From: Flavobacteriia bacterium
GTDB lineage: Bacteria > Bacteroidota > Bacteroidia > Flavobacteriales_D > Crocinitomicaceae
Direction of reading: 5' to 3'
DNA: 56,797 nucleotides
Assembly: GCA_947455255.1 (NCBI GenBank)
Contig: CANGOA010000005.1
Coordinates: forward strand, 1-56,797
In this document: piece after piece, positions 1 through 56,797 of the stretch
Numbering within the stretch: position 1 is the first letter of the stretch
Layout of the letters: the number at the start of each line of letters is the position of its first letter
The notes under the pieces: model-generated
Databases searched by the model: none
Seen by the model: only the letters and a program-made list of their open reading frames with translations
Told to the model about the DNA's origin: nothing
Program-made: the position numbers and the translations under genes

Positions 1-1323
1 AAAGAGAAAGCAACTGAAATTGAAGAAGCATATAACAATTTCTTAGAAGAACAACATGCAGCTTCTAAACAAAACGAAAAAGCAATCGTTTGGGATTTCT
101 TAAAAACTACGTGGGAAGGTTATAGACATTCAACTGCGGATGATTTTGTTAAATCTATTGAAACTGGTGTTGACAAAAATCAATTAGAACAATTAGGACA
201 TAAATTAGCTACGCTTCCAGAAGGTAAAAAATACTTCCGTAAGATTTCTAAAATATTTGAAGACCGTTTAAATGCGGTTAAGGATGATAAATTGGATTGG
301 GGAACTGCTGAAATGTTGGCTTATGCCTCCCTATTAGTAGAAGGTCACCCTGTTCGTTTATCAGGACAAGATGTAGAGCGTGGAACATTCTCTCACCGTC
401 ATGCTGTTGTTAAAACAGAAGATACCGAAGAGGAAGTAATCACCTTGAATTTGTTAGCGGATAAACAAGCGAATTTCAGTGTTTACAATTCCTTATTGTC
501 TGAATATGGTGTATTAGGATATGAGTATGGATACTCTTTAGCAACACCAAAAGGATTAACGATATGGGAAGCACAATTTGGAGATTTCTTCAATGGAGCT
601 CAAATTATGATTGACCAATTCATCACTGCTGGTGAAGATAAATGGTCGACTCAATCAGGATTAGTGATGTTGTTACCTCATGGATACGAAGGACAAGGTG
701 CTGAGCACTCTTCCGGTCGTATGGAGCGTTTCTTGCAACAAGCTGCGGATGATAATATTCAAGTAGTGAATACATCTACACCAGCTAACCATTTCCATTT
801 ATTACGTCGTCAGGTAAAACGTGATTTCAGAAAACCATTGGTTGTATTTTCTCCAAAAATGTTGTTACGTTACCCAAGTGCCGTATCGACCTTGGAAGAA
901 ATGGCAACAGGTAGATTCCAAGAAATTATTGACGATAAAAATGCAAACAGAAATCAAGTGGATACCGTTGTGTTTTGTTCGGGTAAATTCTACTATGAGA
1001 TTTCAGAAAAAGCAGCTGAATTAGGAGTGGAGAATATGGCGTTTGTTCGTATTGAGCAGTTATACCCATTCCCTCAACAACAATTTGACGATGTTGTTGC
1101 TAGTTACTCAGGAGCTAAAAACCTAATTTGGGCACAAGAAGAGCCTGAAAACATGGGAGCTTGGAGACACATCGCAATGACATTAAGACATTTACCAATT
1201 ATCGGTATTACACGTCAAGCGTCAGCAGCAGCAGCAGAAGGATCATCATCCTTACACAAACGCAGATTGAAAAAATTGCATGATGATTTATTTCAGTATG
1301 CAAGTAATTACGCAAAACAATAA
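1..1323 (+). CDS. sucA: 2-oxoglutarate dehydrogenase E1 component, 3' part
   Basis: The reading frame is open from base 1, so the gene begins upstream and only about 440 C-terminal residues are seen. This E1 part of the 2-oxoglutarate dehydrogenase complex decarboxylates 2-oxoglutarate with thiamine diphosphate and passes the succinyl group to the lipoyl arm of E2. The part seen is the transketolase-like pyrimidine-binding and C-terminal region, with the family's RLSGQDVERGTFSHRH, EAQFGDFFNGAQ and LPHGYEGQGAEHSSGR stretches and a terminal EEPENMGAW motif. It ends 20 bp before sucB, so the two should share a transcript. The TTG at 292 is internal, not a start. Confidence 0.97.
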   Translation, partial: KEKATEIEEAYNNFLEEQHAASKQNEKAIVWDFLKTTWEGYRHSTADDFVKSIETGVDKNQLEQLGHKLATLPEGKKYFRKISKIFEDRLNAVKDDKLDWGTAEMLAYASLLVEGHPVRLSGQDVERGTFSHRHAVVKTEDTEEEVITLNLLADKQANFSVYNSLLSEYGVLGYEYGYSLATPKGLTIWEAQFGDFFNGAQIMIDQFITAGEDKWSTQSGLVMLLPHGYEGQGAEHSSGRMERFLQQAADDNIQVVNTSTPANHFHLLRRQVKRDFRKPLVVFSPKMLLRYPSAVSTLEEMATGRFQEIIDDKNANRNQVDTVVFCSGKFYYEISEKAAELGVENMAFVRIEQLYPFPQQQFDDVVASYSGAKNLIWAQEEPENMGAWRHIAMTLRHLPIIGITRQASAAAAEGSSSLHKRRLKKLHDDLFQYASNYAKQ

Positions 1324-1343
1324 CACTATAAATACTATATAGC

Positions 1344-2606
1344 ATGTCAGTATTAGAAATGAAAGTACCTAGCCCAGGAGAATCGATTTCAGAAGTTGAA
1401 ATTGCATCTTGGTTGGTATCTGATGGAGATTACGTAGAAAAGGACCAAGCGATTGCTGAAGTAGATTCAGACAAAGCGACTTTAGAATTGCCTGCAGAAC
1501 AAAGTGGAATTATCACGTTGAAAGCAGAAGAGGGCGATGTAGTAAAAGTTGGTCAAGTAGTATGTTTGATTGATACTTCTGCGGCTCGTCCGGAAGGAAG
1601 TGTTGCTCCAGTTGCAAAAGTAGAAGCACCAGTTGTAGAAGCGCCAAAAGCGGTTGAAACAAAAACTGCAGCACCTTCTCCAAATCCGGTGAATGAAAAA
1701 ACATCGTATGCTAGTGGAACACCATCTATTGCTGCAGCTAAAATTATGGCTGAAAACAATATTCCTGCAAATAAAGTAGCGGCATCTGGTAAAGATGGAC
1801 GTATCACGAAGCAAGATGTTGTAGCTGCAATGTCTGCTGGAGTTAGTGCAGATGCTGCACAAGGTTGGGGTGGTACACGTGAGCAATCACGTGAGAAAAT
1901 GTCGATGATGCGTCGTAAAATTGCAGAACGATTAGTTGCTGTAAAAAACGAAACAGCAATGTTGACTACCTTCAACGAAGTGGATATGAAACCAATCATG
2001 GATTTGCGTGCTAAATACAAAGATAGTTTTGCGAAATTCCACGAAGTGAATTTAGGATTTATGTCTTTCTTTACGAAAGCAGTTACGGAAGCGTTAAATA
2101 TTTATCCAGCAGTAAATGGTCAAATTGATGGAAATGAGATTATTTTCCACAATTATGCTGACATAGGAATTGCAGTATCTTCACCTAAGGGATTGATGGT
2201 ACCTGTTGTTCGTAATGCAGAGCAAATGTCCTTAGCGGAGATTGAGCGAGAAATTAAGCGTTTAGCGATTAAAGCACGTGATGGAAAAATCACACCAGAT
2301 GATATGACAGGAGGTACATTTACTATCACAAATGGTGGTGTATTTGGATCTATGTTGTCTACACCGATTATCAATCCTCCACAATCTGCAATTTTAGGTA
2401 TGCACAATATTGTTGAGCGTCCTGTAGCAATTAACGGAAAGGTTGAAATTCGTCCGATTATGTATGTAGCACTTTCCTATGACCACAGAATTATTGATGG
2501 TAAGGAATCTGTTGGATTCTTAGTAAAAGTGAAAGAGATGTTAGAAAATCCAGAAAGAATGATATTCGGAGGTAAAGATCCGTTACAAGTACTTTTGGGA
2601 TTGTAG
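1344..2606 (+). CDS. sucB: Dihydrolipoyl succinyltransferase, E2 of 2-oxoglutarate dehydrogenase
   Basis: This is the E2 core of the 2-oxoglutarate dehydrogenase complex, which transfers succinyl from the lipoyl arm to CoA in the TCA cycle. The 420 residues show an N-terminal lipoyl domain with the modified lysine in DSDKATLE (Lys44), an Ala/Pro/Val linker at about 80-120, a peripheral subunit-binding domain at about 125-160, and a C-terminal acyltransferase domain ending with the catalytic DHRxxDG motif (His381, Asp385). It follows sucA by 20 bp. Length and order match the family. The specific succinyl (rather than acetyl) call rests on the sucA neighbour. Confidence 0.97.
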
Positions 2607-2612
2607 AGAGAA

Positions 2613-2640
2613 GAAAGTCGAAAGTTAAAAGTCGAAAGTA
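2613..2640 (+). repeat. Heptanucleotide array A
   Basis: Four 7-bp units in exact phase: gaaagtc, gaaagtt, aaaagtc, gaaagta. The array starts 6 bp after the sucB stop and abuts the terminator at 2642. It is one of nine such arrays in the window. Confidence 0.85.
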
Positions 2641-2641
2641 G

Positions 2642-2686
2642 AACCGTCAGCTGCAAAGTTGACGGTTTTTTTTGTTGTTAAAAATC
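2642..2686 (+). terminator. Intrinsic terminator, repeat copy T1
   Basis: An 11-bp stem (AACCGTCAGCT pairing with AGTTGACGGTT, one G-U pair) closes a GCAA tetraloop at 2653-2656 and is followed by a run of eight or more T. It ends the sucA-sucB transcript. Two close copies lie at 3253 and 5203; similarity runs past the T-run to AAAATC. Confidence 0.9.
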
Positions 2687-2828
2687 AATAAATCATAGAT
2701 TCTGCCGTTCAAAATCATTTAAGAGCTAAGAAATTTTAAAAAGGGCACAAATTGTAACTGTTCTTTTCTTATTTTTTACCAAATACTCAATTGGGTATTT
2801 TCAATACAATGGCATTGATGAATATTTG

Positions 2829-2836
2829 TAATTTTG
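2829..2836 (+). promoter_or_regulatory. Putative -7 box for the lipoprotein gene
   Basis: TAATTTTG fits the Bacteroidota TAnnTTTG -7 box and lies 22 bp before the ATG at 2859. I see no good TTG at the expected -33 distance, so support is modest. Confidence 0.4.
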
Positions 2837-2858
2837 CCTAATAATTTAAAAAAATAGA

Positions 2859-3203
2859 ATGAAAAAATTTAAACTAGTTGCACTATTAAGTCTTTGTTTT
2901 TTGACTTTTGGATGTAAAAAAACTGAGTTAACAGGAGATTATGCAGGTTATGTAGGAGATTGGACAAGTGATTATGCAACCCTTTCATTAAAGTCAGCAG
3001 GAATAGGTACATATGACTATAGCAAAGAAGGTGTTACTAAAAATGTTAAAAATGGTCGAGTTATTATTGAGGGTAATAAATTATCTTTAAAAGTGGCATT
3101 TATTTCGACAAATTTCACGATTAATGAAGCACCAAAAGCTTCTACAGATTATCCTGGTAAAATGGAGATGATTTTAGATGGAGAAACTTTTATTAGAGAT
3201 TAA
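2859..3203 (+). CDS. Small lipoprotein of unknown function
   Basis: A 114-residue protein that starts with a lipoprotein signal peptide: MKK, a hydrophobic stretch, then LTFGC with the lipidated cysteine at about residue 19. The mature part is about 95 residues, Gly/Tyr/Thr-rich near its start, with alternating hydrophobic residues that suggest a small beta-barrel or lipocalin-like fold. It is a single-gene unit with its own -7 box, lying between terminator copies T1 and T2. I do not recognise a family. Confidence 0.75.
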   Translation: MKKFKLVALLSLCFLTFGCKKTELTGDYAGYVGDWTSDYATLSLKSAGIGTYDYSKEGVTKNVKNGRVIIEGNKLSLKVAFISTNFTINEAPKASTDYPGKMEMILDGETFIRD

Positions 3204-3252
3204 TTATTTTACTTATCCATTTAAATCTTATTATTTCGATTCAATTCTTTAA

Positions 3253-3295
3253 AACCGTCAGCTGAAAAGTTGTCGGTTTTTTTATTCTGAAAATC
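3253..3295 (+). terminator. Intrinsic terminator, repeat copy T2
   Basis: AACCGTCAGCT (3253-3263) pairs with AGTTGTCGGTT (3268-3278) around a GAAA tetraloop, with one T-T mismatch, then seven T. It is the second copy of the element at 2642 and ends the lipoprotein transcript. Confidence 0.88.
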
Positions 3296-3383
3296 AGTAT
3301 TTTAAATATTATTTTTTGATATTTGTGCAACCGAAACGATATAATTACGTTATTATATATAGTATAAATTTTTTAAACAAGTT

Positions 3384-4286
3384 ATGGAGTATAAAATTGG
3401 ATCGCAATATTCTAAAGATAGAATAACAGATAAAACGGGGTTTTTAGAAAAAGCGAGATTACATCAATCGAAATATAGAGCAGAAGTTTTACACGTTGAT
3501 TTTGATACTTATGGTAATTATTTAACAATGGAAGACGCAAATAAAGGATTTAATTTTTATCATGATTTTGATATTTTTCAGGAAGTCAAAAAACGTTATA
3601 AAAATTACAGTAAGCCTTTGTATGCCAATTTGTTAAGAAGTGAGCATATTGGTTTCAACCTTTTTATACCTTTCAAGCATGATTTAGAATACGCAAAAAT
3701 TGTTTTCAATAATTTCATGGATAATACAATTAAATCAATAGACAGTATTCAAATTGAATATGCACCAGAAAATGTAGAAAAATATTTAAATGATAAAACA
3801 TCGTTTGACACCTATATTGAATATACGAACTTAAATGACGAGCGTGGGATAATTGGGATTGAAGTTAAATATACAGAACACGAATACGCGTTGAAATCTG
3901 GCTCAAAACAAGAGAAAGATATATTGAACAAAGAATCAAGATATTATCAAGTTACAGAACAAAGTAATATCTATAAAAATGGAGTAATTGATACTTTAAT
4001 CACAGATTTATATAGACAAGTTTGGAGAAATCAACTATTAGGGGAAAGTATAATCTTAGAAAGTAATAATGATTTTAAACATTTTTCGTCCTTAACTATT
4101 TTCCCAAAAGGAAACACACATTTCGTTGAAGTTAGTGAAAATTATAAGTATATGTTGATTGATAATAAACGTAAATTCATTGCTCTTACTTATGAAGATT
4201 TTTTTGATGTTTGCGAAAAAAACGCACCATCTGAGCGTTATGAAAGTTGGATTAATTATTTGATTAATAGATATATTGTTAAATAA
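3384..4286 (+). CDS. Putative PD-(D/E)XK nuclease-like protein, PGN_0703-like
   Basis: The 300-residue protein resembles the PGN_0703 family of putative restriction endonucleases. It has the LLRSEHIGFNLFIPF stretch (about 83-97) followed by FDTYIEY (Asp142) and IIGIEVKYTE (Glu160, Lys162), which together read as a D...E-x-K nuclease core. No methyltransferase or specificity gene is nearby. It leads a three-gene unit: its stop TAA overlaps the next ATG by one base (TAATG). By eye the unit is more A/T-rich than the flanking core genes, which fits acquired DNA. A defence role is inference; the nuclease call rests on motif memory, not a search. Confidence 0.55.
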   Translation: MEYKIGSQYSKDRITDKTGFLEKARLHQSKYRAEVLHVDFDTYGNYLTMEDANKGFNFYHDFDIFQEVKKRYKNYSKPLYANLLRSEHIGFNLFIPFKHDLEYAKIVFNNFMDNTIKSIDSIQIEYAPENVEKYLNDKTSFDTYIEYTNLNDERGIIGIEVKYTEHEYALKSGSKQEKDILNKESRYYQVTEQSNIYKNGVIDTLITDLYRQVWRNQLLGESIILESNNDFKHFSSLTIFPKGNTHFVEVSENYKYMLIDNKRKFIALTYEDFFDVCEKNAPSERYESWINYLINRYIVK

Positions 4287-4792
4287 TGAATATTAAATTA
4301 TTTTTCGTTTTATTACTCTTTATAGTAACTAAACAAGGTTTTAGTCAAAATTTAAAAATTGGAATTCAAGCAACAGAGACATATAATAATATTGTAAAAT
4401 TTAAATATAATAGAGAATATAAATCAATCGGTGATTCAATATTTATTACGACTTACAAAATATACGCTAATGGAACAGGTGCACATGTATACAATGTAAT
4501 AGCTAAACATTATAAAAAACGTAAAGAAATTAACGTATTATGTGAATTAGTTGAGGGGGGAATGTTTGCAGATTTAGGAAAGGTAGATGTTCAACTTCCT
4601 TATGATTCTCCAAATTTACAACCTTATGGTAAAAAAGGCATGGCAAGAGCAATGAATGGTTCTATAACGCCTAATTATTGTTTAACTCAATTTGTGAGTG
4701 GTAAATTTGAAAATGTGAATGTAATTGAAATTCAAGAAAACGAGAACAGACAAATTTACTTTTTACTAGATGAAGTAAAAAAATCAAAATGA
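4286..4792 (+). CDS. Secreted protein of unknown function, nuclease-operon partner
   Basis: A 168-residue protein with a clear Sec signal peptide (MNIKLFFVLLLF... ending GFSQ at about residue 21). The mature part is mixed charge with many Tyr and Asn and two cysteines (CELVEGG and NYCLTQ) that could pair in the periplasm. Its start overlaps the previous stop by one base and its stop overlaps the next start (ATGA), so the three genes are translationally coupled. I do not recognise the family. Confidence 0.7.
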   Translation: MNIKLFFVLLLFIVTKQGFSQNLKIGIQATETYNNIVKFKYNREYKSIGDSIFITTYKIYANGTGAHVYNVIAKHYKKRKEINVLCELVEGGMFADLGKVDVQLPYDSPNLQPYGKKGMARAMNGSITPNYCLTQFVSGKFENVNVIEIQENENRQIYFLLDEVKKSK

Positions 4793-5190
4793 TAAATGCA
4801 TCAACAAATTATTTGGATTTCAAAAATGAAATGACGCTTAAATTCGGCGATTTTTATGAAGAACAGACTGATATATTTTTTAAAAGGTCTGTTTTCGAAG
4901 CTAAAAAAAATCTAATGCAGAGCGCATTAATTGATGCCAAATTTTCGCTTCATCTTTCCTATTTATCAAACAATGAGTATTCAAAATTATTTATTATAGG
5001 TTTTATAAGTCAAGTTTATTGTGATTTAGGTAAGATAAGTAAAGCAAGAAAATATTGTCAACTTGGAATGAAATTATTAGATTGTGATTCTGAATACTAC
5101 CACCTAGATTTAGAATTATTTCAACGGTTAGAAGAAATGATTAATAGTGAAAGTTGGAAAGAAAATTTAGAAGATGAAGAATTTGAATAA
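4789..5190 (+). CDS. Small cytoplasmic protein, possibly TPR-like
   Basis: A 133-residue protein without signal peptide. Residues 40-115 look helical in pairs (IDAKFSLHLSYLSN, IIGFISQVYCDLGKISKARKYCQLGMKLL), which resembles a short TPR pair. It is the last gene of the nuclease-like unit, overlapping the previous stop by 4 bp (ATGA), and is followed at 5203 by terminator copy T3. Function unknown. Confidence 0.65.
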   Translation: MINASTNYLDFKNEMTLKFGDFYEEQTDIFFKRSVFEAKKNLMQSALIDAKFSLHLSYLSNNEYSKLFIIGFISQVYCDLGKISKARKYCQLGMKLLDCDSEYYHLDLELFQRLEEMINSESWKENLEDEEFE

Positions 5191-5202
5191 TATGTTTTTT
5201 CT

Positions 5203-5243
5203 ACCGTCAGCTGAAAAGTTGGCGGTTTTTTTGTTTTAAAATC
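5203..5243 (+). terminator. Intrinsic terminator, repeat copy T3
   Basis: ACCGTCAGCT (5203-5212) pairs with AGTTGGCGGT (5217-5226) around a GAAA tetraloop and is followed by seven T. The one variable stem position is T-A, T-T and T-G in copies T1 to T3. It ends the nuclease-like unit. Confidence 0.9.
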
Positions 5244-5316
5244 CTGTCACGATTTATGATTATTTTGTTTCGAGCGAATAGATTATATTTTAATTTTACC
5301 AATCTAATTTCCTGTT

Positions 5317-5793
5317 ATGAAATACAGAATGCTTACTACGGAAGAATTGACACACCTCGAAGAAGAGTTGAAGCAATTTTTGATCATTAATCATGTTTAC
5401 AAAGAGGAGTGGGAACGAATGAATCGAGACACGCCTGAAACAGCCCAAGATTTAGTTGGTTTGTTTAGTGATCAAGTATTACAAAGGGTGTATGAAAACA
5501 TTACCTATTTAGAACATAGAAGTAAAGATGCTTGTTTGGTGTTTAAACTTGGGAAGGATTCCATTGAGATGATTGGTTTACAAAAGAAAGATAATGAAAC
5601 GGATATTGTGACTTTTGAAACTCCTGAATCTATACATGAAGCTTTATCGGTTCATCCAAATCAAGTTGGATTTTTTAAACATACAAAAGCCTATACGAAA
5701 CAACGCGAAGAAGAAATACATCAAATGATAGAACAAGGATGTGTAAAATCCTCAGAAGAATTTTGGAAGTTGTTGTTGGAGGTGGTAGCTTAA
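5317..5793 (+). CDS. DUF6495-like conserved protein
   Basis: A 158-residue soluble protein beginning MKYRMLTTEEL and rich in Glu and Lys, which I recall as typical of the Bacteroidota DUF6495 family. Middle motifs include LVGLFSDQVLQRVYENITYLEHRS and a KDSIEMIGL strand. No catalytic motif is visible. A/T-rich sequence at 5284-5298 holds weak -7-like boxes (TATATTTT, TAATTTTA). The gene stands just outside the terminator-bounded accessory block. The family name is from memory, and no function is known to me. Confidence 0.7.
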   Translation: MKYRMLTTEELTHLEEELKQFLIINHVYKEEWERMNRDTPETAQDLVGLFSDQVLQRVYENITYLEHRSKDACLVFKLGKDSIEMIGLQKKDNETDIVTFETPESIHEALSVHPNQVGFFKHTKAYTKQREEEIHQMIEQGCVKSSEEFWKLLLEVVA

Positions 5794-5831
5794 AATAAAA
5801 TATTTCTTACCTTTCTAAAAAATTAAAACAC

Positions 5832-6884
5832 ATGGCTTTAGATATAAAATTATTAGCAGAAATATGTAAAACACCTGGTACCTCTGGATTTGAACAACAA
5901 GTTCGTGCCTTGGTAATGAAAGAATTGGAAGGATATGTAGACGAACTTTCTACAGACAATTTAGGGAATGTTTACGCCGTAAAAAAAGGCAAATCGGATA
6001 AACGCGTGATGATTGGTGCACACATGGATGAAATTGGGTTCATGGTGACACACATTGACGATAAAGGATTTATTCGCGTAACGACCTTAGGAGGTTTTGA
6101 TCCAAAAACATTGACTGCTCAACGTGTAATTATTCATGGAAAAAAAGACATTATTGGTGTAATGGCTTCTAAGCCAATCCACGTGATGACTCCAGACGAG
6201 CGCAATAAAGTCGCTAAATTGACCGATTATTTTATTGATACAGGTTTGACTAAAGAAGAAGTATTGGAGAACGTATCGATTGGCGATCCAATTACACGCG
6301 AGCGTGAGTTTATTGAGATGGGAAATTGTGTTAATTCTAAATCTTTGGATAACCGTTTGGCCGTTTTCATTTTGATTGAAATGTTCAAAACATTAAAAGG
6401 AAAAGAAGTTCCTTATGATATTTATGGAGTATTTACCGTACAAGAAGAAGTTGGTATTCGTGGAGCAAATGTCGCTTCGTTGAAAATAAATCCTGATTTT
6501 GGTTTTGGTTTAGATACAACGATTGCTTTTGATTTACCAGGAGCAGCAGAACACGAAATGATCACCAAATTAGGAGAAGGTACAGCGATTAAAATCATGG
6601 ATGCTTCTACGATATGTGATTACCGTATGGTGGATTACATGAAGAAAACTGCAGATAAACATAACATTAAGTGGCAACCAGAGATATTAACAGCTGGTGG
6701 AACAGATACTGCTGGGATTCAACGTATGACGCAAGGAGGTTCGATAGCAGGAGCTGTTTCTGTTCCGACAAGACATTTACATCAAGTGATTGAAATGGCT
6801 AACAAGGACGATATTCAAGCGAGTATTGAATTGTTGACGGCGTGTGTGTCGGATTTAGATACTTATAATTGGGACTTTAAATAA
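5832..6884 (+). CDS. M42 family aminopeptidase
   Basis: A cytosolic metallo-aminopeptidase of the M42 (PepA/FrvX/tetrahedral aminopeptidase) family, 350 residues as usual. The di-metal set is visible: His64 in GAHMDEIGF, bridging Asp173 in SLDNRLA, catalytic Glu205 and ligand Glu206 in VQEEVGIRG, Asp228 in GLDTT, and His317 in TRHLH. Such enzymes trim peptides from the N-terminus and often form large tetrahedral shells. The acyltransferase gene follows by 11 bp, so the two probably share a transcript. A weak -7 box (TACCTTTC) lies at 5808-5815. Confidence 0.93.
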   Translation: MALDIKLLAEICKTPGTSGFEQQVRALVMKELEGYVDELSTDNLGNVYAVKKGKSDKRVMIGAHMDEIGFMVTHIDDKGFIRVTTLGGFDPKTLTAQRVIIHGKKDIIGVMASKPIHVMTPDERNKVAKLTDYFIDTGLTKEEVLENVSIGDPITREREFIEMGNCVNSKSLDNRLAVFILIEMFKTLKGKEVPYDIYGVFTVQEEVGIRGANVASLKINPDFGFGLDTTIAFDLPGAAEHEMITKLGEGTAIKIMDASTICDYRMVDYMKKTADKHNIKWQPEILTAGGTDTAGIQRMTQGGSIAGAVSVPTRHLHQVIEMANKDDIQASIELLTACVSDLDTYNWDFK

Positions 6885-6895
6885 TTGACAATTTT

Positions 6896-7627
6896 ATGAA
6901 AATTGTTTTTTCTTATTTCTTTAAATTGTATTTGGCACTCTTGTTTTTAGTGACCCTGGTACTTTTTTATATTCCTATTTTACTTTTATTGTTAAGAGAG
7001 GACACGAAGAAAAAAGCATTTCCAATTTTTGTATTTTGGTGTCGACTTATTTGTTTTTTGGCAGGTTACCGTGTGAAACCAAGGTTTGCTTACGAAATTC
7101 CAGAAGCTCCGTTTGTATTGATTGCTAATCACACTTCCTTTTTGGATATTGTGTTTATGTATTTATTGTTTCCTAAACATCCTTTTTTGTTTTTGGGGAA
7201 GGCAGAATTATTGAAAGTTCCTTTGGTTAAAACATTTTTTAAAAGACTACATATTCCTGTTCATCGTAATGGACCAAATGCAAAAAAAGCACTAGAATCG
7301 GCTGATATAGCAATAAAAAATGGTTGGTGTGTTATCATTTTTCCAGAAGGTGGAATAAAAGAAAATTTGGTTCCTGCCTTGCAACCCTTCAAAGATGGTG
7401 CTTTTCGATTGGCAAAAAATAATTCTGTGCCGTTGGTCCCGATTACATTTATGAATAACCATGATTTGTTTCAAGATCCAGCAGCTAAACATAGTTTGGC
7501 TCAACCAGGAGTTGCGGATGTAGTAGTTCATCCAAGCATTGATAAAGAAACCATACTAAATAATGATATTGAAACTTTAAAAGCTAATGCATTTGAGAAA
7601 ATTAATTCGGTATTAGTAAAAAGTTGA
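6896..7627 (+). CDS. 1-acylglycerol-3-phosphate O-acyltransferase (PlsC-like)
   Basis: A membrane-bound acyltransferase of the PlsC family, 243 residues, that would acylate lysophosphatidate or a similar lysolipid. A long N-terminal hydrophobic segment (about 10-33) anchors it. The HX4D motif is NHTSFLD (His79, Asp84), the glycerol-phosphate-binding motif is FPEGG (149-153), and a VPLVPI stretch follows. The last codons and the TGA stop lie inside the first unit of a 14-bp tandem repeat (7616-7657), so the final V-K-S is repeat-derived. Acyl and lysolipid specificity cannot be read from sequence. Confidence 0.88.
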   Translation: MKIVFSYFFKLYLALLFLVTLVLFYIPILLLLLREDTKKKAFPIFVFWCRLICFLAGYRVKPRFAYEIPEAPFVLIANHTSFLDIVFMYLLFPKHPFLFLGKAELLKVPLVKTFFKRLHIPVHRNGPNAKKALESADIAIKNGWCVIIFPEGGIKENLVPALQPFKDGAFRLAKNNSVPLVPITFMNNHDLFQDPAAKHSLAQPGVADVVVHPSIDKETILNNDIETLKANAFEKINSVLVKS

Positions 7628-7657
7628 AAGTAAAAAGTTGAAAGTAAAAAGTTGAAG
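7616..7657 (+). repeat. Heptanucleotide array B
   Basis: Three 14-bp units, gtaaaaagttgaaa at 7616, 7630 and 7644 (the last base of the third differs), each two 7-mers. The first contains the stop codon of the acyltransferase gene; the last supplies the TTG of the likely gatC promoter. Confidence 0.9.
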
Positions 7658-7677
7658 AAATATTCGACTTATATTTG
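7652..7677 (+). promoter_or_regulatory. gatC promoter
   Basis: TTG (7652-7654), a 15-nt spacer and TATATTTG (7670-7677), an exact TAnnTTTG match, 16 bp before the gatC ATG. The TTG is part of the repeat array. It makes a start at 7652 unlikely because that would precede the transcript. Confidence 0.65.
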
Positions 7678-7693
7678 TAAAAAAAATTATCCT

Positions 7694-7984
7694 ATGCATA
7701 TCGACGAGAAAACAGTAGATCATATTGCACATTTAGCGCGATTAGAATTTGAAGGAGAAGCAAAAAAATCCATTCAACAAGATATGGAACGTATTATTAC
7801 GTTTATGGATAAATTATCTGAAGTTAATACAGATGGTGTGGAGCCTTTAATTTTTATGTCGGATGAGGTAAATGTACTTCGTGAAGATGTTGCTGTAGAT
7901 TCATTAACGCATGAAGAAGCATTAAAAAACGCTCCAAAACGCGATTCAGATTATTTTAGAATTCCAAAAGTACTAAGTAAGTGA
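7694..7984 (+). CDS. gatC: Asp-tRNA(Asn)/Glu-tRNA(Gln) amidotransferase subunit C
   Basis: The 96-residue GatC subunit stabilises the GatCAB complex, which amidates misacylated Glu-tRNA(Gln) or Asp-tRNA(Asn). The family pattern is clear: DEKTVDHIAHLARLEF at the start, DMERIITFMDKLSEVNTDGVEPL in the middle, and a C-terminal LREDV...NAPKRDSDYFRIPKV. I chose the ATG at 7694, not an earlier in-frame TTG, because of the family length and the promoter at 7652-7677. gatA and gatB are not in the window. The TGA stop lies inside a heptanucleotide unit. Confidence 0.95.
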   Translation: MHIDEKTVDHIAHLARLEFEGEAKKSIQQDMERIITFMDKLSEVNTDGVEPLIFMSDEVNVLREDVAVDSLTHEEALKNAPKRDSDYFRIPKVLSK

Positions 7985-7994
7985 CGAGTGACAT
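7981..7994 (+). repeat. Heptanucleotide array C
   Basis: Two units, gtgacga and gtgacat. The TGA of the first is the gatC stop codon. It fills most of the 26-bp gap to the convergent gene end at 8011. Confidence 0.6.
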
Positions 7995-8010
7995 CGTTCT
8001 TAATACGCAA

Positions 8011-8947
<937 letters not shown>

Positions 8948-8958
<11 letters not shown>

Positions 8959-10222
8959 TGATGAATTTTTTGAGTAATTCCGAGATAGGTATGAATTTTG
9001 AAAAACTTATGTTTTCGTAGGTATCGTAAATATCGTGGTAATTTTTATTCGGTCCCATCGTGTAAATAAAAAAAGCTGGGACACCTCTTTCAGAAAACCA
9101 GTAATGATCTGAATTTGCTGCTGGACCTCTAGATTTTACAATAGGGACATAGTTTTCTTTGGAGTTGATGTCTATGAGTTGTTGGTATTTTTCGGAATGT
9201 TTCGTAGCATTAACGACTGTGATTCCTTCTTCACCACTCCCCATGATGTCAACATTTACTAGGAATTCAATATCTTCTAACTTCAACCATGGATATTGAA
9301 CAAAGTATCCTGAGCCAAGTAACCCTGCTTCTTCTCCTGCAAAAGCGATAAAAACTAGGTTGTATTTTACAGTGTTTTTAGCATAATAGCGTGCCAATTC
9401 AAGTAACATGGCAACACCAGAAGCATTGTCATTTGCTCCAGGAAAATATGTGTTTTTCCCCATTTTTCCTAAATGGTCATAATGGGCGGTAAGGACGATT
9501 GTTTTTTTTGTTTTTTTGATTGCAGGTATCGTACCAATGACATTTGTAGATAAATAATTTTCTTTAAATCGCGCTTGAATCTGTGTTTTAATCGTTGAAA
9601 CACCAATAAATTTATACCCTTTTACATAAATCAAACTGTAAGAATATGGTTCATTTCCAACAGAGTATGTGAATTTTTCATCTGAAATCACCAATACATT
9701 TAACTGTTGTGCTAAAAGTGGAATGATTTCTAATCGCATTTTTTTAAGCGAATCACCCTTGATATTTCGAATATCGATGACACAACCCGTTACATTTTCA
9801 GTAATCTTTCGCTTCGAATCTAAAAAGCGCTCTTTTAATTGTTGGTCAAATAGTTCATCTGTTCTGAGTGAAATATAGTTCCAGATTTCATTGCTTGATC
9901 CAGAATTTGGATCGACCATAAAGTCAACTCCTGGTATTAAAGTGTCATTATTAAGAATAACAGACATTTCTCCAGGAAAGGTAACAACATTATGTGCAAA
10001 GGATTGAAAATAAGAGTCGTGTCCCTTAATGTAGTTAAGACCAATTTTCGAATATTCTTTTTCAAGAAAACGTGCCGCGATGGAATCACCGTGGTTTACA
10101 TAGCCTCTTCCATGTAGTTCTTTAGAACATAATGTTTGTGTGATTCTTCTCGCTTCTTCTAACTGTGCAGAAACTGCATTAATTATAAATAAGAAGCAAA
10201 GAAAAATACTGTATTTACGCAT
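8948..10222 (-). CDS. M28 family zinc peptidase, secreted
   Basis: A 424-residue exported aminopeptidase-like M28 protein. The signal peptide is MRKYSIFLCFLFIINAVSAQ. A PA-like or protease-associated region fills about 90-230 and the M28 catalytic domain the rest, with zinc ligands His247 (TAHYDH), Asp265 (GANDNASG), Glu297/Glu298 (AGEEAG), Asp325 (NVDIMG) and His373 (SDHYWF). I chose the ATG at 10222, which gives a proper signal peptide and overlaps the upstream stop by 8 bp (ATGCGTAA), over an earlier in-frame start at 10252. Likely role: periplasmic or extracellular peptide breakdown. Confidence 0.92.
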
Positions 10223-11033
10223 AGCGACGCGCAATTTTTTGTACAAATTCAATTACGATAGGAGTATCTAATTCCCAAGAATATTCTAAGGTAAAATTGC
10301 TTAAAATTGTTTTTGCATGTGTAAAATCTGGTTGCATGTCGAAGATTTGTATCGCTTGCGTAAATGCCTCACTTGATCCGTTAAATAATTCACGGATGAT
10401 TTGCAATTTTTCATTCAATCCAAAAGCACCTTGTAAGGTATCAATTTTAGTAAACATTAGTCCTAGTGATTTATTTTGTTCTAACATTTTATCAAACAAA
10501 TCTTTAGGTGCAGAAGGTGTTTCAATAATAGGAGCTTGTAATTCTTCAACGATTGGTGTTTGAACGACTTCTACACTTTCTACCTCTTCATTCACCACAA
10601 AGGTATCTTCTTCTATCATAGGTTCCTGAAAATCACTTTCTGAAACAAGTGTTTCATGTTCAACTTTAGTATCATTGGGTTCTTCTAATTGATCAAACAA
10701 AGAGAAAGACATGTCAAACGAAGGCGCTTCAGCTTCTTTAATTTCAATAATAGGTTGTTCTTCAATAGGTTCTATTACTGGAATTTCAGGTTCCACTACG
10801 ATATGTTCGTGTGTTTGAGTTGGAATTACAGTTTCATTACTTGTTTCAACAACATCACCATAAATTTTATGTTCGTAGGCTTTATAACGAAGAATAAGTG
10901 AACGTTCGTATAATTCACGTGTGCTAGAAACTAAGGTTTCCATATCGTCTTCGCTTAATTTACCGATTTTCATGTTGTTAAATAACAATTGAATCGAAAC
11001 TAATAAATCCTCTTTTGTATCAAATTTTGACAT
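10215..11033 (-). CDS. Conserved Bacteroidota protein of unknown function
   Basis: A 272-residue cytoplasmic protein with three parts: an N-terminal helical region (1-60), a long acidic low-complexity linker rich in Val, Pro, Ile and Glu (about 70-175), and a C-terminal helical domain (about 180-272) with IDTLQGAFGLNEKLQIIRELFNG and a final IARRYA. I recall the C-terminal domain as widespread in Bacteroidota, with no assigned function. It heads the unit with the M28 peptidase, overlapping it by 8 bp. The architecture looks like an adaptor or scaffold, but that is only an impression. Confidence 0.8.
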   Translation of the reverse strand: MSKFDTKEDLLVSIQLLFNNMKIGKLSEDDMETLVSSTRELYERSLILRYKAYEHKIYGDVVETSNETVIPTQTHEHIVVEPEIPVIEPIEEQPIIEIKEAEAPSFDMSFSLFDQLEEPNDTKVEHETLVSESDFQEPMIEEDTFVVNEEVESVEVVQTPIVEELQAPIIETPSAPKDLFDKMLEQNKSLGLMFTKIDTLQGAFGLNEKLQIIRELFNGSSEAFTQAIQIFDMQPDFTHAKTILSNFTLEYSWELDTPIVIEFVQKIARRYA

Positions 11034-11059
11034 AATTCTGTTGCTTTAATGAAGTGTTG

Positions 11060-11067
11060 TAAAGGTA
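11060..11067 (-). promoter_or_regulatory. Putative -7 box for the 11033 gene
   Basis: On the minus strand this reads TACCTTTA, one mismatch from TAnnTTTG, 27 bp upstream of the ATG. It lies in the 64-bp gap after the glycosyltransferase gene. Confidence 0.4.
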
Positions 11068-11097
11068 AAAACTTTAAGAAGCTGAAAAATTTCCTCT

Positions 11098-11892
11098 TTA
11101 AAATGATTTCAACAATCCATTTTTACAAAATACTTCTCCTGCTTCCATTTTTTGATGATACATTTTTCTGCTAATAGCTGTTTGATCTTCGCGTTCTGGT
11201 CTCTCATGATACAAGTGAAACTGAACAACATGGAATTTTAGGTCAATAAATTTAAAGCCTGCTTTCTTCATTCTCCATTCGATATCACAATCTTCTCCAT
11301 AACCAGTGATTTCATAATCTTCGTCGAAACCGTTAACAGTATTTAAGATATGTCTTGGTATAGCCATATTACAACCTATGATATTTGGATTCTTTTTGTA
11401 CTTAATTGGTTTCCATGGTAGTCTAAAACTATCTTCTACACGTGTACTTCCATTCAGAATCATTTCCCATTTGGAAGGTTTTATAGCATTGGAATTTAAT
11501 AGTTTAGTAGAAGTTTTTTCATCTAAATTTGTTCGTTTTGCATACAACACAGTTTCTTGATCGTAATGATTTACGTAGGTTTTAAGGTAGGTTGGATGTA
11601 GTACACAATCTCCATCGATAAAGACACATAAATCTTCCTGAGAATCGCGTAACGCTACATTCAATATTTTATTTTTACGAAAACCAATGTCTTCTTGTGT
11701 ATAATGTGTAATTGGAAAAGAATACTGAATGCTTTGAATAAAATTTTGCATCACTTCTGAATTTCCATCTTCTACAACTGAAACCTTAAAATTGCGATAT
11801 GTTTGCTGCTCTACAGAATCAAGGACTTTTTTAAGAAATGTAGTGTTTTTATATACAGCGATGATTAATCGCACTGAAACGCTTGAGCTCAT
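11098..11892 (-). CDS. Family 2 glycosyltransferase
   Basis: A 264-residue GT-A fold glycosyltransferase with no membrane segment. The donor-binding strand is RLIIAVYKNTTFLKKVLDSVEQQ, the metal-binding motif is FIDGDCVLHP (Asp93-Gly-Asp95), and a GYGEDCDIEWRM motif near residue 205 resembles the galactosyltransferase-like C-terminal acceptor region. Donor and acceptor cannot be told. It starts 3 bp after the DUF4143-like gene and is last in the rlmN operon. Confidence 0.87.
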   Translation of the reverse strand: MSSSVSVRLIIAVYKNTTFLKKVLDSVEQQTYRNFKVSVVEDGNSEVMQNFIQSIQYSFPITHYTQEDIGFRKNKILNVALRDSQEDLCVFIDGDCVLHPTYLKTYVNHYDQETVLYAKRTNLDEKTSTKLLNSNAIKPSKWEMILNGSTRVEDSFRLPWKPIKYKKNPNIIGCNMAIPRHILNTVNGFDEDYEITGYGEDCDIEWRMKKAGFKFIDLKFHVVQFHLYHERPEREDQTAISRKMYHQKMEAGEVFCKNGLLKSF

Positions 11893-11895
11893 AAT

Positions 11896-13023
11896 TTATT
11901 TTTTACTTAAAAATCCCCAATAGGTTGTACGATTGAGTGCAAACAATCCTGCTTCTGGGTAATATTTTTTGAAACTAGCTGGAAATTTCGGTTTTTTTCG
12001 TTTATCCCACAAAGATTTGTACGCCATTAATTTACCCTCACGTTCTTCGATAAAATCCATTTGTTGCTTGGTATGGGTTTTCCAGAAGTAATAATTCGCC
12101 TTTAAACCATTGTAATCGTTCCATTTGATACGCTCAGCAATTAGCCAGTTTTTCCATAAGGCATCTAAGTCGTTTCGTAACTCAAACCCATGAAAATTTT
12201 GTATAATCGCATTGCGAACACCATTATCAAGGAAATAGACCGTATGGGTTTTCTTAAGTTCGTACGTGTTGTTGTTGAAATAGCAAGGTATTTTTCTAAG
12301 AATGTATGCTTTTTCTAGCAAGTCAATGTAGCGTTCAACGGTTTCATTGTCTAATCCACAGCGCAACCCTACGTCGTTATATGAGATTGCTTGTCCGATT
12401 TCAAAGGCAAGTATTTGTAACATTTTGAGGAGTTTAGCTCCTTTATTAATCCGTTCATTTGGATTTAGTTGTGTGAAAATGGCATCTTTGACCAACGCTT
12501 TTAAGAAGATTTCTGCCGCTTCTGGCTGATCAACTACGGCAGGATAATTTCCAAACACAATGCGTTGTTCTAGTCGTTTATCGAATTCTATGATTCCTTG
12601 TTGATTTGCTATTTCTTGAAAAAGCAAGGGAAAAATATTGATTTCCAAGCCCTCCATTTGTAATACATCACGAAGTACTTGATCGAGTATTGGTTCGTAT
12701 GAGCATAAAAGTACCAAGTTAATAGCTGCATTTTTATCGAGTACTTCCTCTATAATGTCCTGTAAATTAGATAGGTATTGTGCATCACGAATTAAAATGT
12801 ATTTTTTATCTCCAAAATAGGGGAGATAACCATTCGATTTAAGTGCTTCGATTTCTTTTCGTACTTTTTTCTTTGATGCATCAACTTCCAAAATGGTTTC
12901 AGGTTGTTCTATACAACTAACAACCAATTCAAATTTTTGGACACCGCGAGTACCCAACAATAAAAGGATGTTGTGGCTTGCTAAATGTTCTTTGATTTTA
13001 GGGGCAATGTACCTTTGAATCAT
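11896..13023 (-). CDS. Degenerate AAA_14/DUF4143-type protein
   Basis: A 375-residue protein with the layout of AAA_14 plus DUF4143 ATPases: N-terminal P-loop domain, winged-helix middle (LLKMLQILAFEIGQAISYNDVG), then a C-terminal nuclease-like domain. Its key motifs have decayed. The P-loop reads LLLGTRGVQKFEL in place of the usual GPRQVGKTT, so the Lys-Ser/Thr pair is gone. Walker B reads ILIRDAQYL without the usual Glu. The C-terminal EVD...EVK pattern reads QMD...AYK. It overlaps the rlmN stop by 4 bp (ATGA). The frame is intact, so it may be a kept binding protein and not a pseudogene. Confidence 0.8.
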   Translation of the reverse strand: MIQRYIAPKIKEHLASHNILLLLGTRGVQKFELVVSCIEQPETILEVDASKKKVRKEIEALKSNGYLPYFGDKKYILIRDAQYLSNLQDIIEEVLDKNAAINLVLLCSYEPILDQVLRDVLQMEGLEINIFPLLFQEIANQQGIIEFDKRLEQRIVFGNYPAVVDQPEAAEIFLKALVKDAIFTQLNPNERINKGAKLLKMLQILAFEIGQAISYNDVGLRCGLDNETVERYIDLLEKAYILRKIPCYFNNNTYELKKTHTVYFLDNGVRNAIIQNFHGFELRNDLDALWKNWLIAERIKWNDYNGLKANYYFWKTHTKQQMDFIEEREGKLMAYKSLWDKRKKPKFPASFKKYYPEAGLFALNRTTYWGFLSKK

Positions 13024-14093
13024 TTTTTCAGAATTCGTTCTTCTTTAGCGATTGTTTTGTTTTTGTTTGCCAATTGTCCACATGCAGCGTCAATGTCTTT
13101 TCCACGACTTCTTCGAACGTTCACAATTAAATTTCGAGCTTCTAAAAATTCAGCAAAAGCATTAGTCGCTTTTTCGTCAGCCTTTTGAAAACTTTCTCCA
13201 TCAATCGGGTTGTACTCAATGATGTTGATTTTACATGGAACGCACTTGCAAAATTCTGCTAATTCCTTCGCATCCATCAAGGTATCGTTGAAATCTTTGA
13301 AAATAATGTATTCGAACGTTACGCGTGTTCCTGTTTTTTCATGGAAATAGATTAATGCTTCTTTCAATGTTTCCAAGTTATTAGATTCATTGATTTCCAT
13401 GATTTTATTGCGTTTGTCATCATTTGCAGCATGTAACGATAAGGCTAAATTGAATTTTACCTCATCGTCACCTAATTGCTTAATCATTTTTGCAATGCCT
13501 GCAGTAGATACGGTAATACGCTTTGGTGACATTCCTAAGCCTGATTCTGACGTCAAGATTTCAGTTGAACGCAATACGTTTTTGTAATTTAATAAGGGTT
13601 CACCCATTCCCATATAGACAATGTTTGTGAGTGATTGTCCATAACGGGATTCAGCTTGATTTTTGAGGTATACAACCTGATCAACGATTTCACCAGCAGT
13701 TAAATTTCGTAACAATTTTAGTTTACCTGTTGCACAAAATGTACACGCCAAACTACATCCCACTTGTGAAGAAATACAAGCGGTTGTTCGTGAGGTTGTT
13801 GGAATTAATACGCCTTCAACGACTTTGTTTGGTTCCACTTCAAATGCACATTTGATGGTTTTGTCTGAACTAATTTGTTGGTCGTCTAACGTGATTTTAT
13901 CAATGAAAAATTTAGTTTCTAATTGGTCACGTAAACCCACACTTAAATTGGACATTTCACCAAATGAACCGCAATTCTTTTTCCAAAGCCATTCATACAC
14001 TTGTTTTGCGCGAAATCCTTTTTCTCCAAGTTCTACAAATGCAGCTTGTAACTCAGTTAATGATAAATTACGAATGTTGATTTTCTTTTCCAT
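13020..14093 (-). CDS. rlmN: 23S rRNA (A2503-C2)/tRNA (A37-C2) methyltransferase RlmN
   Basis: A radical SAM enzyme of 357 residues that methylates C2 of A2503 in 23S rRNA and A37 of some tRNAs. The CX3CX2C cluster motif is CSLACTFC (Cys113, 117, 120), the GEP motif is MGMGEPL, and the methyl-carrying cysteine is Cys338 in DAACGQL. The general-base region is VVEGVLIP. I use the ATG at 14093. A possible TTG at 14111 lies within the -7 box of the promoter. It leads an operon with the DUF4143-like protein and glycosyltransferase. Confidence 0.96.
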   Translation of the reverse strand: MEKKINIRNLSLTELQAAFVELGEKGFRAKQVYEWLWKKNCGSFGEMSNLSVGLRDQLETKFFIDKITLDDQQISSDKTIKCAFEVEPNKVVEGVLIPTTSRTTACISSQVGCSLACTFCATGKLKLLRNLTAGEIVDQVVYLKNQAESRYGQSLTNIVYMGMGEPLLNYKNVLRSTEILTSESGLGMSPKRITVSTAGIAKMIKQLGDDEVKFNLALSLHAANDDKRNKIMEINESNNLETLKEALIYFHEKTGTRVTFEYIIFKDFNDTLMDAKELAEFCKCVPCKINIIEYNPIDGESFQKADEKATNAFAEFLEARNLIVNVRRSRGKDIDAACGQLANKNKTIAKEERILKK

Positions 14094-14108
14094 GGGTGAA
14101 ATTGTATT

Positions 14109-14136
14109 CAAAGGTAGTGATAAACTTATTATTCAA
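14109..14136 (-). promoter_or_regulatory. rlmN promoter
   Basis: On the minus strand: TTG (14136-14134), 17-nt spacer, TACCTTTG (14116-14109), an exact TAnnTTTG match, about 15 bp before the ATG. Confidence 0.7.
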
Positions 14137-14182
14137 TTTTCAATGTTGTAATTATTTGGAGTGAATTTCAACTTGCCCGTAT

Positions 14183-14200
14183 GAGGGGGAGCGAGGGGGA
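14183..14200. repeat. Short G-rich direct repeat
   Basis: GAGGGGGA occurs at 14183-14190 and 14193-14200, a 10-bp period, in the gap between the sulfatase stop and the rlmN start. It stands out in A/T-rich surroundings. No gene or hairpin explains it. Confidence 0.5.
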
Positions 14201-14219
14201 GAAACTTCATTTGAGTATT

Positions 14220-16085
14220 TTACAATCCCTTATAATAACGATATACCTCATTCAATAACGCATTTCCCTTCTTGATTTCTGCTTTCCGATCTTTTGGATC
14301 AAATAAATCTTCTATGTAAATGTTGCTTTGCATTTGAAAGGTCATATTTCCTTTTGGCGTCACCCAACCATACCCTTTGTTGATGGTATGTAATGCAAAT
14401 TCGGGTACTTTTGGATTCATTAAATCCTTACTCCAAGGATAGTTTCTGGAATCGATTCCTAATTGATAAAGTAGGGTCGCAGCAATATCTGTTTGTGAAC
14501 CAAGCGTATTGATTTTCTTTTTTCGGTATGCTGGTTTAATCACTTCACCCCAAAATAATAATGGGATACGGAAAAATGGACCAACGTGTGGACTTTCATT
14601 GAAGGGTGTACCATGTCCATGATCTGCAACAAAAATAAATAAGGTGTTTTTATAGCTTGGTAATTTTTTTGCTTGACGTATAAACGCACCAATCGCTTTA
14701 TCACTATAGACAATCGAATTCATATAATCTGCTTCAACACCATCAAATTTTTGTTTTCCATGTTTTGGGTGGTCGTATGGTGCATGAGAACTTCCAGTGA
14801 AAACACATTGTAGAAATGGTTGTTTGGCTTGTTTGATTTCCTTTAAAAAGAAACGGTAGAGATCTGGATCGTAATAATTCAATTTTCCACGAGGAATATT
14901 TGGTAAATTATTCTCGTCGATGACTTTATCAAATCCATGATCCATCAAGTAGCCACCAATGTTTCCATACTTTAAATCACCACCGAAAAGGTAAGAACTC
15001 GTATATCCTCGTTTTTTCAACTCTTGGTTAATACTTCTGATTTTTCGATGTTTTTCTGGTTGCATGGTAATGGAAACTTCTGGAATTGCTGGAAAACCAC
15101 TGAAAATGGTTGAGTTACCAATCTCGGAAGTTCCACTTGCTGCGCGTACATTTGTAAATAATAGTCCTTCGGAAGCGAGTTTGTCAAAGTTTGGAGTAGC
15201 ACCTTTCGTATCACTTAAACAACCCATCGCATTTGCTGACCAGCCTTCTAACACCACAAAAACGATGTTTGGTTTTTGGGTAGTCAGAAAATAGTTGTTA
15301 TGTTGTGTTGGATAGGTGTATAATTCTTTGACGAGTTGTTGAGAAACTAGTGTATCCATTTTAGGCATAAATTCATCAATGTCTGTACGGTTATACAACA
15401 AATAACTTTTCGCAAAATTGTAGCTACTGTTAATGGATAAATCGTTGTTTAAAGGATTTGTAGAATAAATTGCTGCATTAATGTTTAATGGAATCTGTTG
15501 GAAACCACCACGAAGCAAGATAAAACTAGTACCTCCAAAAAGTATAAATGAGCCTAAAAATGCAAGGGTTCTTAACGACCAATGTTTAGGTATTCGAATG
15601 GGTTCAAGTCTGAATAACCAGCGCATGCCTTTCCAAGCGACAAACACTTCCAAACAAAAAAAGAAAATGTACCAAAAAGTACTACTCCAAGGCGCTGTTC
15701 TAAATACTTCATCAGGATTTGAAAGATGTTTAAAAACACGGGACGTTAATTTGTGGTTCCATTCATCGTATACATTAATTTCTCCGCTGTGTATAAGGCA
15801 GGCTAAAATGATTTCAAATACTAAGATGCTATAAAAAGTGAGTGAAATCCAACGTTTATTTGATATGAGTTTTAGACTGAGAAATAAGATAGGTAAAATA
15901 CACAATGCCCCCGCCATACCTAGATCAAGTCGTAAAGAAAAAACGAAGGATTGTAACCACTCAAAAAAGGTTGAACTTTGAAATTTTCGCCAATGAAACA
16001 GCGAAAAGGTAATCCGTTGAAAATCGAAGAGTAGTATCCAAAAAAGTAGAAGTTTAAAAAAATCGAATGTTAGTTTTTTGAACAT
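14220..16085 (-). CDS. LTA synthase-like membrane sulfatase/phosphoglycerol transferase
   Basis: A 621-residue alkaline-phosphatase-superfamily protein: five N-terminal membrane segments (about 11-30, 55-72, 80-100, 135-152, 172-192), then a periplasmic sulfatase-fold domain. The metal/nucleophile set resembles LtaS: Glu280 (VVLEGWS), likely Thr319 (SGTSE), and VADHGHG near residue 500, with SSHAPYDHP as the substrate-side motif. In Gram-negatives, relatives transfer phosphoglycerol or phosphoethanolamine to glycans or lipids, so the substrate is open. I chose the ATG at 16085, where membrane segment 1 begins; an earlier in-frame start at 16163 overlaps the folD promoter region. Confidence 0.87.
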
Positions 16086-16147
16086 ATTGGATGATATTGA
16101 ACAACAAAAATACGATAAAATTGAATGTATTACCCCACTTAAAATCG

Positions 16148-16155
16148 TATCTTTG
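16148..16155 (+). promoter_or_regulatory. folD -7 box
   Basis: TATCTTTG is an exact TAnnTTTG match, 20 bp before the folD ATG. A TTG at 16121-16123 is 24 nt upstream, slightly long. Confidence 0.6.
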
Positions 16156-16174
16156 CGCCACAAAACTCATTCAA

Positions 16175-17053
16175 ATGAAACTACTCGACGGAAAAGCTAC
16201 GGCCATTGCTATCAAGCAAGAACTTGCCCAAGCGGTGAAAGATAGAAAGGCTGCAGGTAAAAAAATACCTCACCTTGCTGCTATTTTAGTGGGTACCGAT
16301 GGAGGTTCGATGACCTATGTTGCTGCGAAAGTAAAAGCATGTGAAGAATGTGGTTTTGAAAGTACCTTGATTCGTTATGATGATTCTGTTTCGGAAGAAA
16401 CTTTGTTACGTCGTGTACAGCAATTAAATGAGGACTCAAGCATTGACGGATTTATTGTTCAGTTACCACTTCCTGCTCATATTGATGAGATGAAAGTTAC
16501 CTTAGCGATTGACCCTAAAAAGGACGTAGATGGTTTTCATCCGTTTAACGTTGGTAACATGGTGCTTAATTTACCTGGTTTTTTATCTGCAACACCTGCT
16601 GGAATCATGGAATTGATGCACCGTAATGACATTGTTACAGAAGGAAAACATTGTGTGATTATCGGTCGTTCAAACATCGTTGGTACGCCACTAAGCATCA
16701 TGCTTACACGTAACACAAATCCAGGAAATTGTACCGTAACATTGACACATTCGCATACACAAAACTTGCGCGATATTTGTCTAACAGCTGATATCTTAAT
16801 TGCTGCACTTGGTCAACCAGAATTTGTGACTGCCGACATGATCAAACCGGGAGCAGTTGTGATTGATGTAGGAACATCCCGAATTGAAGATGCTACTAAA
16901 AAAAGTGGTTGGAGATTGGCAGGTGATGTAAAGTTTGATGAGGTTGCTCCAAAATGTTCGTTTATATCTCCAGTACCAGGTGGTGTGGGTCCAATGACTA
17001 TCGCGTCTTTGATGATAAACACCTTGAAGGCTATGGATTTGAAAGGAAAGTAA
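16175..17053 (+). CDS. folD: Methylenetetrahydrofolate dehydrogenase/cyclohydrolase FolD
   Basis: The bifunctional folate enzyme converts 5,10-methylene-THF to 10-formyl-THF through NADP-dependent oxidation and hydrolysis, in the cytosol. The 292 residues show the [10 protein letters not shown] catalytic motif (with the Lys), [19 protein letters not shown], the dinucleotide-binding [11 protein letters not shown] and the C-terminal [12 protein letters not shown]. Length fits. I chose the ATG at 16175, 20 bp after the -7 box; earlier in-frame codons lie upstream of the promoter. It is divergent from the sulfatase gene and convergent with the tRNA. Confidence 0.97.
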
Positions 17054-17055
17054 AG

Positions 17056-17076
17056 GAGTGACGAGTGTTGAGTTAA
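17056..17076 (+). repeat. Heptanucleotide array E
   Basis: Three units after the folD stop: gagtgac, gagtgtt, gagttaa. Confidence 0.65.
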
Positions 17077-17119
17077 AATAATAGTGGTAAAGACGCAATA
17101 CATTGCTTATCATAGAAGT

Positions 17120-17153
17120 AAAAAAAGGTGAAAATAACTTTTCACCTTTTTTT
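17120..17153. terminator. Bidirectional terminator between folD and tRNA-Arg
   Basis: AGGTGAAAA (17126-17134) pairs perfectly with TTTTCACCT (17139-17147) around TAAC; the stem extends into flanking A and T runs on both sides. It can end the folD transcript on plus and the tRNA transcript on minus. Confidence 0.88.
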
Positions 17154-17154
17154 G

Positions 17155-17228
17155 TGACCGCGGAGGGATTCTAACCCCCAACCCTCAGAGCCGAAATCTG
17201 ATGCGCTATACAGTTGCGCCACGCAGCC
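17155..17228 (-). tRNA. tRNA-Arg (anticodon UCG)
   Basis: All four arms fold on the minus strand in 74 nt without an encoded CCA: acceptor GGCTGCG with CGCGGTC and discriminator A, D stem GCGC/GCGC, anticodon stem TCAGA/TCTGA with loop TTTCGGC (anticodon TCG, reading CGA), variable GGGTT, and T stem GGGGG/CCCTC. Two near-universal bases differ. The D loop AACTGTATA has U at position 19 in place of G, and the T loop TTAGAAT has A at 56 in place of C. The changes are complementary, so the 19-56 tertiary pair becomes U-A. Most bacteria read CGA with an ACG (inosine) tRNA. Confidence 0.9.
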
Positions 17229-17258
17229 ATTTTGGAAAGTGGTGCAAATACCTTCAGG

Positions 17259-17279
17259 TACAGTTGCGCCACGCAGCCA
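17259..17279 (-). repeat. Partial duplicate of the tRNA 5' end
   Basis: 21 bp identical to 17209-17229, that is, the first 20 nt of the tRNA plus one flanking base, 50 bp upstream in the tRNA's direction. It covers the acceptor 5' strand, D stem and part of the D loop. It may be a scar of recombination or element excision. Confidence 0.85.
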
Positions 17280-17302
17280 GAATAAATTGAATTTTCCTCC
17301 AA

Positions 17303-17334
17303 CAAAGTTAAATAAATTCGTTAATATAGTGCAA
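17303..17334 (-). promoter_or_regulatory. tRNA-Arg promoter
   Basis: On the minus strand: TTG (17334-17332), 21-nt spacer, TAACTTTG (17310-17303), an exact TAnnTTTG match. It lies upstream of both the 21-bp partial copy and the full tRNA, so the precursor would carry both. Confidence 0.6.
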
Positions 17335-17350
17335 AGCGGAAAATTTAAAA

Positions 17351-17358
17351 TAAATTTG
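17351..17358 (+). promoter_or_regulatory. Putative porZ -7 box
   Basis: TAAATTTG fits TAnnTTTG and is 35 bp before the porZ ATG. No clear TTG is placed upstream. The 340-bp gap 17054-17393 is otherwise filled by the array, terminator, tRNA and its partial copy. Confidence 0.4.
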
Positions 17359-17393
17359 ATACGCATTCGTTTTATTTAGTTCGAATTCTTTTT

Positions 17394-19724
17394 ATGAAAA
17401 CAATATTTACGCTGTTATTTTTATTTTCCATTACCTCTCTAACTGCTCAAATTGCTACCGGACAATGGCGTTTACATGTCAATGCAGCAAATGCTATCGA
17501 CGTTTGTTATGGAAATAATAAAGTTCTTGCTGCTTTTGAAAATGGTGTTTTGGAGTACGATATCAAGTATCACGAAACAACAGAATGGAATAAAATCAAC
17601 CATCTTTCAGAAGTATTAGTAAGCTGTGTGACATATGATCCAACATCTAATGCTTTCTGGATAGGATATGCAAATGGTAACATGGATAAATTGGATGGTT
17701 CAACTATTTATAATTTCCCTTCTTTGAAGCTTGCAAGCATTATTGGAGATAAGAAAATACTAAAGTTTGTATCAAAGGGTAAATATTTATTTGCAGCAAC
17801 TCAATTTGGAATTTTGAAAATTGATCCTGTAAAAATGGAAGTTTCAGACACCTATTATCCACCATTGAATGGTAGAAAATTGAATGATTTCACTTTTTAT
17901 AAAGATTCAATTTATGCGTTATCGGATTCAAATTTATTCGTGATTTCTACTAATAATCCACTTATAGCTAATCCTTTAAATTGGAAAGTAGATAAACGAG
18001 TAGTAGCACATAATGTTTCTGTTTTTAAACATATTACGGTTTTTGGAGATAATCTCTTATTGGCAACAAATCATCCTGATTATGGAAAAGATTCAATTTT
18101 CCGTTTAGATCAAGCGCAACTTAAAGAATTAAATAGTACACTTTTTACTGACGGAATTGAATTGGTTTCACTTCAGTCTCAAGGAGATCAATTATTTGTC
18201 TCGATGTATAATAATATATATTTTTTTGATTCAACATTGAAAAAAACAGAGACATTATACCAATATACTTTTAGTTCTATTTCTCGACCGCATCGAATTG
18301 TAAAGGGTGTGGATCAATATTGGATAGCTGATCAAGAAAATGGATTAGTTAAATGGTCAGATAATTATCATAATTCATCTATTGCGATGATCGGCCCTCC
18401 AAAAAGAAGTTTTTTTTCAGCGGATTGTCAGCAAGGAAAAATGGCATTTTCAGGTGGAATATTACAAAAAGCTGGAATTTCATTTAATACAAGTGGAGCT
18501 TATATATTTGATCAGGAAAAATGGCAACTTTTGGATCGATGGAATCAGAAGAATTGGTTAAATAAAGACATTTGGGATGTATCTTCTGTAGCTATTAATC
18601 CTATGAATACTAATCAAATTGCTTTCGGCTCATTTTCTGATGTACCCTTGTCCATTATGAATAATGGACAAAAAATTGATACAACTTATGATTCTTCAAA
18701 TTCTCCATTACAAAAATTTGCAGTTGGGAATAATGGTTGGACATCAGTAACAGATTTGAAATATGATCAAAATGAGAACTTGTGGTTAATGAATTCTTAT
18801 ACAAATACTCCATTAAAAATGTTAAGTAAATCTGGGAAATGGTATACATTCGAAACAGGTGGAGCTAGTAAAAACACGTTTTACCGTAAGTTAATTGTTG
18901 ATAATCAAAATAATAAATGGTTTACTGTGTATGGCACTGGAATTATAGGTTTTACAGATGGAGGAACTTTAGATGATCCGTCGGATGATATTTACAGGTT
19001 GATTAATGATGGGCTAACGAGTGGGGCACTACCCTCGAAAGAAGTGACGGCACTAGCCATGGATTTTAATAATGAGTTATGGATTGGAACTGATAATGGT
19101 TTTTGTATTTTATACAATGCTGGTTCAATTCTTACCAAAAATCAAAATTCTTTTGCTACACAACGTATAAAATTACGTTTTGAAGGAAATGTTGAGTATA
19201 TGTTAGGTAAAACAGCTATAACAGATATTGAGGTGGATGGCGGTAATAGAAAATGGATTGCTACAGCAAGTGCAGGATTATTTTTACTCTCACCAGATGG
19301 TTCTGAAATTATTGCAAGTTATTCAAAAGAAAATAGCCCGTTAATCTCAAATGCAATTTTGGATTTAAAATTAAATCATCAAACCGGAGAATTATTTATT
19401 ATCACTGAAGAAGGATTAGTATCATTCCGAACAGATGCTACCCAGGGAGATAATACCTACGAAAATACAACTGTCTTTCCGAATCCGTTAAAACCAGAAC
19501 ATACTTATGGGGTAACTATCCAAGGAATCGCGTACGATTCTGATATTCGTTTTACAGATGCAGGAGGAAATCTAGTCTATAAAACCACTTCCAATGGAGG
19601 TACAGCACATTGGGATGGAAAAACCCTGAGTGGTGAACGTGTAAAGGCAGGTGTATATTTTATTTGGACTGCACCAAACGATGGAGAAGGCAGAAAGGTC
19701 GGAGAATTTGTAGTGATTAACTAA
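17394..19724 (+). CDS. porZ: PorZ-like T9SS protein with beta-propellers
   Basis: A 776-residue secreted protein that fits PorZ of the type IX secretion system, which in the attachment complex supplies anionic LPS to the sortase for cargo anchoring. It has a Sec signal (MKTIFTLLFLF... LTAQ), two runs of propeller repeats of the two-component-regulator type (for example LWIGTDNGFCIL, KWIATASAGLFLLS) and a C-terminal domain of about 85 residues starting NTTVFPNPL with a T9SS-type strand pattern (GVYFIWT, GEFVVIN). recO follows by 2 bp, a pairing I recall in other Bacteroidota. Length matches PorZ of Porphyromonas (about 780). Confidence 0.85.
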   Translation: MKTIFTLLFLFSITSLTAQIATGQWRLHVNAANAIDVCYGNNKVLAAFENGVLEYDIKYHETTEWNKINHLSEVLVSCVTYDPTSNAFWIGYANGNMDKLDGSTIYNFPSLKLASIIGDKKILKFVSKGKYLFAATQFGILKIDPVKMEVSDTYYPPLNGRKLNDFTFYKDSIYALSDSNLFVISTNNPLIANPLNWKVDKRVVAHNVSVFKHITVFGDNLLLATNHPDYGKDSIFRLDQAQLKELNSTLFTDGIELVSLQSQGDQLFVSMYNNIYFFDSTLKKTETLYQYTFSSISRPHRIVKGVDQYWIADQENGLVKWSDNYHNSSIAMIGPPKRSFFSADCQQGKMAFSGGILQKAGISFNTSGAYIFDQEKWQLLDRWNQKNWLNKDIWDVSSVAINPMNTNQIAFGSFSDVPLSIMNNGQKIDTTYDSSNSPLQKFAVGNNGWTSVTDLKYDQNENLWLMNSYTNTPLKMLSKSGKWYTFETGGASKNTFYRKLIVDNQNNKWFTVYGTGIIGFTDGGTLDDPSDDIYRLINDGLTSGALPSKEVTALAMDFNNELWIGTDNGFCILYNAGSILTKNQNSFATQRIKLRFEGNVEYMLGKTAITDIEVDGGNRKWIATASAGLFLLSPDGSEIIASYSKENSPLISNAILDLKLNHQTGELFIITEEGLVSFRTDATQGDNTYENTTVFPNPLKPEHTYGVTIQGIAYDSDIRFTDAGGNLVYKTTSNGGTAHWDGKTLSGERVKAGVYFIWTAPNDGEGRKVGEFVVIN

Positions 19725-19726
19725 AT

Positions 19727-20434
19727 ATGAAGAAAACTGCAAGAGGAATTGTTATCCAACGCTTTTCTTATTCGGAAACAAGTCTCATCGTCCATTGTTT
19801 TACAGAAAATGAAGGACTAAAATCCTTTTTGTTCCAAGGTGCGAAGAAAAAGAAGGGTGTTGTATTATTGCCTTTATCACCGATCGAATTTTCCTATTAT
19901 CAAAAAGACGAAAGTCAACTTGCCAAAATGACCGATGCAACTTTGTATCAATCCTTTGCAACCATACCTTTTGACCCAGTAAAATCTACTGTAGTGTTTT
20001 TTCAAGTCGAAATTTTAGCAAACGTATTGCATGAAGGGGTTGTCGATAAGCATCTTTTTGATTTTTTAGTGGAAGAATTGGCTTGGTTAGATGAAAATAA
20101 TACTTTAGCAAATTATCCGATTTATTGGATGTTAGAATTGTCTCAACAATTAGGTTTTTACCCGCTGAAATCAGAAGAAAACACTCCTTATTTTGATTTA
20201 GAAAATGGAGAGTTTCTACAATTCAATCCATCAAATTTTACCTATAAATCGGGTCTAGAAGTAAATGTGTTAGGCTCCATGTTGTCACTTCCTAAAGAAG
20301 TTGTTTTGAATTTTTCTATACCAAAAGACCTACGTAAACAAGTCTTACAATTGCTATTAGTATATTTCAAGCACCATATTCCTAATTTTAATCCCACAAA
20401 TTCCTTGGAAGTGATTGAAAGTATTTGGGAATAG
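19727..20434 (+). CDS. recO: DNA repair protein RecO
   Basis: RecO helps load RecA by displacing SSB and annealing strands in the RecFOR pathway. The 235 residues begin with the OB-fold pattern (KKTARGIVIQRFSYSETSLIVHCFTENEGLKSFLFQGAKKK is read as strands 1-4) followed by an all-helical domain. The usual Cys4 zinc finger is missing, as in other Bacteroidota RecO. It starts 2 bp after porZ. The ridA-like gene's promoter lies in its last codons. Confidence 0.92.
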   Translation: MKKTARGIVIQRFSYSETSLIVHCFTENEGLKSFLFQGAKKKKGVVLLPLSPIEFSYYQKDESQLAKMTDATLYQSFATIPFDPVKSTVVFFQVEILANVLHEGVVDKHLFDFLVEELAWLDENNTLANYPIYWMLELSQQLGFYPLKSEENTPYFDLENGEFLQFNPSNFTYKSGLEVNVLGSMLSLPKEVVLNFSIPKDLRKQVLQLLLVYFKHHIPNFNPTNSLEVIESIWE

Positions 20435-20448
20435 ATTTCTTATATTTG
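20415..20448 (+). promoter_or_regulatory. ridA-like gene promoter inside the end of recO
   Basis: TTG (20415-20417), 23-nt spacer, TATATTTG (20441-20448), an exact TAnnTTTG match ending 18 bp before the ATG at 20467. This argues against an in-frame start at 20425. Confidence 0.6.
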
Positions 20449-20466
20449 CATATCAAAAATTCAATC

Positions 20467-20901
20467 ATGTCAGATAATTCTCGTATTTCTACTAGCAAAG
20501 CACCAAAACCTGTAGGTTTGTACCCTCACGCAAGACGCGTTGGTAATTTATTGTTTTTATCAGGAGTTGGACCACGTACTGCTGGTTCGGATGCTACAGA
20601 TTCTGAGGTTCCTGGATTGAAATTGGATAAAAACGGAAACTTTTTGGAGTTTGATTTTGAAGCACAATGTAGAAGTGTATTTGACAACGTTCGTGTGATT
20701 TTAGAAGAGTCAGGTTCTAGTTGGGAAAATTTAGTAGATGTTACGGTTTTCTTAGTTAATATGAAACGTGATTTCCATACCTATAACCGTTTATATGCAG
20801 AATACTTCAAGGATAATTTACCTTGTCGTACTACCTGTGAAATCAATTCATTGCCAACTCCAATCGCAATTGAATTGAAATGTATTGCAACTATTGATTA
20901 A
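20467..20901 (+). CDS. RidA/YjgF family enamine/imine deaminase
   Basis: A 144-residue protein of the RidA family, which hydrolyses reactive 2-aminoacrylate and related enamines, or in some branches aminomuconate. Family marks: LLFLSGVGPR, FEAQCRSVFDNVRVILEESGSSWENLVDVTVFLVNM and the C-terminal LPCRTTCEI with the substrate-binding arginine. It is about 15 residues longer than the shortest RidA because of an inserted loop (TAGSDATDSEVPG), a form also seen in aminomuconate deaminase-like members. The ATG at 20467 follows the promoter. The next gene starts 12 bp on. Confidence 0.9.
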   Translation: MSDNSRISTSKAPKPVGLYPHARRVGNLLFLSGVGPRTAGSDATDSEVPGLKLDKNGNFLEFDFEAQCRSVFDNVRVILEESGSSWENLVDVTVFLVNMKRDFHTYNRLYAEYFKDNLPCRTTCEINSLPTPIAIELKCIATID

Positions 20902-20913
20902 TTCTATATTTAT

Positions 20914-21501
20914 ATGTTTGGTTTTGTAATTCGCTGTATTCTTTCAGTATTTTCATTGTTTTTATTGGTTTACTCATTTGCTACAGGTCACTGGGGATGG
21001 GGGATTGTAATGATTTTTGTTTCGGCGATAATCATTTTATCGTTTTTCCGAAATCAGTACATGATTTTGGCCTTAAACCAAATGCGTGTTGGGAATCATG
21101 AAAAAGCACATGGGTATCTAAATAAAATTTCACGTCCAGATTTATTGCCTAAAAAACAACATGCCTATGTGTTGTATTTGAAAGCAATGTTAGGAACACA
21201 AGAATTAGGTTTTGCTAAAACAGAACAAATGTTGCGTCAAGCAATACAAATGGGATTGAGAACAAAACAAGACAATGCGGTTGCTCGTTTACATTTATCT
21301 GGTATTTGTGCTCAAACTGGTAGAAAGCAAGAAGCGACTACTTTGTTGAATGAAGCGAAGAAAATGGATGAGAATGGAATTTTAAAAGAGCAAATCACTA
21401 TGATGAAAGGTCAACTTTCTTCAGCTGTTCCTTCTAAAAATCAAATGCGTATGGCTCAGATGACCAAAGGTCGTCAGAAAATGCCACGTGCTAAGAAATA
21501 A
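20914..21501 (+). CDS. Membrane-anchored TPR-like protein
   Basis: A 195-residue protein with two N-terminal membrane segments (about 2-22 and 27-45), then a cytoplasmic helical part with TPR-like pairs (MRVGNHEKAHGYLNKI, GICAQTGRKQEATTLLNEAKK) and a very basic tail. It sits between the ridA-like gene and the methyltransferase, whose start directly follows its stop. Function unknown. Confidence 0.8.
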   Translation: MFGFVIRCILSVFSLFLLVYSFATGHWGWGIVMIFVSAIIILSFFRNQYMILALNQMRVGNHEKAHGYLNKISRPDLLPKKQHAYVLYLKAMLGTQELGFAKTEQMLRQAIQMGLRTKQDNAVARLHLSGICAQTGRKQEATTLLNEAKKMDENGILKEQITMMKGQLSSAVPSKNQMRMAQMTKGRQKMPRAKK

Positions 21502-22362
21502 GTGGTGTCGATAGCTTCCAAACTTTTCACCCAACCTTGGGAAGAATATGAACTACTAGATGCCGGTGGAGGAAAGAAATTAGAACGTTTTGGTTCGGTA
21601 ACGACCATCCGACCAGAATTACAAGCCTATTTTAAGTCCGATACTACCTTTGTTGAATGGGAAAAAAAAGCGGATTGTGCGTTTATTGAGAAATCAACGA
21701 CCAAAGGTTTATGGAAACGTAGAAATACGCTTCAAAATGACAGTTGGAACATTGTATACAAAGACTTGCAGTTCAAATTAGAACTGACTTCCTTCAAACA
21801 TGTAGGAATTTTTCCTGAACAAGTGGTCAATTGGGATTTTCTATCCTCCAATTTAGACGCATCTAAGACCTTTTTAAATCTTTTTGCATATACTGGCATC
21901 GCTTCAGTAGTTGCTCGAAATACAGGCGCATCTGTGACACACGTTGATTCTGTCAAACAATTGATCCATTGGGCGAAGGAAAACATGGAACTCAACCACC
22001 TTTCTGACATTCGTTGGATACATGAAGATGCTTTAACCTTTGCACAAAAAGAGGTTAAGCGCGGAAAAAAATACGATGTAATCTTAATGGATCCTCCTGC
22101 ATTCGGATTTGGAGCAAAAGGTGAAAAATGGATACTCGAACAAAAATTACCAGCCTTATTGGAGACTGCTTATCAGTTACTTTCAGACAAAGGAACCTTG
22201 ATTTTAAACACCTATTCTCCTAAAATTACCTTACAAGATGTTGTTCGTGAAACAACTAAGTTTTTTGACAAAATCAACATCGAAGCCAATGAATTGTGGG
22301 GAAAAACAAAACTTGGAAAAGAATTGTTTTATGGGAATTTGGTGAGGGTGAAGAAGGGGTGA
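21502..22362 (+). CDS. RlmI-like class I SAM-dependent methyltransferase
   Basis: A 286-residue Rossmann methyltransferase resembling the catalytic part of RlmI-type 23S rRNA (cytosine-C5) enzymes. Motif I is TFLNLFAYTGIASVVA, motif II VTHVDS, the adenine-pocket HEDA and the DPPAFGFG loop in place of NPPY. The N-terminal PUA domain of RlmI is absent; a short beta-rich domain is there instead. The start appears to be GTG (21502, or 21505) immediately after the previous stop, as no upstream ATG exists. Substrate (rRNA) is inferred from family. Confidence 0.85.
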   Translation: MVSIASKLFTQPWEEYELLDAGGGKKLERFGSVTTIRPELQAYFKSDTTFVEWEKKADCAFIEKSTTKGLWKRRNTLQNDSWNIVYKDLQFKLELTSFKHVGIFPEQVVNWDFLSSNLDASKTFLNLFAYTGIASVVARNTGASVTHVDSVKQLIHWAKENMELNHLSDIRWIHEDALTFAQKEVKRGKKYDVILMDPPAFGFGAKGEKWILEQKLPALLETAYQLLSDKGTLILNTYSPKITLQDVVRETTKFFDKINIEANELWGKTKLGKELFYGNLVRVKKG

Positions 22363-22368
22363 TCACCC
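22357..22368. other. 12-bp perfect palindrome holding two stop codons
   Basis: GGGTGATCACCC joins two convergent genes with no gap: the plus-strand TGA at 22360-22362 abuts the minus-strand TGA at 22365-22363. No T-run follows, so terminator function is doubtful. Confidence 0.7.
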
Positions 22369-22824
22369 AATAAACAAAATCGCTGAACACGAAGAAAATC
22401 CTATTAAGAGCACCAAAGCAAAACTCAGTAAATATTTTTTTGCTTGTTCATTCTCCTTTTGAATGTAAAGCAAAATACTTATAAATAAGTTCGCTAGTAA
22501 GTGTATTACAAATAAGAAGCTAAACGTGCCAAAATCAATCATTCTACCTCCTAATAAAGCAAGTAACAATACTAAAATAATTAAATTAACGAGCAGGTTA
22601 AGTTGATTGTTAGAGATCATATCTTTTATGTTAAGTGAACTTTTAGTTGTTGTTCCTAATCGAAGGAGGATAAAAGCAATTGTAAAATACGTAAAATAAT
22701 GTGCAATTTCATATTCTCGAATAGATTCAAACAACCAACTAAGAACTAAACATCCAATGATTAATAATGTATTGTTTTTGGGTTGAGTGATAAATCGAAA
22801 AAACTTTATTATGTTAGTTTTCAT
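22363..22824 (-). CDS. Small multi-pass membrane protein, paralogue of the next
   Basis: A 153-residue protein with about five hydrophobic segments and few charges. Its last 75 residues align by eye with the neighbour at 22830-23090: NLIILVLLLALL against NLIILLLLSAIF, and NLFISILLYIQKENEQAKKYLL against NLLISLYFYLSKNKELAKIFLL, both ending in a GFSxCxA segment. It is the last gene of a seven-gene minus-strand operon, 5 bp after its paralogue. No family recognised. Confidence 0.75.
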   Translation of the reverse strand: MKTNIIKFFRFITQPKNNTLLIIGCLVLSWLFESIREYEIAHYFTYFTIAFILLRLGTTTKSSLNIKDMISNNQLNLLVNLIILVLLLALLGGRMIDFGTFSFLFVIHLLANLFISILLYIQKENEQAKKYLLSFALVLLIGFSSCSAILFIG

Positions 22825-22829
22825 GTGTA

Positions 22830-23090
22830 TTATCTTAAGTATTCAACAGCGAAACAGGTTGAAAAACCAACTAATAATATAATACCATTACTAAGAAGAA
22901 ATATTTTTGCTAATTCTTTATTTTTACTTAAATAAAAATAGAGTGATATCAGTAAATTTATAATAACACTAATTACTATAGTACCCGCATAATTAATAAT
23001 AAAATCAAATGCATTTTGTTCAGCTATTTTAAAAATAGCTGATAAAAGAAGTAATATAATTAAGTTTACTACTATTATTTTGTTTTTCAT
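22830..23090 (-). CDS. Small membrane protein, shorter paralogue
   Basis: An 86-residue protein with three hydrophobic segments, ending with the conserved helix LLVGFSTCFAVEYL. It matches the C-terminal half of the 153-residue neighbour, so the two arose by tandem duplication. It starts 1 bp after the radical SAM stop, so it is probably made together with it. Function unknown; a role as partner or lipid-handling subunit of the radical SAM protein is speculation. Confidence 0.75.
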   Translation of the reverse strand: MKNKIIVVNLIILLLLSAIFKIAEQNAFDFIINYAGTIVISVIINLLISLYFYLSKNKELAKIFLLSNGIILLVGFSTCFAVEYLR

Positions 23091-23091
23091 A

Positions 23092-24486
23092 TTAATTGAT
23101 TAAAGATCGATGTTTCTCTAATTTTTCCTCCATCCCTTTACGATAAAACAAATTCATTGTTTCAAAAGGAATAATCTTCCCATCTGTATTTACTATATGA
23201 ACACATGATTTCTTAATCGCTCGTACGTCAAAATCGTATGCATCCATAAAATTCATAATTATCACACGAAATAAATTGTCGTACGATAATTTTGGAGCGA
23301 TAATCGATGGCAAACAACAAAGTAATTGATTGAATGTTTTAGATACAAAATCGGTGGATTTACCAGTACTGAACATCTCCATGACATGTTTGTGTAAGGA
23401 TTCGTCTTGTTCATAAACAATCGTATTTTTTGAATTGTTTAAAAGAATCTCTGGGTCAATCAAATGTGTCAACGCCTTGACTTCATTTTTATATTTTAAG
23501 GCATAAGCCATCACTAAAGCGTCTGGATTACAGGGAACAGGAATTAAATCGGTTGGCTGAAAAACAGTTGTTTGCTCTAATATTTTTTGACGTACTTCAG
23601 TATTTGTCATGCGATTTATAGCTGGGTCAAAATTTTCTAAACGTCCACTAACTGAAGTTGGTTGGAAAGTAACCCCTCTGACACATTTTTGTTTTAAAGC
23701 AAAATCAATGATTTGACCGATTTCATCATCGTTTAATCCCTTTTCTAACGTGACAACCAAGGTAGTTGAAAGGTTATATTTATTAAGGTATTCCAAGGCT
23801 TGATTTCGGTATTTTGTTAAATCTCCACCTCGTAATTTCTTGAGAACCTCTGGTTTAAATGAATCCCATTGCAAATAGATTTCAAAATCAGGCATATAGC
23901 TAGCTAATCGTTTCACAAATGCTTCATCATTTGCTAATTGAACACCATTCGTATTTACCATCAAATGTTTGATTGGCTTTGATTTAGCTAAATCTAGAAT
24001 TTCAAAGAATTGTGGATGAATTGTCGGTTCTCCACCACTGATTTGAACGACATCAGGCTCACCCTCACTTGCTACGACAGCGTCTAACATAAATTCAATT
24101 TCTTCCAAACTACGATGATTTCCAAAAGTAGGAGAAGAACTTGCATAACACGTTGGACAAGCTAAATTACAACGATCTGTAACTTCGATTAATGTCAAGC
24201 AGGAGTGCTGTTCGTGATCGGGACAAATTCCACAATCCAATGGACAACCAAAATGTGTTTCTGTGTGCGGTTTACGTGGATATTCAGATGCTTTGTTATA
24301 GTTTCTTATTTGCTTGTAATATTCAATGTCTGTAGCGATAAGTACCTTCTGGTAACCGTGTTCTTTACAAGTTTTGGAAATGTAAACATTACCATTCTCA
24401 AAAATAATTTTTGCACTTATTTGTCGATGACACTCATTACACAAACTTATCGTGTGATCATAGTAAATATAGTTTCGTTCACTCAT
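23092..24486 (-). CDS. Radical SAM protein resembling archaeal tetraether lipid synthase (Tes)
   Basis: A 464-residue radical SAM enzyme whose cysteine layout matches the Tes/GDGT-MAS group (MJ0619 type). It has an N-terminal zinc- or rubredoxin-like knuckle (Cys16, Cys19, Cys40, near His43), an auxiliary-cluster motif CPLDCGICPDHEQHSC (Cys81, 85, 88, 96), the SAM cluster CNLACPTC (Cys106, 110, 113), GGEPT (151-155), NTNGVQLA, FQPTSVSGR, PVPC (Cys319), a CC pair (390-391) and Cys428 near the end. In archaea Tes joins two lipid chains tail to tail across the membrane. Here it overlaps the Lgt-like gene by 4 bp. The bacterial substrate is unknown; family placement is from motifs alone. Confidence 0.75.
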   Translation of the reverse strand: MSERNYIYYDHTISLCNECHRQISAKIIFENGNVYISKTCKEHGYQKVLIATDIEYYKQIRNYNKASEYPRKPHTETHFGCPLDCGICPDHEQHSCLTLIEVTDRCNLACPTCYASSSPTFGNHRSLEEIEFMLDAVVASEGEPDVVQISGGEPTIHPQFFEILDLAKSKPIKHLMVNTNGVQLANDEAFVKRLASYMPDFEIYLQWDSFKPEVLKKLRGGDLTKYRNQALEYLNKYNLSTTLVVTLEKGLNDDEIGQIIDFALKQKCVRGVTFQPTSVSGRLENFDPAINRMTNTEVRQKILEQTTVFQPTDLIPVPCNPDALVMAYALKYKNEVKALTHLIDPEILLNNSKNTIVYEQDESLHKHVMEMFSTGKSTDFVSKTFNQLLCCLPSIIAPKLSYDNLFRVIIMNFMDAYDFDVRAIKKSCVHIVNTDGKIIPFETMNLFYRKGMEEKLEKHRSLIN

Positions 24487-25292
24487 GAGAATAAATATTT
24501 AGGTGATATTAAAGTCTTAATAATGGTTTTAGAATAATAAATTAGCCCCAATAAACAAGCAACTTGAATAGTTCCAATACCCCACATAAAAGTATAACCT
24601 GGTTTAATAAATTCAATTACAAAGCGAAAAGACAAATATAAAATCATAAATAATTTAAAGCGCTTTCCTTCCTTGAGAGGTTTTAGTTTTTCAATAGAAT
24701 GTAAACTAACAAATAGTAGTATCAAATAGCCAATTTCATACAAACTTGTTGGGTGTCTTAAGATTCCATCTCCTAAATTCATGCCGGTGAAAAAAGACGT
24801 TGGTTCCCCGTACGTAGGTTCGTAAATTCCACTTGTAAAACAACCAATTCTTCCAATACCTATTGCTAGAATTAAGGGATAAGTAAATAAATCTCCAGAA
24901 GATGATTTTTCTCCAATGAATTTTTTGGTTATTTCTACAAAAAGTAATCCACCCAATAAAGCACCAATAATGGTTTTACTTTTGAAAATATCAAGGATTA
25001 AATGTTGAGAATGTATCAAACCGATTGGATTTTCTAAAGCGCCTATAATACGAGAGAAGAAAAAAGCTCCAAAGGTAGCAGCGATTAAGATGGATAAACG
25101 ATTAGAATCATTGATAGTATCTGTTTGTTTTTTTCTTAAATAGGAGTAATAACGATATCCTATGATAAACCCTAAAGTCTCAAACACTAAATGACCACTA
25201 AGTGTAAGTCCACTAACATGTATGTCTAAAGGAAATTTCAATGGTTTTATTATTTTTAAGTTATAGTCTATTAACTTCCGACACTTCGTCAC
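24483..25292 (-). CDS. Lgt-like diacylglyceryl transferase family membrane protein
   Basis: A 269-residue polytopic protein with the Lgt signature pieces GRIGCF (for GRIGNF) near residue 150, RHPTSLYE near 185 and SFRFVIEFIKPG near 225, with about seven membrane segments. Against classical Lgt, the Asn of GRIGN is Cys, the usual Glu of the following loop is displaced, and the GGL segment lacks the catalytic-region His. So it is probably a paralogue with another lipid substrate, not the cell's main Lgt. The likely start is GTG at 25292, inside heptanucleotide array F; no ATG is available upstream of the first helix. A TTG about 19 codons later is the alternative. It overlaps the radical SAM start (ATGA). 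Confidence 0.78.
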   Translation of the reverse strand: MTKCRKLIDYNLKIIKPLKFPLDIHVSGLTLSGHLVFETLGFIIGYRYYSYLRKKQTDTINDSNRLSILIAATFGAFFFSRIIGALENPIGLIHSQHLILDIFKSKTIIGALLGGLLFVEITKKFIGEKSSSGDLFTYPLILAIGIGRIGCFTSGIYEPTYGEPTSFFTGMNLGDGILRHPTSLYEIGYLILLFVSLHSIEKLKPLKEGKRFKLFMILYLSFRFVIEFIKPGYTFMWGIGTIQVACLLGLIYYSKTIIKTLISPKYLFS

Positions 25293-25315
25293 TCGTCACT
25301 CGTCACTCTTATCTC
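25288..25315 (-). repeat. Heptanucleotide array F
   Basis: On the minus strand: gagataa, then three gagtgac units, then a decayed gaagtgt. The first unit holds the TAA stop of the membrane protein gene (25309-25311); the last exact unit overlaps the probable GTG start of the Lgt-like gene. Confidence 0.9.
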
Positions 25316-25890
25316 GAGTAGTACCGATAACCCGAACTTCCCAATACCATTCCCCATACATACACACCTTCCGGAAATACTACCCAATTTGAAAGTCCTA
25401 ACAACAAAGCTATAACACCAACAATTAGTAAAAACACTTTCACATGTTCATGCCACAAAGCATCAATGGGTGTAGTTTCAAAAGCTTTAGGGATTAGAAA
25501 CGAAATTTTATATTGCATATAACCTCCAGCAATTAAAAGTGGAAGCAATATAATCCCCTGCGGAAGTCCCATTTCTTTCATCATTAAAAAACGTATAATT
25601 TCTTCAGAAATAGAGACTTTAGGACTAATATTTAGAATCAAAAAATAGACCAAATAAAACGTTAGAAAATACCCTAAAAGAATGAAGAATATATGCTTCC
25701 AAGGGTAGTTGGATGTTTGATGATGATTATGTATCGCTTTTGTTTTAACAAAAGTAAATACCGTCGAAACTCCCACATCTAATATGTAAAAGAACAAAAT
25801 GAAAAACATGTTCCAACCCCAAAAATAATACCCAATAAGTGGAATAGCTAAATCCCCAATAAGTTGTGTTATTTTAGTTTGTTGATTCAT
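25309..25890 (-). CDS. Multi-pass membrane protein, DUF6498-like
   Basis: A 193-residue protein with about five or six membrane helices. An N-terminal LIGYYFWGWNMFFILFFYILD stretch resembles what I recall of DUF6498 proteins, and a histidine pair sits in a cytoplasmic loop (KAIHNHHQ). It overlaps the TPR lipoprotein stop by 4 bp (ATGA) and its own stop lies in array F. It belongs to the radical SAM/Lgt-like operon. Function unknown. Confidence 0.75.
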   Translation of the reverse strand: MNQQTKITQLIGDLAIPLIGYYFWGWNMFFILFFYILDVGVSTVFTFVKTKAIHNHHQTSNYPWKHIFFILLGYFLTFYLVYFLILNISPKVSISEEIIRFLMMKEMGLPQGIILLPLLIAGGYMQYKISFLIPKAFETTPIDALWHEHVKVFLLIVGVIALLLGLSNWVVFPEGVYVWGMVLGSSGYRYYSR

Positions 25891-26894
25891 TTTAATTTAT
25901 TTGCTTCTATACGAGAAATTTCATATTTCGGATTATGTTTTAACGCTGTTACAAAAGCATTTAATGCTTCAGGTTTTCTTCCCAATGAAGCATAACATAA
26001 CCCTAAATTATGCCAACCTTTGACAAATTTTGGCTGTAAATCAATAGCACTTGTATAATAAAAAATAGCACTATCTACTTGATTTTGTTCGAATTGCTTA
26101 ATATATCCTTGATTAAATAATGCTAGATAGAATTTTGGATCCACTTGTAATAACTCACGATATGCTTTTAATGATTCATCAAACTTATGTTGTTGTTGCA
26201 AGCTATAAGCAACTCCATACCATGCATCTGTTGATTTTGGACGCAAGGTGACTGCAGTGCGGAAATACTCAACTGCCAAAGGATCATTATCCTCGGAATA
26301 TAAATATCCTAAATATAAATACCCTTCAAAAAATTTGGTATCTTGTTGAACAGCTGTCTCATAGGATGATTTAGCCAATTTACGATTTCCTAAACTTAGG
26401 TAATTTGTTCCTTTTAAAATATATGCATCTCTGTATTTTTTATCGATTCGCAAGGCTTCATTGATGAATTGGAACGATTTTTCATAATCACCTTGTTGGG
26501 TATAAGAAGATGCTAAACTTACATAAATCTTTTTATTACCAGGTTGGCGTTTGATGAGGTATAAGAAATGTTGTTTTGCATTTTCGATGTCCACTTGTGT
26601 GCGTTCTGCTCGGTTGTTCAAAGCATTTGCATACAAAAAACGTGCTTCTAAGTTGTTAGAATCTAGGCGATATGCTTTTGCTCCATCGGTTAACGCATCA
26701 TAAAACCGATATGTTTCTAAGTATTTATTTCCTCGTTTTATTAATAAATCAACATTATTAGGGTCTAATTTTAAAAGACTATCTAAGTTTTCTTTTTTAG
26801 CCTGTGTTGTGTTTGATTTGTTTGATTTTTCTCCACAACTAAACAAAATTAAGTTGCTTAAAATCAATAGGGTGAAGAGTGTAAATTTATACAT
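25887..26894 (-). CDS. TPR lipoprotein
   Basis: A 335-residue lipoprotein: signal ending LILFSC (Cys20), a Lys/Ser/Asn-rich tether, then about seven TPR units (for example YEKSFQFINEALRIDKKYRDAY, DPLAVEYFRTAVTLRPKSTDAW, PEALNAFVTALKHNPKY). It would hang in the periplasm and bind protein partners. It starts 10 bp after the MBL gene and overlaps the next gene by 4 bp. Confidence 0.87.
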   Translation of the reverse strand: MYKFTLFTLLILSNLILFSCGEKSNKSNTTQAKKENLDSLLKLDPNNVDLLIKRGNKYLETYRFYDALTDGAKAYRLDSNNLEARFLYANALNNRAERTQVDIENAKQHFLYLIKRQPGNKKIYVSLASSYTQQGDYEKSFQFINEALRIDKKYRDAYILKGTNYLSLGNRKLAKSSYETAVQQDTKFFEGYLYLGYLYSEDNDPLAVEYFRTAVTLRPKSTDAWYGVAYSLQQQHKFDESLKAYRELLQVDPKFYLALFNQGYIKQFEQNQVDSAIFYYTSAIDLQPKFVKGWHNLGLCYASLGRKPEALNAFVTALKHNPKYEISRIEANKLK

Positions 26895-26903
26895 AGTTAA
26901 AAC

Positions 26904-27551
26904 TTAAAATTGTAATATGTAGTTAGATATTTTTTCTTTTCCAATAGTTGTGTTAGGACCATGACCACAAAAAATAACTGTTTCTTCTGGCAATGTAAAA
27001 AAACGTTCTTTGATTGTTTTCTTTAACACCTCGATATCTCCACCTGGCAAATCGACACGACCAAAGCTTCCTTGGAAAAGTATGTCACCAGATATTACCA
27101 AAGAGTCTTTTTGAGAATAAAAAGCTACATGTCCAGGTGCATGTCCAGGTCCAAAAATCACTTTTAATTCAATTTCACCAAATGTTAATACTTGATTATC
27201 TTCTAAAAAATTAGTTGGTTGAGGAGACGGTTCAAATCCTTCAATACCATACACTTGAGCTGAACGTTCAGCTGCAGCTAATACTGGTAAATCAAGTTTA
27301 TGCATGAAATAATCTACAGGATAGGTACGTAGTACATAAGCATTTCCAAGTACGTGATCTATATGACAATGTGTACTTAACAAAGCTTTTACTTCCAAGT
27401 TGTTTTCAGAAATATAGTTAGAAAGTTCTTGTTTTTCAGACGAAGTTAAACATCCTGGATCAATTATGACAGCAGATTTATCAGGTGCTGAAACTACATA
27501 TGAGTTTTCCTGAAATGGGTTAAATGTAAATTTTTGAATGTGTAGTGCCAT
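26904..27551 (-). CDS. Metallo-beta-lactamase fold hydrolase, glyoxalase II-like
   Basis: A 215-residue cytosolic MBL protein with STHCHIDH (His61, His63, Asp65, His66), GHAPGHVAF, SGDILFQGSFGR and CGHGPNT, the pattern of glyoxalase II-like/YcbL hydrolases of thioesters. The ATG at 27551 is preferred; an in-frame TTG at 27566 lies within the promoter's -7 box. First gene of the seven-gene minus-strand operon that ends at 22363. Whether it serves the lipid genes is unknown. Confidence 0.9.
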   Translation of the reverse strand: MALHIQKFTFNPFQENSYVVSAPDKSAVIIDPGCLTSSEKQELSNYISENNLEVKALLSTHCHIDHVLGNAYVLRTYPVDYFMHKLDLPVLAAAERSAQVYGIEGFEPSPQPTNFLEDNQVLTFGEIELKVIFGPGHAPGHVAFYSQKDSLVISGDILFQGSFGRVDLPGGDIEVLKKTIKERFFTLPEETVIFCGHGPNTTIGKEKISNYILQF

Positions 27552-27563
27552 CTTTTTTTTTGA

Positions 27564-27571
27564 CAAAAATA
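27564..27571 (-). promoter_or_regulatory. -7 box of the MBL to membrane-protein operon
   Basis: On the minus strand TATTTTTG, an exact TAnnTTTG match, 12 bp before the ATG at 27551. Only promoter seen for the seven-gene operon. Confidence 0.55.
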
Positions 27572-27624
27572 CATAATTCGTGCTTTCTTTTTTTTATTAC
27601 TTCCCTTTGATTACATAGATTTTA

Positions 27625-27632
27625 TACATTTG
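27625..27632 (+). promoter_or_regulatory. -7 box of the 27654 lipoprotein gene
   Basis: TACATTTG fits TAnnTTTG, 21 bp before the ATG; TTG at 27607-27609 is 15 nt upstream. Divergent from the operon promoter at 27564. Confidence 0.55.
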
Positions 27633-27653
27633 TAATAACTCAAAATAATTCCT

Positions 27654-28187
27654 ATGAAATTTTTAGTTTATTTATCCGTATTTTTTCTTGCAATGAGTTG
27701 TGCTATTCGCCAGCCTTTTACCGCAGAAATAAAAAAAGAATATGATTTGAACACTCCTGATGCGATGAAAAAAGTTCAGTTTTACACATCTTCAGCAATT
27801 GTTTTAGAAAGAGTTGTGACAAATGGAGGAAAGGCTAAAACGGATGATGGGACATTAGTTACCTCAAAAAGTAAAGAGGAAAATAGAATTATTATACCAT
27901 CTTTGACAAAATGTATTTTTGAAAATTTTGATGCAAATGGGGATATTAATGTAAGATTTGAAACAGGAGCAGGTAGAATTATCAAATTTGCAATCAGAGA
28001 TAATCAACCAAATGGTCGTTTTTATTTTGTTGCTAAATGGGAATACGACAAAGGTTCTGAAGTAACTTATGGAAATGAAATATATTATGCAACTTCCAAC
28101 TCAGCGAATGCTTGTTTGTTAGTATCGATTAAAAAATTACAAAAAACTAGAAGAAGAGATCGTGTAGTTAAAGGAATGAAAGTTTAA
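27654..28187 (+). CDS. Lipoprotein of unknown function
   Basis: A 177-residue lipoprotein (signal ending LAMSC, Cys16). The mature part has a beta-rich central region (ITVRFETGAGRIIKFAI-like strands) and a basic tail KKLQKTRRRDRVVKGMKV. It has its own promoter. Array G separates it from hemJ. I recognise no family. Confidence 0.75.
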   Translation: MKFLVYLSVFFLAMSCAIRQPFTAEIKKEYDLNTPDAMKKVQFYTSSAIVLERVVTNGGKAKTDDGTLVTSKSKEENRIIIPSLTKCIFENFDANGDINVRFETGAGRIIKFAIRDNQPNGRFYFVAKWEYDKGSEVTYGNEIYYATSNSANACLLVSIKKLQKTRRRDRVVKGMKV

Positions 28188-28204
28188 TACATAATTCTTC
28201 GCTC

Positions 28205-28225
28205 GTCACTCGTCACTCGTCACTC
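28205..28225 (+). repeat. Heptanucleotide array G
   Basis: Three exact gtcactc units ending 4 bp before the hemJ ATG, preceded by a partial gctc. The array takes the place where a ribosome-binding region would be. Confidence 0.88.
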
Positions 28226-28229
28226 AATT

Positions 28230-28769
28230 ATGGATTATAACGTAATTAAAGCACTGCATATCATTTTCGTAGTGAGCTGGTTCGCTGGTTTATTCTACAT
28301 GGTTCGTTTATTTATTTATCATACAGAAACGAAAGAAAAATCAGATGTTGAAGCGAAAATTTTAGGCGACCAATATAAAATTATGGAGAAAAAATTGTGG
28401 TTCATTATCACTACTCCTGCAATGGTTTTGACGGTTGTATTTGGTTTATGGATGTTATTTAAAAATGATTTTTTGTTGTCACAACCGTGGATGCATATTA
28501 AATTATCATTTGTTGTCCTTTTGCTAATTTATCACGTCATCTGTCAACGTATCATGAATCAATTGAAACGAGATGAGTTTCATTGGACTTCAACAAAATT
28601 GAGACTTTGGAATGAGTTAGCAACATTGTTTTTAGTTGCAATTGTTTTTTTAGTAGAATTACAAACAACTCTTGATTGGGTGAAAGGGACAGTCGGATTT
28701 TTCTTAGTGGGTATTCTACTAATGATTGCAGTTAAAATTTATAAACATTTCCGTCAAAAAAATAAATAA
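28230..28769 (+). CDS. hemJ: Protoporphyrinogen oxidase HemJ-like membrane protein
   Basis: A 179-residue four-helix membrane protein of the HemJ/CopD group, which oxidises protoporphyrinogen IX to protoporphyrin IX in heme synthesis. Family marks: N-terminal IKALHIIFVVSWFAGLFYMVRLFIYH with His10, KLWFIITTPAM and the PWMHIKLSFV segment with a second conserved His, followed by LYHVI-like LIYHVICQ. The ATG is 4 bp after a gtcactc array. Enoyl-CoA hydratase follows by 6 bp. Confidence 0.87.
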   Translation: MDYNVIKALHIIFVVSWFAGLFYMVRLFIYHTETKEKSDVEAKILGDQYKIMEKKLWFIITTPAMVLTVVFGLWMLFKNDFLLSQPWMHIKLSFVVLLLIYHVICQRIMNQLKRDEFHWTSTKLRLWNELATLFLVAIVFLVELQTTLDWVKGTVGFFLVGILLMIAVKIYKHFRQKNK

Positions 28770-28775
28770 AGCATT

Positions 28776-29555
28776 ATGGAATATACAAATATCCTCGTAA
28801 GTCAAAACGAATCCATTCAATGGGTTACAATTAATCGTCCTGCGCAATTAAATGCATTGAATAAACAAACCATTCAAGAATTACACAACGCAATTGCTGC
28901 AGCAAACAAAGATCATACAATTCGTGTGATTGCATTAATTGGTGCTGGTGAAAAAGCATTCGTAGCTGGTGCTGATATTAAAGAATTCGCTGATTTTTCT
29001 CCCGAGGAAGGAAAGAATTTAGCAAAAGAAGGTCAAGAAACATTATTTGATTTTATTGAAAATAGTAAAAAACCTGTTATTGCTGCTGTAAATGGATTTG
29101 CATTAGGTGGAGGATTAGAATTGGCTATGGCTTCTCATATCAGAGTTGCATCTGAAAATGCGAAAATGGGCTTGCCTGAAGTAAGTTTAGGGGTGATTCC
29201 TGGTTATGGCGGAACTCAACGCTTAGCGCAATTAGTAGGAAAAGGGAAAGCGAACGAAATGATTTTTACTGCAGGAATGATTTCTGCTACTGAGGCTCAA
29301 GCTTGGGGTTTAGTGAACACAGTTTGTGCTCAAGAAGAATTAGTTGCGACGGTCGAAAAAATAGCATTGAAAATTGCTCAAAACTCACCTTTAGCTATTG
29401 CTAGTGCAATTCGTGCTGTAAATGCAAGTACTAAAGCCAATTTAAACGGGTTTTCTACCGAAATTGAAGAATTTGGAAATTGCTTTGGTACCAAAGATTT
29501 CGTTGAAGGAACAACTGCATTTTTAGAAAAAAGAAAACCAACTTTTACTATCTAG
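28776..29555 (+). CDS. Enoyl-CoA hydratase/isomerase (crotonase family)
   Basis: A 259-residue crotonase that hydrates trans-2-enoyl-CoA in fatty-acid or amino-acid breakdown. The oxyanion-hole segments are AGADIKEF (64-71) and ALGGGLELA (109-117), and both catalytic glutamates of hydratases are present (Glu115, and Glu135 in GLPEVSLGVIPGYGGTQRL). The C-terminal AWGLVN is typical. It lies 6 bp after hemJ and 1 bp before the flippase. Confidence 0.92.
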   Translation: MEYTNILVSQNESIQWVTINRPAQLNALNKQTIQELHNAIAAANKDHTIRVIALIGAGEKAFVAGADIKEFADFSPEEGKNLAKEGQETLFDFIENSKKPVIAAVNGFALGGGLELAMASHIRVASENAKMGLPEVSLGVIPGYGGTQRLAQLVGKGKANEMIFTAGMISATEAQAWGLVNTVCAQEELVATVEKIALKIAQNSPLAIASAIRAVNASTKANLNGFSTEIEEFGNCFGTKDFVEGTTAFLEKRKPTFTI

Positions 29556-29556
29556 T

Positions 29557-31002
29557 TTGAATCCGCTAAAGAAATTACTCTCTCAGTCTGCCATTTATGG
29601 GTTGTCCAGCATTGTTGGTCGACTCCTTAATTACCTATTGGTTCCGCTCTACACAGCTGCGTTTGCCAATCCATCAGATTATGGAGTGGTTTCTGAATTA
29701 TATGCCTATGTAGCTTTTTTAGTGGTGCTACTAACTTTTGGTATGGAAACTTCCTTCTTTCGATTTATACAGTTAAAAGAGGATAAGGAAGAAGTGTTCC
29801 AAAATAGTTTTCTGACCGTGATTGGAATTAATGTGCTCTTCTTCTTAGTCAGTTTATTTTTTAATCAAAACATCGCCAATTTTTTATTGTATCCTGATCA
29901 TAATGAGTATGTTGTTTTGCTTATAGCTGTGGTTTGTATTGATGCAATTTCTAGTTTACCATTGGCTAAATTACGTGCTGAGGAACAGGCGAAAAAATTT
30001 GTAGGGATACAATTAGCTTCCATTTTTGTAAACATTGGACTAAACTTGGTCTTAATGTTACTCATCTTCGATAAATCAAGACCAGAACAAGGTGTACTTT
30101 ATATTTTGCTTGCTAATTTGGTTTCTTCACTTGTAAAACCATTATTGTTATACAAACATTTTTTGCATTTACGCTTCAAATTTAATCCCGAATTAGCCAA
30201 AGAAATGGTAGTATATGCCCTACCTTTGGTGTTTGGTGGTTTCGCAGGAATTATAAATGAAACGTTAGATCGTGCATTATTGAAACGTTTGCTATTTGAA
30301 TCAGGTCAAACTTTGGAGTATGCAAAAGCGCAAGTAGGAATTTATAGTGCGGTATACAAATTAGCAATGCTCGTTTCGATTCTGTTACAAGCATATCGCT
30401 ATGCTGCTGAGCCTTTCTTTTTCTCACAAATGAAAAATCAAGACAAAGACAAAATTTACAGCAAAGTGATGAATTATTTTGTAGCTACTGTTTGTTTGGT
30501 GTTTTTAGTGGTAACGTTAAATATCGATATTTTCAAACATTTCATTCGTAACGAAAGTTACTGGGTAGGACTTGGAGTGGTGCCTATTTTGTTACTCGCA
30601 AATGTGTTTCTTGGTATATATTACAACCAAAGTATCTGGTACAAACTTTCTGGTCAAACAAAATTTGGAGCCTATATTGCTATCGGTGGTGCAACATTAA
30701 CGGTTGTTTTGAATGTTATTTTTATACCAATTTACGGTTATTGGGCTTGTGCTTGGGCGACGTTAATAGTCTACGCTGCACAAATGATTGCCTCTTATTA
30801 TTTAGGCCAAAAATATTATCCAATCAACTACAATTTACGTAAGTTTTTCTTTTACATGGGATTGAGTTTAATCTTTTTCTTTGTTTGCTATTTAATGGAT
30901 ATTGAAACTACTTGGTTAAAATTCATAGTACATAATCTATTTATTCTTGCTTTCGTTGGTTTGGCATGGAAATTAGAAAAGCCTTTAGCTAAAAGAGCAT
31001 AG
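29557..31002 (+). CDS. Polysaccharide/oligosaccharide flippase (Wzx-like)
   Basis: A 481-residue protein with about 12-14 membrane segments and the MVF/polysaccharide-export start LKKLLSQSAIYGLSSIVGRLLNYLLVPLYT, as read in pieces. It should flip lipid-linked oligosaccharides for O-antigen, capsule or anionic LPS. The start appears to be TTG at 29557, 1 bp after the enoyl-CoA hydratase stop; the first in-frame ATG would remove the first membrane segments. No glycosyltransferases flank it, so the substrate is unknown. Confidence 0.87.
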   Translation: MNPLKKLLSQSAIYGLSSIVGRLLNYLLVPLYTAAFANPSDYGVVSELYAYVAFLVVLLTFGMETSFFRFIQLKEDKEEVFQNSFLTVIGINVLFFLVSLFFNQNIANFLLYPDHNEYVVLLIAVVCIDAISSLPLAKLRAEEQAKKFVGIQLASIFVNIGLNLVLMLLIFDKSRPEQGVLYILLANLVSSLVKPLLLYKHFLHLRFKFNPELAKEMVVYALPLVFGGFAGIINETLDRALLKRLLFESGQTLEYAKAQVGIYSAVYKLAMLVSILLQAYRYAAEPFFFSQMKNQDKDKIYSKVMNYFVATVCLVFLVVTLNIDIFKHFIRNESYWVGLGVVPILLLANVFLGIYYNQSIWYKLSGQTKFGAYIAIGGATLTVVLNVIFIPIYGYWACAWATLIVYAAQMIASYYLGQKYYPINYNLRKFFFYMGLSLIFFFVCYLMDIETTWLKFIVHNLFILAFVGLAWKLEKPLAKRA

Positions 31003-31045
31003 TTCAAAGTCCTTTTTCAACAACTTTTTCTCTAAAAAATAATCG

Positions 31046-31053
31046 TATATTTG
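31046..31053 (+). promoter_or_regulatory. ricT -7 box
   Basis: TATATTTG, exact TAnnTTTG match, 20 bp before the ricT ATG. Only a T-run (31025-31029) stands at the -33 place. Confidence 0.55.
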
Positions 31054-31073
31054 TAGCTCAAAAATAAGAAAGT

Positions 31074-32396
31074 ATGGGATGTTCCAATTGTAGCACGGGT
31101 GGTGGAACACCTGGAGGCTGTCAAAATAATGGTACCTGTAGTTCTGGAGGTTGCAATAAATTAGGGGTTTTTGATTGGTTGGCAAATATGCAATTACCAG
31201 TTGGTCAAAAAGCCTACGACATAGTTGAAGTAAGATTCAAAAATAGTAGAAAAGCATTTTATCGTAACGGTAAAAATTTCTCCTTACAAGTAGGAGATGT
31301 AGTTGCGGTAGAAGCAAGTCCTGGTTACGATGTTGGGGTGGTATCTATTGTTGGCGAATTAGCCAGAATACAAGTAAAAAAGAAAGTTTCTAATCCTAAA
31401 AATTTAGAAACTCCTGCGATATATCGTATTGCTACGCAAGAAGATATTCAAAAATGGATGCAAGCGCGAGAGCTTGAAAAAGAAGTTATGTACCAATCTA
31501 GAACACTCGCAGTGAATCTAAATTTGGATATGAAAATTTCCGATGTTGAATACCAAGGTGACTTGACTAAAGCAACGTTTTACTACACTTCCGATGATCG
31601 TGTAGATTTTCGCCAATTGATTAAAGATATGGCTGAAAAATTCAAAATTCGTGTCGAAATGCGTCAAATCGGCTCACGTCAAGAAGCATCTCGTTTGGGA
31701 GGTATAGGATCATGTGGACGCGAATTATGCTGCTCTACTTGGTTAACTGATTTTAGATCTGTATCAACTTCAGCTGCTCGTTATCAGCAATTATCATTGA
31801 ATCCGCAAAAATTAGCCGGTCAATGTGGTAAATTGAAATGTTGCCTTAACTACGAATTAGATAGTTACTTAGATGCATTAAAATCATTTCCTGCTGCCGA
31901 AACTAAATTATACACCGAAAAAGGAACTTCTTTTCACGTAAAAACTGACGTGTTTAAACGTTTAATGTTCTTTACACAAGAAGGAGGGGAGTTTGTTGCT
32001 CTTACACCTGAACGAGTGAAAGAAATCATGGAGATGAATGCACGTAAAGAAAAACCTGCTTCATTAAAAGATTTTGCAAAAGTTGAAATCGTTGTGGTTG
32101 AACCTGCTTACGATAATGTTGTTGGTCAAGATAGTTTGAATCGTTTTGATAATAATTTCAATAAAAAGAAAAATAAAAAACCAAATCGACCAAACCCAAA
32201 CGCACCCCAAGCTCAAGTAAAATCACCTAAACCAGTAGAAGTAAAATCCGATAAACCAGCTCCATTGGTTGCAGGAAATCAACCAACTACTCCTCAAGGC
32301 GAAAAACCTGCTTTTAAAAAGAAAAAACGTAGAAAACCACCAAGAAGAGATGGCGATGCTGTTTCTCAAGAACCAAAAACGGAAACAAATGCGTAA
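31074..32396 (+). CDS. ricT: PSP1/RicT (YaaT) family protein
   Basis: A 440-residue PSP1-domain protein. RicT with partners in Bacillus binds Fe-S clusters and affects RNase Y-dependent mRNA processing; the Bacteroidota role is unproven. It starts with a Cys/Gly-rich segment (five Cys in the first 27 residues). The PSP1 domain (about 60-280) carries the cysteine set GIGSCGRELCCSTWL and GQCGKLKCCLNYE that would hold the cluster, and a basic Pro/Lys-rich disordered tail follows (about 350-440). gldH overlaps its stop by 8 bp, an order I recall from other Bacteroidota. Confidence 0.9.
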   Translation: MGCSNCSTGGGTPGGCQNNGTCSSGGCNKLGVFDWLANMQLPVGQKAYDIVEVRFKNSRKAFYRNGKNFSLQVGDVVAVEASPGYDVGVVSIVGELARIQVKKKVSNPKNLETPAIYRIATQEDIQKWMQARELEKEVMYQSRTLAVNLNLDMKISDVEYQGDLTKATFYYTSDDRVDFRQLIKDMAEKFKIRVEMRQIGSRQEASRLGGIGSCGRELCCSTWLTDFRSVSTSAARYQQLSLNPQKLAGQCGKLKCCLNYELDSYLDALKSFPAAETKLYTEKGTSFHVKTDVFKRLMFFTQEGGEFVALTPERVKEIMEMNARKEKPASLKDFAKVEIVVVEPAYDNVVGQDSLNRFDNNFNKKKNKKPNRPNPNAPQAQVKSPKPVEVKSDKPAPLVAGNQPTTPQGEKPAFKKKKRRKPPRRDGDAVSQEPKTETNA

Positions 32397-32850
32397 TCAA
32401 GTTTTAATTGCTTTAGTAAGTTTATTGTTTTTGACAGCATGTCAAGACCAACCGTATTTTCAACAATCTTTTACTTTTAAAAACAATACCTGGGCTAAAA
32501 AAAATAACCCATCATTTACTGTTGATATTAAAGATACCACTAAAGCATATAATTTTATATTAACATTACGAACAGCAACAAGTTATGCATATAGTAATGC
32601 TTGGATATATTTGAATTCAAAGTCTCCTAATAAAGAATTCGCTAGAGAACCTTTTGAAATAAAAATTACTGACGAAAAAGGAAGATGGTTGGGAAAAAAA
32701 ACAGGATCAATCGTTGAGAATCGTTTGGTGTTTCGAAATCGTAAACTATCAAAACCAGGTAAATATACCTTTGTTTTCGAACAAGGAATTACTAAAAAAG
32801 TACTTTATGACATCCTAGATTTAGGATTGGAAATTGAAGAGGTTAAATAA
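32389..32850 (+). CDS. gldH: Gliding motility lipoprotein GldH
   Basis: A 153-residue lipoprotein (signal ending FLTAC) that matches GldH, needed for gliding in Flavobacterium and linked to T9SS. Family-like parts: FQQSFTFKNNTWAKKNNPSF, NFILTLRTATSYAYSNAWIYL and GRWLGKKTGSI. I chose the ATG at 32389, which gives the lipoprotein signal; an in-frame ATG at 32269 lies far inside ricT. It overlaps ricT by 8 bp (ATGCGTAA). Confidence 0.85.
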   Translation: MRNQVLIALVSLLFLTACQDQPYFQQSFTFKNNTWAKKNNPSFTVDIKDTTKAYNFILTLRTATSYAYSNAWIYLNSKSPNKEFAREPFEIKITDEKGRWLGKKTGSIVENRLVFRNRKLSKPGKYTFVFEQGITKKVLYDILDLGLEIEEVK

Positions 32851-32896
32851 TACTAAACAAAAAAGGGATTCATTTGAATCCCTTTTTTGTTTAGTA
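32851..32896. terminator. Bidirectional terminator, 21-bp perfect stem
   Basis: Positions 32851-32871 and 32876-32896 are exact reverse complements around the loop ATTT. The stem has a GGGATTC core and A/T runs on both sides, so it can stop gldH on plus and the SPFH gene on minus. Confidence 0.93.
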
Positions 32897-32907
32897 TAAA
32901 CCTTGAA

Positions 32908-33696
32908 CTATTTGCCATCAGTAGTTATCATAGGTACCGTTTTCCCATCTGTAATAATGATTTTCGCATTAGGCGAATTCACTAAGCTTTTCAACATTTC
33001 TATATTGTTATATTGTAACAATTTATCTGTTAAGGATGAATTAATGATGTCTTGTGCTTTTTTAATTGCTTCAGCTTCAATAATTAATCGCTCTGCTTCT
33101 TTTTGTTGTTGTTGTATAATATAATGCATTTTCAATGCCGATTGTTCCGCATTTACTTTATCTTGAATCGCTTGTACCATCTGTGTTGGAAGTACAAAAT
33201 CTTTCAATAATACTGCATCTACGATAAATCCATGTTGTGCAATATGAGCAACTAACTCGTCTTTAATCGCTGTTTCTACTTTTTGACGTTCAGTAGCATA
33301 TAACTCTTTTGTCTCATAACGTGCGCTAATTTCTCTTGCTGTTGCTCGGAAATTACTCAATACGATAACTTCTTGGTAATTTCTACCAAACTTAGTGTAT
33401 ATTTCTTGCGCTTTGGCTGGATCAATATGGTATAACAACGCAATATCTGCTTGTACATTTAATCCTTCACGTGTCGGAAGTATCAAACTGTTTACTACTT
33501 CAACGGTACGCACATTCATGCGAATTACTGTACTAATAAAAGGATTATAACCCTTTAAACCTTGTGTTGTAGGTTCTCCTACTAATTTCCCTAATCGTTG
33601 TTTAAATCCTATCTCTCCTGGACGAATAACTGCACAACTTGATACTGCAATTGCTAATGCACTAAACATTGCAATGTTTTTTACTAACTTTTTCAT
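32908..33696 (-). CDS. SPFH/prohibitin-family lipoprotein
   Basis: A 262-residue protein with the SPFH fold: GEIGFKQRLGKL start, NVQADIALLYHIDPAKA, then a helical part rich in Glu, Ala and Gln (about 175-215, QKEAERLIIEAEAIKKAQ). Unlike most prohibitins, its N-terminus reads as a lipoprotein signal (ALAIAVSSC, Cys21), so it may sit on the periplasmic face. Such proteins form large ring scaffolds. The 5' leader (33697-33798) holds two inverted repeats. Confidence 0.87.
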   Translation of the reverse strand: MKKLVKNIAMFSALAIAVSSCAVIRPGEIGFKQRLGKLVGEPTTQGLKGYNPFISTVIRMNVRTVEVVNSLILPTREGLNVQADIALLYHIDPAKAQEIYTKFGRNYQEVIVLSNFRATAREISARYETKELYATERQKVETAIKDELVAHIAQHGFIVDAVLLKDFVLPTQMVQAIQDKVNAEQSALKMHYIIQQQQKEAERLIIEAEAIKKAQDIINSSLTDKLLQYNNIEMLKSLVNSPNAKIIITDGKTVPMITTDGK

Positions 33697-33723
33697 AATA
33701 AATTGATTTATAGGTGATTGATT

Positions 33724-33741
33724 TGGTATAAATAGATACCA
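33724..33741. repeat. Inverted repeat upstream of the SPFH gene
   Basis: TGGTAT (33724-33729) and ATACCA (33736-33741) with a 6-bp spacer. It may be an operator or leader hairpin; no promoter box is clear. Confidence 0.35.
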
Positions 33742-33750
33742 GACTTTGAT

Positions 33751-33769
33751 AAGGAGAAAAACTCTCCTT
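33751..33769 (-). terminator. Possible weak terminator after the small secreted gene
   Basis: AAGGAGA and TCTCCTT form a perfect 7-bp stem around a 5-nt loop, 30 bp past the minus-strand stop at 33799. No T-run follows on the minus strand, so function is uncertain. Confidence 0.35.
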
Positions 33770-33798
33770 GGAATTAAAAAGGAAAAAAAGAAATTATT

Positions 33799-34146
33799 CT
33801 ACTGAATAATATGTCGAGTAGCCAACCAAAGTGGCAAATGATCAGATAAAGAATTTGTCTGTTCTTCTGATAGAGAAACAGTTGAAGATTCTCCTATTAC
33901 TGCATCTAAACTAAAAAAATCAAAGGAATGAAAAGTGAAAATCGGGAGAAAATCCGTTTCTTCTTCGTTATCTTCTAATTCATTGTATACAACAGGAACT
34001 TCTTTTTTTAACTTATGAAAAAGTAAATGATGATCAGAGTCTGTATTTACGTTTTGAGAAGTAAATGAAAATGCAAACATAGGGGAACTCAAGTATATGA
34101 TAGAAATCAATATACTGATACTTCTGGCTATGGTGCATTTATTCAT
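33799..34146 (-). CDS. Small secreted protein of unknown function
   Basis: A 115-residue protein with a signal peptide (SISILISIIYLSSPMFA) and an acidic mature part (NELEDNEEETDF) ending PLWLATRHIIQ. A TACATTTG box (34170-34177, minus) 23 bp upstream supports a real gene. No family recognised. Confidence 0.6.
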   Translation of the reverse strand: MNKCTIARSISILISIIYLSSPMFAFSFTSQNVNTDSDHHLLFHKLKKEVPVVYNELEDNEEETDFLPIFTFHSFDFFSLDAVIGESSTVSLSEEQTNSLSDHLPLWLATRHIIQ

Positions 34147-34169
34147 GGTTATACTTTAATGAACTTACT

Positions 34170-34177
34170 CAAATGTA
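34170..34177 (-). promoter_or_regulatory. -7 box of the small secreted gene
   Basis: On the minus strand TACATTTG, an exact TAnnTTTG match, 23 bp before the ATG at 34146. Confidence 0.5.
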
Positions 34178-34236
34178 TAATAATAAAAGAGTTGAATTCA
34201 TTTATTAGCAAATTTTAACAAGCCATATATAGCTGA

Positions 34237-36135
34237 TTAAATGCGATTTTTAACAATTTCATCAACAACACTAGGGTCTAATAATGTTGATACATCCCCT
34301 AAATTATCTAAATCGCCTTCTGCAACTTTACGTAGTATTCTGCGCATAATTTTTCCAGAACGTGTTTTAGGTAAACCACTTACAAATTGAATTTTTTCTG
34401 GAAGTGCTATTTTTCCAATCTCATTCGTAACTGTATTCAAAATGTCTTTACGCGCATCATCAAGATCTGAGAGGGTGTGATCACATACGACAAATGCGTA
34501 GATAGATTGACCTTTGATTGGATGAGGATAACCAACAACTGCTGATTCGATGATCAATTCATTTTGATTAATAGCATTCTCTATCTCTGCAGTTCCAAAT
34601 CGATGGCCAGAAACGTTAATTACATCATCAATACGACCAATAATACGGTACATGCCATTTTCGTCACGTTTTGCGCCATCTCCTGTAAAGTAATAGCCTT
34701 CAAAATTGGAAAAATAGGCTTCTTTACAGCGAGCATGATTTCCATAGGTCGTTCGTATGATCGATGGCCATGGAGCTTTCATGCATAAATATCCTTCTTG
34801 CTCATTCTCTAAGATTTCTTCACCATCTTGATTTAATAATACAGGCTGAATTCCAGGTAATGGATAACCTGCAAATGTTGGTTTCTGTGGTGATATTCCA
34901 CCAATACCAGAAATCATAATTCCTCCAGTTTCTGTTTGCCACCAATTGTCTACAACTGGACAAGTACCTTTACCAACATTGTTTTGATACCAATGCCAAG
35001 CTTCCTCATTGATTGGCTCACCAACTGTTCCAATGATTTTTAAGGTGCTTAAATCATACTTTTGCACAGGTTCCTCACCAAATGCCATTAATGATCGTAT
35101 AGCAGTTGGCGCGGTTAAAAATTGAGTGACTTTATACTTTTCAACAATTTCCCAAAACCTTCCTGCATTTGGATAGGTCGGTATTCCTTCAAACATAACC
35201 GTGGTTGCTCCACATAATAATGGTCCATATACAATATAGGAATGTCCAGTAATCCAACCAATATCTGCTGTACACCAATGAATGTCTCCTTCTTCGTATT
35301 GATAAACATTCATAAAAGTATAGGCTGTATAAACCATATATCCTCCGCATGTATGAACAACTCCTTTTGGCTTACCTGTTGAACCAGAAGTGTAAAGAAT
35401 AAATAAACTATCCTCACTTTCCATTTCAGTTGCAGGACAAATAATATCTTGTGAAGGAATTAACTCATGCCACCAAATATCACGTGTTTCTGTCATTGAA
35501 CAGTTTGTATCTGTCACTTTTAGTACTAACACGTTTTGGATACATGCGGTATGTGCAACAGCTTCATCAACAACATCTTTTAATGACATTTGCTTGGCTC
35601 CTCTGTTTAATCCATCTGATGTGATAACCAGCCTAGCATCTGCATCGATAATTCTATCTGCAAGTGAAGTTGCTGAAAATCCTGCAAAAACAACAGAATG
35701 TATTGCGCCAATTCGAGCACAAGCTAGTACAGCAATTGTTAACTCTGGGACCATTGGTAAATAAATACAAACGCGATCTCCTTTTGTAACACCTAACGAT
35801 TTTAAACCATTCGCACATTGATTTACAGCATGGTATAATTCTTCATAAGTATAAGTTCTGTTAGCAGCTAAAGGTTCGTTTGCTTCCCAAATTAGGGCTA
35901 AATCATTTTTTTTAGTAGCTAAATTTCGTTCAAATATATTTTCAGTAATATTTAAAGTGGCTCCTTCAAACCAACTTACTCTAGGTTCTTCAAAATTCCA
36001 AGTCAAGGTATTTTCCCATTTCTTCTTCCACATAAATGTTGATGCAACACCATCCCAAAATAATTCAGGATTTGAAACACTAAATTCATATTGTTTTTGG
36101 TATTCTGAAAATGTTTTGATTTTTAAATTTTTCAT
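34237..36135 (-). CDS. acs: Acetyl-CoA synthetase
   Basis: A 632-residue AMP-forming acetyl-CoA synthetase that activates acetate through acetyl-AMP. The AMP-binding motif is LYTSGSTGKPKGVVHT; GEPINEEAWHWY and WWQTETGG mark the substrate region, YFTGDGAKRDENGMYRIIGRIDDVINVSGHR the hinge and C-domain (read in parts), and KTRSGKIMRR holds the catalytic, acetylatable Lys. I chose the ATG at 36135; an in-frame TTG at 36177 is upstream of the family's usual start. Confidence 0.97.
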   Translation of the reverse strand: MKNLKIKTFSEYQKQYEFSVSNPELFWDGVASTFMWKKKWENTLTWNFEEPRVSWFEGATLNITENIFERNLATKKNDLALIWEANEPLAANRTYTYEELYHAVNQCANGLKSLGVTKGDRVCIYLPMVPELTIAVLACARIGAIHSVVFAGFSATSLADRIIDADARLVITSDGLNRGAKQMSLKDVVDEAVAHTACIQNVLVLKVTDTNCSMTETRDIWWHELIPSQDIICPATEMESEDSLFILYTSGSTGKPKGVVHTCGGYMVYTAYTFMNVYQYEEGDIHWCTADIGWITGHSYIVYGPLLCGATTVMFEGIPTYPNAGRFWEIVEKYKVTQFLTAPTAIRSLMAFGEEPVQKYDLSTLKIIGTVGEPINEEAWHWYQNNVGKGTCPVVDNWWQTETGGIMISGIGGISPQKPTFAGYPLPGIQPVLLNQDGEEILENEQEGYLCMKAPWPSIIRTTYGNHARCKEAYFSNFEGYYFTGDGAKRDENGMYRIIGRIDDVINVSGHRFGTAEIENAINQNELIIESAVVGYPHPIKGQSIYAFVVCDHTLSDLDDARKDILNTVTNEIGKIALPEKIQFVSGLPKTRSGKIMRRILRKVAEGDLDNLGDVSTLLDPSVVDEIVKNRI

Positions 36136-36231
36136 AGTAGAAACGGGATTTACAAAATAACTTACGCTAATATACAATTTTGTCTTATTAATCCATTATT
36201 TATTTTACACTTCTCATTCAAATAAAAAGTT

Positions 36232-36239
36232 TAAATTTG
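36232..36239 (+). promoter_or_regulatory. gpsA -7 box
   Basis: TAAATTTG, exact TAnnTTTG match, 13 bp before the gpsA ATG; divergent from acs. Confidence 0.5.
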
Positions 36240-36252
36240 TAGTCAACTTACT

Positions 36253-37251
36253 ATGGTAAAAGACAAAAAAATAGCAGTTATTGGAGGTGGAAGTTGGGCA
36301 ACTGCTCAGGTTAAAATCCTCTGTAATAACCTTAATAAGGTGTATTGGTTCGTTCGTTCAGAAGAACAAGTAGAACATATTTTGAAGTTTAAACACAATC
36401 CAAAATACCTTCAATCAGTAGAGTTTGATACGAATAAACTTCATGTTTCTAGTGATTTAGAAGAAATACTTAGTGAAGCACAATACATAATTATTGCAAC
36501 TCCTTCTGCTTTTTTAACGAAGCTTTTTGAAAACGTTGATAAAAAATTATTTGAAGGAAAAGTTGTTTTTTCTGCCGTTAAAGGGATTATTCCTGAATAT
36601 AATGCAATTCCAGCTCGCTTTATTCACAAAACTTTTGGTGTACCGTACCATAAAATTGGAATTATCTGTGGACCTTGTCATGCGGAGGAAGTAGCTTTAG
36701 AACGTTTATCCTATTTAACAATTGCATGTCAAGACGAATTAATTGCAAGCACAATGGCTCACGCTCTTGCTTGTCGTTATATTAAAACAACTGTATCAGA
36801 TGATTTATTTGGAACAGAGTTTTCAGCAGTACTTAAAAATGTATACGCAGTAGCTTCCGGAATATGCTCTGGTTTAGGTTACGGAGATAATTTCCAATCT
36901 GTTTTAATTTCCAATGCGATTCAAGAAATTGAAAATTTTATAGATGTTGTTAGCCCTATACACCGAGATGTCAAATCAAGCGCATATCTAGGTGATTTAC
37001 TTGTAACTGCTTACTCTAAATTTTCACGTAATCGTTCTTTCGGATTTATGATTGGAAAAGGTTACTCCGTGAAAAGTGCACAGTTAGAAATGGAAATGGT
37101 TGCTGAAGGATATTATGCCGTGAAATGCTTGATGGAAATAAACAAAAAATTTCAAGTAGAAATGCCTATAATCGAAGCTGTCTATAACATCGTTTACGAA
37201 AAGATCTCTCCAGTAATTGAAATGCGCATACTTTCCGATAAACTTTCATAA
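36253..37251 (+). CDS. gpsA: NAD(P)-dependent glycerol-3-phosphate dehydrogenase
   Basis: A 332-residue cytosolic dehydrogenase reducing dihydroxyacetone phosphate to sn-glycerol 3-phosphate, the backbone of phospholipids. The Rossmann motif is IAVIGGGSWATA (8-19), catalytic Lys lies in ALKNVYAVASGICSGLGYGDN, and AVKGIIP, GPCHAEEV and the SRNRSFG-type segment are typical. Array H follows. Confidence 0.95.
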   Translation: MVKDKKIAVIGGGSWATAQVKILCNNLNKVYWFVRSEEQVEHILKFKHNPKYLQSVEFDTNKLHVSSDLEEILSEAQYIIIATPSAFLTKLFENVDKKLFEGKVVFSAVKGIIPEYNAIPARFIHKTFGVPYHKIGIICGPCHAEEVALERLSYLTIACQDELIASTMAHALACRYIKTTVSDDLFGTEFSAVLKNVYAVASGICSGLGYGDNFQSVLISNAIQEIENFIDVVSPIHRDVKSSAYLGDLLVTAYSKFSRNRSFGFMIGKGYSVKSAQLEMEMVAEGYYAVKCLMEINKKFQVEMPIIEAVYNIVYEKISPVIEMRILSDKLS

Positions 37252-37284
37252 GGGAGCAATGTCCATTATATTTAGTCGAAATTC

Positions 37285-37305
37285 GTCACTCGAGTCTCGT
37301 AACTT
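37285..37305 (-). repeat. Heptanucleotide array H
   Basis: Plus strand: gtcactc, gagtctc, gtaactt. It abuts the minus-strand stop of the M43 gene at 37306 and lies in the convergent gap with gpsA. Confidence 0.6.
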
Positions 37306-39405
37306 CTATTCTCTTTCTACCTGAAAATATCTTACGTAAGCTTCACCTCCAAAGTTCATTTTCACAAAATAACTGCCAACTACCAAATCTTTCGTTGGTA
37401 TGATAACTAAATTATTTCCAATTGCTCCTTGTATAACATTTGAGAATATTTTCTTTCCAAAAATATCAACGATTTCATAATTAACTGTCTGATGATTGTT
37501 TAAGCTGAATTCTAAAGATAATTCTTGATCAGTTGGGTTTGGATAAATCTGAATATCATCCGATTTTTTTTGTTCTAATAGACCCAAAAACAACTCTGTT
37601 GTTGGTGCTGCAGGGTATAAATTAATATCATCTAAAAAGAAATTGTTACCACCACTTCCTTCAAATGTAAATCGAAGTCTTGTATTAGTATTCCAAAAAG
37701 TACTATTGATATTTGTTACATGAACTGTTGTCCAATCAGATTTACTCGTTGGTGTCCAGTCGTTTGCGACAGTTAAGCCTGATAAATTAACACCCGACAA
37801 TACTTTTCTTGAATTCCAAGTATATCCACAATCAGAGGTCATTGATACACGAAAAACTTCTGAATTTGACGAGTTTTTCTTACGATAAGCATATCTAAAT
37901 GTTAATGTAATCAAATTCTGATCACTTACTTTTGATAAATCTACATTTGTTGAAATAAGTTCGTCTGTACTTGCTGTTGTCTCTGAGAAATTTGACAATT
38001 TCAAACATTTGTTATCTGAATAACCTGCTCCACTATAAACCTCAAAAGCTTGATTATTATCTGTATTTATTACTTTCCAAAATGATGCATCAGAAATTTT
38101 CGAATAAGTATTAAAAGTTTCTAATAATGGAATTTTTGTACTTTCTCCCAATACAGTAATTAAATTTGATTTCGTAACAGTCATCGAATTTGTTCCGTCT
38201 GAAACTACTAATGATACATTATAAGTGCCAGGTTTATTGTAGACTATCGTTGGATTTTGATCTGAAGAATTTGAGGGAGTACCGCCTGGAAATGACCATT
38301 CCCATGTCTTAGGAGCATTATAAGAGGCATCTTTGAAAGTGATCTGTCCACCTAAACAAGTTTCTTGAAAATCATTAGTAAAGTCTGCTATACATAAACT
38401 AGCATTGATTCCACCAACCGCAGTTAAATTTTGTGTTGTCCAGAGTTTATTTCTTCCTCCAACAGAAGAAATAATCGCTGCTCGCATACGATCAACTTGA
38501 CCTTGTGTAAACATTTTACTACAATAAGAATACTCCATGTAATTTTCAACATTTGCCCTAGGACCACAATATTTATCATCTAAATTACATACACTTTTAT
38601 CACCTATACAATTAGGTGTATCTGTTACTCCATCATCAGTACCACAACTTAAAGTATCTCCAGGACTATTATTTGGACCCCAGGTATGATCAAGATTAAA
38701 CCAATGGCCAACTTCATGTGTTAATGCTCGACTTTTAATAATGTTACTTGTTCCAATACTACCTATATAATTATGTAATATGTATATACCATTTGACATA
38801 CTGTTTCCTGAACCAAAAGGTTTATTGGTATACCCTGCAGGGCCGTTCAAACCTGTACTAACAAATATATTTAAGTATTTATATCCTGTCCATTCTCCTT
38901 TATAAACGTCATTCCCTTTCATGATTAAACTTACTTGAGCGCTACCATCTGTAACAGATGTTGCAGTGTAAGTTCTTGTAATTCCTGAAAAACAGCTTCC
39001 GTTTGGTGCTTTTGTTGCTAATACAAATTCTATTTGTACATCTGAAGGCATTCCTTTAAAATCAGGATGAACATTTGCAGCATCTGCATTTTTTAATCGG
39101 TAATCCCTATTTAATATGGCAAGCTGATCTAATATTTGTTCTTTTGATATATTCTCTTCACCATTTGAGTGAAGAACATGAAATACAATAGGTATTTTAT
39201 AAATTATTCCTCTTTTTTGATTAGGATTTTTAAACATTTCTTGCAAAACCTGTTTTTGAATTTTTTGGTCAAATTCAAATTGAGCTTTAAAAACTGGATC
39301 TTTTAACTGTTCTTGTAATATAGTATGTTGACCACAAGGTAATAATTGACCGTAAAACAATGAAATCACAAATGTAAAACCAAACAAAAAGGCAATTTTT
39401 TTCAT
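37306..39405 (-). CDS. Secreted M43 (pappalysin-like) metalloprotease, T9SS cargo
   Basis: A 699-residue exported protease. After a signal peptide (1-19) and propeptide comes an M43 domain with the zinc motif HEVGHWFNLDH (His230, Glu231, His234, His240) and Met-turn NYMEY (Met290). A PKD-like domain follows (about 345-420: CLGGQITFKDASYNAPKTWEWSFPG in parts), then a jelly-roll/MAM-like domain (about 430-610) and a T9SS type-A-like C-terminal domain (IYPNPTDQELSLEF ... VGSYFVKM). Expected to be exported by T9SS and kept on the surface or released. The T9SS signal fits porZ and gldH in the window. Confidence 0.93.
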   Translation of the reverse strand: MKKIAFLFGFTFVISLFYGQLLPCGQHTILQEQLKDPVFKAQFEFDQKIQKQVLQEMFKNPNQKRGIIYKIPIVFHVLHSNGEENISKEQILDQLAILNRDYRLKNADAANVHPDFKGMPSDVQIEFVLATKAPNGSCFSGITRTYTATSVTDGSAQVSLIMKGNDVYKGEWTGYKYLNIFVSTGLNGPAGYTNKPFGSGNSMSNGIYILHNYIGSIGTSNIIKSRALTHEVGHWFNLDHTWGPNNSPGDTLSCGTDDGVTDTPNCIGDKSVCNLDDKYCGPRANVENYMEYSYCSKMFTQGQVDRMRAAIISSVGGRNKLWTTQNLTAVGGINASLCIADFTNDFQETCLGGQITFKDASYNAPKTWEWSFPGGTPSNSSDQNPTIVYNKPGTYNVSLVVSDGTNSMTVTKSNLITVLGESTKIPLLETFNTYSKISDASFWKVINTDNNQAFEVYSGAGYSDNKCLKLSNFSETTASTDELISTNVDLSKVSDQNLITLTFRYAYRKKNSSNSEVFRVSMTSDCGYTWNSRKVLSGVNLSGLTVANDWTPTSKSDWTTVHVTNINSTFWNTNTRLRFTFEGSGGNNFFLDDINLYPAAPTTELFLGLLEQKKSDDIQIYPNPTDQELSLEFSLNNHQTVNYEIVDIFGKKIFSNVIQGAIGNNLVIIPTKDLVVGSYFVKMNFGGEAYVRYFQVERE

Positions 39406-39448
39406 ATAAAGAATTTCTAAATAAATGAATTTGCAATGAATATAATGA

Positions 39449-39456
39449 CAAATTTA
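39449..39456 (-). promoter_or_regulatory. Putative -7 box of the M43 gene
   Basis: On the minus strand TAAATTTG, an exact TAnnTTTG match, 43 bp before the ATG. Confidence 0.4.
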
Positions 39457-39568
39457 GTAATAGACGTAGTTTTCATAGTTAGGTTGTTTATACTTTAAAA
39501 TGAGATATACTAACATTCATTTATTCAGAACTTACTATTAAAGGTGGTAAAACACGATTGAAAGTCCT

Positions 39569-39576
39569 TACATTTG
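39569..39576 (+). promoter_or_regulatory. purE -7 box
   Basis: TACATTTG, exact TAnnTTTG match, 14 bp before the ATG at 39591. It rules against an in-frame TTG start at 39558. Confidence 0.55.
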
Positions 39577-39590
39577 TTAAAAATATTAAA

Positions 39591-40076
39591 ATGGCTAAAG
39601 TTGGAATTATTATGGGAAGCAAATCGGATTTGCCGATTATGCAAGAAGCTGCCCATATACTAAAAGAATTTGGTGTTGAATATGAAATTAATGTTGTTTC
39701 TGCACATCGTACGCCTGAATTAATGGTCGAATATGCTCAAAATGCACATAAACGTGGTATTCAAGTAATTATTGCTGGAGCTGGAGGTGCCGCTCATTTA
39801 CCTGGAATGACAGCGTCTTTAACGCCACTTCCTGTAATTGGCGTTCCAATTAAATCGAGTAATTCAATAGATGGTTGGGATAGTATACTTTCCATTCTTC
39901 AAATGCCAAATGGAATTCCTGTTGCAACTGTTGCATTAAATGCAGCCAAAAATGCTGGAATTTTAGCAGCTAAAATGATTGCTACAAGTGATGAGCAATT
40001 ATTAAATAAATTAGAAAATTACATGCAATCACTTAAAGAAGCAGTTCTTGAAAGTGGAAAAAATCTTCAAGTTTAA
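39591..40076 (+). CDS. purE: N5-carboxyaminoimidazole ribonucleotide mutase PurE
   Basis: A 161-residue class I PurE that converts N5-CAIR to CAIR in purine synthesis. Motifs: [21 protein letters not shown] with the catalytic His, and [12 protein letters not shown]. purK is not next to it. It begins a plus-strand run with dut and the nucleotidyltransferase. Confidence 0.96.
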
Positions 40077-40100
40077 TTAAGTTTAAAAAAGCTCAATGCG

Positions 40101-40535
40101 ATGAATGTTGCAATAATTAATAAATCAAATAATGCTTTACCATCCTATGAAACCACTGCTTCAGCTGGAATGGATATCCGTGCATTTATAGAGGGAACAA
40201 TCGCCCTTTTACCTGGTGAAAGAAAACTAATTAAAACTGGGTTATTTATTGAAATTCCTGAAGGATACGAAGCTCAAGTTAGACCACGTTCAGGTTTGGC
40301 TTTAAAAAATGGGATAACTGTTTTAAATTCTCCTGGAACTATTGATGCAGATTATCGTGGTGAAATAGGTGTTATTCTTATAAATCATTCAGATCAAAAT
40401 TTTGAAATCAATTCTGGTGATCGAATTGCTCAACTAGTTTTTGCAAAAGTAGAACAAGCAATTTGGAATTTAACAGATTCCCTAAATGAGTCCGATAGAG
40501 GAGAAGGAGGATTTGGAAGTACCGGAAAAAAATAA
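40101..40535 (+). CDS. dut: dUTP diphosphatase
   Basis: A 144-residue trimeric dUTPase that hydrolyses dUTP to dUMP. All five motifs show: [38 protein letters not shown] and the C-terminal GEGGFGSTG arm. It is 24 bp after purE and 6 bp before the next gene. Confidence 0.97.
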
Positions 40536-40541
40536 AAATCT

Positions 40542-41549
40542 ATGAAAATTATCGTGCCGATGGCAGGACGTGGAAGTCGTCTTCGCCCACATACATTAAC
40601 TATACCAAAACCATTAATCCCTGTTGGAGGTAAACCAATAGTTCACAGACTAGTTGAAGATATTGCTTCAATTTGTTCAGATAAAATTGATGAAATTGCT
40701 TTTGTTATTGGCGATTTTGGAACTGAAGTGGAAAATGAATTAATTCAAGTTGCTGAAAAATTAGGGGCTAAAGGTTCTATTCATTATCAAGACCAACCTT
40801 TAGGGACAGCACACGCAGTTTATTGCGCAAAAGAGTTATTAGAAGGACCAGTTGTAGTTGCATTTGCAGATACACTTTTTAGTGCTGATTTTAAGTTAGA
40901 CGCTTCTGTTGATGGAATCTTATGGGTAAAACAAATTGAAGACCCTTCTGCTTTTGGTGTTGTAAAATTAAACGAGAATAACGAAATAATTGATTTTGTA
41001 GAAAAACCTCAAACTTTTGTGTCTGATCTAGCAATGATAGGTATTTATTACTTCAAAAAAGGAGAAGATTTATGCAAGGAGATTGAATTTCTACTAGAGA
41101 ATAATATTATTAAAAGTGGCGAATATCAATTGCCAGATGCTCTTCGTCGTTTGACAGAAGCTGGAAATAAATTTAAACCAGGTAAAGTAGATGAATGGCT
41201 AGACTGTGGAAATAAGGAAGTAACAGTACATACAAATCAACGTGTTTTAGAACATGACGCATCGAAAGGATTAAATACTATTTCAGACACTATTATTTCT
41301 GAAAATTCTATTATAATCCCACCGTGTTATATTGGGGAAAATGTTAAAATTATTAATGCTGTTGTAGGACCGCATGTTTCAATTGGAGAAGGTTCAATCG
41401 TAGAAAATTCAACGATTAAAAATTCAATTATTCAATCAAATGCAAAAATTATAAATGCAATTTTACAGAATTCAATGATTGGAAATGCTGCTAATTATGA
41501 AGGAAAAATTGCAGATATTAGTCTAGGAGATTACTCAACGATAGCTTAA
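40542..41549 (+). CDS. Sugar-1-phosphate nucleotidyltransferase
   Basis: A 335-residue protein with an N-terminal nucleotidyltransferase domain (MAGRGSRLRPHTLTIPKPLIPVGGKP, as the GxGxRLxPxT...PKPL motif) and a C-terminal left-handed beta-helix of hexapeptide repeats (VSIGEGSIVENSTIKNSII in parts, about 250-325). Such enzymes make NDP-sugars for cell-surface glycans. Nucleotide and sugar are not readable. Its stop and the next ATG overlap by one base. Confidence 0.9.
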   Translation: MKIIVPMAGRGSRLRPHTLTIPKPLIPVGGKPIVHRLVEDIASICSDKIDEIAFVIGDFGTEVENELIQVAEKLGAKGSIHYQDQPLGTAHAVYCAKELLEGPVVVAFADTLFSADFKLDASVDGILWVKQIEDPSAFGVVKLNENNEIIDFVEKPQTFVSDLAMIGIYYFKKGEDLCKEIEFLLENNIIKSGEYQLPDALRRLTEAGNKFKPGKVDEWLDCGNKEVTVHTNQRVLEHDASKGLNTISDTIISENSIIIPPCYIGENVKIINAVVGPHVSIGEGSIVENSTIKNSIIQSNAKIINAILQNSMIGNAANYEGKIADISLGDYSTIA

Positions 41550-43252
41550 TGAAGCATTTTATACTTTTTACTTGTATTGTTTTGATCGTAAGCGCTTGCA
41601 GTACGAGTAAAAAGACAGCTTCTTCTGAAATTGCTTATTCTCCAAAATATATTGAGTTATTTCATGAAGGAATAAGAACGAAACAGCGTAGACAATACGA
41701 AAATGCAATTTCAATTTTTGAAGCTTGTGTTTCGCAAAATAAAAAAGATGATGCTGCTTATTTTGCATTGTCTGAACTTTACGGATATACAAATCAAAAA
41801 GAAAAATCGATAGAAGCGCTCGAAAAAGCGGTAGAACTAGATTCTGAAAACGACCATTATATTCAAGATTTGGCTATAAAGTATTTGGCTACAAATAATT
41901 ACAAACAAGCTACAACTACCTACCAAAAGCTTCTTAAAAAGAACCCTAGAAATCCTGAATGGCTAATTAATTATTCGGAATGTTTATTAAAAACAAACAA
42001 ATTAAAAGAAGCTTTTGAATCATTAGAACAACTTCAAGCTGTTCTTGGTGAAACTCCAGAAATTTATATTGAAAAATACAAAGTCAAAAGGTATTTGCAT
42101 GAAGACAAACAAGCCGAACAAATTTTATTAAAAGCAATTGAAAAGTTTCCTTCTGAAAATGAATTACTCGCTCAATTAATAGATTATTATTTTGAAACTA
42201 AAAATGATGATGCTGCGATTAAATTACTTTTTAGATTAGCTGAATCAGATCCAAAAAATGGCAATGTGCATTTAACTTTAGCACAGTATTATTTAGAAAG
42301 AGACGATAAATTAAATACTTATAAAGAATTAAAATTAGCTTTCTCCTGCCCAGAGATTTCACTAGATACTAAGACCAAATCTATCTCATATTTCTTCGAA
42401 AAACAGGCGAAATTAGATCATGAAATAACTGAATTAGCACTGCAATTAACTAGTGATTATCCAAAAGAAGCAAAAGTATTTACGCTTTTAGGTGATATTC
42501 ATAGTAAAAATAGCTTGGATACATTAGCTCTAGAATCTTATCATCGAGCAATTGAATTAGATCCAACTCATTATTCTATATGGGAAGAAGTTGTTATTTT
42601 GGAATACGAATTTCAAAAATATTATGAACTCTATTCGGACTGTAAAAAAGCAATTGAGATTTTTCCAACGAAAGGTAAGTTGTATTTATTAGCAGGTGTT
42701 AGTGCAAATCAGTTGAAAAAATACTCAGAAGCAATTGAAATCTTAGAGTTAGGAAAAGAGTACTCGGGTAAAAATCAAGAATTAAAAGCAGAATTTTATG
42801 CTCAACTTGGACAAGCTTATTTTAAAAACAAACAACACAAGGAAGCAAATGAAAGCTATGAAAATGCGATTAATTTGGCTCCCACAAATCAATTAAACTT
42901 AAATAATTATGCATTCTATCTGGCAAATGAAAAAATGCATTTGGATAAAGCAGAAAAATTAATAAAAGAGGTCTTGACAGTTTCACCGAATGATTATCAT
43001 TTTTTAGATACTTACGGTTGGATTCTTTTTCAACAAGGTAAATATTCCGAGGCTTTATCAACATTTCAATCCGCTCAAAAAAGCGGGACAAAAGAACCAC
43101 TAATTTTGGAGCATATTGGTGATTGTCAATTCAAATTGGGGAATATCAATGAAGCAATAATATACTGGAAACAGGCGCTCGACAAAGGATCTAAAAATTC
43201 GGTATTACCTAAAAAGATTGAGAAAAAACATTACTATGAAGCTGTATTTTAA
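41549..43252 (+). CDS. TPR-repeat lipoprotein
   Basis: A 567-residue lipoprotein (signal ending IVSAC, Cys17) made almost wholly of TPR units, about 13 by eye, including DAAYFALSELYGYTNQKEKSIEAL and a late set LDTYGWILFQQGKYSEALSTFQSAQ. It precedes DUF4292 and the EnvC-like gene, a conserved Bacteroidota order, and overlaps the DUF4292 start by 17 bp. Probably a periplasmic scaffold in envelope assembly; partners unknown. Confidence 0.9.
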   Translation: MKHFILFTCIVLIVSACSTSKKTASSEIAYSPKYIELFHEGIRTKQRRQYENAISIFEACVSQNKKDDAAYFALSELYGYTNQKEKSIEALEKAVELDSENDHYIQDLAIKYLATNNYKQATTTYQKLLKKNPRNPEWLINYSECLLKTNKLKEAFESLEQLQAVLGETPEIYIEKYKVKRYLHEDKQAEQILLKAIEKFPSENELLAQLIDYYFETKNDDAAIKLLFRLAESDPKNGNVHLTLAQYYLERDDKLNTYKELKLAFSCPEISLDTKTKSISYFFEKQAKLDHEITELALQLTSDYPKEAKVFTLLGDIHSKNSLDTLALESYHRAIELDPTHYSIWEEVVILEYEFQKYYELYSDCKKAIEIFPTKGKLYLLAGVSANQLKKYSEAIEILELGKEYSGKNQELKAEFYAQLGQAYFKNKQHKEANESYENAINLAPTNQLNLNNYAFYLANEKMHLDKAEKLIKEVLTVSPNDYHFLDTYGWILFQQGKYSEALSTFQSAQKSGTKEPLILEHIGDCQFKLGNINEAIIYWKQALDKGSKNSVLPKKIEKKHYYEAVF

Positions 43253-44051
43253 CATATTAAAAGTCATAGTGTGTATAGGTATTCTATCATCCTCCTGTGC
43301 AAAAAAAATAGTTGGAGAAACACAACAATTTAAAGTTGGTCGCAAACGCACTTCAGAATTAATATTGGTTTTAGATAGCTTGTCTAAAATAACTCCGAAT
43401 ACGTTTTATTCAAAAATTTCTACTTCCTATAAGGACACCAATCAAGAAGTATCATTCAAAACATCCGTTAGAATGATAAAAGATAGTGCAATTACTGCAA
43501 TGATCACTTATGCTGGAATACCTCTTGTAAATTCAATAATTACAAAAGATTCATTACAGTTTACAAATAAAAAAGATCGATGTTACGTGAAAACGACAAT
43601 GAAAATATTAAGACAAGAGTTAGGAGTAGATTTTGATTTTAAAAATTTACAAGAACTATTATTAGGTCAACCATTAGGGTATAATTCTCAACAAAAATAT
43701 TACCAAATTCACGATCCTTATTCGTATATAATCTCTTCACATCGAAAAAGAGAAATAAAGAAAATGGAACGCAAAAATTTCGATGATTTCATTCTTAAAT
43801 ATTTTTTTACCAATGATACCTTAGGAATTAAAAAAATTGAAATTGAAAACAATAAAGATTCAACTTTTATAGTTGTAAATTATAAAAAAAAGAAAAAAAT
43901 TGAAAATTTCCGGGTTCCTGACGAAGTAGAAATAAGTATTTCCACGAAAAAAAACAATATTTTGATTTTACTTAATTATGAAAAAATTGAAGTAAATCAA
44001 GAACAAGAAATTTATTTTACGATTCCTGAAAATTATGAACATTGCAATTAA
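43236..44051 (+). CDS. DUF4292 lipoprotein
   Basis: A 271-residue protein with signal MKLYFNILKVIVCIGILSSSC and a DUF4292-like body that I recall as LolA/LolB-like in fold: SKISTSYKDTNQEVSFKTSVRMIKDSAITAMITYAGIPLVNSIIT read in parts. The ATG at 43236 gives the proper signal; an in-frame start at 43218 is less likely. It overlaps neighbours by 17 bp on both sides, so it is coupled to the TPR and EnvC-like genes. A role in lipoprotein or LPS handling is inference. Confidence 0.82.
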   Translation: MKLYFNILKVIVCIGILSSSCAKKIVGETQQFKVGRKRTSELILVLDSLSKITPNTFYSKISTSYKDTNQEVSFKTSVRMIKDSAITAMITYAGIPLVNSIITKDSLQFTNKKDRCYVKTTMKILRQELGVDFDFKNLQELLLGQPLGYNSQQKYYQIHDPYSYIISSHRKREIKKMERKNFDDFILKYFFTNDTLGIKKIEIENNKDSTFIVVNYKKKKKIENFRVPDEVEISISTKKNNILILLNYEKIEVNQEQEIYFTIPENYEHCN

Positions 44052-45381
44052 ATTACTTTTACTTTCATGCATTGTAGGATTTCCAATCGTTGGATTTACT
44101 CAAAAAAATAGCGAAAAATTACGCAAAGAACAAGAGCGTTTAGAAAAAAGTATTGCCGTTACAAAAGGATTGCTAAAAAAAGCAAAATCAAATACCGAAG
44201 CAACCTTAAGTGAACTTCGAGTTCTTGAAAATCAAGTTAAATATAGAGAAGAACTATTGAAAAACTTTGATAGTCAGATTAGAAGTACTGAATTGAAAAT
44301 TGATCAAAAGTCTCAGCAAATTGTAGAATTAGAAGAAAAATTACAACATTTAATCTATCAATACAAAGAACTTTTACTTTATGCTTATAAACATCGAAGT
44401 AGAGAAGGACAATGGATATATGTTTTTGCCGCTGAAAACTATAATGAAGCAATTAAGAGAAAAAAATATTTAATTAAAATTGCTGAATTACAACGTAAAC
44501 AAAAGCAAATTATTCTACAACATCAGAGACTTATTTCGAATGAAAAAACTTCCCTCGAAAAGGAAAAACAAAGTAAAATAATTATCGCAGAACAAAAGAA
44601 ATTGGAAAAAGAAGATTTGTTAGTAGATAAACAAGAACAAGAAAAAAATTACGATAAACTTAAAAAAGCAGAAAATAAACTTGCTGCTGAAATGAAATTA
44701 ATTGAAAACAAAAAAATAATTTTAAAACAACGAATCAAAGAAGCAATTAATGCCGAATTAGCAGCTGAAGAAGCACGAAGAAAAGCAAATGAACGTAGAA
44801 ATACTCCTAAATCAACTACTACTACAACTACGAGCACTCCTTCTTCAACAAAATCAACAACGAGTAATGATAAGTCATCAACATCCAGTACCAATACAAC
44901 AGCTGAAACTCCAAAACGTACAGTAACAATCAATGAAACTAAAGAAGTTGCTTTAAACCAAAGTTTTGAGAGTAATCGTGGAAGATTACCATGGCCAGTT
45001 GAACGTGGAACAATCACAGAGGGTTATGGTAGACAGGCTCATGCCAAATTGAAAGATATTTACACTAATAATAATGGAATTGATATTAGTACTCATCGAA
45101 ATGCAAACGTAAGAGCAGTTTTTGATGGAGAAGTTACAAGTGTTTTATCGATTCCTGGTGCAGGGAAAATTGTAATAATAAAACATGGAAATTATAGAAC
45201 AGTTTATTCTAACCTACAAGAGGTTTATGTCAGTGTTGGAACAAAAGTGAAAACGAAACAAGCAATAGGTTCACTTTTATCTATTGATGGTGAGTCGCTT
45301 TCTGTTGCTCACTTTGAAATTCATCAAGTAGCCAATGGGCAAATCAACCGTATGAATCCAAGTAGCTGGATAGCACGTTAA
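44035..45381 (+). CDS. EnvC-like murein hydrolase activator
   Basis: A 448-residue periplasmic protein: signal peptide (1-22), long coiled coil (about 22-250, Glu/Lys/Gln-rich), Thr/Ser-rich linker (about 258-300) and a C-terminal LytM/M23 domain (about 315-448). The LytM metal site has lost residues: the expected first His is Asn in NNNGIDIS, and the HxH motif reads YSN...HFEIH. This matches EnvC-type proteins, which activate amidases for septal peptidoglycan splitting and do not cut themselves. Third in the TPR-DUF4292-envC unit. Confidence 0.9.
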   Translation: MNIAIKLLLLSCIVGFPIVGFTQKNSEKLRKEQERLEKSIAVTKGLLKKAKSNTEATLSELRVLENQVKYREELLKNFDSQIRSTELKIDQKSQQIVELEEKLQHLIYQYKELLLYAYKHRSREGQWIYVFAAENYNEAIKRKKYLIKIAELQRKQKQIILQHQRLISNEKTSLEKEKQSKIIIAEQKKLEKEDLLVDKQEQEKNYDKLKKAENKLAAEMKLIENKKIILKQRIKEAINAELAAEEARRKANERRNTPKSTTTTTTSTPSSTKSTTSNDKSSTSSTNTTAETPKRTVTINETKEVALNQSFESNRGRLPWPVERGTITEGYGRQAHAKLKDIYTNNNGIDISTHRNANVRAVFDGEVTSVLSIPGAGKIVIIKHGNYRTVYSNLQEVYVSVGTKVKTKQAIGSLLSIDGESLSVAHFEIHQVANGQINRMNPSSWIAR

Positions 45382-45386
45382 TCATC

Positions 45387-45414
45387 GTAACTCTTATCTC
45401 TTAACTCGTCACTC
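45387..45414 (+). repeat. Heptanucleotide array I
   Basis: Four units: gtaactc, ttatctc, ttaactc, gtcactc, filling nearly the whole gap between the envC-like stop and the ribE ATG (3 bp after). Confidence 0.8.
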
Positions 45415-45417
45415 ACT

Positions 45418-45999
45418 ATGTTTACTGGAATTATTGAACAACTAGCAACCATCAAAAAAATCGTTAAAGAACACGAAAACTTGCACATCACCTTAGAAGC
45501 AGACTTTGTTAATGAACTTAAAATTGACCAAAGTGTAGCACACAATGGAATATGTTTAACAGTTGTTGCAATTGAAAACAATACCTACACTGTCACTGCT
45601 ATTCTGGAAACGATTCAAAAAACAAACATTGGTTTTTGGGATATTACAACGAAAGTCAATGTAGAACGTTGCATGCAATTGAACGGAAGACTTGATGGAC
45701 ATATTGTTCAAGGACATGTCGATACAAAAGGAATTTGTACTTCTGTCGAAGATCAAGATGGCAGTTGGAAATTTTCATTTGAATATGATGCACCAACGCA
45801 TGTTACAGTCGATAAAGGTTCAATTACAATCAATGGAGTAAGTTTAACGGTGGTTGATTCTAAACAACAATCATTTTCAGTATGTATAATACCTTATACA
45901 TACGAACATACTAATTTTCATCAACTTAAAGCTGGAGATTATATTAATTTAGAATTTGATATCATTGGTAAATACGTCGCGAAATTAATGCTTCGCTAA
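45418..45999 (+). CDS. ribE: Riboflavin synthase alpha chain
   Basis: A 193-residue riboflavin synthase that dismutates two 6,7-dimethyl-8-ribityllumazines. It starts with the universal MFTGIIE and has two lumazine-binding barrels, with VAHNGICLTV and KGSITINGVSLTV as the duplicated motif and MQLNGRLDGHIVQGHVDT in between. Its start has no visible ribosome-binding site, only array I. Confidence 0.95.
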   Translation: MFTGIIEQLATIKKIVKEHENLHITLEADFVNELKIDQSVAHNGICLTVVAIENNTYTVTAILETIQKTNIGFWDITTKVNVERCMQLNGRLDGHIVQGHVDTKGICTSVEDQDGSWKFSFEYDAPTHVTVDKGSITINGVSLTVVDSKQQSFSVCIIPYTYEHTNFHQLKAGDYINLEFDIIGKYVAKLMLR

Positions 46000-46324
46000 T
46001 TTTGGAATTCCTTAAAAGTGATAAAATGTAATTTTGTTACAATAACTCCAAAAAGATTCCGTTATATTAAGAAATCATTAAACTTTGATCGAATGTAATC
46101 GATAAGGTGAAATGTGAAGGCTTTACATTTAATTTTTTAGACTTGTACAACCCAACGAAATAAGTTAAATTACTGTTAATTATAAGACTAATAAACTAAA
46201 TAAAACATAGTCTATTAAAAAAGTAGGAAATTTCTTTTGTGATTTGAACAATAAAAAAGTTTTATGTATGTTTGTAACCATAATTAGTAAAAAAATTAAA
46301 AATTTAAATTAAAATTTAAAAGTG
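46000..46324 (+). promoter_or_regulatory. Long leader region and promoter of the exbB operon
   Basis: No gene fits in these 325 bp. A good promoter is TTG (46244-46246), 20-nt spacer, TATGTTTG (46267-46274), 51 bp before exbB. A second TAnnTTTG match (TAATTTTG, 46029-46036) sits inside a TGTAA/TTACA inverted repeat (46027-46041) and could give a far longer leader. The last 40 bp are almost all A and T (aattaaaa/atttaaa repeats), which may aid translation start. Confidence 0.6.
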
Positions 46325-47137
46325 ATGAGCACAAAACAAAAGACATCAGGAGGATTTACTTCATTAGTTGCAACGATTACTGTTGCCTTATGTATTTTAA
46401 TTGGTATTATTTTGTACGTATACGTACTAGGTAATCCAGCAAACTTCGTGGACAACGATCCAACAGCTGAACCTTTAGAAGGTAACTTTTTAGGTATTGC
46501 TCACAAAGGAGGTTTCATCGTACCTTTCTTGATTGCAATGAACTTAATCGTATTGATTTTTTCAATTGAGCGTTTCATTACTTTAGCAAAAGGTAAAGGA
46601 AAAGGAAGAACTGATAAATTCGTTGAAGATATCCGTGAAAAATTAGATAATAACCAAATTAATGAAGCAATTGAAGCTTGTGATGCTCAAAGAGGTTCAT
46701 TAGCAAACGTTGTTCGTTCTGGATTGACAAAATTCGAATCAGTTTCTGCTGATACTACCTTAGATAATGAGCAAAAGGTAGAGGCTATCAAATCTGAATT
46801 AGAAGAAGCTACAGCATTAGAATTACCAATGCTTTCTAAAAACTTAAGTATACTTTCTACTTCAGCTTCTGTTTCTACATTAATCGGTTTGATCGGAACA
46901 GTATTAGGGATGATTAAAGCGTTCGCTGCAATGGCAGGTGGAGCTCCAGATCCAGCAGAATTAGCAACAGGTATCTCTGAAGCACTTGTAAATACATTCT
47001 TAGGAATCTTAGCTTCTACTTTAGCAATTATTGCGTATAACTTCTTCTCTACTAAAATCGATACATTGACTTATAGTATGGACGAAGCAAGTCATTCTAT
47101 TGCTCAAAATTTTAGCGCAAAAACAAAAAAGAAATAA
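46325..47137 (+). CDS. exbB: MotA/TolQ/ExbB proton channel protein
   Basis: A 270-residue inner-membrane protein with three membrane segments (about 15-37, 60-80 and two helices in 178-240) and the family core LSILSTSASVSTLIGLIGTVLGMIKAF and ATGISEALVNTFLGILAS. With ExbD it forms the proton-driven motor that powers TonB. I chose the ATG at 46325 over an adjoining in-frame GTG. It leads the exbB-exbD-exbD-tonB operon. Confidence 0.95.
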   Translation: MSTKQKTSGGFTSLVATITVALCILIGIILYVYVLGNPANFVDNDPTAEPLEGNFLGIAHKGGFIVPFLIAMNLIVLIFSIERFITLAKGKGKGRTDKFVEDIREKLDNNQINEAIEACDAQRGSLANVVRSGLTKFESVSADTTLDNEQKVEAIKSELEEATALELPMLSKNLSILSTSASVSTLIGLIGTVLGMIKAFAAMAGGAPDPAELATGISEALVNTFLGILASTLAIIAYNFFSTKIDTLTYSMDEASHSIAQNFSAKTKKK

Positions 47138-47167
47138 GAATAGTTAGCAATTTTAAAACAACAACAA

Positions 47168-47830
47168 ATGCCTAAAATAAAAGTACCCAAACATTCACCG
47201 TCGATCGACATGACGCCGATGGTTGACTTGGCATTCTTGCTTGTGACTTTCTTTATGCTTGCTGCTATTCCAAGAGAAACAGATCCAGTTGACGTAACTA
47301 CACCTTCAAGTATCAGTGAAAAAATTATTCCTGATAACAACTTGACAGTAACGATTGACAAAGGCGGTCGTGTGTTTATGAATTTAAGTCATTCAGACGC
47401 TAGAGCTGAGATGTTAGAAAATATGTTAGGGAAATACAAAATGGGATTAACTGCTGAACAAAAAGAAAAGTTCACGATTATGACTAGTTTTGGTTGTTCG
47501 ATGAAAGAACTACCTAAGTATATTGACATGACAGGAGAGGAGCGTAAAAAATTCCCTACGATTGGTATCCCTACAGATTCGTTGAAAAACGAATTAAAGG
47601 ATTGGATTTATTACGGGAATATTGCAGCTCTTAATACTGGGCAAACAAAATTCTTAGAAGCAGAGATGAAAGGTGATAAGCCAGATGCTAACGATTTTAA
47701 ACCAAAGTTCATTTTAAAAGTTGATGGCAAAGCTGCATACATATTTGCGCAAAATGTTATTGATATTTTTAGAGATTTGAACTTGAATAACTTGAACTTT
47801 ATTACTGCTGGTGAAAAAGCACCTAAATAA
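47168..47830 (+). CDS. exbD: ExbD biopolymer transport protein, first copy
   Basis: A 220-residue ExbD with the SIDMTPMVDLAFLLVTFFML segment, read in parts, carrying the channel aspartate. Its periplasmic part is about 50-70 residues longer than E. coli ExbD, with a loop around 85-165 (DMTGEERKKFP, DSLKNELKDWIYYGN). It probably forms heterodimers with the second ExbD. Confidence 0.95.
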   Translation: MPKIKVPKHSPSIDMTPMVDLAFLLVTFFMLAAIPRETDPVDVTTPSSISEKIIPDNNLTVTIDKGGRVFMNLSHSDARAEMLENMLGKYKMGLTAEQKEKFTIMTSFGCSMKELPKYIDMTGEERKKFPTIGIPTDSLKNELKDWIYYGNIAALNTGQTKFLEAEMKGDKPDANDFKPKFILKVDGKAAYIFAQNVIDIFRDLNLNNLNFITAGEKAPK

Positions 47831-47841
47831 AATTTACTAAA

Positions 47842-48480
47842 ATGGCAGAAATAGCAGAAGGTGGCGGTGGCCACGACAAAGGCGGAAAAAAAAGACCCAA
47901 GAAAGGTTCCACGCGAATCGATATGACACCAATGGTGGATTTAGGTTTCTTGTTACTTACGTTCTTCGTAATGACAACAACCTTTAGTAAACCAAAAGTG
48001 ATGAGTCTTTCTTATCCGGCTAAAATTGATAAACCCGAAGATGTGAAACAACCACCATTAAATAATGGTATCACATTCTTACTGACAAAGGATAAAATTT
48101 TCTATTATGTAGGTGAATTCAACCCAAAAGAAGGACCAGCTACTACGTTAGAAGAAACAAATTTTAGTCCAACTGACCCTAAGGGTATTCGCAAATTGTT
48201 AGCTGATAAAAATGCTTTTGTGATTAAACAAAAAGCATTGCTGGATGACCAATTGAAACGCAAACAAATTGCTGATACTACCTACGAAAGATTGTTAAAT
48301 GGTCCTACTGGTTTAAAAACTAAAAAGGAAGCATTGAAAGTATTAATTAAAACAGACGACAAAGCAACATGTGAAAATTTCATCGATTTAGTAGATGAGG
48401 TTAAAATCGCGCAAATTGGTGTTGTTGCTCCGTTGGAATTAATGAAAAGTGAAGCAGATTTATTAAAAGCTAAACTATAA
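47842..48480 (+). CDS. exbD: ExbD biopolymer transport protein, second copy
   Basis: A 212-residue paralogue of the previous gene with TRIDMTPMVDLGFLLLTFFVMTT in parts; a Gly/Lys-rich start (GGGGHDKGGKKRPKKG) and an enlarged periplasmic domain. It starts 11 bp after the first exbD and is followed by tonB in 4 bp. Two exbD genes per operon are common in Bacteroidota. Confidence 0.95.
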   Translation: MAEIAEGGGGHDKGGKKRPKKGSTRIDMTPMVDLGFLLLTFFVMTTTFSKPKVMSLSYPAKIDKPEDVKQPPLNNGITFLLTKDKIFYYVGEFNPKEGPATTLEETNFSPTDPKGIRKLLADKNAFVIKQKALLDDQLKRKQIADTTYERLLNGPTGLKTKKEALKVLIKTDDKATCENFIDLVDEVKIAQIGVVAPLELMKSEADLLKAKL

Positions 48481-48484
48481 ACGT

Positions 48485-49318
48485 ATGACAGTAGTATTAA
48501 TCGTTGCATTGCTCGTAGCAGGTATTTCCCTATACGACTATTTCTCGGCGAGAAATTGGCAACAAGTAACTTCTGCAGACCGAAACGAAATCGTTTTTGC
48601 TGACAGAAACAAAGAGTACGGTGCATATACGATGCGTAGAGATTACGATAAACGTATGGTAATTATCTTGGTGAGTTTTGTAGCTACGTTAGGTTTATCT
48701 TTTGGTATATTTAATTATATCAAAAACATACCTGAAGAAGTTGTTGAAATTAAACCTGTTGATGTTAGTACTATTCCTCCTGCTAAACCAGAAGAAGAAT
48801 TACCACCACCACCACCAGAACCACCAGTACCAGTTTTGGAAAAGTTAACTCAATTTTTACCTCCAGTTATCGTAAATGAGGAAGTGGATGAAGTTCCACC
48901 AATTCAAGAAAACTTAGAGGACAAAAAGATTTCTACTATAAACCAAGAAGGTTCTGATGATTCTTTTAACGCTACTGTTGGTCCTGCTGAAACTGTTGTT
49001 GAAGCACCAGCTGTTCAACAAATTTTTGAAGCTGTAGAAGAAGATGCTGAATTTCCTGGTGGAAACCCAAGTGAATTCGTAGGTTCTCACTTTAATCCAG
49101 ATGCAGCAGCAGATTTAGAAGGTAGAATTATTGTGAGCTTCGTTGTTGAGTTAGATGGATCTATTTCAAATGTTGAAGTTGTAAGAGGACTTTCACCAGA
49201 AGCAAACAGAGAGGCTGTTCGAGTAATACGTTCAATGCCTCGTTGGAAACCAGGTAAAAACAATGGTAAAGCTGTTAGATCTAGATTTAGGCTGCCAATT
49301 GTTTTCAACGGTGAATAA
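48485..49318 (+). CDS. tonB: TonB energy transducer
   Basis: A 277-residue TonB with two hydrophobic segments (about 2-22 and 57-77), not the usual one, with a cytoplasmic loop (FADRNKEYGAYTMRRDYDKR) between, a Pro-rich periplasmic part (PPPPPEPPVPV, about 107-117) and a C-terminal TonB domain (GRIIVSFVVELDGSISNVEVVRGL, RSMPRWKPGKNNGKAVRSRF, in parts). It energises outer-membrane receptors. The transcript is followed by a terminator at 49338. Confidence 0.94.
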   Translation: MTVVLIVALLVAGISLYDYFSARNWQQVTSADRNEIVFADRNKEYGAYTMRRDYDKRMVIILVSFVATLGLSFGIFNYIKNIPEEVVEIKPVDVSTIPPAKPEEELPPPPPEPPVPVLEKLTQFLPPVIVNEEVDEVPPIQENLEDKKISTINQEGSDDSFNATVGPAETVVEAPAVQQIFEAVEEDAEFPGGNPSEFVGSHFNPDAAADLEGRIIVSFVVELDGSISNVEVVRGLSPEANREAVRVIRSMPRWKPGKNNGKAVRSRFRLPIVFNGE

Positions 49319-49337
49319 GCAAATTTAAATTTTTTTC

Positions 49338-49375
49338 ATCCCCAGACAAGTAATTGTTTGGGGATTTTGTTTTTA
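49338..49375 (+). terminator. Intrinsic terminator after tonB
   Basis: ATCCCCAGACAA (49338-49349) pairs with TTGTTTGGGGAT (49354-49365), one G-U, around a GTAA tetraloop, then TTTTGTTTTT. Like T1-T3 it has a GNRA loop. The next gene starts 6 bp later, so read-through is possible. Confidence 0.88.
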
Positions 49376-49380
49376 AAAAT

Positions 49381-49569
49381 ATGAAGTATATCAATGCCTT
49401 ACTATCATCAACTACCATAATTATTTGTTTAGTGTTGGTGTATTATCTAAGTGCCACAGAGTTATTTTCAGATCGTTTAGTTGGATCTAAAAGAACAATT
49501 CTTACAGTGATGTTAGCTATATACGCCACTTTTAGAATTTATAAAGTGTATCGATTATTAAAAAAATAA
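49381..49569 (+). CDS. Small two-helix membrane protein
   Basis: A 62-residue protein with two membrane segments (about 5-24 and 36-55) and a basic end (YKVYRLLKK). The ATG at 49381 comes right after the terminator T-run; an in-frame TTG at 49354 would lie in the hairpin. It is 4 bp before the PstS-like gene. I recall such small proteins between tonB and the PstS-like gene in Bacteroidota; function unknown. Confidence 0.75.
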   Translation: MKYINALLSSTTIIICLVLVYYLSATELFSDRLVGSKRTILTVMLAIYATFRIYKVYRLLKK

Positions 49570-49573
49570 ATAG

Positions 49574-50497
49574 ATGAAGCATTTTTTAATATATGTGTGT
49601 TTTATTTCATTATTGAATAGTACAACTTCTTGTAATCATCCGCAAAATCCACTGGCTTATCAAACCGAAACCCATAGTAGGGGAAAAGCGGTTGTTTATA
49701 TTGAGGAAGCGTTTAAACCATTATTCAATACAAGTATTTCAACTTTTGAGGGACAGTATCCCAAGGCGAAAATTTTACCAAAGTATTTGACAGAAAATGA
49801 CATTGTTCAAGCAATGTATGATCGAAAAGCAAAAACAATTGTTATTTCAAGAGATCTTGATGAAAAAGAAAAAAAATATTTACGTTCTAAAAAAATTGAG
49901 GTTAGAAGTGAAAAAATTGCGATTGATGCTATTGCTTTAATTGTACATCCATCTAATAAGGATACGTTGATTACAGTTGATGACTTAAAAGCTTTATTAA
50001 CGGGCAAAAATACGAGATGGAAAACTTCAGGAAATGAAGTTAAGGTAGTATACGATAAACCAAATTCTGCTAATTTTAACTACCTAACGAAATTATGTGG
50101 AAATCAAGCAAATAATAAAGTGATTTTTGCAGCGAAATCCAATGAGGAAGTGATTAATTTTGTAAAATCAAATCCTAATTCTATGGGTATTATAGGGTTG
50201 AATTGGATTAGTGATAATGATGATTTTGATACCCAAGATTTTTTAAAAGGCATTAAAGTAATGGCTGTAGCAAAAAATAAAAAATCTGAATATTTCCAAC
50301 CGTATAATGGATTTATGTATACGCAAGAATATCCTTTAATACGTGATATTTGGATTATTAATAAAGGTAGGAAATCTGGATTGCATTCAGGATTCGTATT
50401 GTTTATGAAAAATGAAATCGGTCAAACGATTATTCAACAAGCAGGACTTGTTCCAGCAAAATCTCCGGTAAGATTAATCCAATTTACAGGAGAATAA
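49574..50497 (+). CDS. PstS-like substrate-binding lipoprotein
   Basis: A 307-residue lipoprotein (signal ending NSTTSC, Cys20) with a PBP-like domain resembling PstS. DAIALIVHPSNKDTLITVDDLKALLTGKNTRW is characteristic, read in parts, and GIIGLNWISD follows. No pstCAB genes follow, and its place after exbBD-tonB suggests a role with TonB-dependent uptake and not a classical ABC importer. The ligand is not known. Confidence 0.87.
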   Translation: MKHFLIYVCFISLLNSTTSCNHPQNPLAYQTETHSRGKAVVYIEEAFKPLFNTSISTFEGQYPKAKILPKYLTENDIVQAMYDRKAKTIVISRDLDEKEKKYLRSKKIEVRSEKIAIDAIALIVHPSNKDTLITVDDLKALLTGKNTRWKTSGNEVKVVYDKPNSANFNYLTKLCGNQANNKVIFAAKSNEEVINFVKSNPNSMGIIGLNWISDNDDFDTQDFLKGIKVMAVAKNKKSEYFQPYNGFMYTQEYPLIRDIWIINKGRKSGLHSGFVLFMKNEIGQTIIQQAGLVPAKSPVRLIQFTGE

Positions 50498-50511
50498 ATT
50501 AAAAAATCGAT

Positions 50512-50519
50512 TAATTTTG
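50512..50519 (+). promoter_or_regulatory. Putative -7 box of the TPR gene
   Basis: TAATTTTG matches TAnnTTTG, 51 bp before the ATG at 50571. Confidence 0.35.
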
Positions 50520-50570
50520 AAAAACTAATTTTCGGCAAGAAATTTGATTAACAGATATAAAATTACTTTT

Positions 50571-52178
50571 ATGAAATTCAATAAAATCTTCAGTGGTATT
50601 TTACTTGTAGCAAGTACTGCAGCATTTGGACAAAATTTACAAAATGCAACTAAAAATACAGATAATGAATTCTTTACAGAAGCTGAAAAAGAATTTAGAG
50701 CATTAATAGCTGCTGAACCTCTAAATGCAAATAATTATTTTTATCTAGGAGAAAACTTTTTCGCTCAAAAAGAAGTAGATTCTGCAATTGTATACTGGAA
50801 TAAAGCGTTAGAGAAAGATGCTATGAATCCGATTTCCACTGTAGCTGCAGGTAAGGTGAAATTGATTAAAGGGGATGTTGCGGGAGCAAAAACATTGTTT
50901 ACGGATGCTTTAACAAAAACCAAAAATAAGAATGCAGAAGTAATTCGAATGATTGCTAAAGCATACTTAACTTCTGATTTTCCAAATACGACTGAAACGA
51001 TTGCAATGCTTACACAAGCTGTTAAAGTTGATCCTAAGAATGAATTTAACTTTTTATTACTTGGAGATGCATACTTAACAAGTGAACCAATTAATCCAAA
51101 TGAAGCAATTAAAAATTACAATGATGTATTAGATATTAATCCTAAATCACCTCGTGGATTAGTTAGAATTGGTAAATTATATACACGAGTTAATTCTGAT
51201 TCAGCTGCTAATGTGAACTTTGCGAAGGCTATTAGTATAGATCCTACATATGCTCCTGCATATCGTGAAAATGCAGAACTATATTTGAAATATTCTAATA
51301 AGGCCAACAAAGCAATTGAGAATTGGAAAAAATATTTGGAATTAAATAATAGTCAAGAAGCTCGCTATAGATATATAACAGCACTTTATAAAGGAAAACA
51401 ATATACAGAAGTAATTTCAGAAGCGAATAATTTGATTTCAACGGGCTTTTCTAATTTTTATTTAGATCGAATGTTGACTTTTGCTTATGCTGAAACAACT
51501 ACTGATAAAGTAAATATTGATAAAGGTTTAGCATCTTCTGATGTATTCTTTAAAAAAGTGCCTCAAGACAAAATTAATTTCCTAGATTTCAAATACAGAG
51601 GTCAGTTATTTCAAGCTGCAAATAAGGATTCTTTGGCTGTCATAGAATATGAAAAAGCAATTGCTAAAGATGAATCAAAAAAAGGTGAAATTTTTCCCGT
51701 AATTGCGAAAGCATATTTGAAATCAAAAAAGTATCAAAAAGGGATCGATGTCTTAGAAGAAAAATTAAAAACATCTGGTCTAACATCTGCTGAGTATTTT
51801 GATTTAGGTAAAGCATACTTTTTTGGTCCAAAAAAATATGTACTTGCAGATAGCGCTTTTACAAAAGTAATAGCTAAATCACCAACGTTTACATCTGGTT
51901 ATTATTGGAAAGCACGTTCGATTTATTTTGGAAATTTAACGGATAAAACATTCCCAGCCAAACAATATTATGAAAAAACATTTGAAATGATTAAGCCTGA
52001 AGATAGAACACTTCCTGCTAATAAATCCATGGTATTGGAATCCTCGAAATACCTTGGAGATTATTATTTCAGTTCAGTAGCAAAAGATCTAGAAAAGGCA
52101 AAAACTTATTTTACGATTGTACAAGAGTTAGATCCTGCTGATAACCAAGCTAAAGCGTTCTTCGCTAAAGTGAAATAG
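50571..52178 (+). CDS. Secreted TPR protein
   Basis: A 535-residue periplasmic protein with a signal peptide (MKFNKIFSGILLVASTAAFGQ) and about ten TPR units (for example NANNYFYLGENFFAQKEVDSAIVYW, in parts). It lies downstream of the TonB operon in the usual Bacteroidota order. I chose the ATG at 50571 because it begins the signal peptide; an in-frame codon at 50544 does not. Partners unknown. Confidence 0.88.
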   Translation: MKFNKIFSGILLVASTAAFGQNLQNATKNTDNEFFTEAEKEFRALIAAEPLNANNYFYLGENFFAQKEVDSAIVYWNKALEKDAMNPISTVAAGKVKLIKGDVAGAKTLFTDALTKTKNKNAEVIRMIAKAYLTSDFPNTTETIAMLTQAVKVDPKNEFNFLLLGDAYLTSEPINPNEAIKNYNDVLDINPKSPRGLVRIGKLYTRVNSDSAANVNFAKAISIDPTYAPAYRENAELYLKYSNKANKAIENWKKYLELNNSQEARYRYITALYKGKQYTEVISEANNLISTGFSNFYLDRMLTFAYAETTTDKVNIDKGLASSDVFFKKVPQDKINFLDFKYRGQLFQAANKDSLAVIEYEKAIAKDESKKGEIFPVIAKAYLKSKKYQKGIDVLEEKLKTSGLTSAEYFDLGKAYFFGPKKYVLADSAFTKVIAKSPTFTSGYYWKARSIYFGNLTDKTFPAKQYYEKTFEMIKPEDRTLPANKSMVLESSKYLGDYYFSSVAKDLEKAKTYFTIVQELDPADNQAKAFFAKVK

Positions 52179-52225
52179 AAAACAAAAATATTCACTTTCA
52201 AATTAGCTAATTTTCAAATTAACGG

Positions 52226-52591
52226 ATGAACATCGAATCGTATCGTGATTTTTGTCTTTCACTTCCATTTACAGGAGAAAAAACACCATTTGATCAGGTT
52301 ACACTTGTTTTTACAGTAATGGATAAAATGTTCGCTTTGACAAATATGGATCGTTTCGAAAGTGTCAATTTGAAATGTAATCCTGAAAAATCCATACAAT
52401 TACGCGAAGAATATGCTGCTATTATTCCTGGTTGGCATATGAATAAAAAACATTGGAATACAGTAATTTTAGATGGGTCGTTACATGATGACTTAATTAA
52501 GGAATTAACAATGCATTCTTATCAATGTGTTGTTAATTCTTTACCTAAGAAACTTCAAATAGAAGTTGAAAAATTCCACACTTCAAAATGA
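52226..52591 (+). CDS. MmcQ/YjbR family protein
   Basis: A 121-residue protein of the MmcQ/YjbR family: YRDFCLSLPFTGEKTPFD, DKMFALTNMD, SVNLKCNPEKSIQLREEY, PGWHMNKKHWNTV. The fold resembles CyaY and some members bind DNA weakly; function is unsettled. It overlaps the pentapeptide gene by 4 bp (ATGA). Confidence 0.92.
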   Translation: MNIESYRDFCLSLPFTGEKTPFDQVTLVFTVMDKMFALTNMDRFESVNLKCNPEKSIQLREEYAAIIPGWHMNKKHWNTVILDGSLHDDLIKELTMHSYQCVVNSLPKKLQIEVEKFHTSK

Positions 52592-53142
52592 TTCGAATTG
52601 ATGATCAAATAATAAAATCAGTTTCTGAATTGGATAAAGCCGAATATGAAAACTGTCATTTTATTCAATGTTCATTCAATGAAAAAAAATTGAGTAATTA
52701 TATTTTTGCAGATTGTGTGTTTGAAGACTGTGACTTGAGTAATATCAGTATTTCAAATGCGAGTTTTAAAAATGTGAAATTTGTTCATTGCAAATTATTC
52801 GGGTTAAAATTTGAAGATGTAAATCCATTTTTATTTTGTGTTTCCTTTGACACTTGCTCTTTAAATTTTGCTTCTTTTTATAAATTGAAATTAAAATCAA
52901 CATTGTTCTCAAATTGCATCCTTCATGAAGTCGACTTTAGTGGTACTGATTTGTCAGATTGTATTTTTGATGGAAGTGATTTAAGTGGTGCAATTTTTGA
53001 TAGTTCTATTTTAAAGAATTCTAATTTTAGATCAGCTTACAATTTTTCAATTGATCCAAGCAGAAATCAATTATCAAAAGCTAAATTCTCTAAGGAAAAT
53101 TGTATTGGATTATTAGATTATTTAAAACTTGACATAAAATAA
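52588..53142 (+). CDS. Pentapeptide-repeat protein
   Basis: A 184-residue protein with A(D/N)LxF-type repeats from about residue 20 to 150 (NASFKNVKF, GTDLSDCIFDGSDLSGAIF), forming a right-handed quadrilateral helix, with many Cys at repeat positions (CSFN, CVFEDC, CKLF, CIL). Similar to the McbG/YjbI-like group; some relatives protect gyrase, but nothing here shows that. Confidence 0.9.
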   Translation: MIRIDDQIIKSVSELDKAEYENCHFIQCSFNEKKLSNYIFADCVFEDCDLSNISISNASFKNVKFVHCKLFGLKFEDVNPFLFCVSFDTCSLNFASFYKLKLKSTLFSNCILHEVDFSGTDLSDCIFDGSDLSGAIFDSSILKNSNFRSAYNFSIDPSRNQLSKAKFSKENCIGLLDYLKLDIK

Positions 53143-53162
53143 CTTAATCATTAAATAGTTCA

Positions 53163-53170
53163 TAAATTTG
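53163..53170 (+). promoter_or_regulatory. Putative SCO1 gene -7 box
   Basis: TAAATTTG, a TAnnTTTG match, 25 bp before the ATG at 53196. No TTG at a good distance. Confidence 0.4.
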
Positions 53171-53195
53171 AATATGGTTAATTAAATCAGTTATT

Positions 53196-53858
53196 ATGAA
53201 ACTAAGAATCTACACTTTACTTTTTATAGCGACCATTTGTTTTATTGTTGCTTATTCTTCTTTGTCTGAGAAAAATTCTCCAAATAAAATATTGCCAGTT
53301 TATAATCCCATAGACGTAAATAGTAGTTTAGTTGATTCCTCTATTCAACGCAAAGGGTATGGTCATCGCATTCAATCGTTTAGTTTTATCAACCAACATG
53401 GAGAGATTATTACGAATAAGGATGTAGAAAATGATGTATATGTTGTTGAATATTTTTTTACAACATGTAGTACGATTTGTCCTAAAATGAATACACAAAT
53501 GCAATGGTTACAAAGAAAATTCAAAGGCATAAAAAATTTTAAAATTCTTAGTTTTACTGTGCAACCAGAAATAGATTCTGTTCCTGTATTAAAAGAGTAT
53601 GCTGAAGAATATGGTGCTGTGGATGGACAATGGCATTTTTTAACTGGAGATAAAAAGAAATTATATGCACTTGCACGTAAATCCTATTTTCTATTAAAAC
53701 CTGCTGAGGCGAAAAACTTAGGTGATGCAAATAGCGACTTTATTCATACAAATAATTTTGTTTTGGTTGATAAAGATCAACGAATTCGTGGATATTATGA
53801 TGGCACATCTGCTAAGGAGGTAGATAAATTAGCGCGTGATATTCGTAAATTAATTTAA
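53196..53858 (+). CDS. SCO1/SenC family copper chaperone/thioredoxin-like protein
   Basis: A 220-residue membrane-anchored protein (hydrophobic 5-22) with the SCO thioredoxin fold: TTCSTICPKMN with the CX3C copper motif (Cys91, Cys95) and the distal copper ligand His184 in DFIHTNNFVLVDKD. SCO proteins deliver copper to the CuA centre of cytochrome oxidase. No oxidase gene is adjacent. It is alone, with a -7 box upstream. Confidence 0.92.
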   Translation: MKLRIYTLLFIATICFIVAYSSLSEKNSPNKILPVYNPIDVNSSLVDSSIQRKGYGHRIQSFSFINQHGEIITNKDVENDVYVVEYFFTTCSTICPKMNTQMQWLQRKFKGIKNFKILSFTVQPEIDSVPVLKEYAEEYGAVDGQWHFLTGDKKKLYALARKSYFLLKPAEAKNLGDANSDFIHTNNFVLVDKDQRIRGYYDGTSAKEVDKLARDIRKLI

Positions 53859-53956
53859 AATAATCATATAAAAGATTATTTCATTATGAGTATGTTATTA
53901 CCTCATAATAATTCACCCTATCAACATTCACTTTGTAATAAATTAATACATCTATT

Positions 53957-53988
53957 TTGATTTTTACTCACTTAATGCTCTACTTTTG
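53957..53988 (+). promoter_or_regulatory. Promoter of the MFS transporter gene
   Basis: TTG (53957-53959), 21-nt spacer, TACTTTTG (53981-53988), an exact TAnnTTTG match, 14 bp before the ATG. Confidence 0.65.
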
Positions 53989-54002
53989 ACAAAAACATTT
54001 CT

Positions 54003-55709
54003 ATGTCACAAGTTAAAACAAATTATAGTGCACTTTTTACATTAATCTCTGTTTTCTTTTTTTGGGGATTTATAGCAGCTGGTAATAGTATTTTTATTCC
54101 ATTTTGTAAACATTATTTCAAACTTGATCAGTTTCAAAGTCAATTAATTGATTTCGCTTTTTACTTTGCATATTATATTGGAGCATTAACACTTTTTGCA
54201 ATAGGTTCTAATAAAGGAATTAATCCAGTTGGTAAGTGGGGGTATAAAAAAAGCATAATTTACGGTTTACTCTTTTCTGCTATTGGTGCTGGAGCAATGA
54301 TTGTTTCTGTTTATTTTGATGTTTTTACTGGTATGCTTGTTGGTTTGTTTGTTGTTGCATTAGGATTTTCACTTCAACAAACGTCTGCTAATCCATTTAT
54401 GATTTCTTTAGGAGATGAATCTACAGGATCAAATCGAATCAGTTTAGGTGGTGGAATAAATAGCTTAGGTACAACAATTGGACCTTTAGTTGTTGCTTTA
54501 GCACTTTTTGGTAGCGCTGCAGTAAGTGATGAACAAATACAACACTTAAGCCTTAATAAAGTTATAATTCTGTACATCTGTGTTGGTCTTTTATTTGTTG
54601 GTATTGCTATGCTTTTTACATTTTCGAAAAATCTACCTTCTGGAATAATTGAGGAAAAGACCGAAAACTCTAATAAAGCATTAAGAGCACTTTTAATTAT
54701 AACAGGATTACTCGTTATGTGTTTTGCCCCTGTCTTTAGTAGCTATCGAAGTGATCAAGCGAAAGAAATTATTGAAAAAACTCAAATTATTAAAGCAGAA
54801 GAAAATCTTGTTTCTAATTCAAAAGTTATTGAAATACTAGAACAAGAAATTCATGATTTAAAAGTTCCTCTAGAAAATGAACGTATGTTTTGGCTTTCTA
54901 TGGGACTCGTAGTTATTGTTTCTGGATTATTATTTGCATTTCGAAGCGCCAAAAAGAATAGTGAAGGATGGGGTGCAATGCAATATCCTCAACTAATTCT
55001 TGGTATGCTTGCTATTTTTATTTATGTTGGAGTCGAAGTAGCTGTGGGAAGTAATCTTGGAGAGTTATTAAAGCAATCAAAATTTGGTGGATATAGTTCT
55101 TCTAATATTGCTCCTTTCATAGCACTCTATTGGGGGAGTTTAATGATTGGTAGATGGGCTAGCGCAATTCATGCATTCGATTTGAAAGTATCTACTAAAA
55201 ATCTATTAACTACCATTATTCCGATTTTGGCTTTTGGGGTGGTTTTATTATTGACTCATCTTGCTGGACATGATGTATCAAATCTATATTTTTATTTAAT
55301 TTGTGTTTTAATACAAATTATAGGGTTTTATATTGGTAAAAATAAACCAGCGAAAACTCTATTGATTTTCAGTTCCTTAGGTATAGTAGCTACAATTGTT
55401 GGACTAGTTACACATGGTACAATAGCCATTTATGCATTCTTAAGTGTTGGATTATTTTGTTCTATTATGTGGCCGTGTATTTTTTCTTTAGCATTAGGAG
55501 GTATTGGCAAATATCAAGCGCAAGGTTCAGCATTTTTAATTATGATGATACTTGGTGGTGCAATTATACCACCTTTGCAAGGGAAATTGAGTGATCTTAT
55601 TGGTATTCAGCAATCTTTTGTTGTTGGAACTCTTTGTTTTGCCTACCTAGCATTTTTTGCAATTATAGTTAAACGCATGTTAAAAAAACAAGGAGTACAT
55701 TTGGATTAA
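54003..55709 (+). CDS. Sugar MFS transporter, FucP/GluP-like
   Basis: A 568-residue inner-membrane transporter. The FucP-type signature QTSANPFMISLG with GTTIGPL in the next helix suggests glucose/galactose or fucose proton symport. It is over 100 residues longer than FucP because of a central stretch (about 235-350) that holds a charged coiled-coil-like segment (IIEKTQIIKAEENLVSNSKVIEILEQE, in parts) between two extra helices. It is flanked by SCO1 and sdhC, which do not indicate the sugar. Confidence 0.88.
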   Translation: MSQVKTNYSALFTLISVFFFWGFIAAGNSIFIPFCKHYFKLDQFQSQLIDFAFYFAYYIGALTLFAIGSNKGINPVGKWGYKKSIIYGLLFSAIGAGAMIVSVYFDVFTGMLVGLFVVALGFSLQQTSANPFMISLGDESTGSNRISLGGGINSLGTTIGPLVVALALFGSAAVSDEQIQHLSLNKVIILYICVGLLFVGIAMLFTFSKNLPSGIIEEKTENSNKALRALLIITGLLVMCFAPVFSSYRSDQAKEIIEKTQIIKAEENLVSNSKVIEILEQEIHDLKVPLENERMFWLSMGLVVIVSGLLFAFRSAKKNSEGWGAMQYPQLILGMLAIFIYVGVEVAVGSNLGELLKQSKFGGYSSSNIAPFIALYWGSLMIGRWASAIHAFDLKVSTKNLLTTIIPILAFGVVLLLTHLAGHDVSNLYFYLICVLIQIIGFYIGKNKPAKTLLIFSSLGIVATIVGLVTHGTIAIYAFLSVGLFCSIMWPCIFSLALGGIGKYQAQGSAFLIMMILGGAIIPPLQGKLSDLIGIQQSFVVGTLCFAYLAFFAIIVKRMLKKQGVHLD

Positions 55710-55816
55710 TAAATATTTTCCTTTCTTTATCTTCCCTCAATCTAGAAAGTTTAATAATTTATTATTTAGATTAAATCTAAATAGCACTTTGGCGATTTTT
55801 GTCTTTAAGTAAGCGT

Positions 55817-55824
55817 TAAATTTG
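55817..55824 (+). promoter_or_regulatory. sdh operon -7 box
   Basis: TAAATTTG, exact TAnnTTTG match, 32 bp before the sdhC ATG. TTG at 55799-55801 (15-nt spacer) is the best -33. Confidence 0.55.
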
Positions 55825-55855
55825 TCGTGAATATTCAAAAATTTTCTAACTAATT

Positions 55856-56734
55856 ATGAGTAAATCTGTACTACTAAAATCCTCTCTAGCCAAAAAATAT
55901 TGGATGGCTGCAACGGGGTTGTTCCTTTGCCTTTTCTTGGTGGGACACTTACTAGGTAACCTTCAATTGATTACGCACACGGGTGAATCAGGAAGAAGAG
56001 CATTTAATGAATATGCGTTCTTTATGGCGCATAATCCATTTATTAAAGTCATGTCTTGGATGACATACATTTCAATATTATTTCATATAATTGATGGTAT
56101 TTTATTGACAATTGAAAATAAAAAAGCACGTCCAATAGCCTATGCACACAAGGCTGGGACAAAAAGTTCTACTTGGTCATCTAGAAACATGGCTTTGTTA
56201 GGAAGTTTAATTTTAGTGTTTATTGTAATGCATGGTGCACATTTTTGGTATAAAGCAAAAGTGAGAACAGATATGCAATTACATACATTTAAACTGGAAA
56301 CTACTCAAGATTTGGGTCAAAATGTTCCACAACAATTTTATTATACGCATACATTGTCTGCACAACCAATTCCTGCTGATCCTAAAGCTATTGACATTAA
56401 AAATACAACAGAACTTTATATCAAAGGGACTAATATTAAAATTGGAGAAGGTTACAAAGATTTACATTCAGTTGTTATAGCTTTCTTCTCAGGGAAAGAA
56501 ACAAATGGAGTACCAGGGAATGAAAATGCTTTATTTGCTGTGATTTTCTATGTAATTGCAATGGTAGTTCTTGCTTTTCACTTAATGCATGGTTTTGCAT
56601 CTGCTTTCCAATCATTAGGTGCAAGACACCCAAAATACACGGATACAATCAAAAATTTAGGAAATGGATTTGCTATTCTAATTCCACTTTTATTCGCAAT
56701 CATTCCAGTAATTATTTGGAAATTAAATAATTAA
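55856..56734 (+). CDS. sdhC: Succinate dehydrogenase cytochrome b subunit
   Basis: The five-helix di-heme membrane anchor of succinate:quinone oxidoreductase, type B. Candidate heme ligands include His31 (VGHLLGNL), His77 (LFHIIDG), His126/129 (MHGAHFW) and His242/245 (FHLMHGF). At 292 residues it is longer than usual; a polar insert of roughly 60-90 residues lies between helix 3 and the LHSVV segment (about 134-222). sdhA follows in 20 bp. Confidence 0.93.
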   Translation: MSKSVLLKSSLAKKYWMAATGLFLCLFLVGHLLGNLQLITHTGESGRRAFNEYAFFMAHNPFIKVMSWMTYISILFHIIDGILLTIENKKARPIAYAHKAGTKSSTWSSRNMALLGSLILVFIVMHGAHFWYKAKVRTDMQLHTFKLETTQDLGQNVPQQFYYTHTLSAQPIPADPKAIDIKNTTELYIKGTNIKIGEGYKDLHSVVIAFFSGKETNGVPGNENALFAVIFYVIAMVVLAFHLMHGFASAFQSLGARHPKYTDTIKNLGNGFAILIPLLFAIIPVIIWKLNN

Positions 56735-56754
56735 TCGAATTAAAATATACTATT

Positions 56755-56797
56755 ATGTCAATATTAGATTCAAAAATACCAGCAGGTAATATTTCAG
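56755..56797 (+). CDS. sdhA: Succinate dehydrogenase flavoprotein subunit, 5' end
   Basis: Only the first 14 codons are present (MSILDSKIPAGNIS). The start resembles Bacteroidota SdhA (S-x-L-x-SKIP-x-G) and the sdhC-sdhA-sdhB order is standard. The gene runs off the window. Confidence 0.8.
   Translation, partial: MSILDSKIPAGNIS

Follow-up and report, generated by a model that had tools for sequence, protein, structure and literature searches.

Tetraether synthase (Tes, or GDGT-MAS; MJ0619, PDB 7TOL) works on free lipids and binds two lipids, even bacterial phospholipids, as described in excerpts of PMC9433317, and excerpts of PMC8941075 count 456 bacterial tetraether synthase homologues and propose them, with putative activity, as makers of branched tetraethers. 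In the prolipoprotein-modifying enzyme Lgt of E. coli (PDB 5AZB/5AZC), residues H103 and N146 are essential (excerpts of PMC4728403 and PMC13251419), and the excerpted PMC13251419 adds that H103 varies among true Lgts too and that MSMEG_5408, a second Lgt homologue of Mycolicibacterium smegmatis, carries Y26H and N146C and is presumed to have low Lgt activity. Here, relatives of both enzymes are compared in a locus of a Flavobacteriia bacterium (Crocinitomicaceae), contained in a 56,797-nucleotide stretch of contig CANGOA010000005.1 (the window).

Locus layout and the radical SAM protein

The ORF list of the window contains seven minus-strand ORFs between positions 22363 and 27566, as follows.

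22363..22824, minus strand: small membrane protein 2 (153 aa), with a longer N-terminus, second copy (ORF; profile of small proteins)
22830..23090, minus strand: small membrane protein 1 (86 aa), candidate substrate (ORF; profile of small proteins)
23092..24486, minus strand: Tes/TrsS-related radical SAM protein (464 aa) (7TOL phmmer match; NCBIfam; model fold)
24483..25241, minus strand: Lgt-like membrane protein (252 aa) (PF01790; model fold; start inferred from L002)
25309-25890, minus strand: membrane protein ORF (ORF list)
25887-26894, minus strand: TPR lipoprotein (ORF list)
26904-27566, minus strand: MBL (ORF list)

An earlier sequence-only reading described these as one tightly spaced operon with a single promoter at its head. 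The seven ORFs and their spacing were confirmed in mechanical coordinates: neighbours overlap by 4 bp in two places and are otherwise separated by 1, 5, 9 and 16 bp. The mechanical Lgt-like ORF extends to GTG 25292 (269 aa, the numbering used for its residues below), but the gene probably starts at TTG 25241 (252 aa), because a 95%-identical sister in locus L002 starts there. This start leaves 67 bp to the upstream gene, with a heptanucleotide repeat in between, making a single seven-gene transcript doubtful. The head promoter did not emerge from a scan of positions 20000-30000 for sigma-70-type promoters, which found 42 sites compared with 43.4 expected in shuffles; as the scan covered this type only, a head promoter of another type is compatible with the result. 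In 84 compared loci, some of which end at contig ends, one sister genome alone (L002 and L031, the same record; L002-L005 have only 1.5 kb of flank) also has the MBL, TPR and DUF6498-like genes in the vicinity of its radical SAM gene. The proposed seven-gene extent was thus not borne out, the seven-gene operon was ruled out as a functional unit, and these three genes look like local neighbours.

By far the best solved-structure match of the radical SAM protein was tetraether synthase 7TOL (phmmer, E=2e-62), and a Foldseek search with its AlphaFold model (pLDDT 74.7) placed 7TOL and 7TOM on top with TMq values of 0.75 and 0.74, the next being 0.42; the peptide-modifying radical SAM enzymes SkfB and SuiB were also in the list, below Tes. 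Kinship with Tes, which a best match to an unrelated radical SAM family would have contradicted, is therefore upheld, as is the many-cysteine layout, since CPLDCGICPDHEQHSC, CNLACPTC, the CC at 390/391 and Cys428 are all in the translation. Most of the Tes metal-ligand pattern is present: the rubredoxin site (C16-x2-C19-x20-C40-x2-H43) has the identical spacing in Tes, and both the N-terminal auxiliary site (C81-x3-C85-x2-C88) and the radical SAM site (C106-x3-C110-x2-C113) have their Tes counterparts. The positions of each of the three sites are kept in 93-95 of 95 aligned relatives, the N-terminal auxiliary site being absent from two Actinomycetota rows. Met411 aligns with the labile Tes Met439 when the chain numbering is shifted by 20, as deduced from the rubredoxin Cys, and is Met in 89/95 relatives.

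Unlike Tes, the protein is found in Bacteroidota and adjoins an Lgt-like gene, its Tes-like activity being putative. It scores below the NCBIfam Tes cut-off (287.5 bits against 450) and appears to have a different C-terminal Cys set (C319, C390, C391, C428). Its best-scoring NCBIfam model is the radical SAM (seleno)protein TrsS (NF045646; 321 bits, match 11-451 of 464), again below the cut-off of 490. Two TrsS-type plasmid loci used for comparison have an adjoining methyltransferase gene and no annotated Lgt, whereas two Bacteroidota loci with TrsS-like enzymes of 318-368 bits do have an Lgt-like gene. In a 28-row radical SAM tree with long branches and many open forks, rows with the triad fell on several deep branches. 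In genome G212 a TGA had been scored within the profile match, which suggested a selenoprotein; this reading was rejected, as the frame stays open over 450 aa.

The Lgt-like partner and the recurrent module

The Lgt-like protein exceeds the gathering score of PF01790 (80.6 bits against 24.9), and the sole PDB match of its AlphaFold model (pLDDT 92.3) with E<=0.001 is E. coli Lgt, 5AZB (E=3.6e-7, TMq 0.60). These results confirm it as a relative of Lgt. It shares with the E. coli enzyme the equivalents of G142, R143, G145, E202, Y235 and R239; those of R143, R239, Y235 and E202 are kept in 86-87 of 87 aligned Lgt-like proteins, R148 and R223 (the R143 and R239 equivalents) in 87/87, and R148, R223, Y185 and E186 together likewise in 87/87. 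It differs in falling below the cut-off of the NCBIfam lgt model TIGR00544 (29.2 bits against 118.9) and in two essential positions, in line with the earlier suggestion that some classical catalytic residues are lacking. The H103 position, where the alignment to E. coli is weak, is occupied by V (53), M (15), L (10), I (5), A (2) or T (2) in the 87 proteins, with no His within 3 columns of it, and the N146 equivalent is Cys in 87/87. Diacylglyceryl transfer is therefore not assured. MSMEG_5408 has the same N-to-Cys change, a likeness drawn from its description and serving as a lead only. A separate canonical Lgt (216.8 bits) is encoded elsewhere in the genome of the window.

The radical SAM protein was found in 20 of 247 Bacteroidota genomes, that of the window included. 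The Lgt-like gene was present in all 20 of these compared with 1 of the 227 others (Fisher p 1.6e-28, which is overstated because the genomes are related), and in 19/20 the pair lies within 1.2 kb on one strand. As the Lgt-like gene directly or more distantly precedes the radical SAM gene on its upstream side in 77/84 loci, the conservation of neighbourhood expected by the sequence-only reading extends widely for this pair. The genes are co-inherited as a recurrent module of Lgt-like protein, radical SAM protein and usually one or more small membrane proteins, and a similar trio occurs on two Actinomycetota replicons. The three parts in Lewinella cohaerens all have their nearest relatives in Flavobacteriaceae (identity 85, 71 and 62%) and are much farther from four Lewinellaceae/Saprospiraceae rows, for which reason this module is read, from sequence, as a joint transfer. 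There are exceptions: one genome has the Lgt-like gene and no radical SAM gene (G075), one locus has the radical SAM gene with neither partner nearby (L051), in G092 the three module genes are on three contigs, and G071 and G187 have orphan small proteins.

Clustering of ORFs of at least 90 aa over the loci, with inspection of clusters in at least 8 loci, revealed no further module member; most remaining clusters of this size lay inside the genes of the module and were regarded as antisense or shifted frames. The others were one that we take to be LeuRS, in 12 loci, and an unidentified one, in 19 loci, at varied positions.

Small membrane proteins with a late cysteine

Small membrane protein 1 has a conserved Cys79 (codon 22854-22856; C-terminal ...LLVGFSTCFAVEYLR) and small membrane protein 2 has Cys146 (codon 22387-22389; C-terminal ...LLIGFSSCSAILFIG). 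Both match the small-protein profile, with E=3.5e-18 (3.6e-18 in the whole-genome search) and E=4.3e-14 (1.2e-12), respectively. Profile matches occur in 82/84 loci, the profile having been built from the same loci and L002/L031 being one record. Twelve small proteins scanned belonged to no Pfam or NCBIfam family, all matches lying below curated cut-offs (best E 0.0057). A small Cys protein is present in 20/20 genomes with the radical SAM gene, 12 by profile and 8 by reading. Since any Cys in the last 24 residues, which is a poor test, is common in mechanical hydrophobic ORFs (284/499, compared with 78/81 downstream ORFs), each small protein recognised by eye is weak evidence alone, and the aligned Cys column was used instead. 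In 79 downstream ORFs chosen without a Cys filter, Cys was the top aligned column, late in the last helix, in 76. The residue is kept in 113/115 cassette copies compared with 2/5 copies away from the enzyme genes (p 0.0003).

The remainder of the protein varies. Mean distance was 0.27 for the radical SAM protein, 0.48 for the Lgt-like protein and 0.76 for the small protein, the most divergent of the three, although small membrane proteins diverge fast anyway; small membrane protein 1 and its positional counterpart from the sister genome share 45% identity, compared with 97% for the radical SAM proteins. Two to five copies are present in 24/81 loci.

As in bacterial lipoproteins, a hydrophobic helix is predicted to leave the cytoplasm from a basic stretch and has a Cys near its end. 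In contrast to their N-terminal lipobox, this helix is the last of several and only 3-22 residues follow the Cys. The strict lipobox [LVI][ASTVI][GAS]C was found at 2/111 Cys sites and a looser one at 21/111, and a canonical lipoprotein was ruled out by motif, the Cys being near the C-terminus. Only 77% of the small proteins have a net positive charge in the loop that precedes the last helix. Of the partners suggested by the sequence-only reading, the small membrane proteins hold up as the recurrent third component, whereas the TPR lipoprotein recurs in the sister genome only.

A candidate lipid-attachment module and its alternatives

The small membrane proteins look like substrates rather than helpers. 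In the proposed mechanism the last helix would start at a loop that is usually basic and presumably cytoplasmic and would reach the outer face, a topology predicted from charge, and would present near its end a Gly/Ser-containing stretch and the conserved Cys, followed by a short tail. The Lgt-like enzyme may then place a glycerolipid group on this Cys; the active site of E. coli Lgt faces the periplasm. The Tes-like enzyme, presumably cytoplasmic, would carry out radical chemistry on lipid alkyl tails, most likely before transfer, activating an unactivated C-H and forming a C-C (or C-S) bond, so that an altered or chain-coupled lipid would serve as the anchor. Because the radical SAM enzyme is presumably inside and the Cys is predicted outside, the two would need a lipid intermediate. 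This division of labour in a three-part module is put forward tentatively, with a probability approaching even. A more specific version, in which the Tes-like enzyme couples tails into a chain-coupled or membrane-spanning glycerolipid with one head group outside, and the Lgt-like enzyme moves that lipid to the internal C-terminal Cys as a membrane-spanning anchor, is considered unlikely. The module, of which a literature search found no description, suggests an undescribed way to attach unusual lipids to membrane proteins.

It is somewhat unlikely that the product of the two enzymes is instead an unusual lipid that stays free, such as a chain-coupled or membrane-spanning glycerolipid. In that case the small protein would be an accessory subunit for lipid presentation or for keeping the enzymes at the membrane, with its Cys used for structure or assembly. 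Such a product would fit the action of Tes on free lipids, of which it binds two, even bacterial phospholipids (PMC9433317, in excerpt), and the proposed role of bacterial homologues in brGDGT synthesis (PMC8941075, in excerpt). A subunit would, however, be expected to show roughly the conservation of the enzymes, yet the small protein varies most of the three parts, is often multi-copy and conserves mainly the Cys and its helix.

Those same features, in a small and divergent protein that is often multi-copy, keeps its Cys and is encoded next to a radical SAM gene, recall a RiPP-like system. There the small protein itself would be the target of the radical SAM enzyme before membrane insertion, for instance for crosslinking of the late Cys through a thioether or C-C bond, and the Lgt-like protein would act later or elsewhere; the presence of SkfB and SuiB among the Foldseek matches points the same way. 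We judge this distinctly improbable, given that the closest fold and sequence are those of the lipid enzyme Tes, with three of four metal sites matched, that a soluble enzyme is poorly suited to act on a hydrophobic helix end within the membrane, and that the Lgt-like partner is left unexplained. There is only a slight chance of a TrsS-like function unrelated to lipid tails (no statement of TrsS function was found), with the Lgt-like protein now serving in binding or transport. The higher TrsS than Tes score, the loss of the H103 and N146 equivalents and the TrsS-type relatives in a Mycolicibacterium and a haloarchaeon, which adjoin a methyltransferase gene and no annotated Lgt, are consistent with it, whereas the near-invariant equivalents of R143, R239, Y235 and E202 argue for a working active site.

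The candidate lipid-attachment module ties one branch of bacterial Tes homologues to a second lipid-enzyme relative and a candidate protein substrate. Judged from record titles, this branch is present in many cultured Bacteroidota (Winogradskyella epiphytica, Maribacter spongiicola and a Chitinophaga strain are examples of cultured carriers of the module), so that, with a candidate substrate at hand, the question is testable in ordinary laboratory strains. Branched tetraethers are climate proxies, and the module is a warning that a bacterial Tes homologue does not necessarily imply tetraether lipids. If the Cys is lipidated, this would be a case of protein lipidation by a route other than the N-terminal lipoprotein pathway.

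The conserved gene pair and its neighbourhood

Seven minus-strand ORFs were found where the sequence-only reading had placed them, in a window that is an entire contig of a 212-contig assembly (77% complete). The ORFs discussed most are:

24483-25241, minus strand, Lgt-like gene
23092-24486, minus strand, radical SAM gene
22830-23090, minus strand, small membrane protein 1 (late Cys79)
22363-22824, minus strand, small membrane protein 2 (late Cys146)

The window proteins were compared by tblastn with 84 loci that encode a close relative of the radical SAM protein (L002-L005 and L031-L110; L002 and L031 are one record, from the sister genome of the window). The scan behind these loci kept the best 80 of 541 radical SAM relatives, Bacteroidota wherever an organism is named, so the sample is biased to close relatives. 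All 84 loci matched the radical SAM protein and 77 matched the Lgt-like protein. Matches to the MBL, TPR and DUF6498-like proteins were confined to L002/L031 (some of the 84 loci are shortened by contig ends). The proposed seven-gene unit is thus supported for the recurring radical SAM/Lgt-like pairing and not for these three genes. In an ORF-based count (85 loci entered, L032 left out as it has no full radical SAM ORF), a same-strand Lgt-like ORF was present in 77 of the 84 loci where the radical SAM ORF is complete, three of the 77 being fragments at contig ends. It lay -221 to +143 bases from the radical SAM start in 71/84 loci and 0.25-3.9 kb upstream in six, and was not found in the sampled DNA of seven (L051, L053, L071, L073, L076, L084 and L085); the radical SAM gene of L053 is only 310 bases from a contig end. 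The 11 kb of L051, with the radical SAM gene at 5001-6407, contained no Lgt-like gene and no small Cys protein. A heptanucleotide tandem repeat, (CTCGTCA)n of ~3.4 copies, occupies two intergenic sites of the window (25286-25308 and 28202-28225), with 8 exact 15-mer matches genome-wide compared to 0 for the reversed control.

Across 247 genomes of the phylum, including the window's own, the radical SAM protein (E<=1e-60) was detected in 20 and the Lgt-like protein (E<=1e-30) in 21, comprising all 20 radical SAM genomes and one other, G075 (Fisher p 1.6e-28, overstated because the genomes are related). In 19/20 genomes the two genes share a strand and are no more than 1.2 kb apart, and in G092 they are on different contigs, so the gene neighbourhood is conserved in relatives, as had been anticipated. 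Distribution of the module is patchy, with a high-scoring radical SAM gene in five of the 59 genomes chosen as relatives (window's own among the 59). The G075 genome has its Lgt-like gene at L130 3153-3998 and matched neither the radical SAM protein (E<=1e-60) nor the small-protein profile.

Identity and conserved sites of the two enzymes

The best match of the window radical SAM protein, over most of its length, was the solved tetraether synthase (Tes) 7TOL (phmmer E=2e-62; profile match E=2.7e-79), followed by SkfB (phmmer, 9e-8). An AlphaFold model (mean pLDDT 74.7, pTM 0.81; poor around 64-91 and 345-395) gave 7TOL (TMq 0.75) and 7TOM (TMq 0.74) as top PDB matches, then MoaA (0.42), bearing out the suggested relationship to Tes. 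Because the protein scores below both NCBIfam cut-offs (TrsS, 321 bits against 490; Tes, 287.5 bits against 450), it is related to both Tes and TrsS without proven membership of either. Among the 95 radical SAM proteins compared, the radical SAM Cys are kept in 95/95 and a rubredoxin-like C-x2-C-x20-C-x2-H in 93-94/95, its Tes counterpart being C9/C12/C33/H36 (PMC9433317). An N-terminal auxiliary C-x3-C-x2-C is present in 93/95, two Actinomycetota rows being without it, C319 in 95/95, C390 and C391 in 90/95 and C428 in 94/95. Met411, which aligns to the labile Tes Met439, is found in 89/95; Tes M439A is reported to retain robust activity (PMC9433317).

The partner protein scored 80.6 bits against PF01790, and its model (pLDDT 92.3) had E. 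coli Lgt 5AZB as sole significant PDB match (E=3.6e-7, TMq 0.60), which agrees with its earlier assignment as an Lgt relative. The same genome encodes a separate canonical Lgt (216.8 bits). All 87 Lgt-like proteins compared retain R148, R223 and Y185-E186 (E. coli R143, R239 and E202; numbering of the 269-aa ORF), and 86/87 retain Y219 (Y235). The claimed loss of some classical catalytic residues was also seen: the H103 position holds V, M, L, I, A or T, and the N146 position is Cys in 87/87. R143 and R239 of E. coli Lgt are described as positioning the lipid (PMC4728403, PMC13251419), and according to PMC13251419 H103 is absent from some true Lgts and distant Lgts also show N146 to Cys. Since the lipid-handling arginines are kept and the other two positions vary elsewhere, the Lgt-like protein likely handles lipid and may carry out classical transfer.

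The small membrane protein and its conserved cysteine

Downstream of most radical SAM genes lies a small membrane protein gene, single or several in a row, for whose product no Pfam or NCBIfam model scored above its cut-off. A motif filter over 81 loci gave one copy in 52 (including L036, where the ORF counted is spurious), two in 17 and 3-5 in seven, leaving five loci blank. A profile matched 82/84 loci, recovering four of the five blanks, with no match in L051 and L080 (the latter 118 bases before a contig end); in L035 and L036 the small protein is upstream of the Lgt-like gene. As the profile seed had been pre-filtered for Cys, the test was repeated without this filter, using the nearest 45-175 aa ORF starting -60 to +100 bases from the radical SAM stop (81 loci; 79 ORFs after removal of the duplicate L031 and of L067, where the ORF is the end of an interrupted radical SAM frame). 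Cys was the most conserved column (76/79), followed by Gly (64/79). Two of 115 profile copies (E<1e-3) have no Cys, each alongside a Cys-bearing companion. A K/R-rich stretch ~17-25 residues before the Cys is followed by a hydrophobic helix; the Cys itself often sits in a G-[FL]-[SG]-x-C motif and has 3-22 residues after it. With charges averaging +1.6 for the loop (positive in 77%) and +0.1 for the tail (111 copies), the positive-inside rule would place the Cys outside.

Between window and sister, identity is 97.4% for the radical SAM protein, 95.2% for the Lgt-like protein, 89.5% for small protein 2 and 45.2% for small protein 1, which shares 26% in its first half and 65% in the last 40 residues; replacement of small protein 1 by a non-ortholog is possible. 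Over 69 loci, the mean distance rose from 0.27 for the radical SAM protein to 0.48 for the Lgt-like protein and 0.76 for the small protein (its last 60 residues). The three distance matrices correlate with one another (r 0.73, 0.49 and 0.58; 0/2000 permutations as high), for which shared descent could suffice. Lewinella cohaerens (L101), whose Lgt-like gene (234-1091) and radical SAM gene (5001-6392) are 3.9 kb apart, departs from shared descent: identity to Flavobacteriaceae is 85% (radical SAM), 71% (Lgt-like) and 62% (small protein), compared with 69-73% and 48-50% for the enzymes and one weak small-protein match (E 0.19) against four other Lewinellaceae/Saprospiraceae rows. The three parts therefore seem, from these identities, to have moved together in an apparent joint horizontal transfer.

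Small-protein profile matches occur in 14/247 genomes, 12 with the radical SAM gene; the remaining two, G071 and G187, belong to the same genus as G092. In each of the eight further radical SAM genomes, a short hydrophobic ORF whose Cys is close to the C-terminus was recognised by eye next to the pair. It lies between the two enzyme genes in L118, L119 and L133, follows the radical SAM gene in L120, L122 and L124, and follows the Lgt-like gene in L121 and L123. These ORFs came from a Cys-filtered listing and are weaker because 284/499 mechanically called hydrophobic ORFs have a late Cys. The enzymes of L121 (368 bits) and L123 (318 bits) are TrsS-like, and an isoprenylcysteine methyltransferase-like gene lies between the TrsS-like and Lgt-like genes in both (L123 3785-4378; L121 3883-4497, by eye). 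The L123 gene product reaches 81 bits against the protein-S-isoprenylcysteine O-methyltransferase model (cut-off 160), hinting faintly at lipidated-Cys chemistry. In two TrsS-type loci (a Mycolicibacterium and a haloarchaeon), the neighbour is instead a methyltransferase gene, with no annotated Lgt. Outside the phylum, Lgt-like and radical SAM genes occur with one or two small proteins in two plasmid-collection records, from Mycobacterium branderi and Nonomuraea gerenzanensis. The small-protein profile does not reach these Actinomycetota proteins, which by eye end in ...SGGLCTGLNPADYAG, ...TVGVCTGLNPAMYTGA or ...SAGICTGINPSLYG. In an M. avium plasmid, both enzymes are matched by same-strand regions ~1.1 kb apart, and the full trio is found on the 1.07-Mb plasmid pPP1 of Persicobacter psychrovividus (L116).

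A model for the module

Judged by title and abstract start, no paper listed in searches of openly available journal articles on Lgt together with radical SAM or tetraether enzymes describes this pairing. Bacterial Tes homologues have been counted (456; PMC8941075), have also been noted in bacteria with no known biphytanyl-chain production (PMC9433317), and in bacterial MAGs are reported mostly from Chloroflexota and Planctomycetota, with function not confirmed (PMC11868695). The superfamilies to which the enzymes belong are known, and the literature searched gave no description of the assembly or its third component.

Five small-protein copies lie away from the enzyme genes: a single copy in G071 and a pair in G187 (neither genome has the enzymes), a distal copy in G194 and another in G092. 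Of these five, a small sample, two keep the Cys, compared with 113/115 in cassettes. Both G187 copies (L129 2252-2876) are without Cys, and the G071 copy (L128 3143-3553) keeps it. In its divergence, its apparent joint transfer with the enzymes and this Cys pattern, the small protein behaves like a substrate. One rival explanation has a free lipid as product and the small protein as a helper; another has the radical SAM enzyme making a peptide modification on the small protein. Lipid tailoring followed by transfer to the Cys would be the simplest model using all three parts. Tes is reported to take up lipids, bacterial phospholipids also being bound, to remove an H atom from a tail end and to form a C-C bond via a carbon-sulfur intermediate on a cluster (PMC9433317). 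By analogy, the Tes-like enzyme would carry out radical tailoring of a lipid, and the tailored lipid would then be transferred to the Cys of the small protein, giving a lipid-modified membrane protein. The active site of E. coli Lgt is taken as periplasm-facing (PMC4728403), the side predicted for the small-protein Cys. In the boldest reading, if the tails of two lipids were coupled, one head could face outside for the Lgt-like enzyme.
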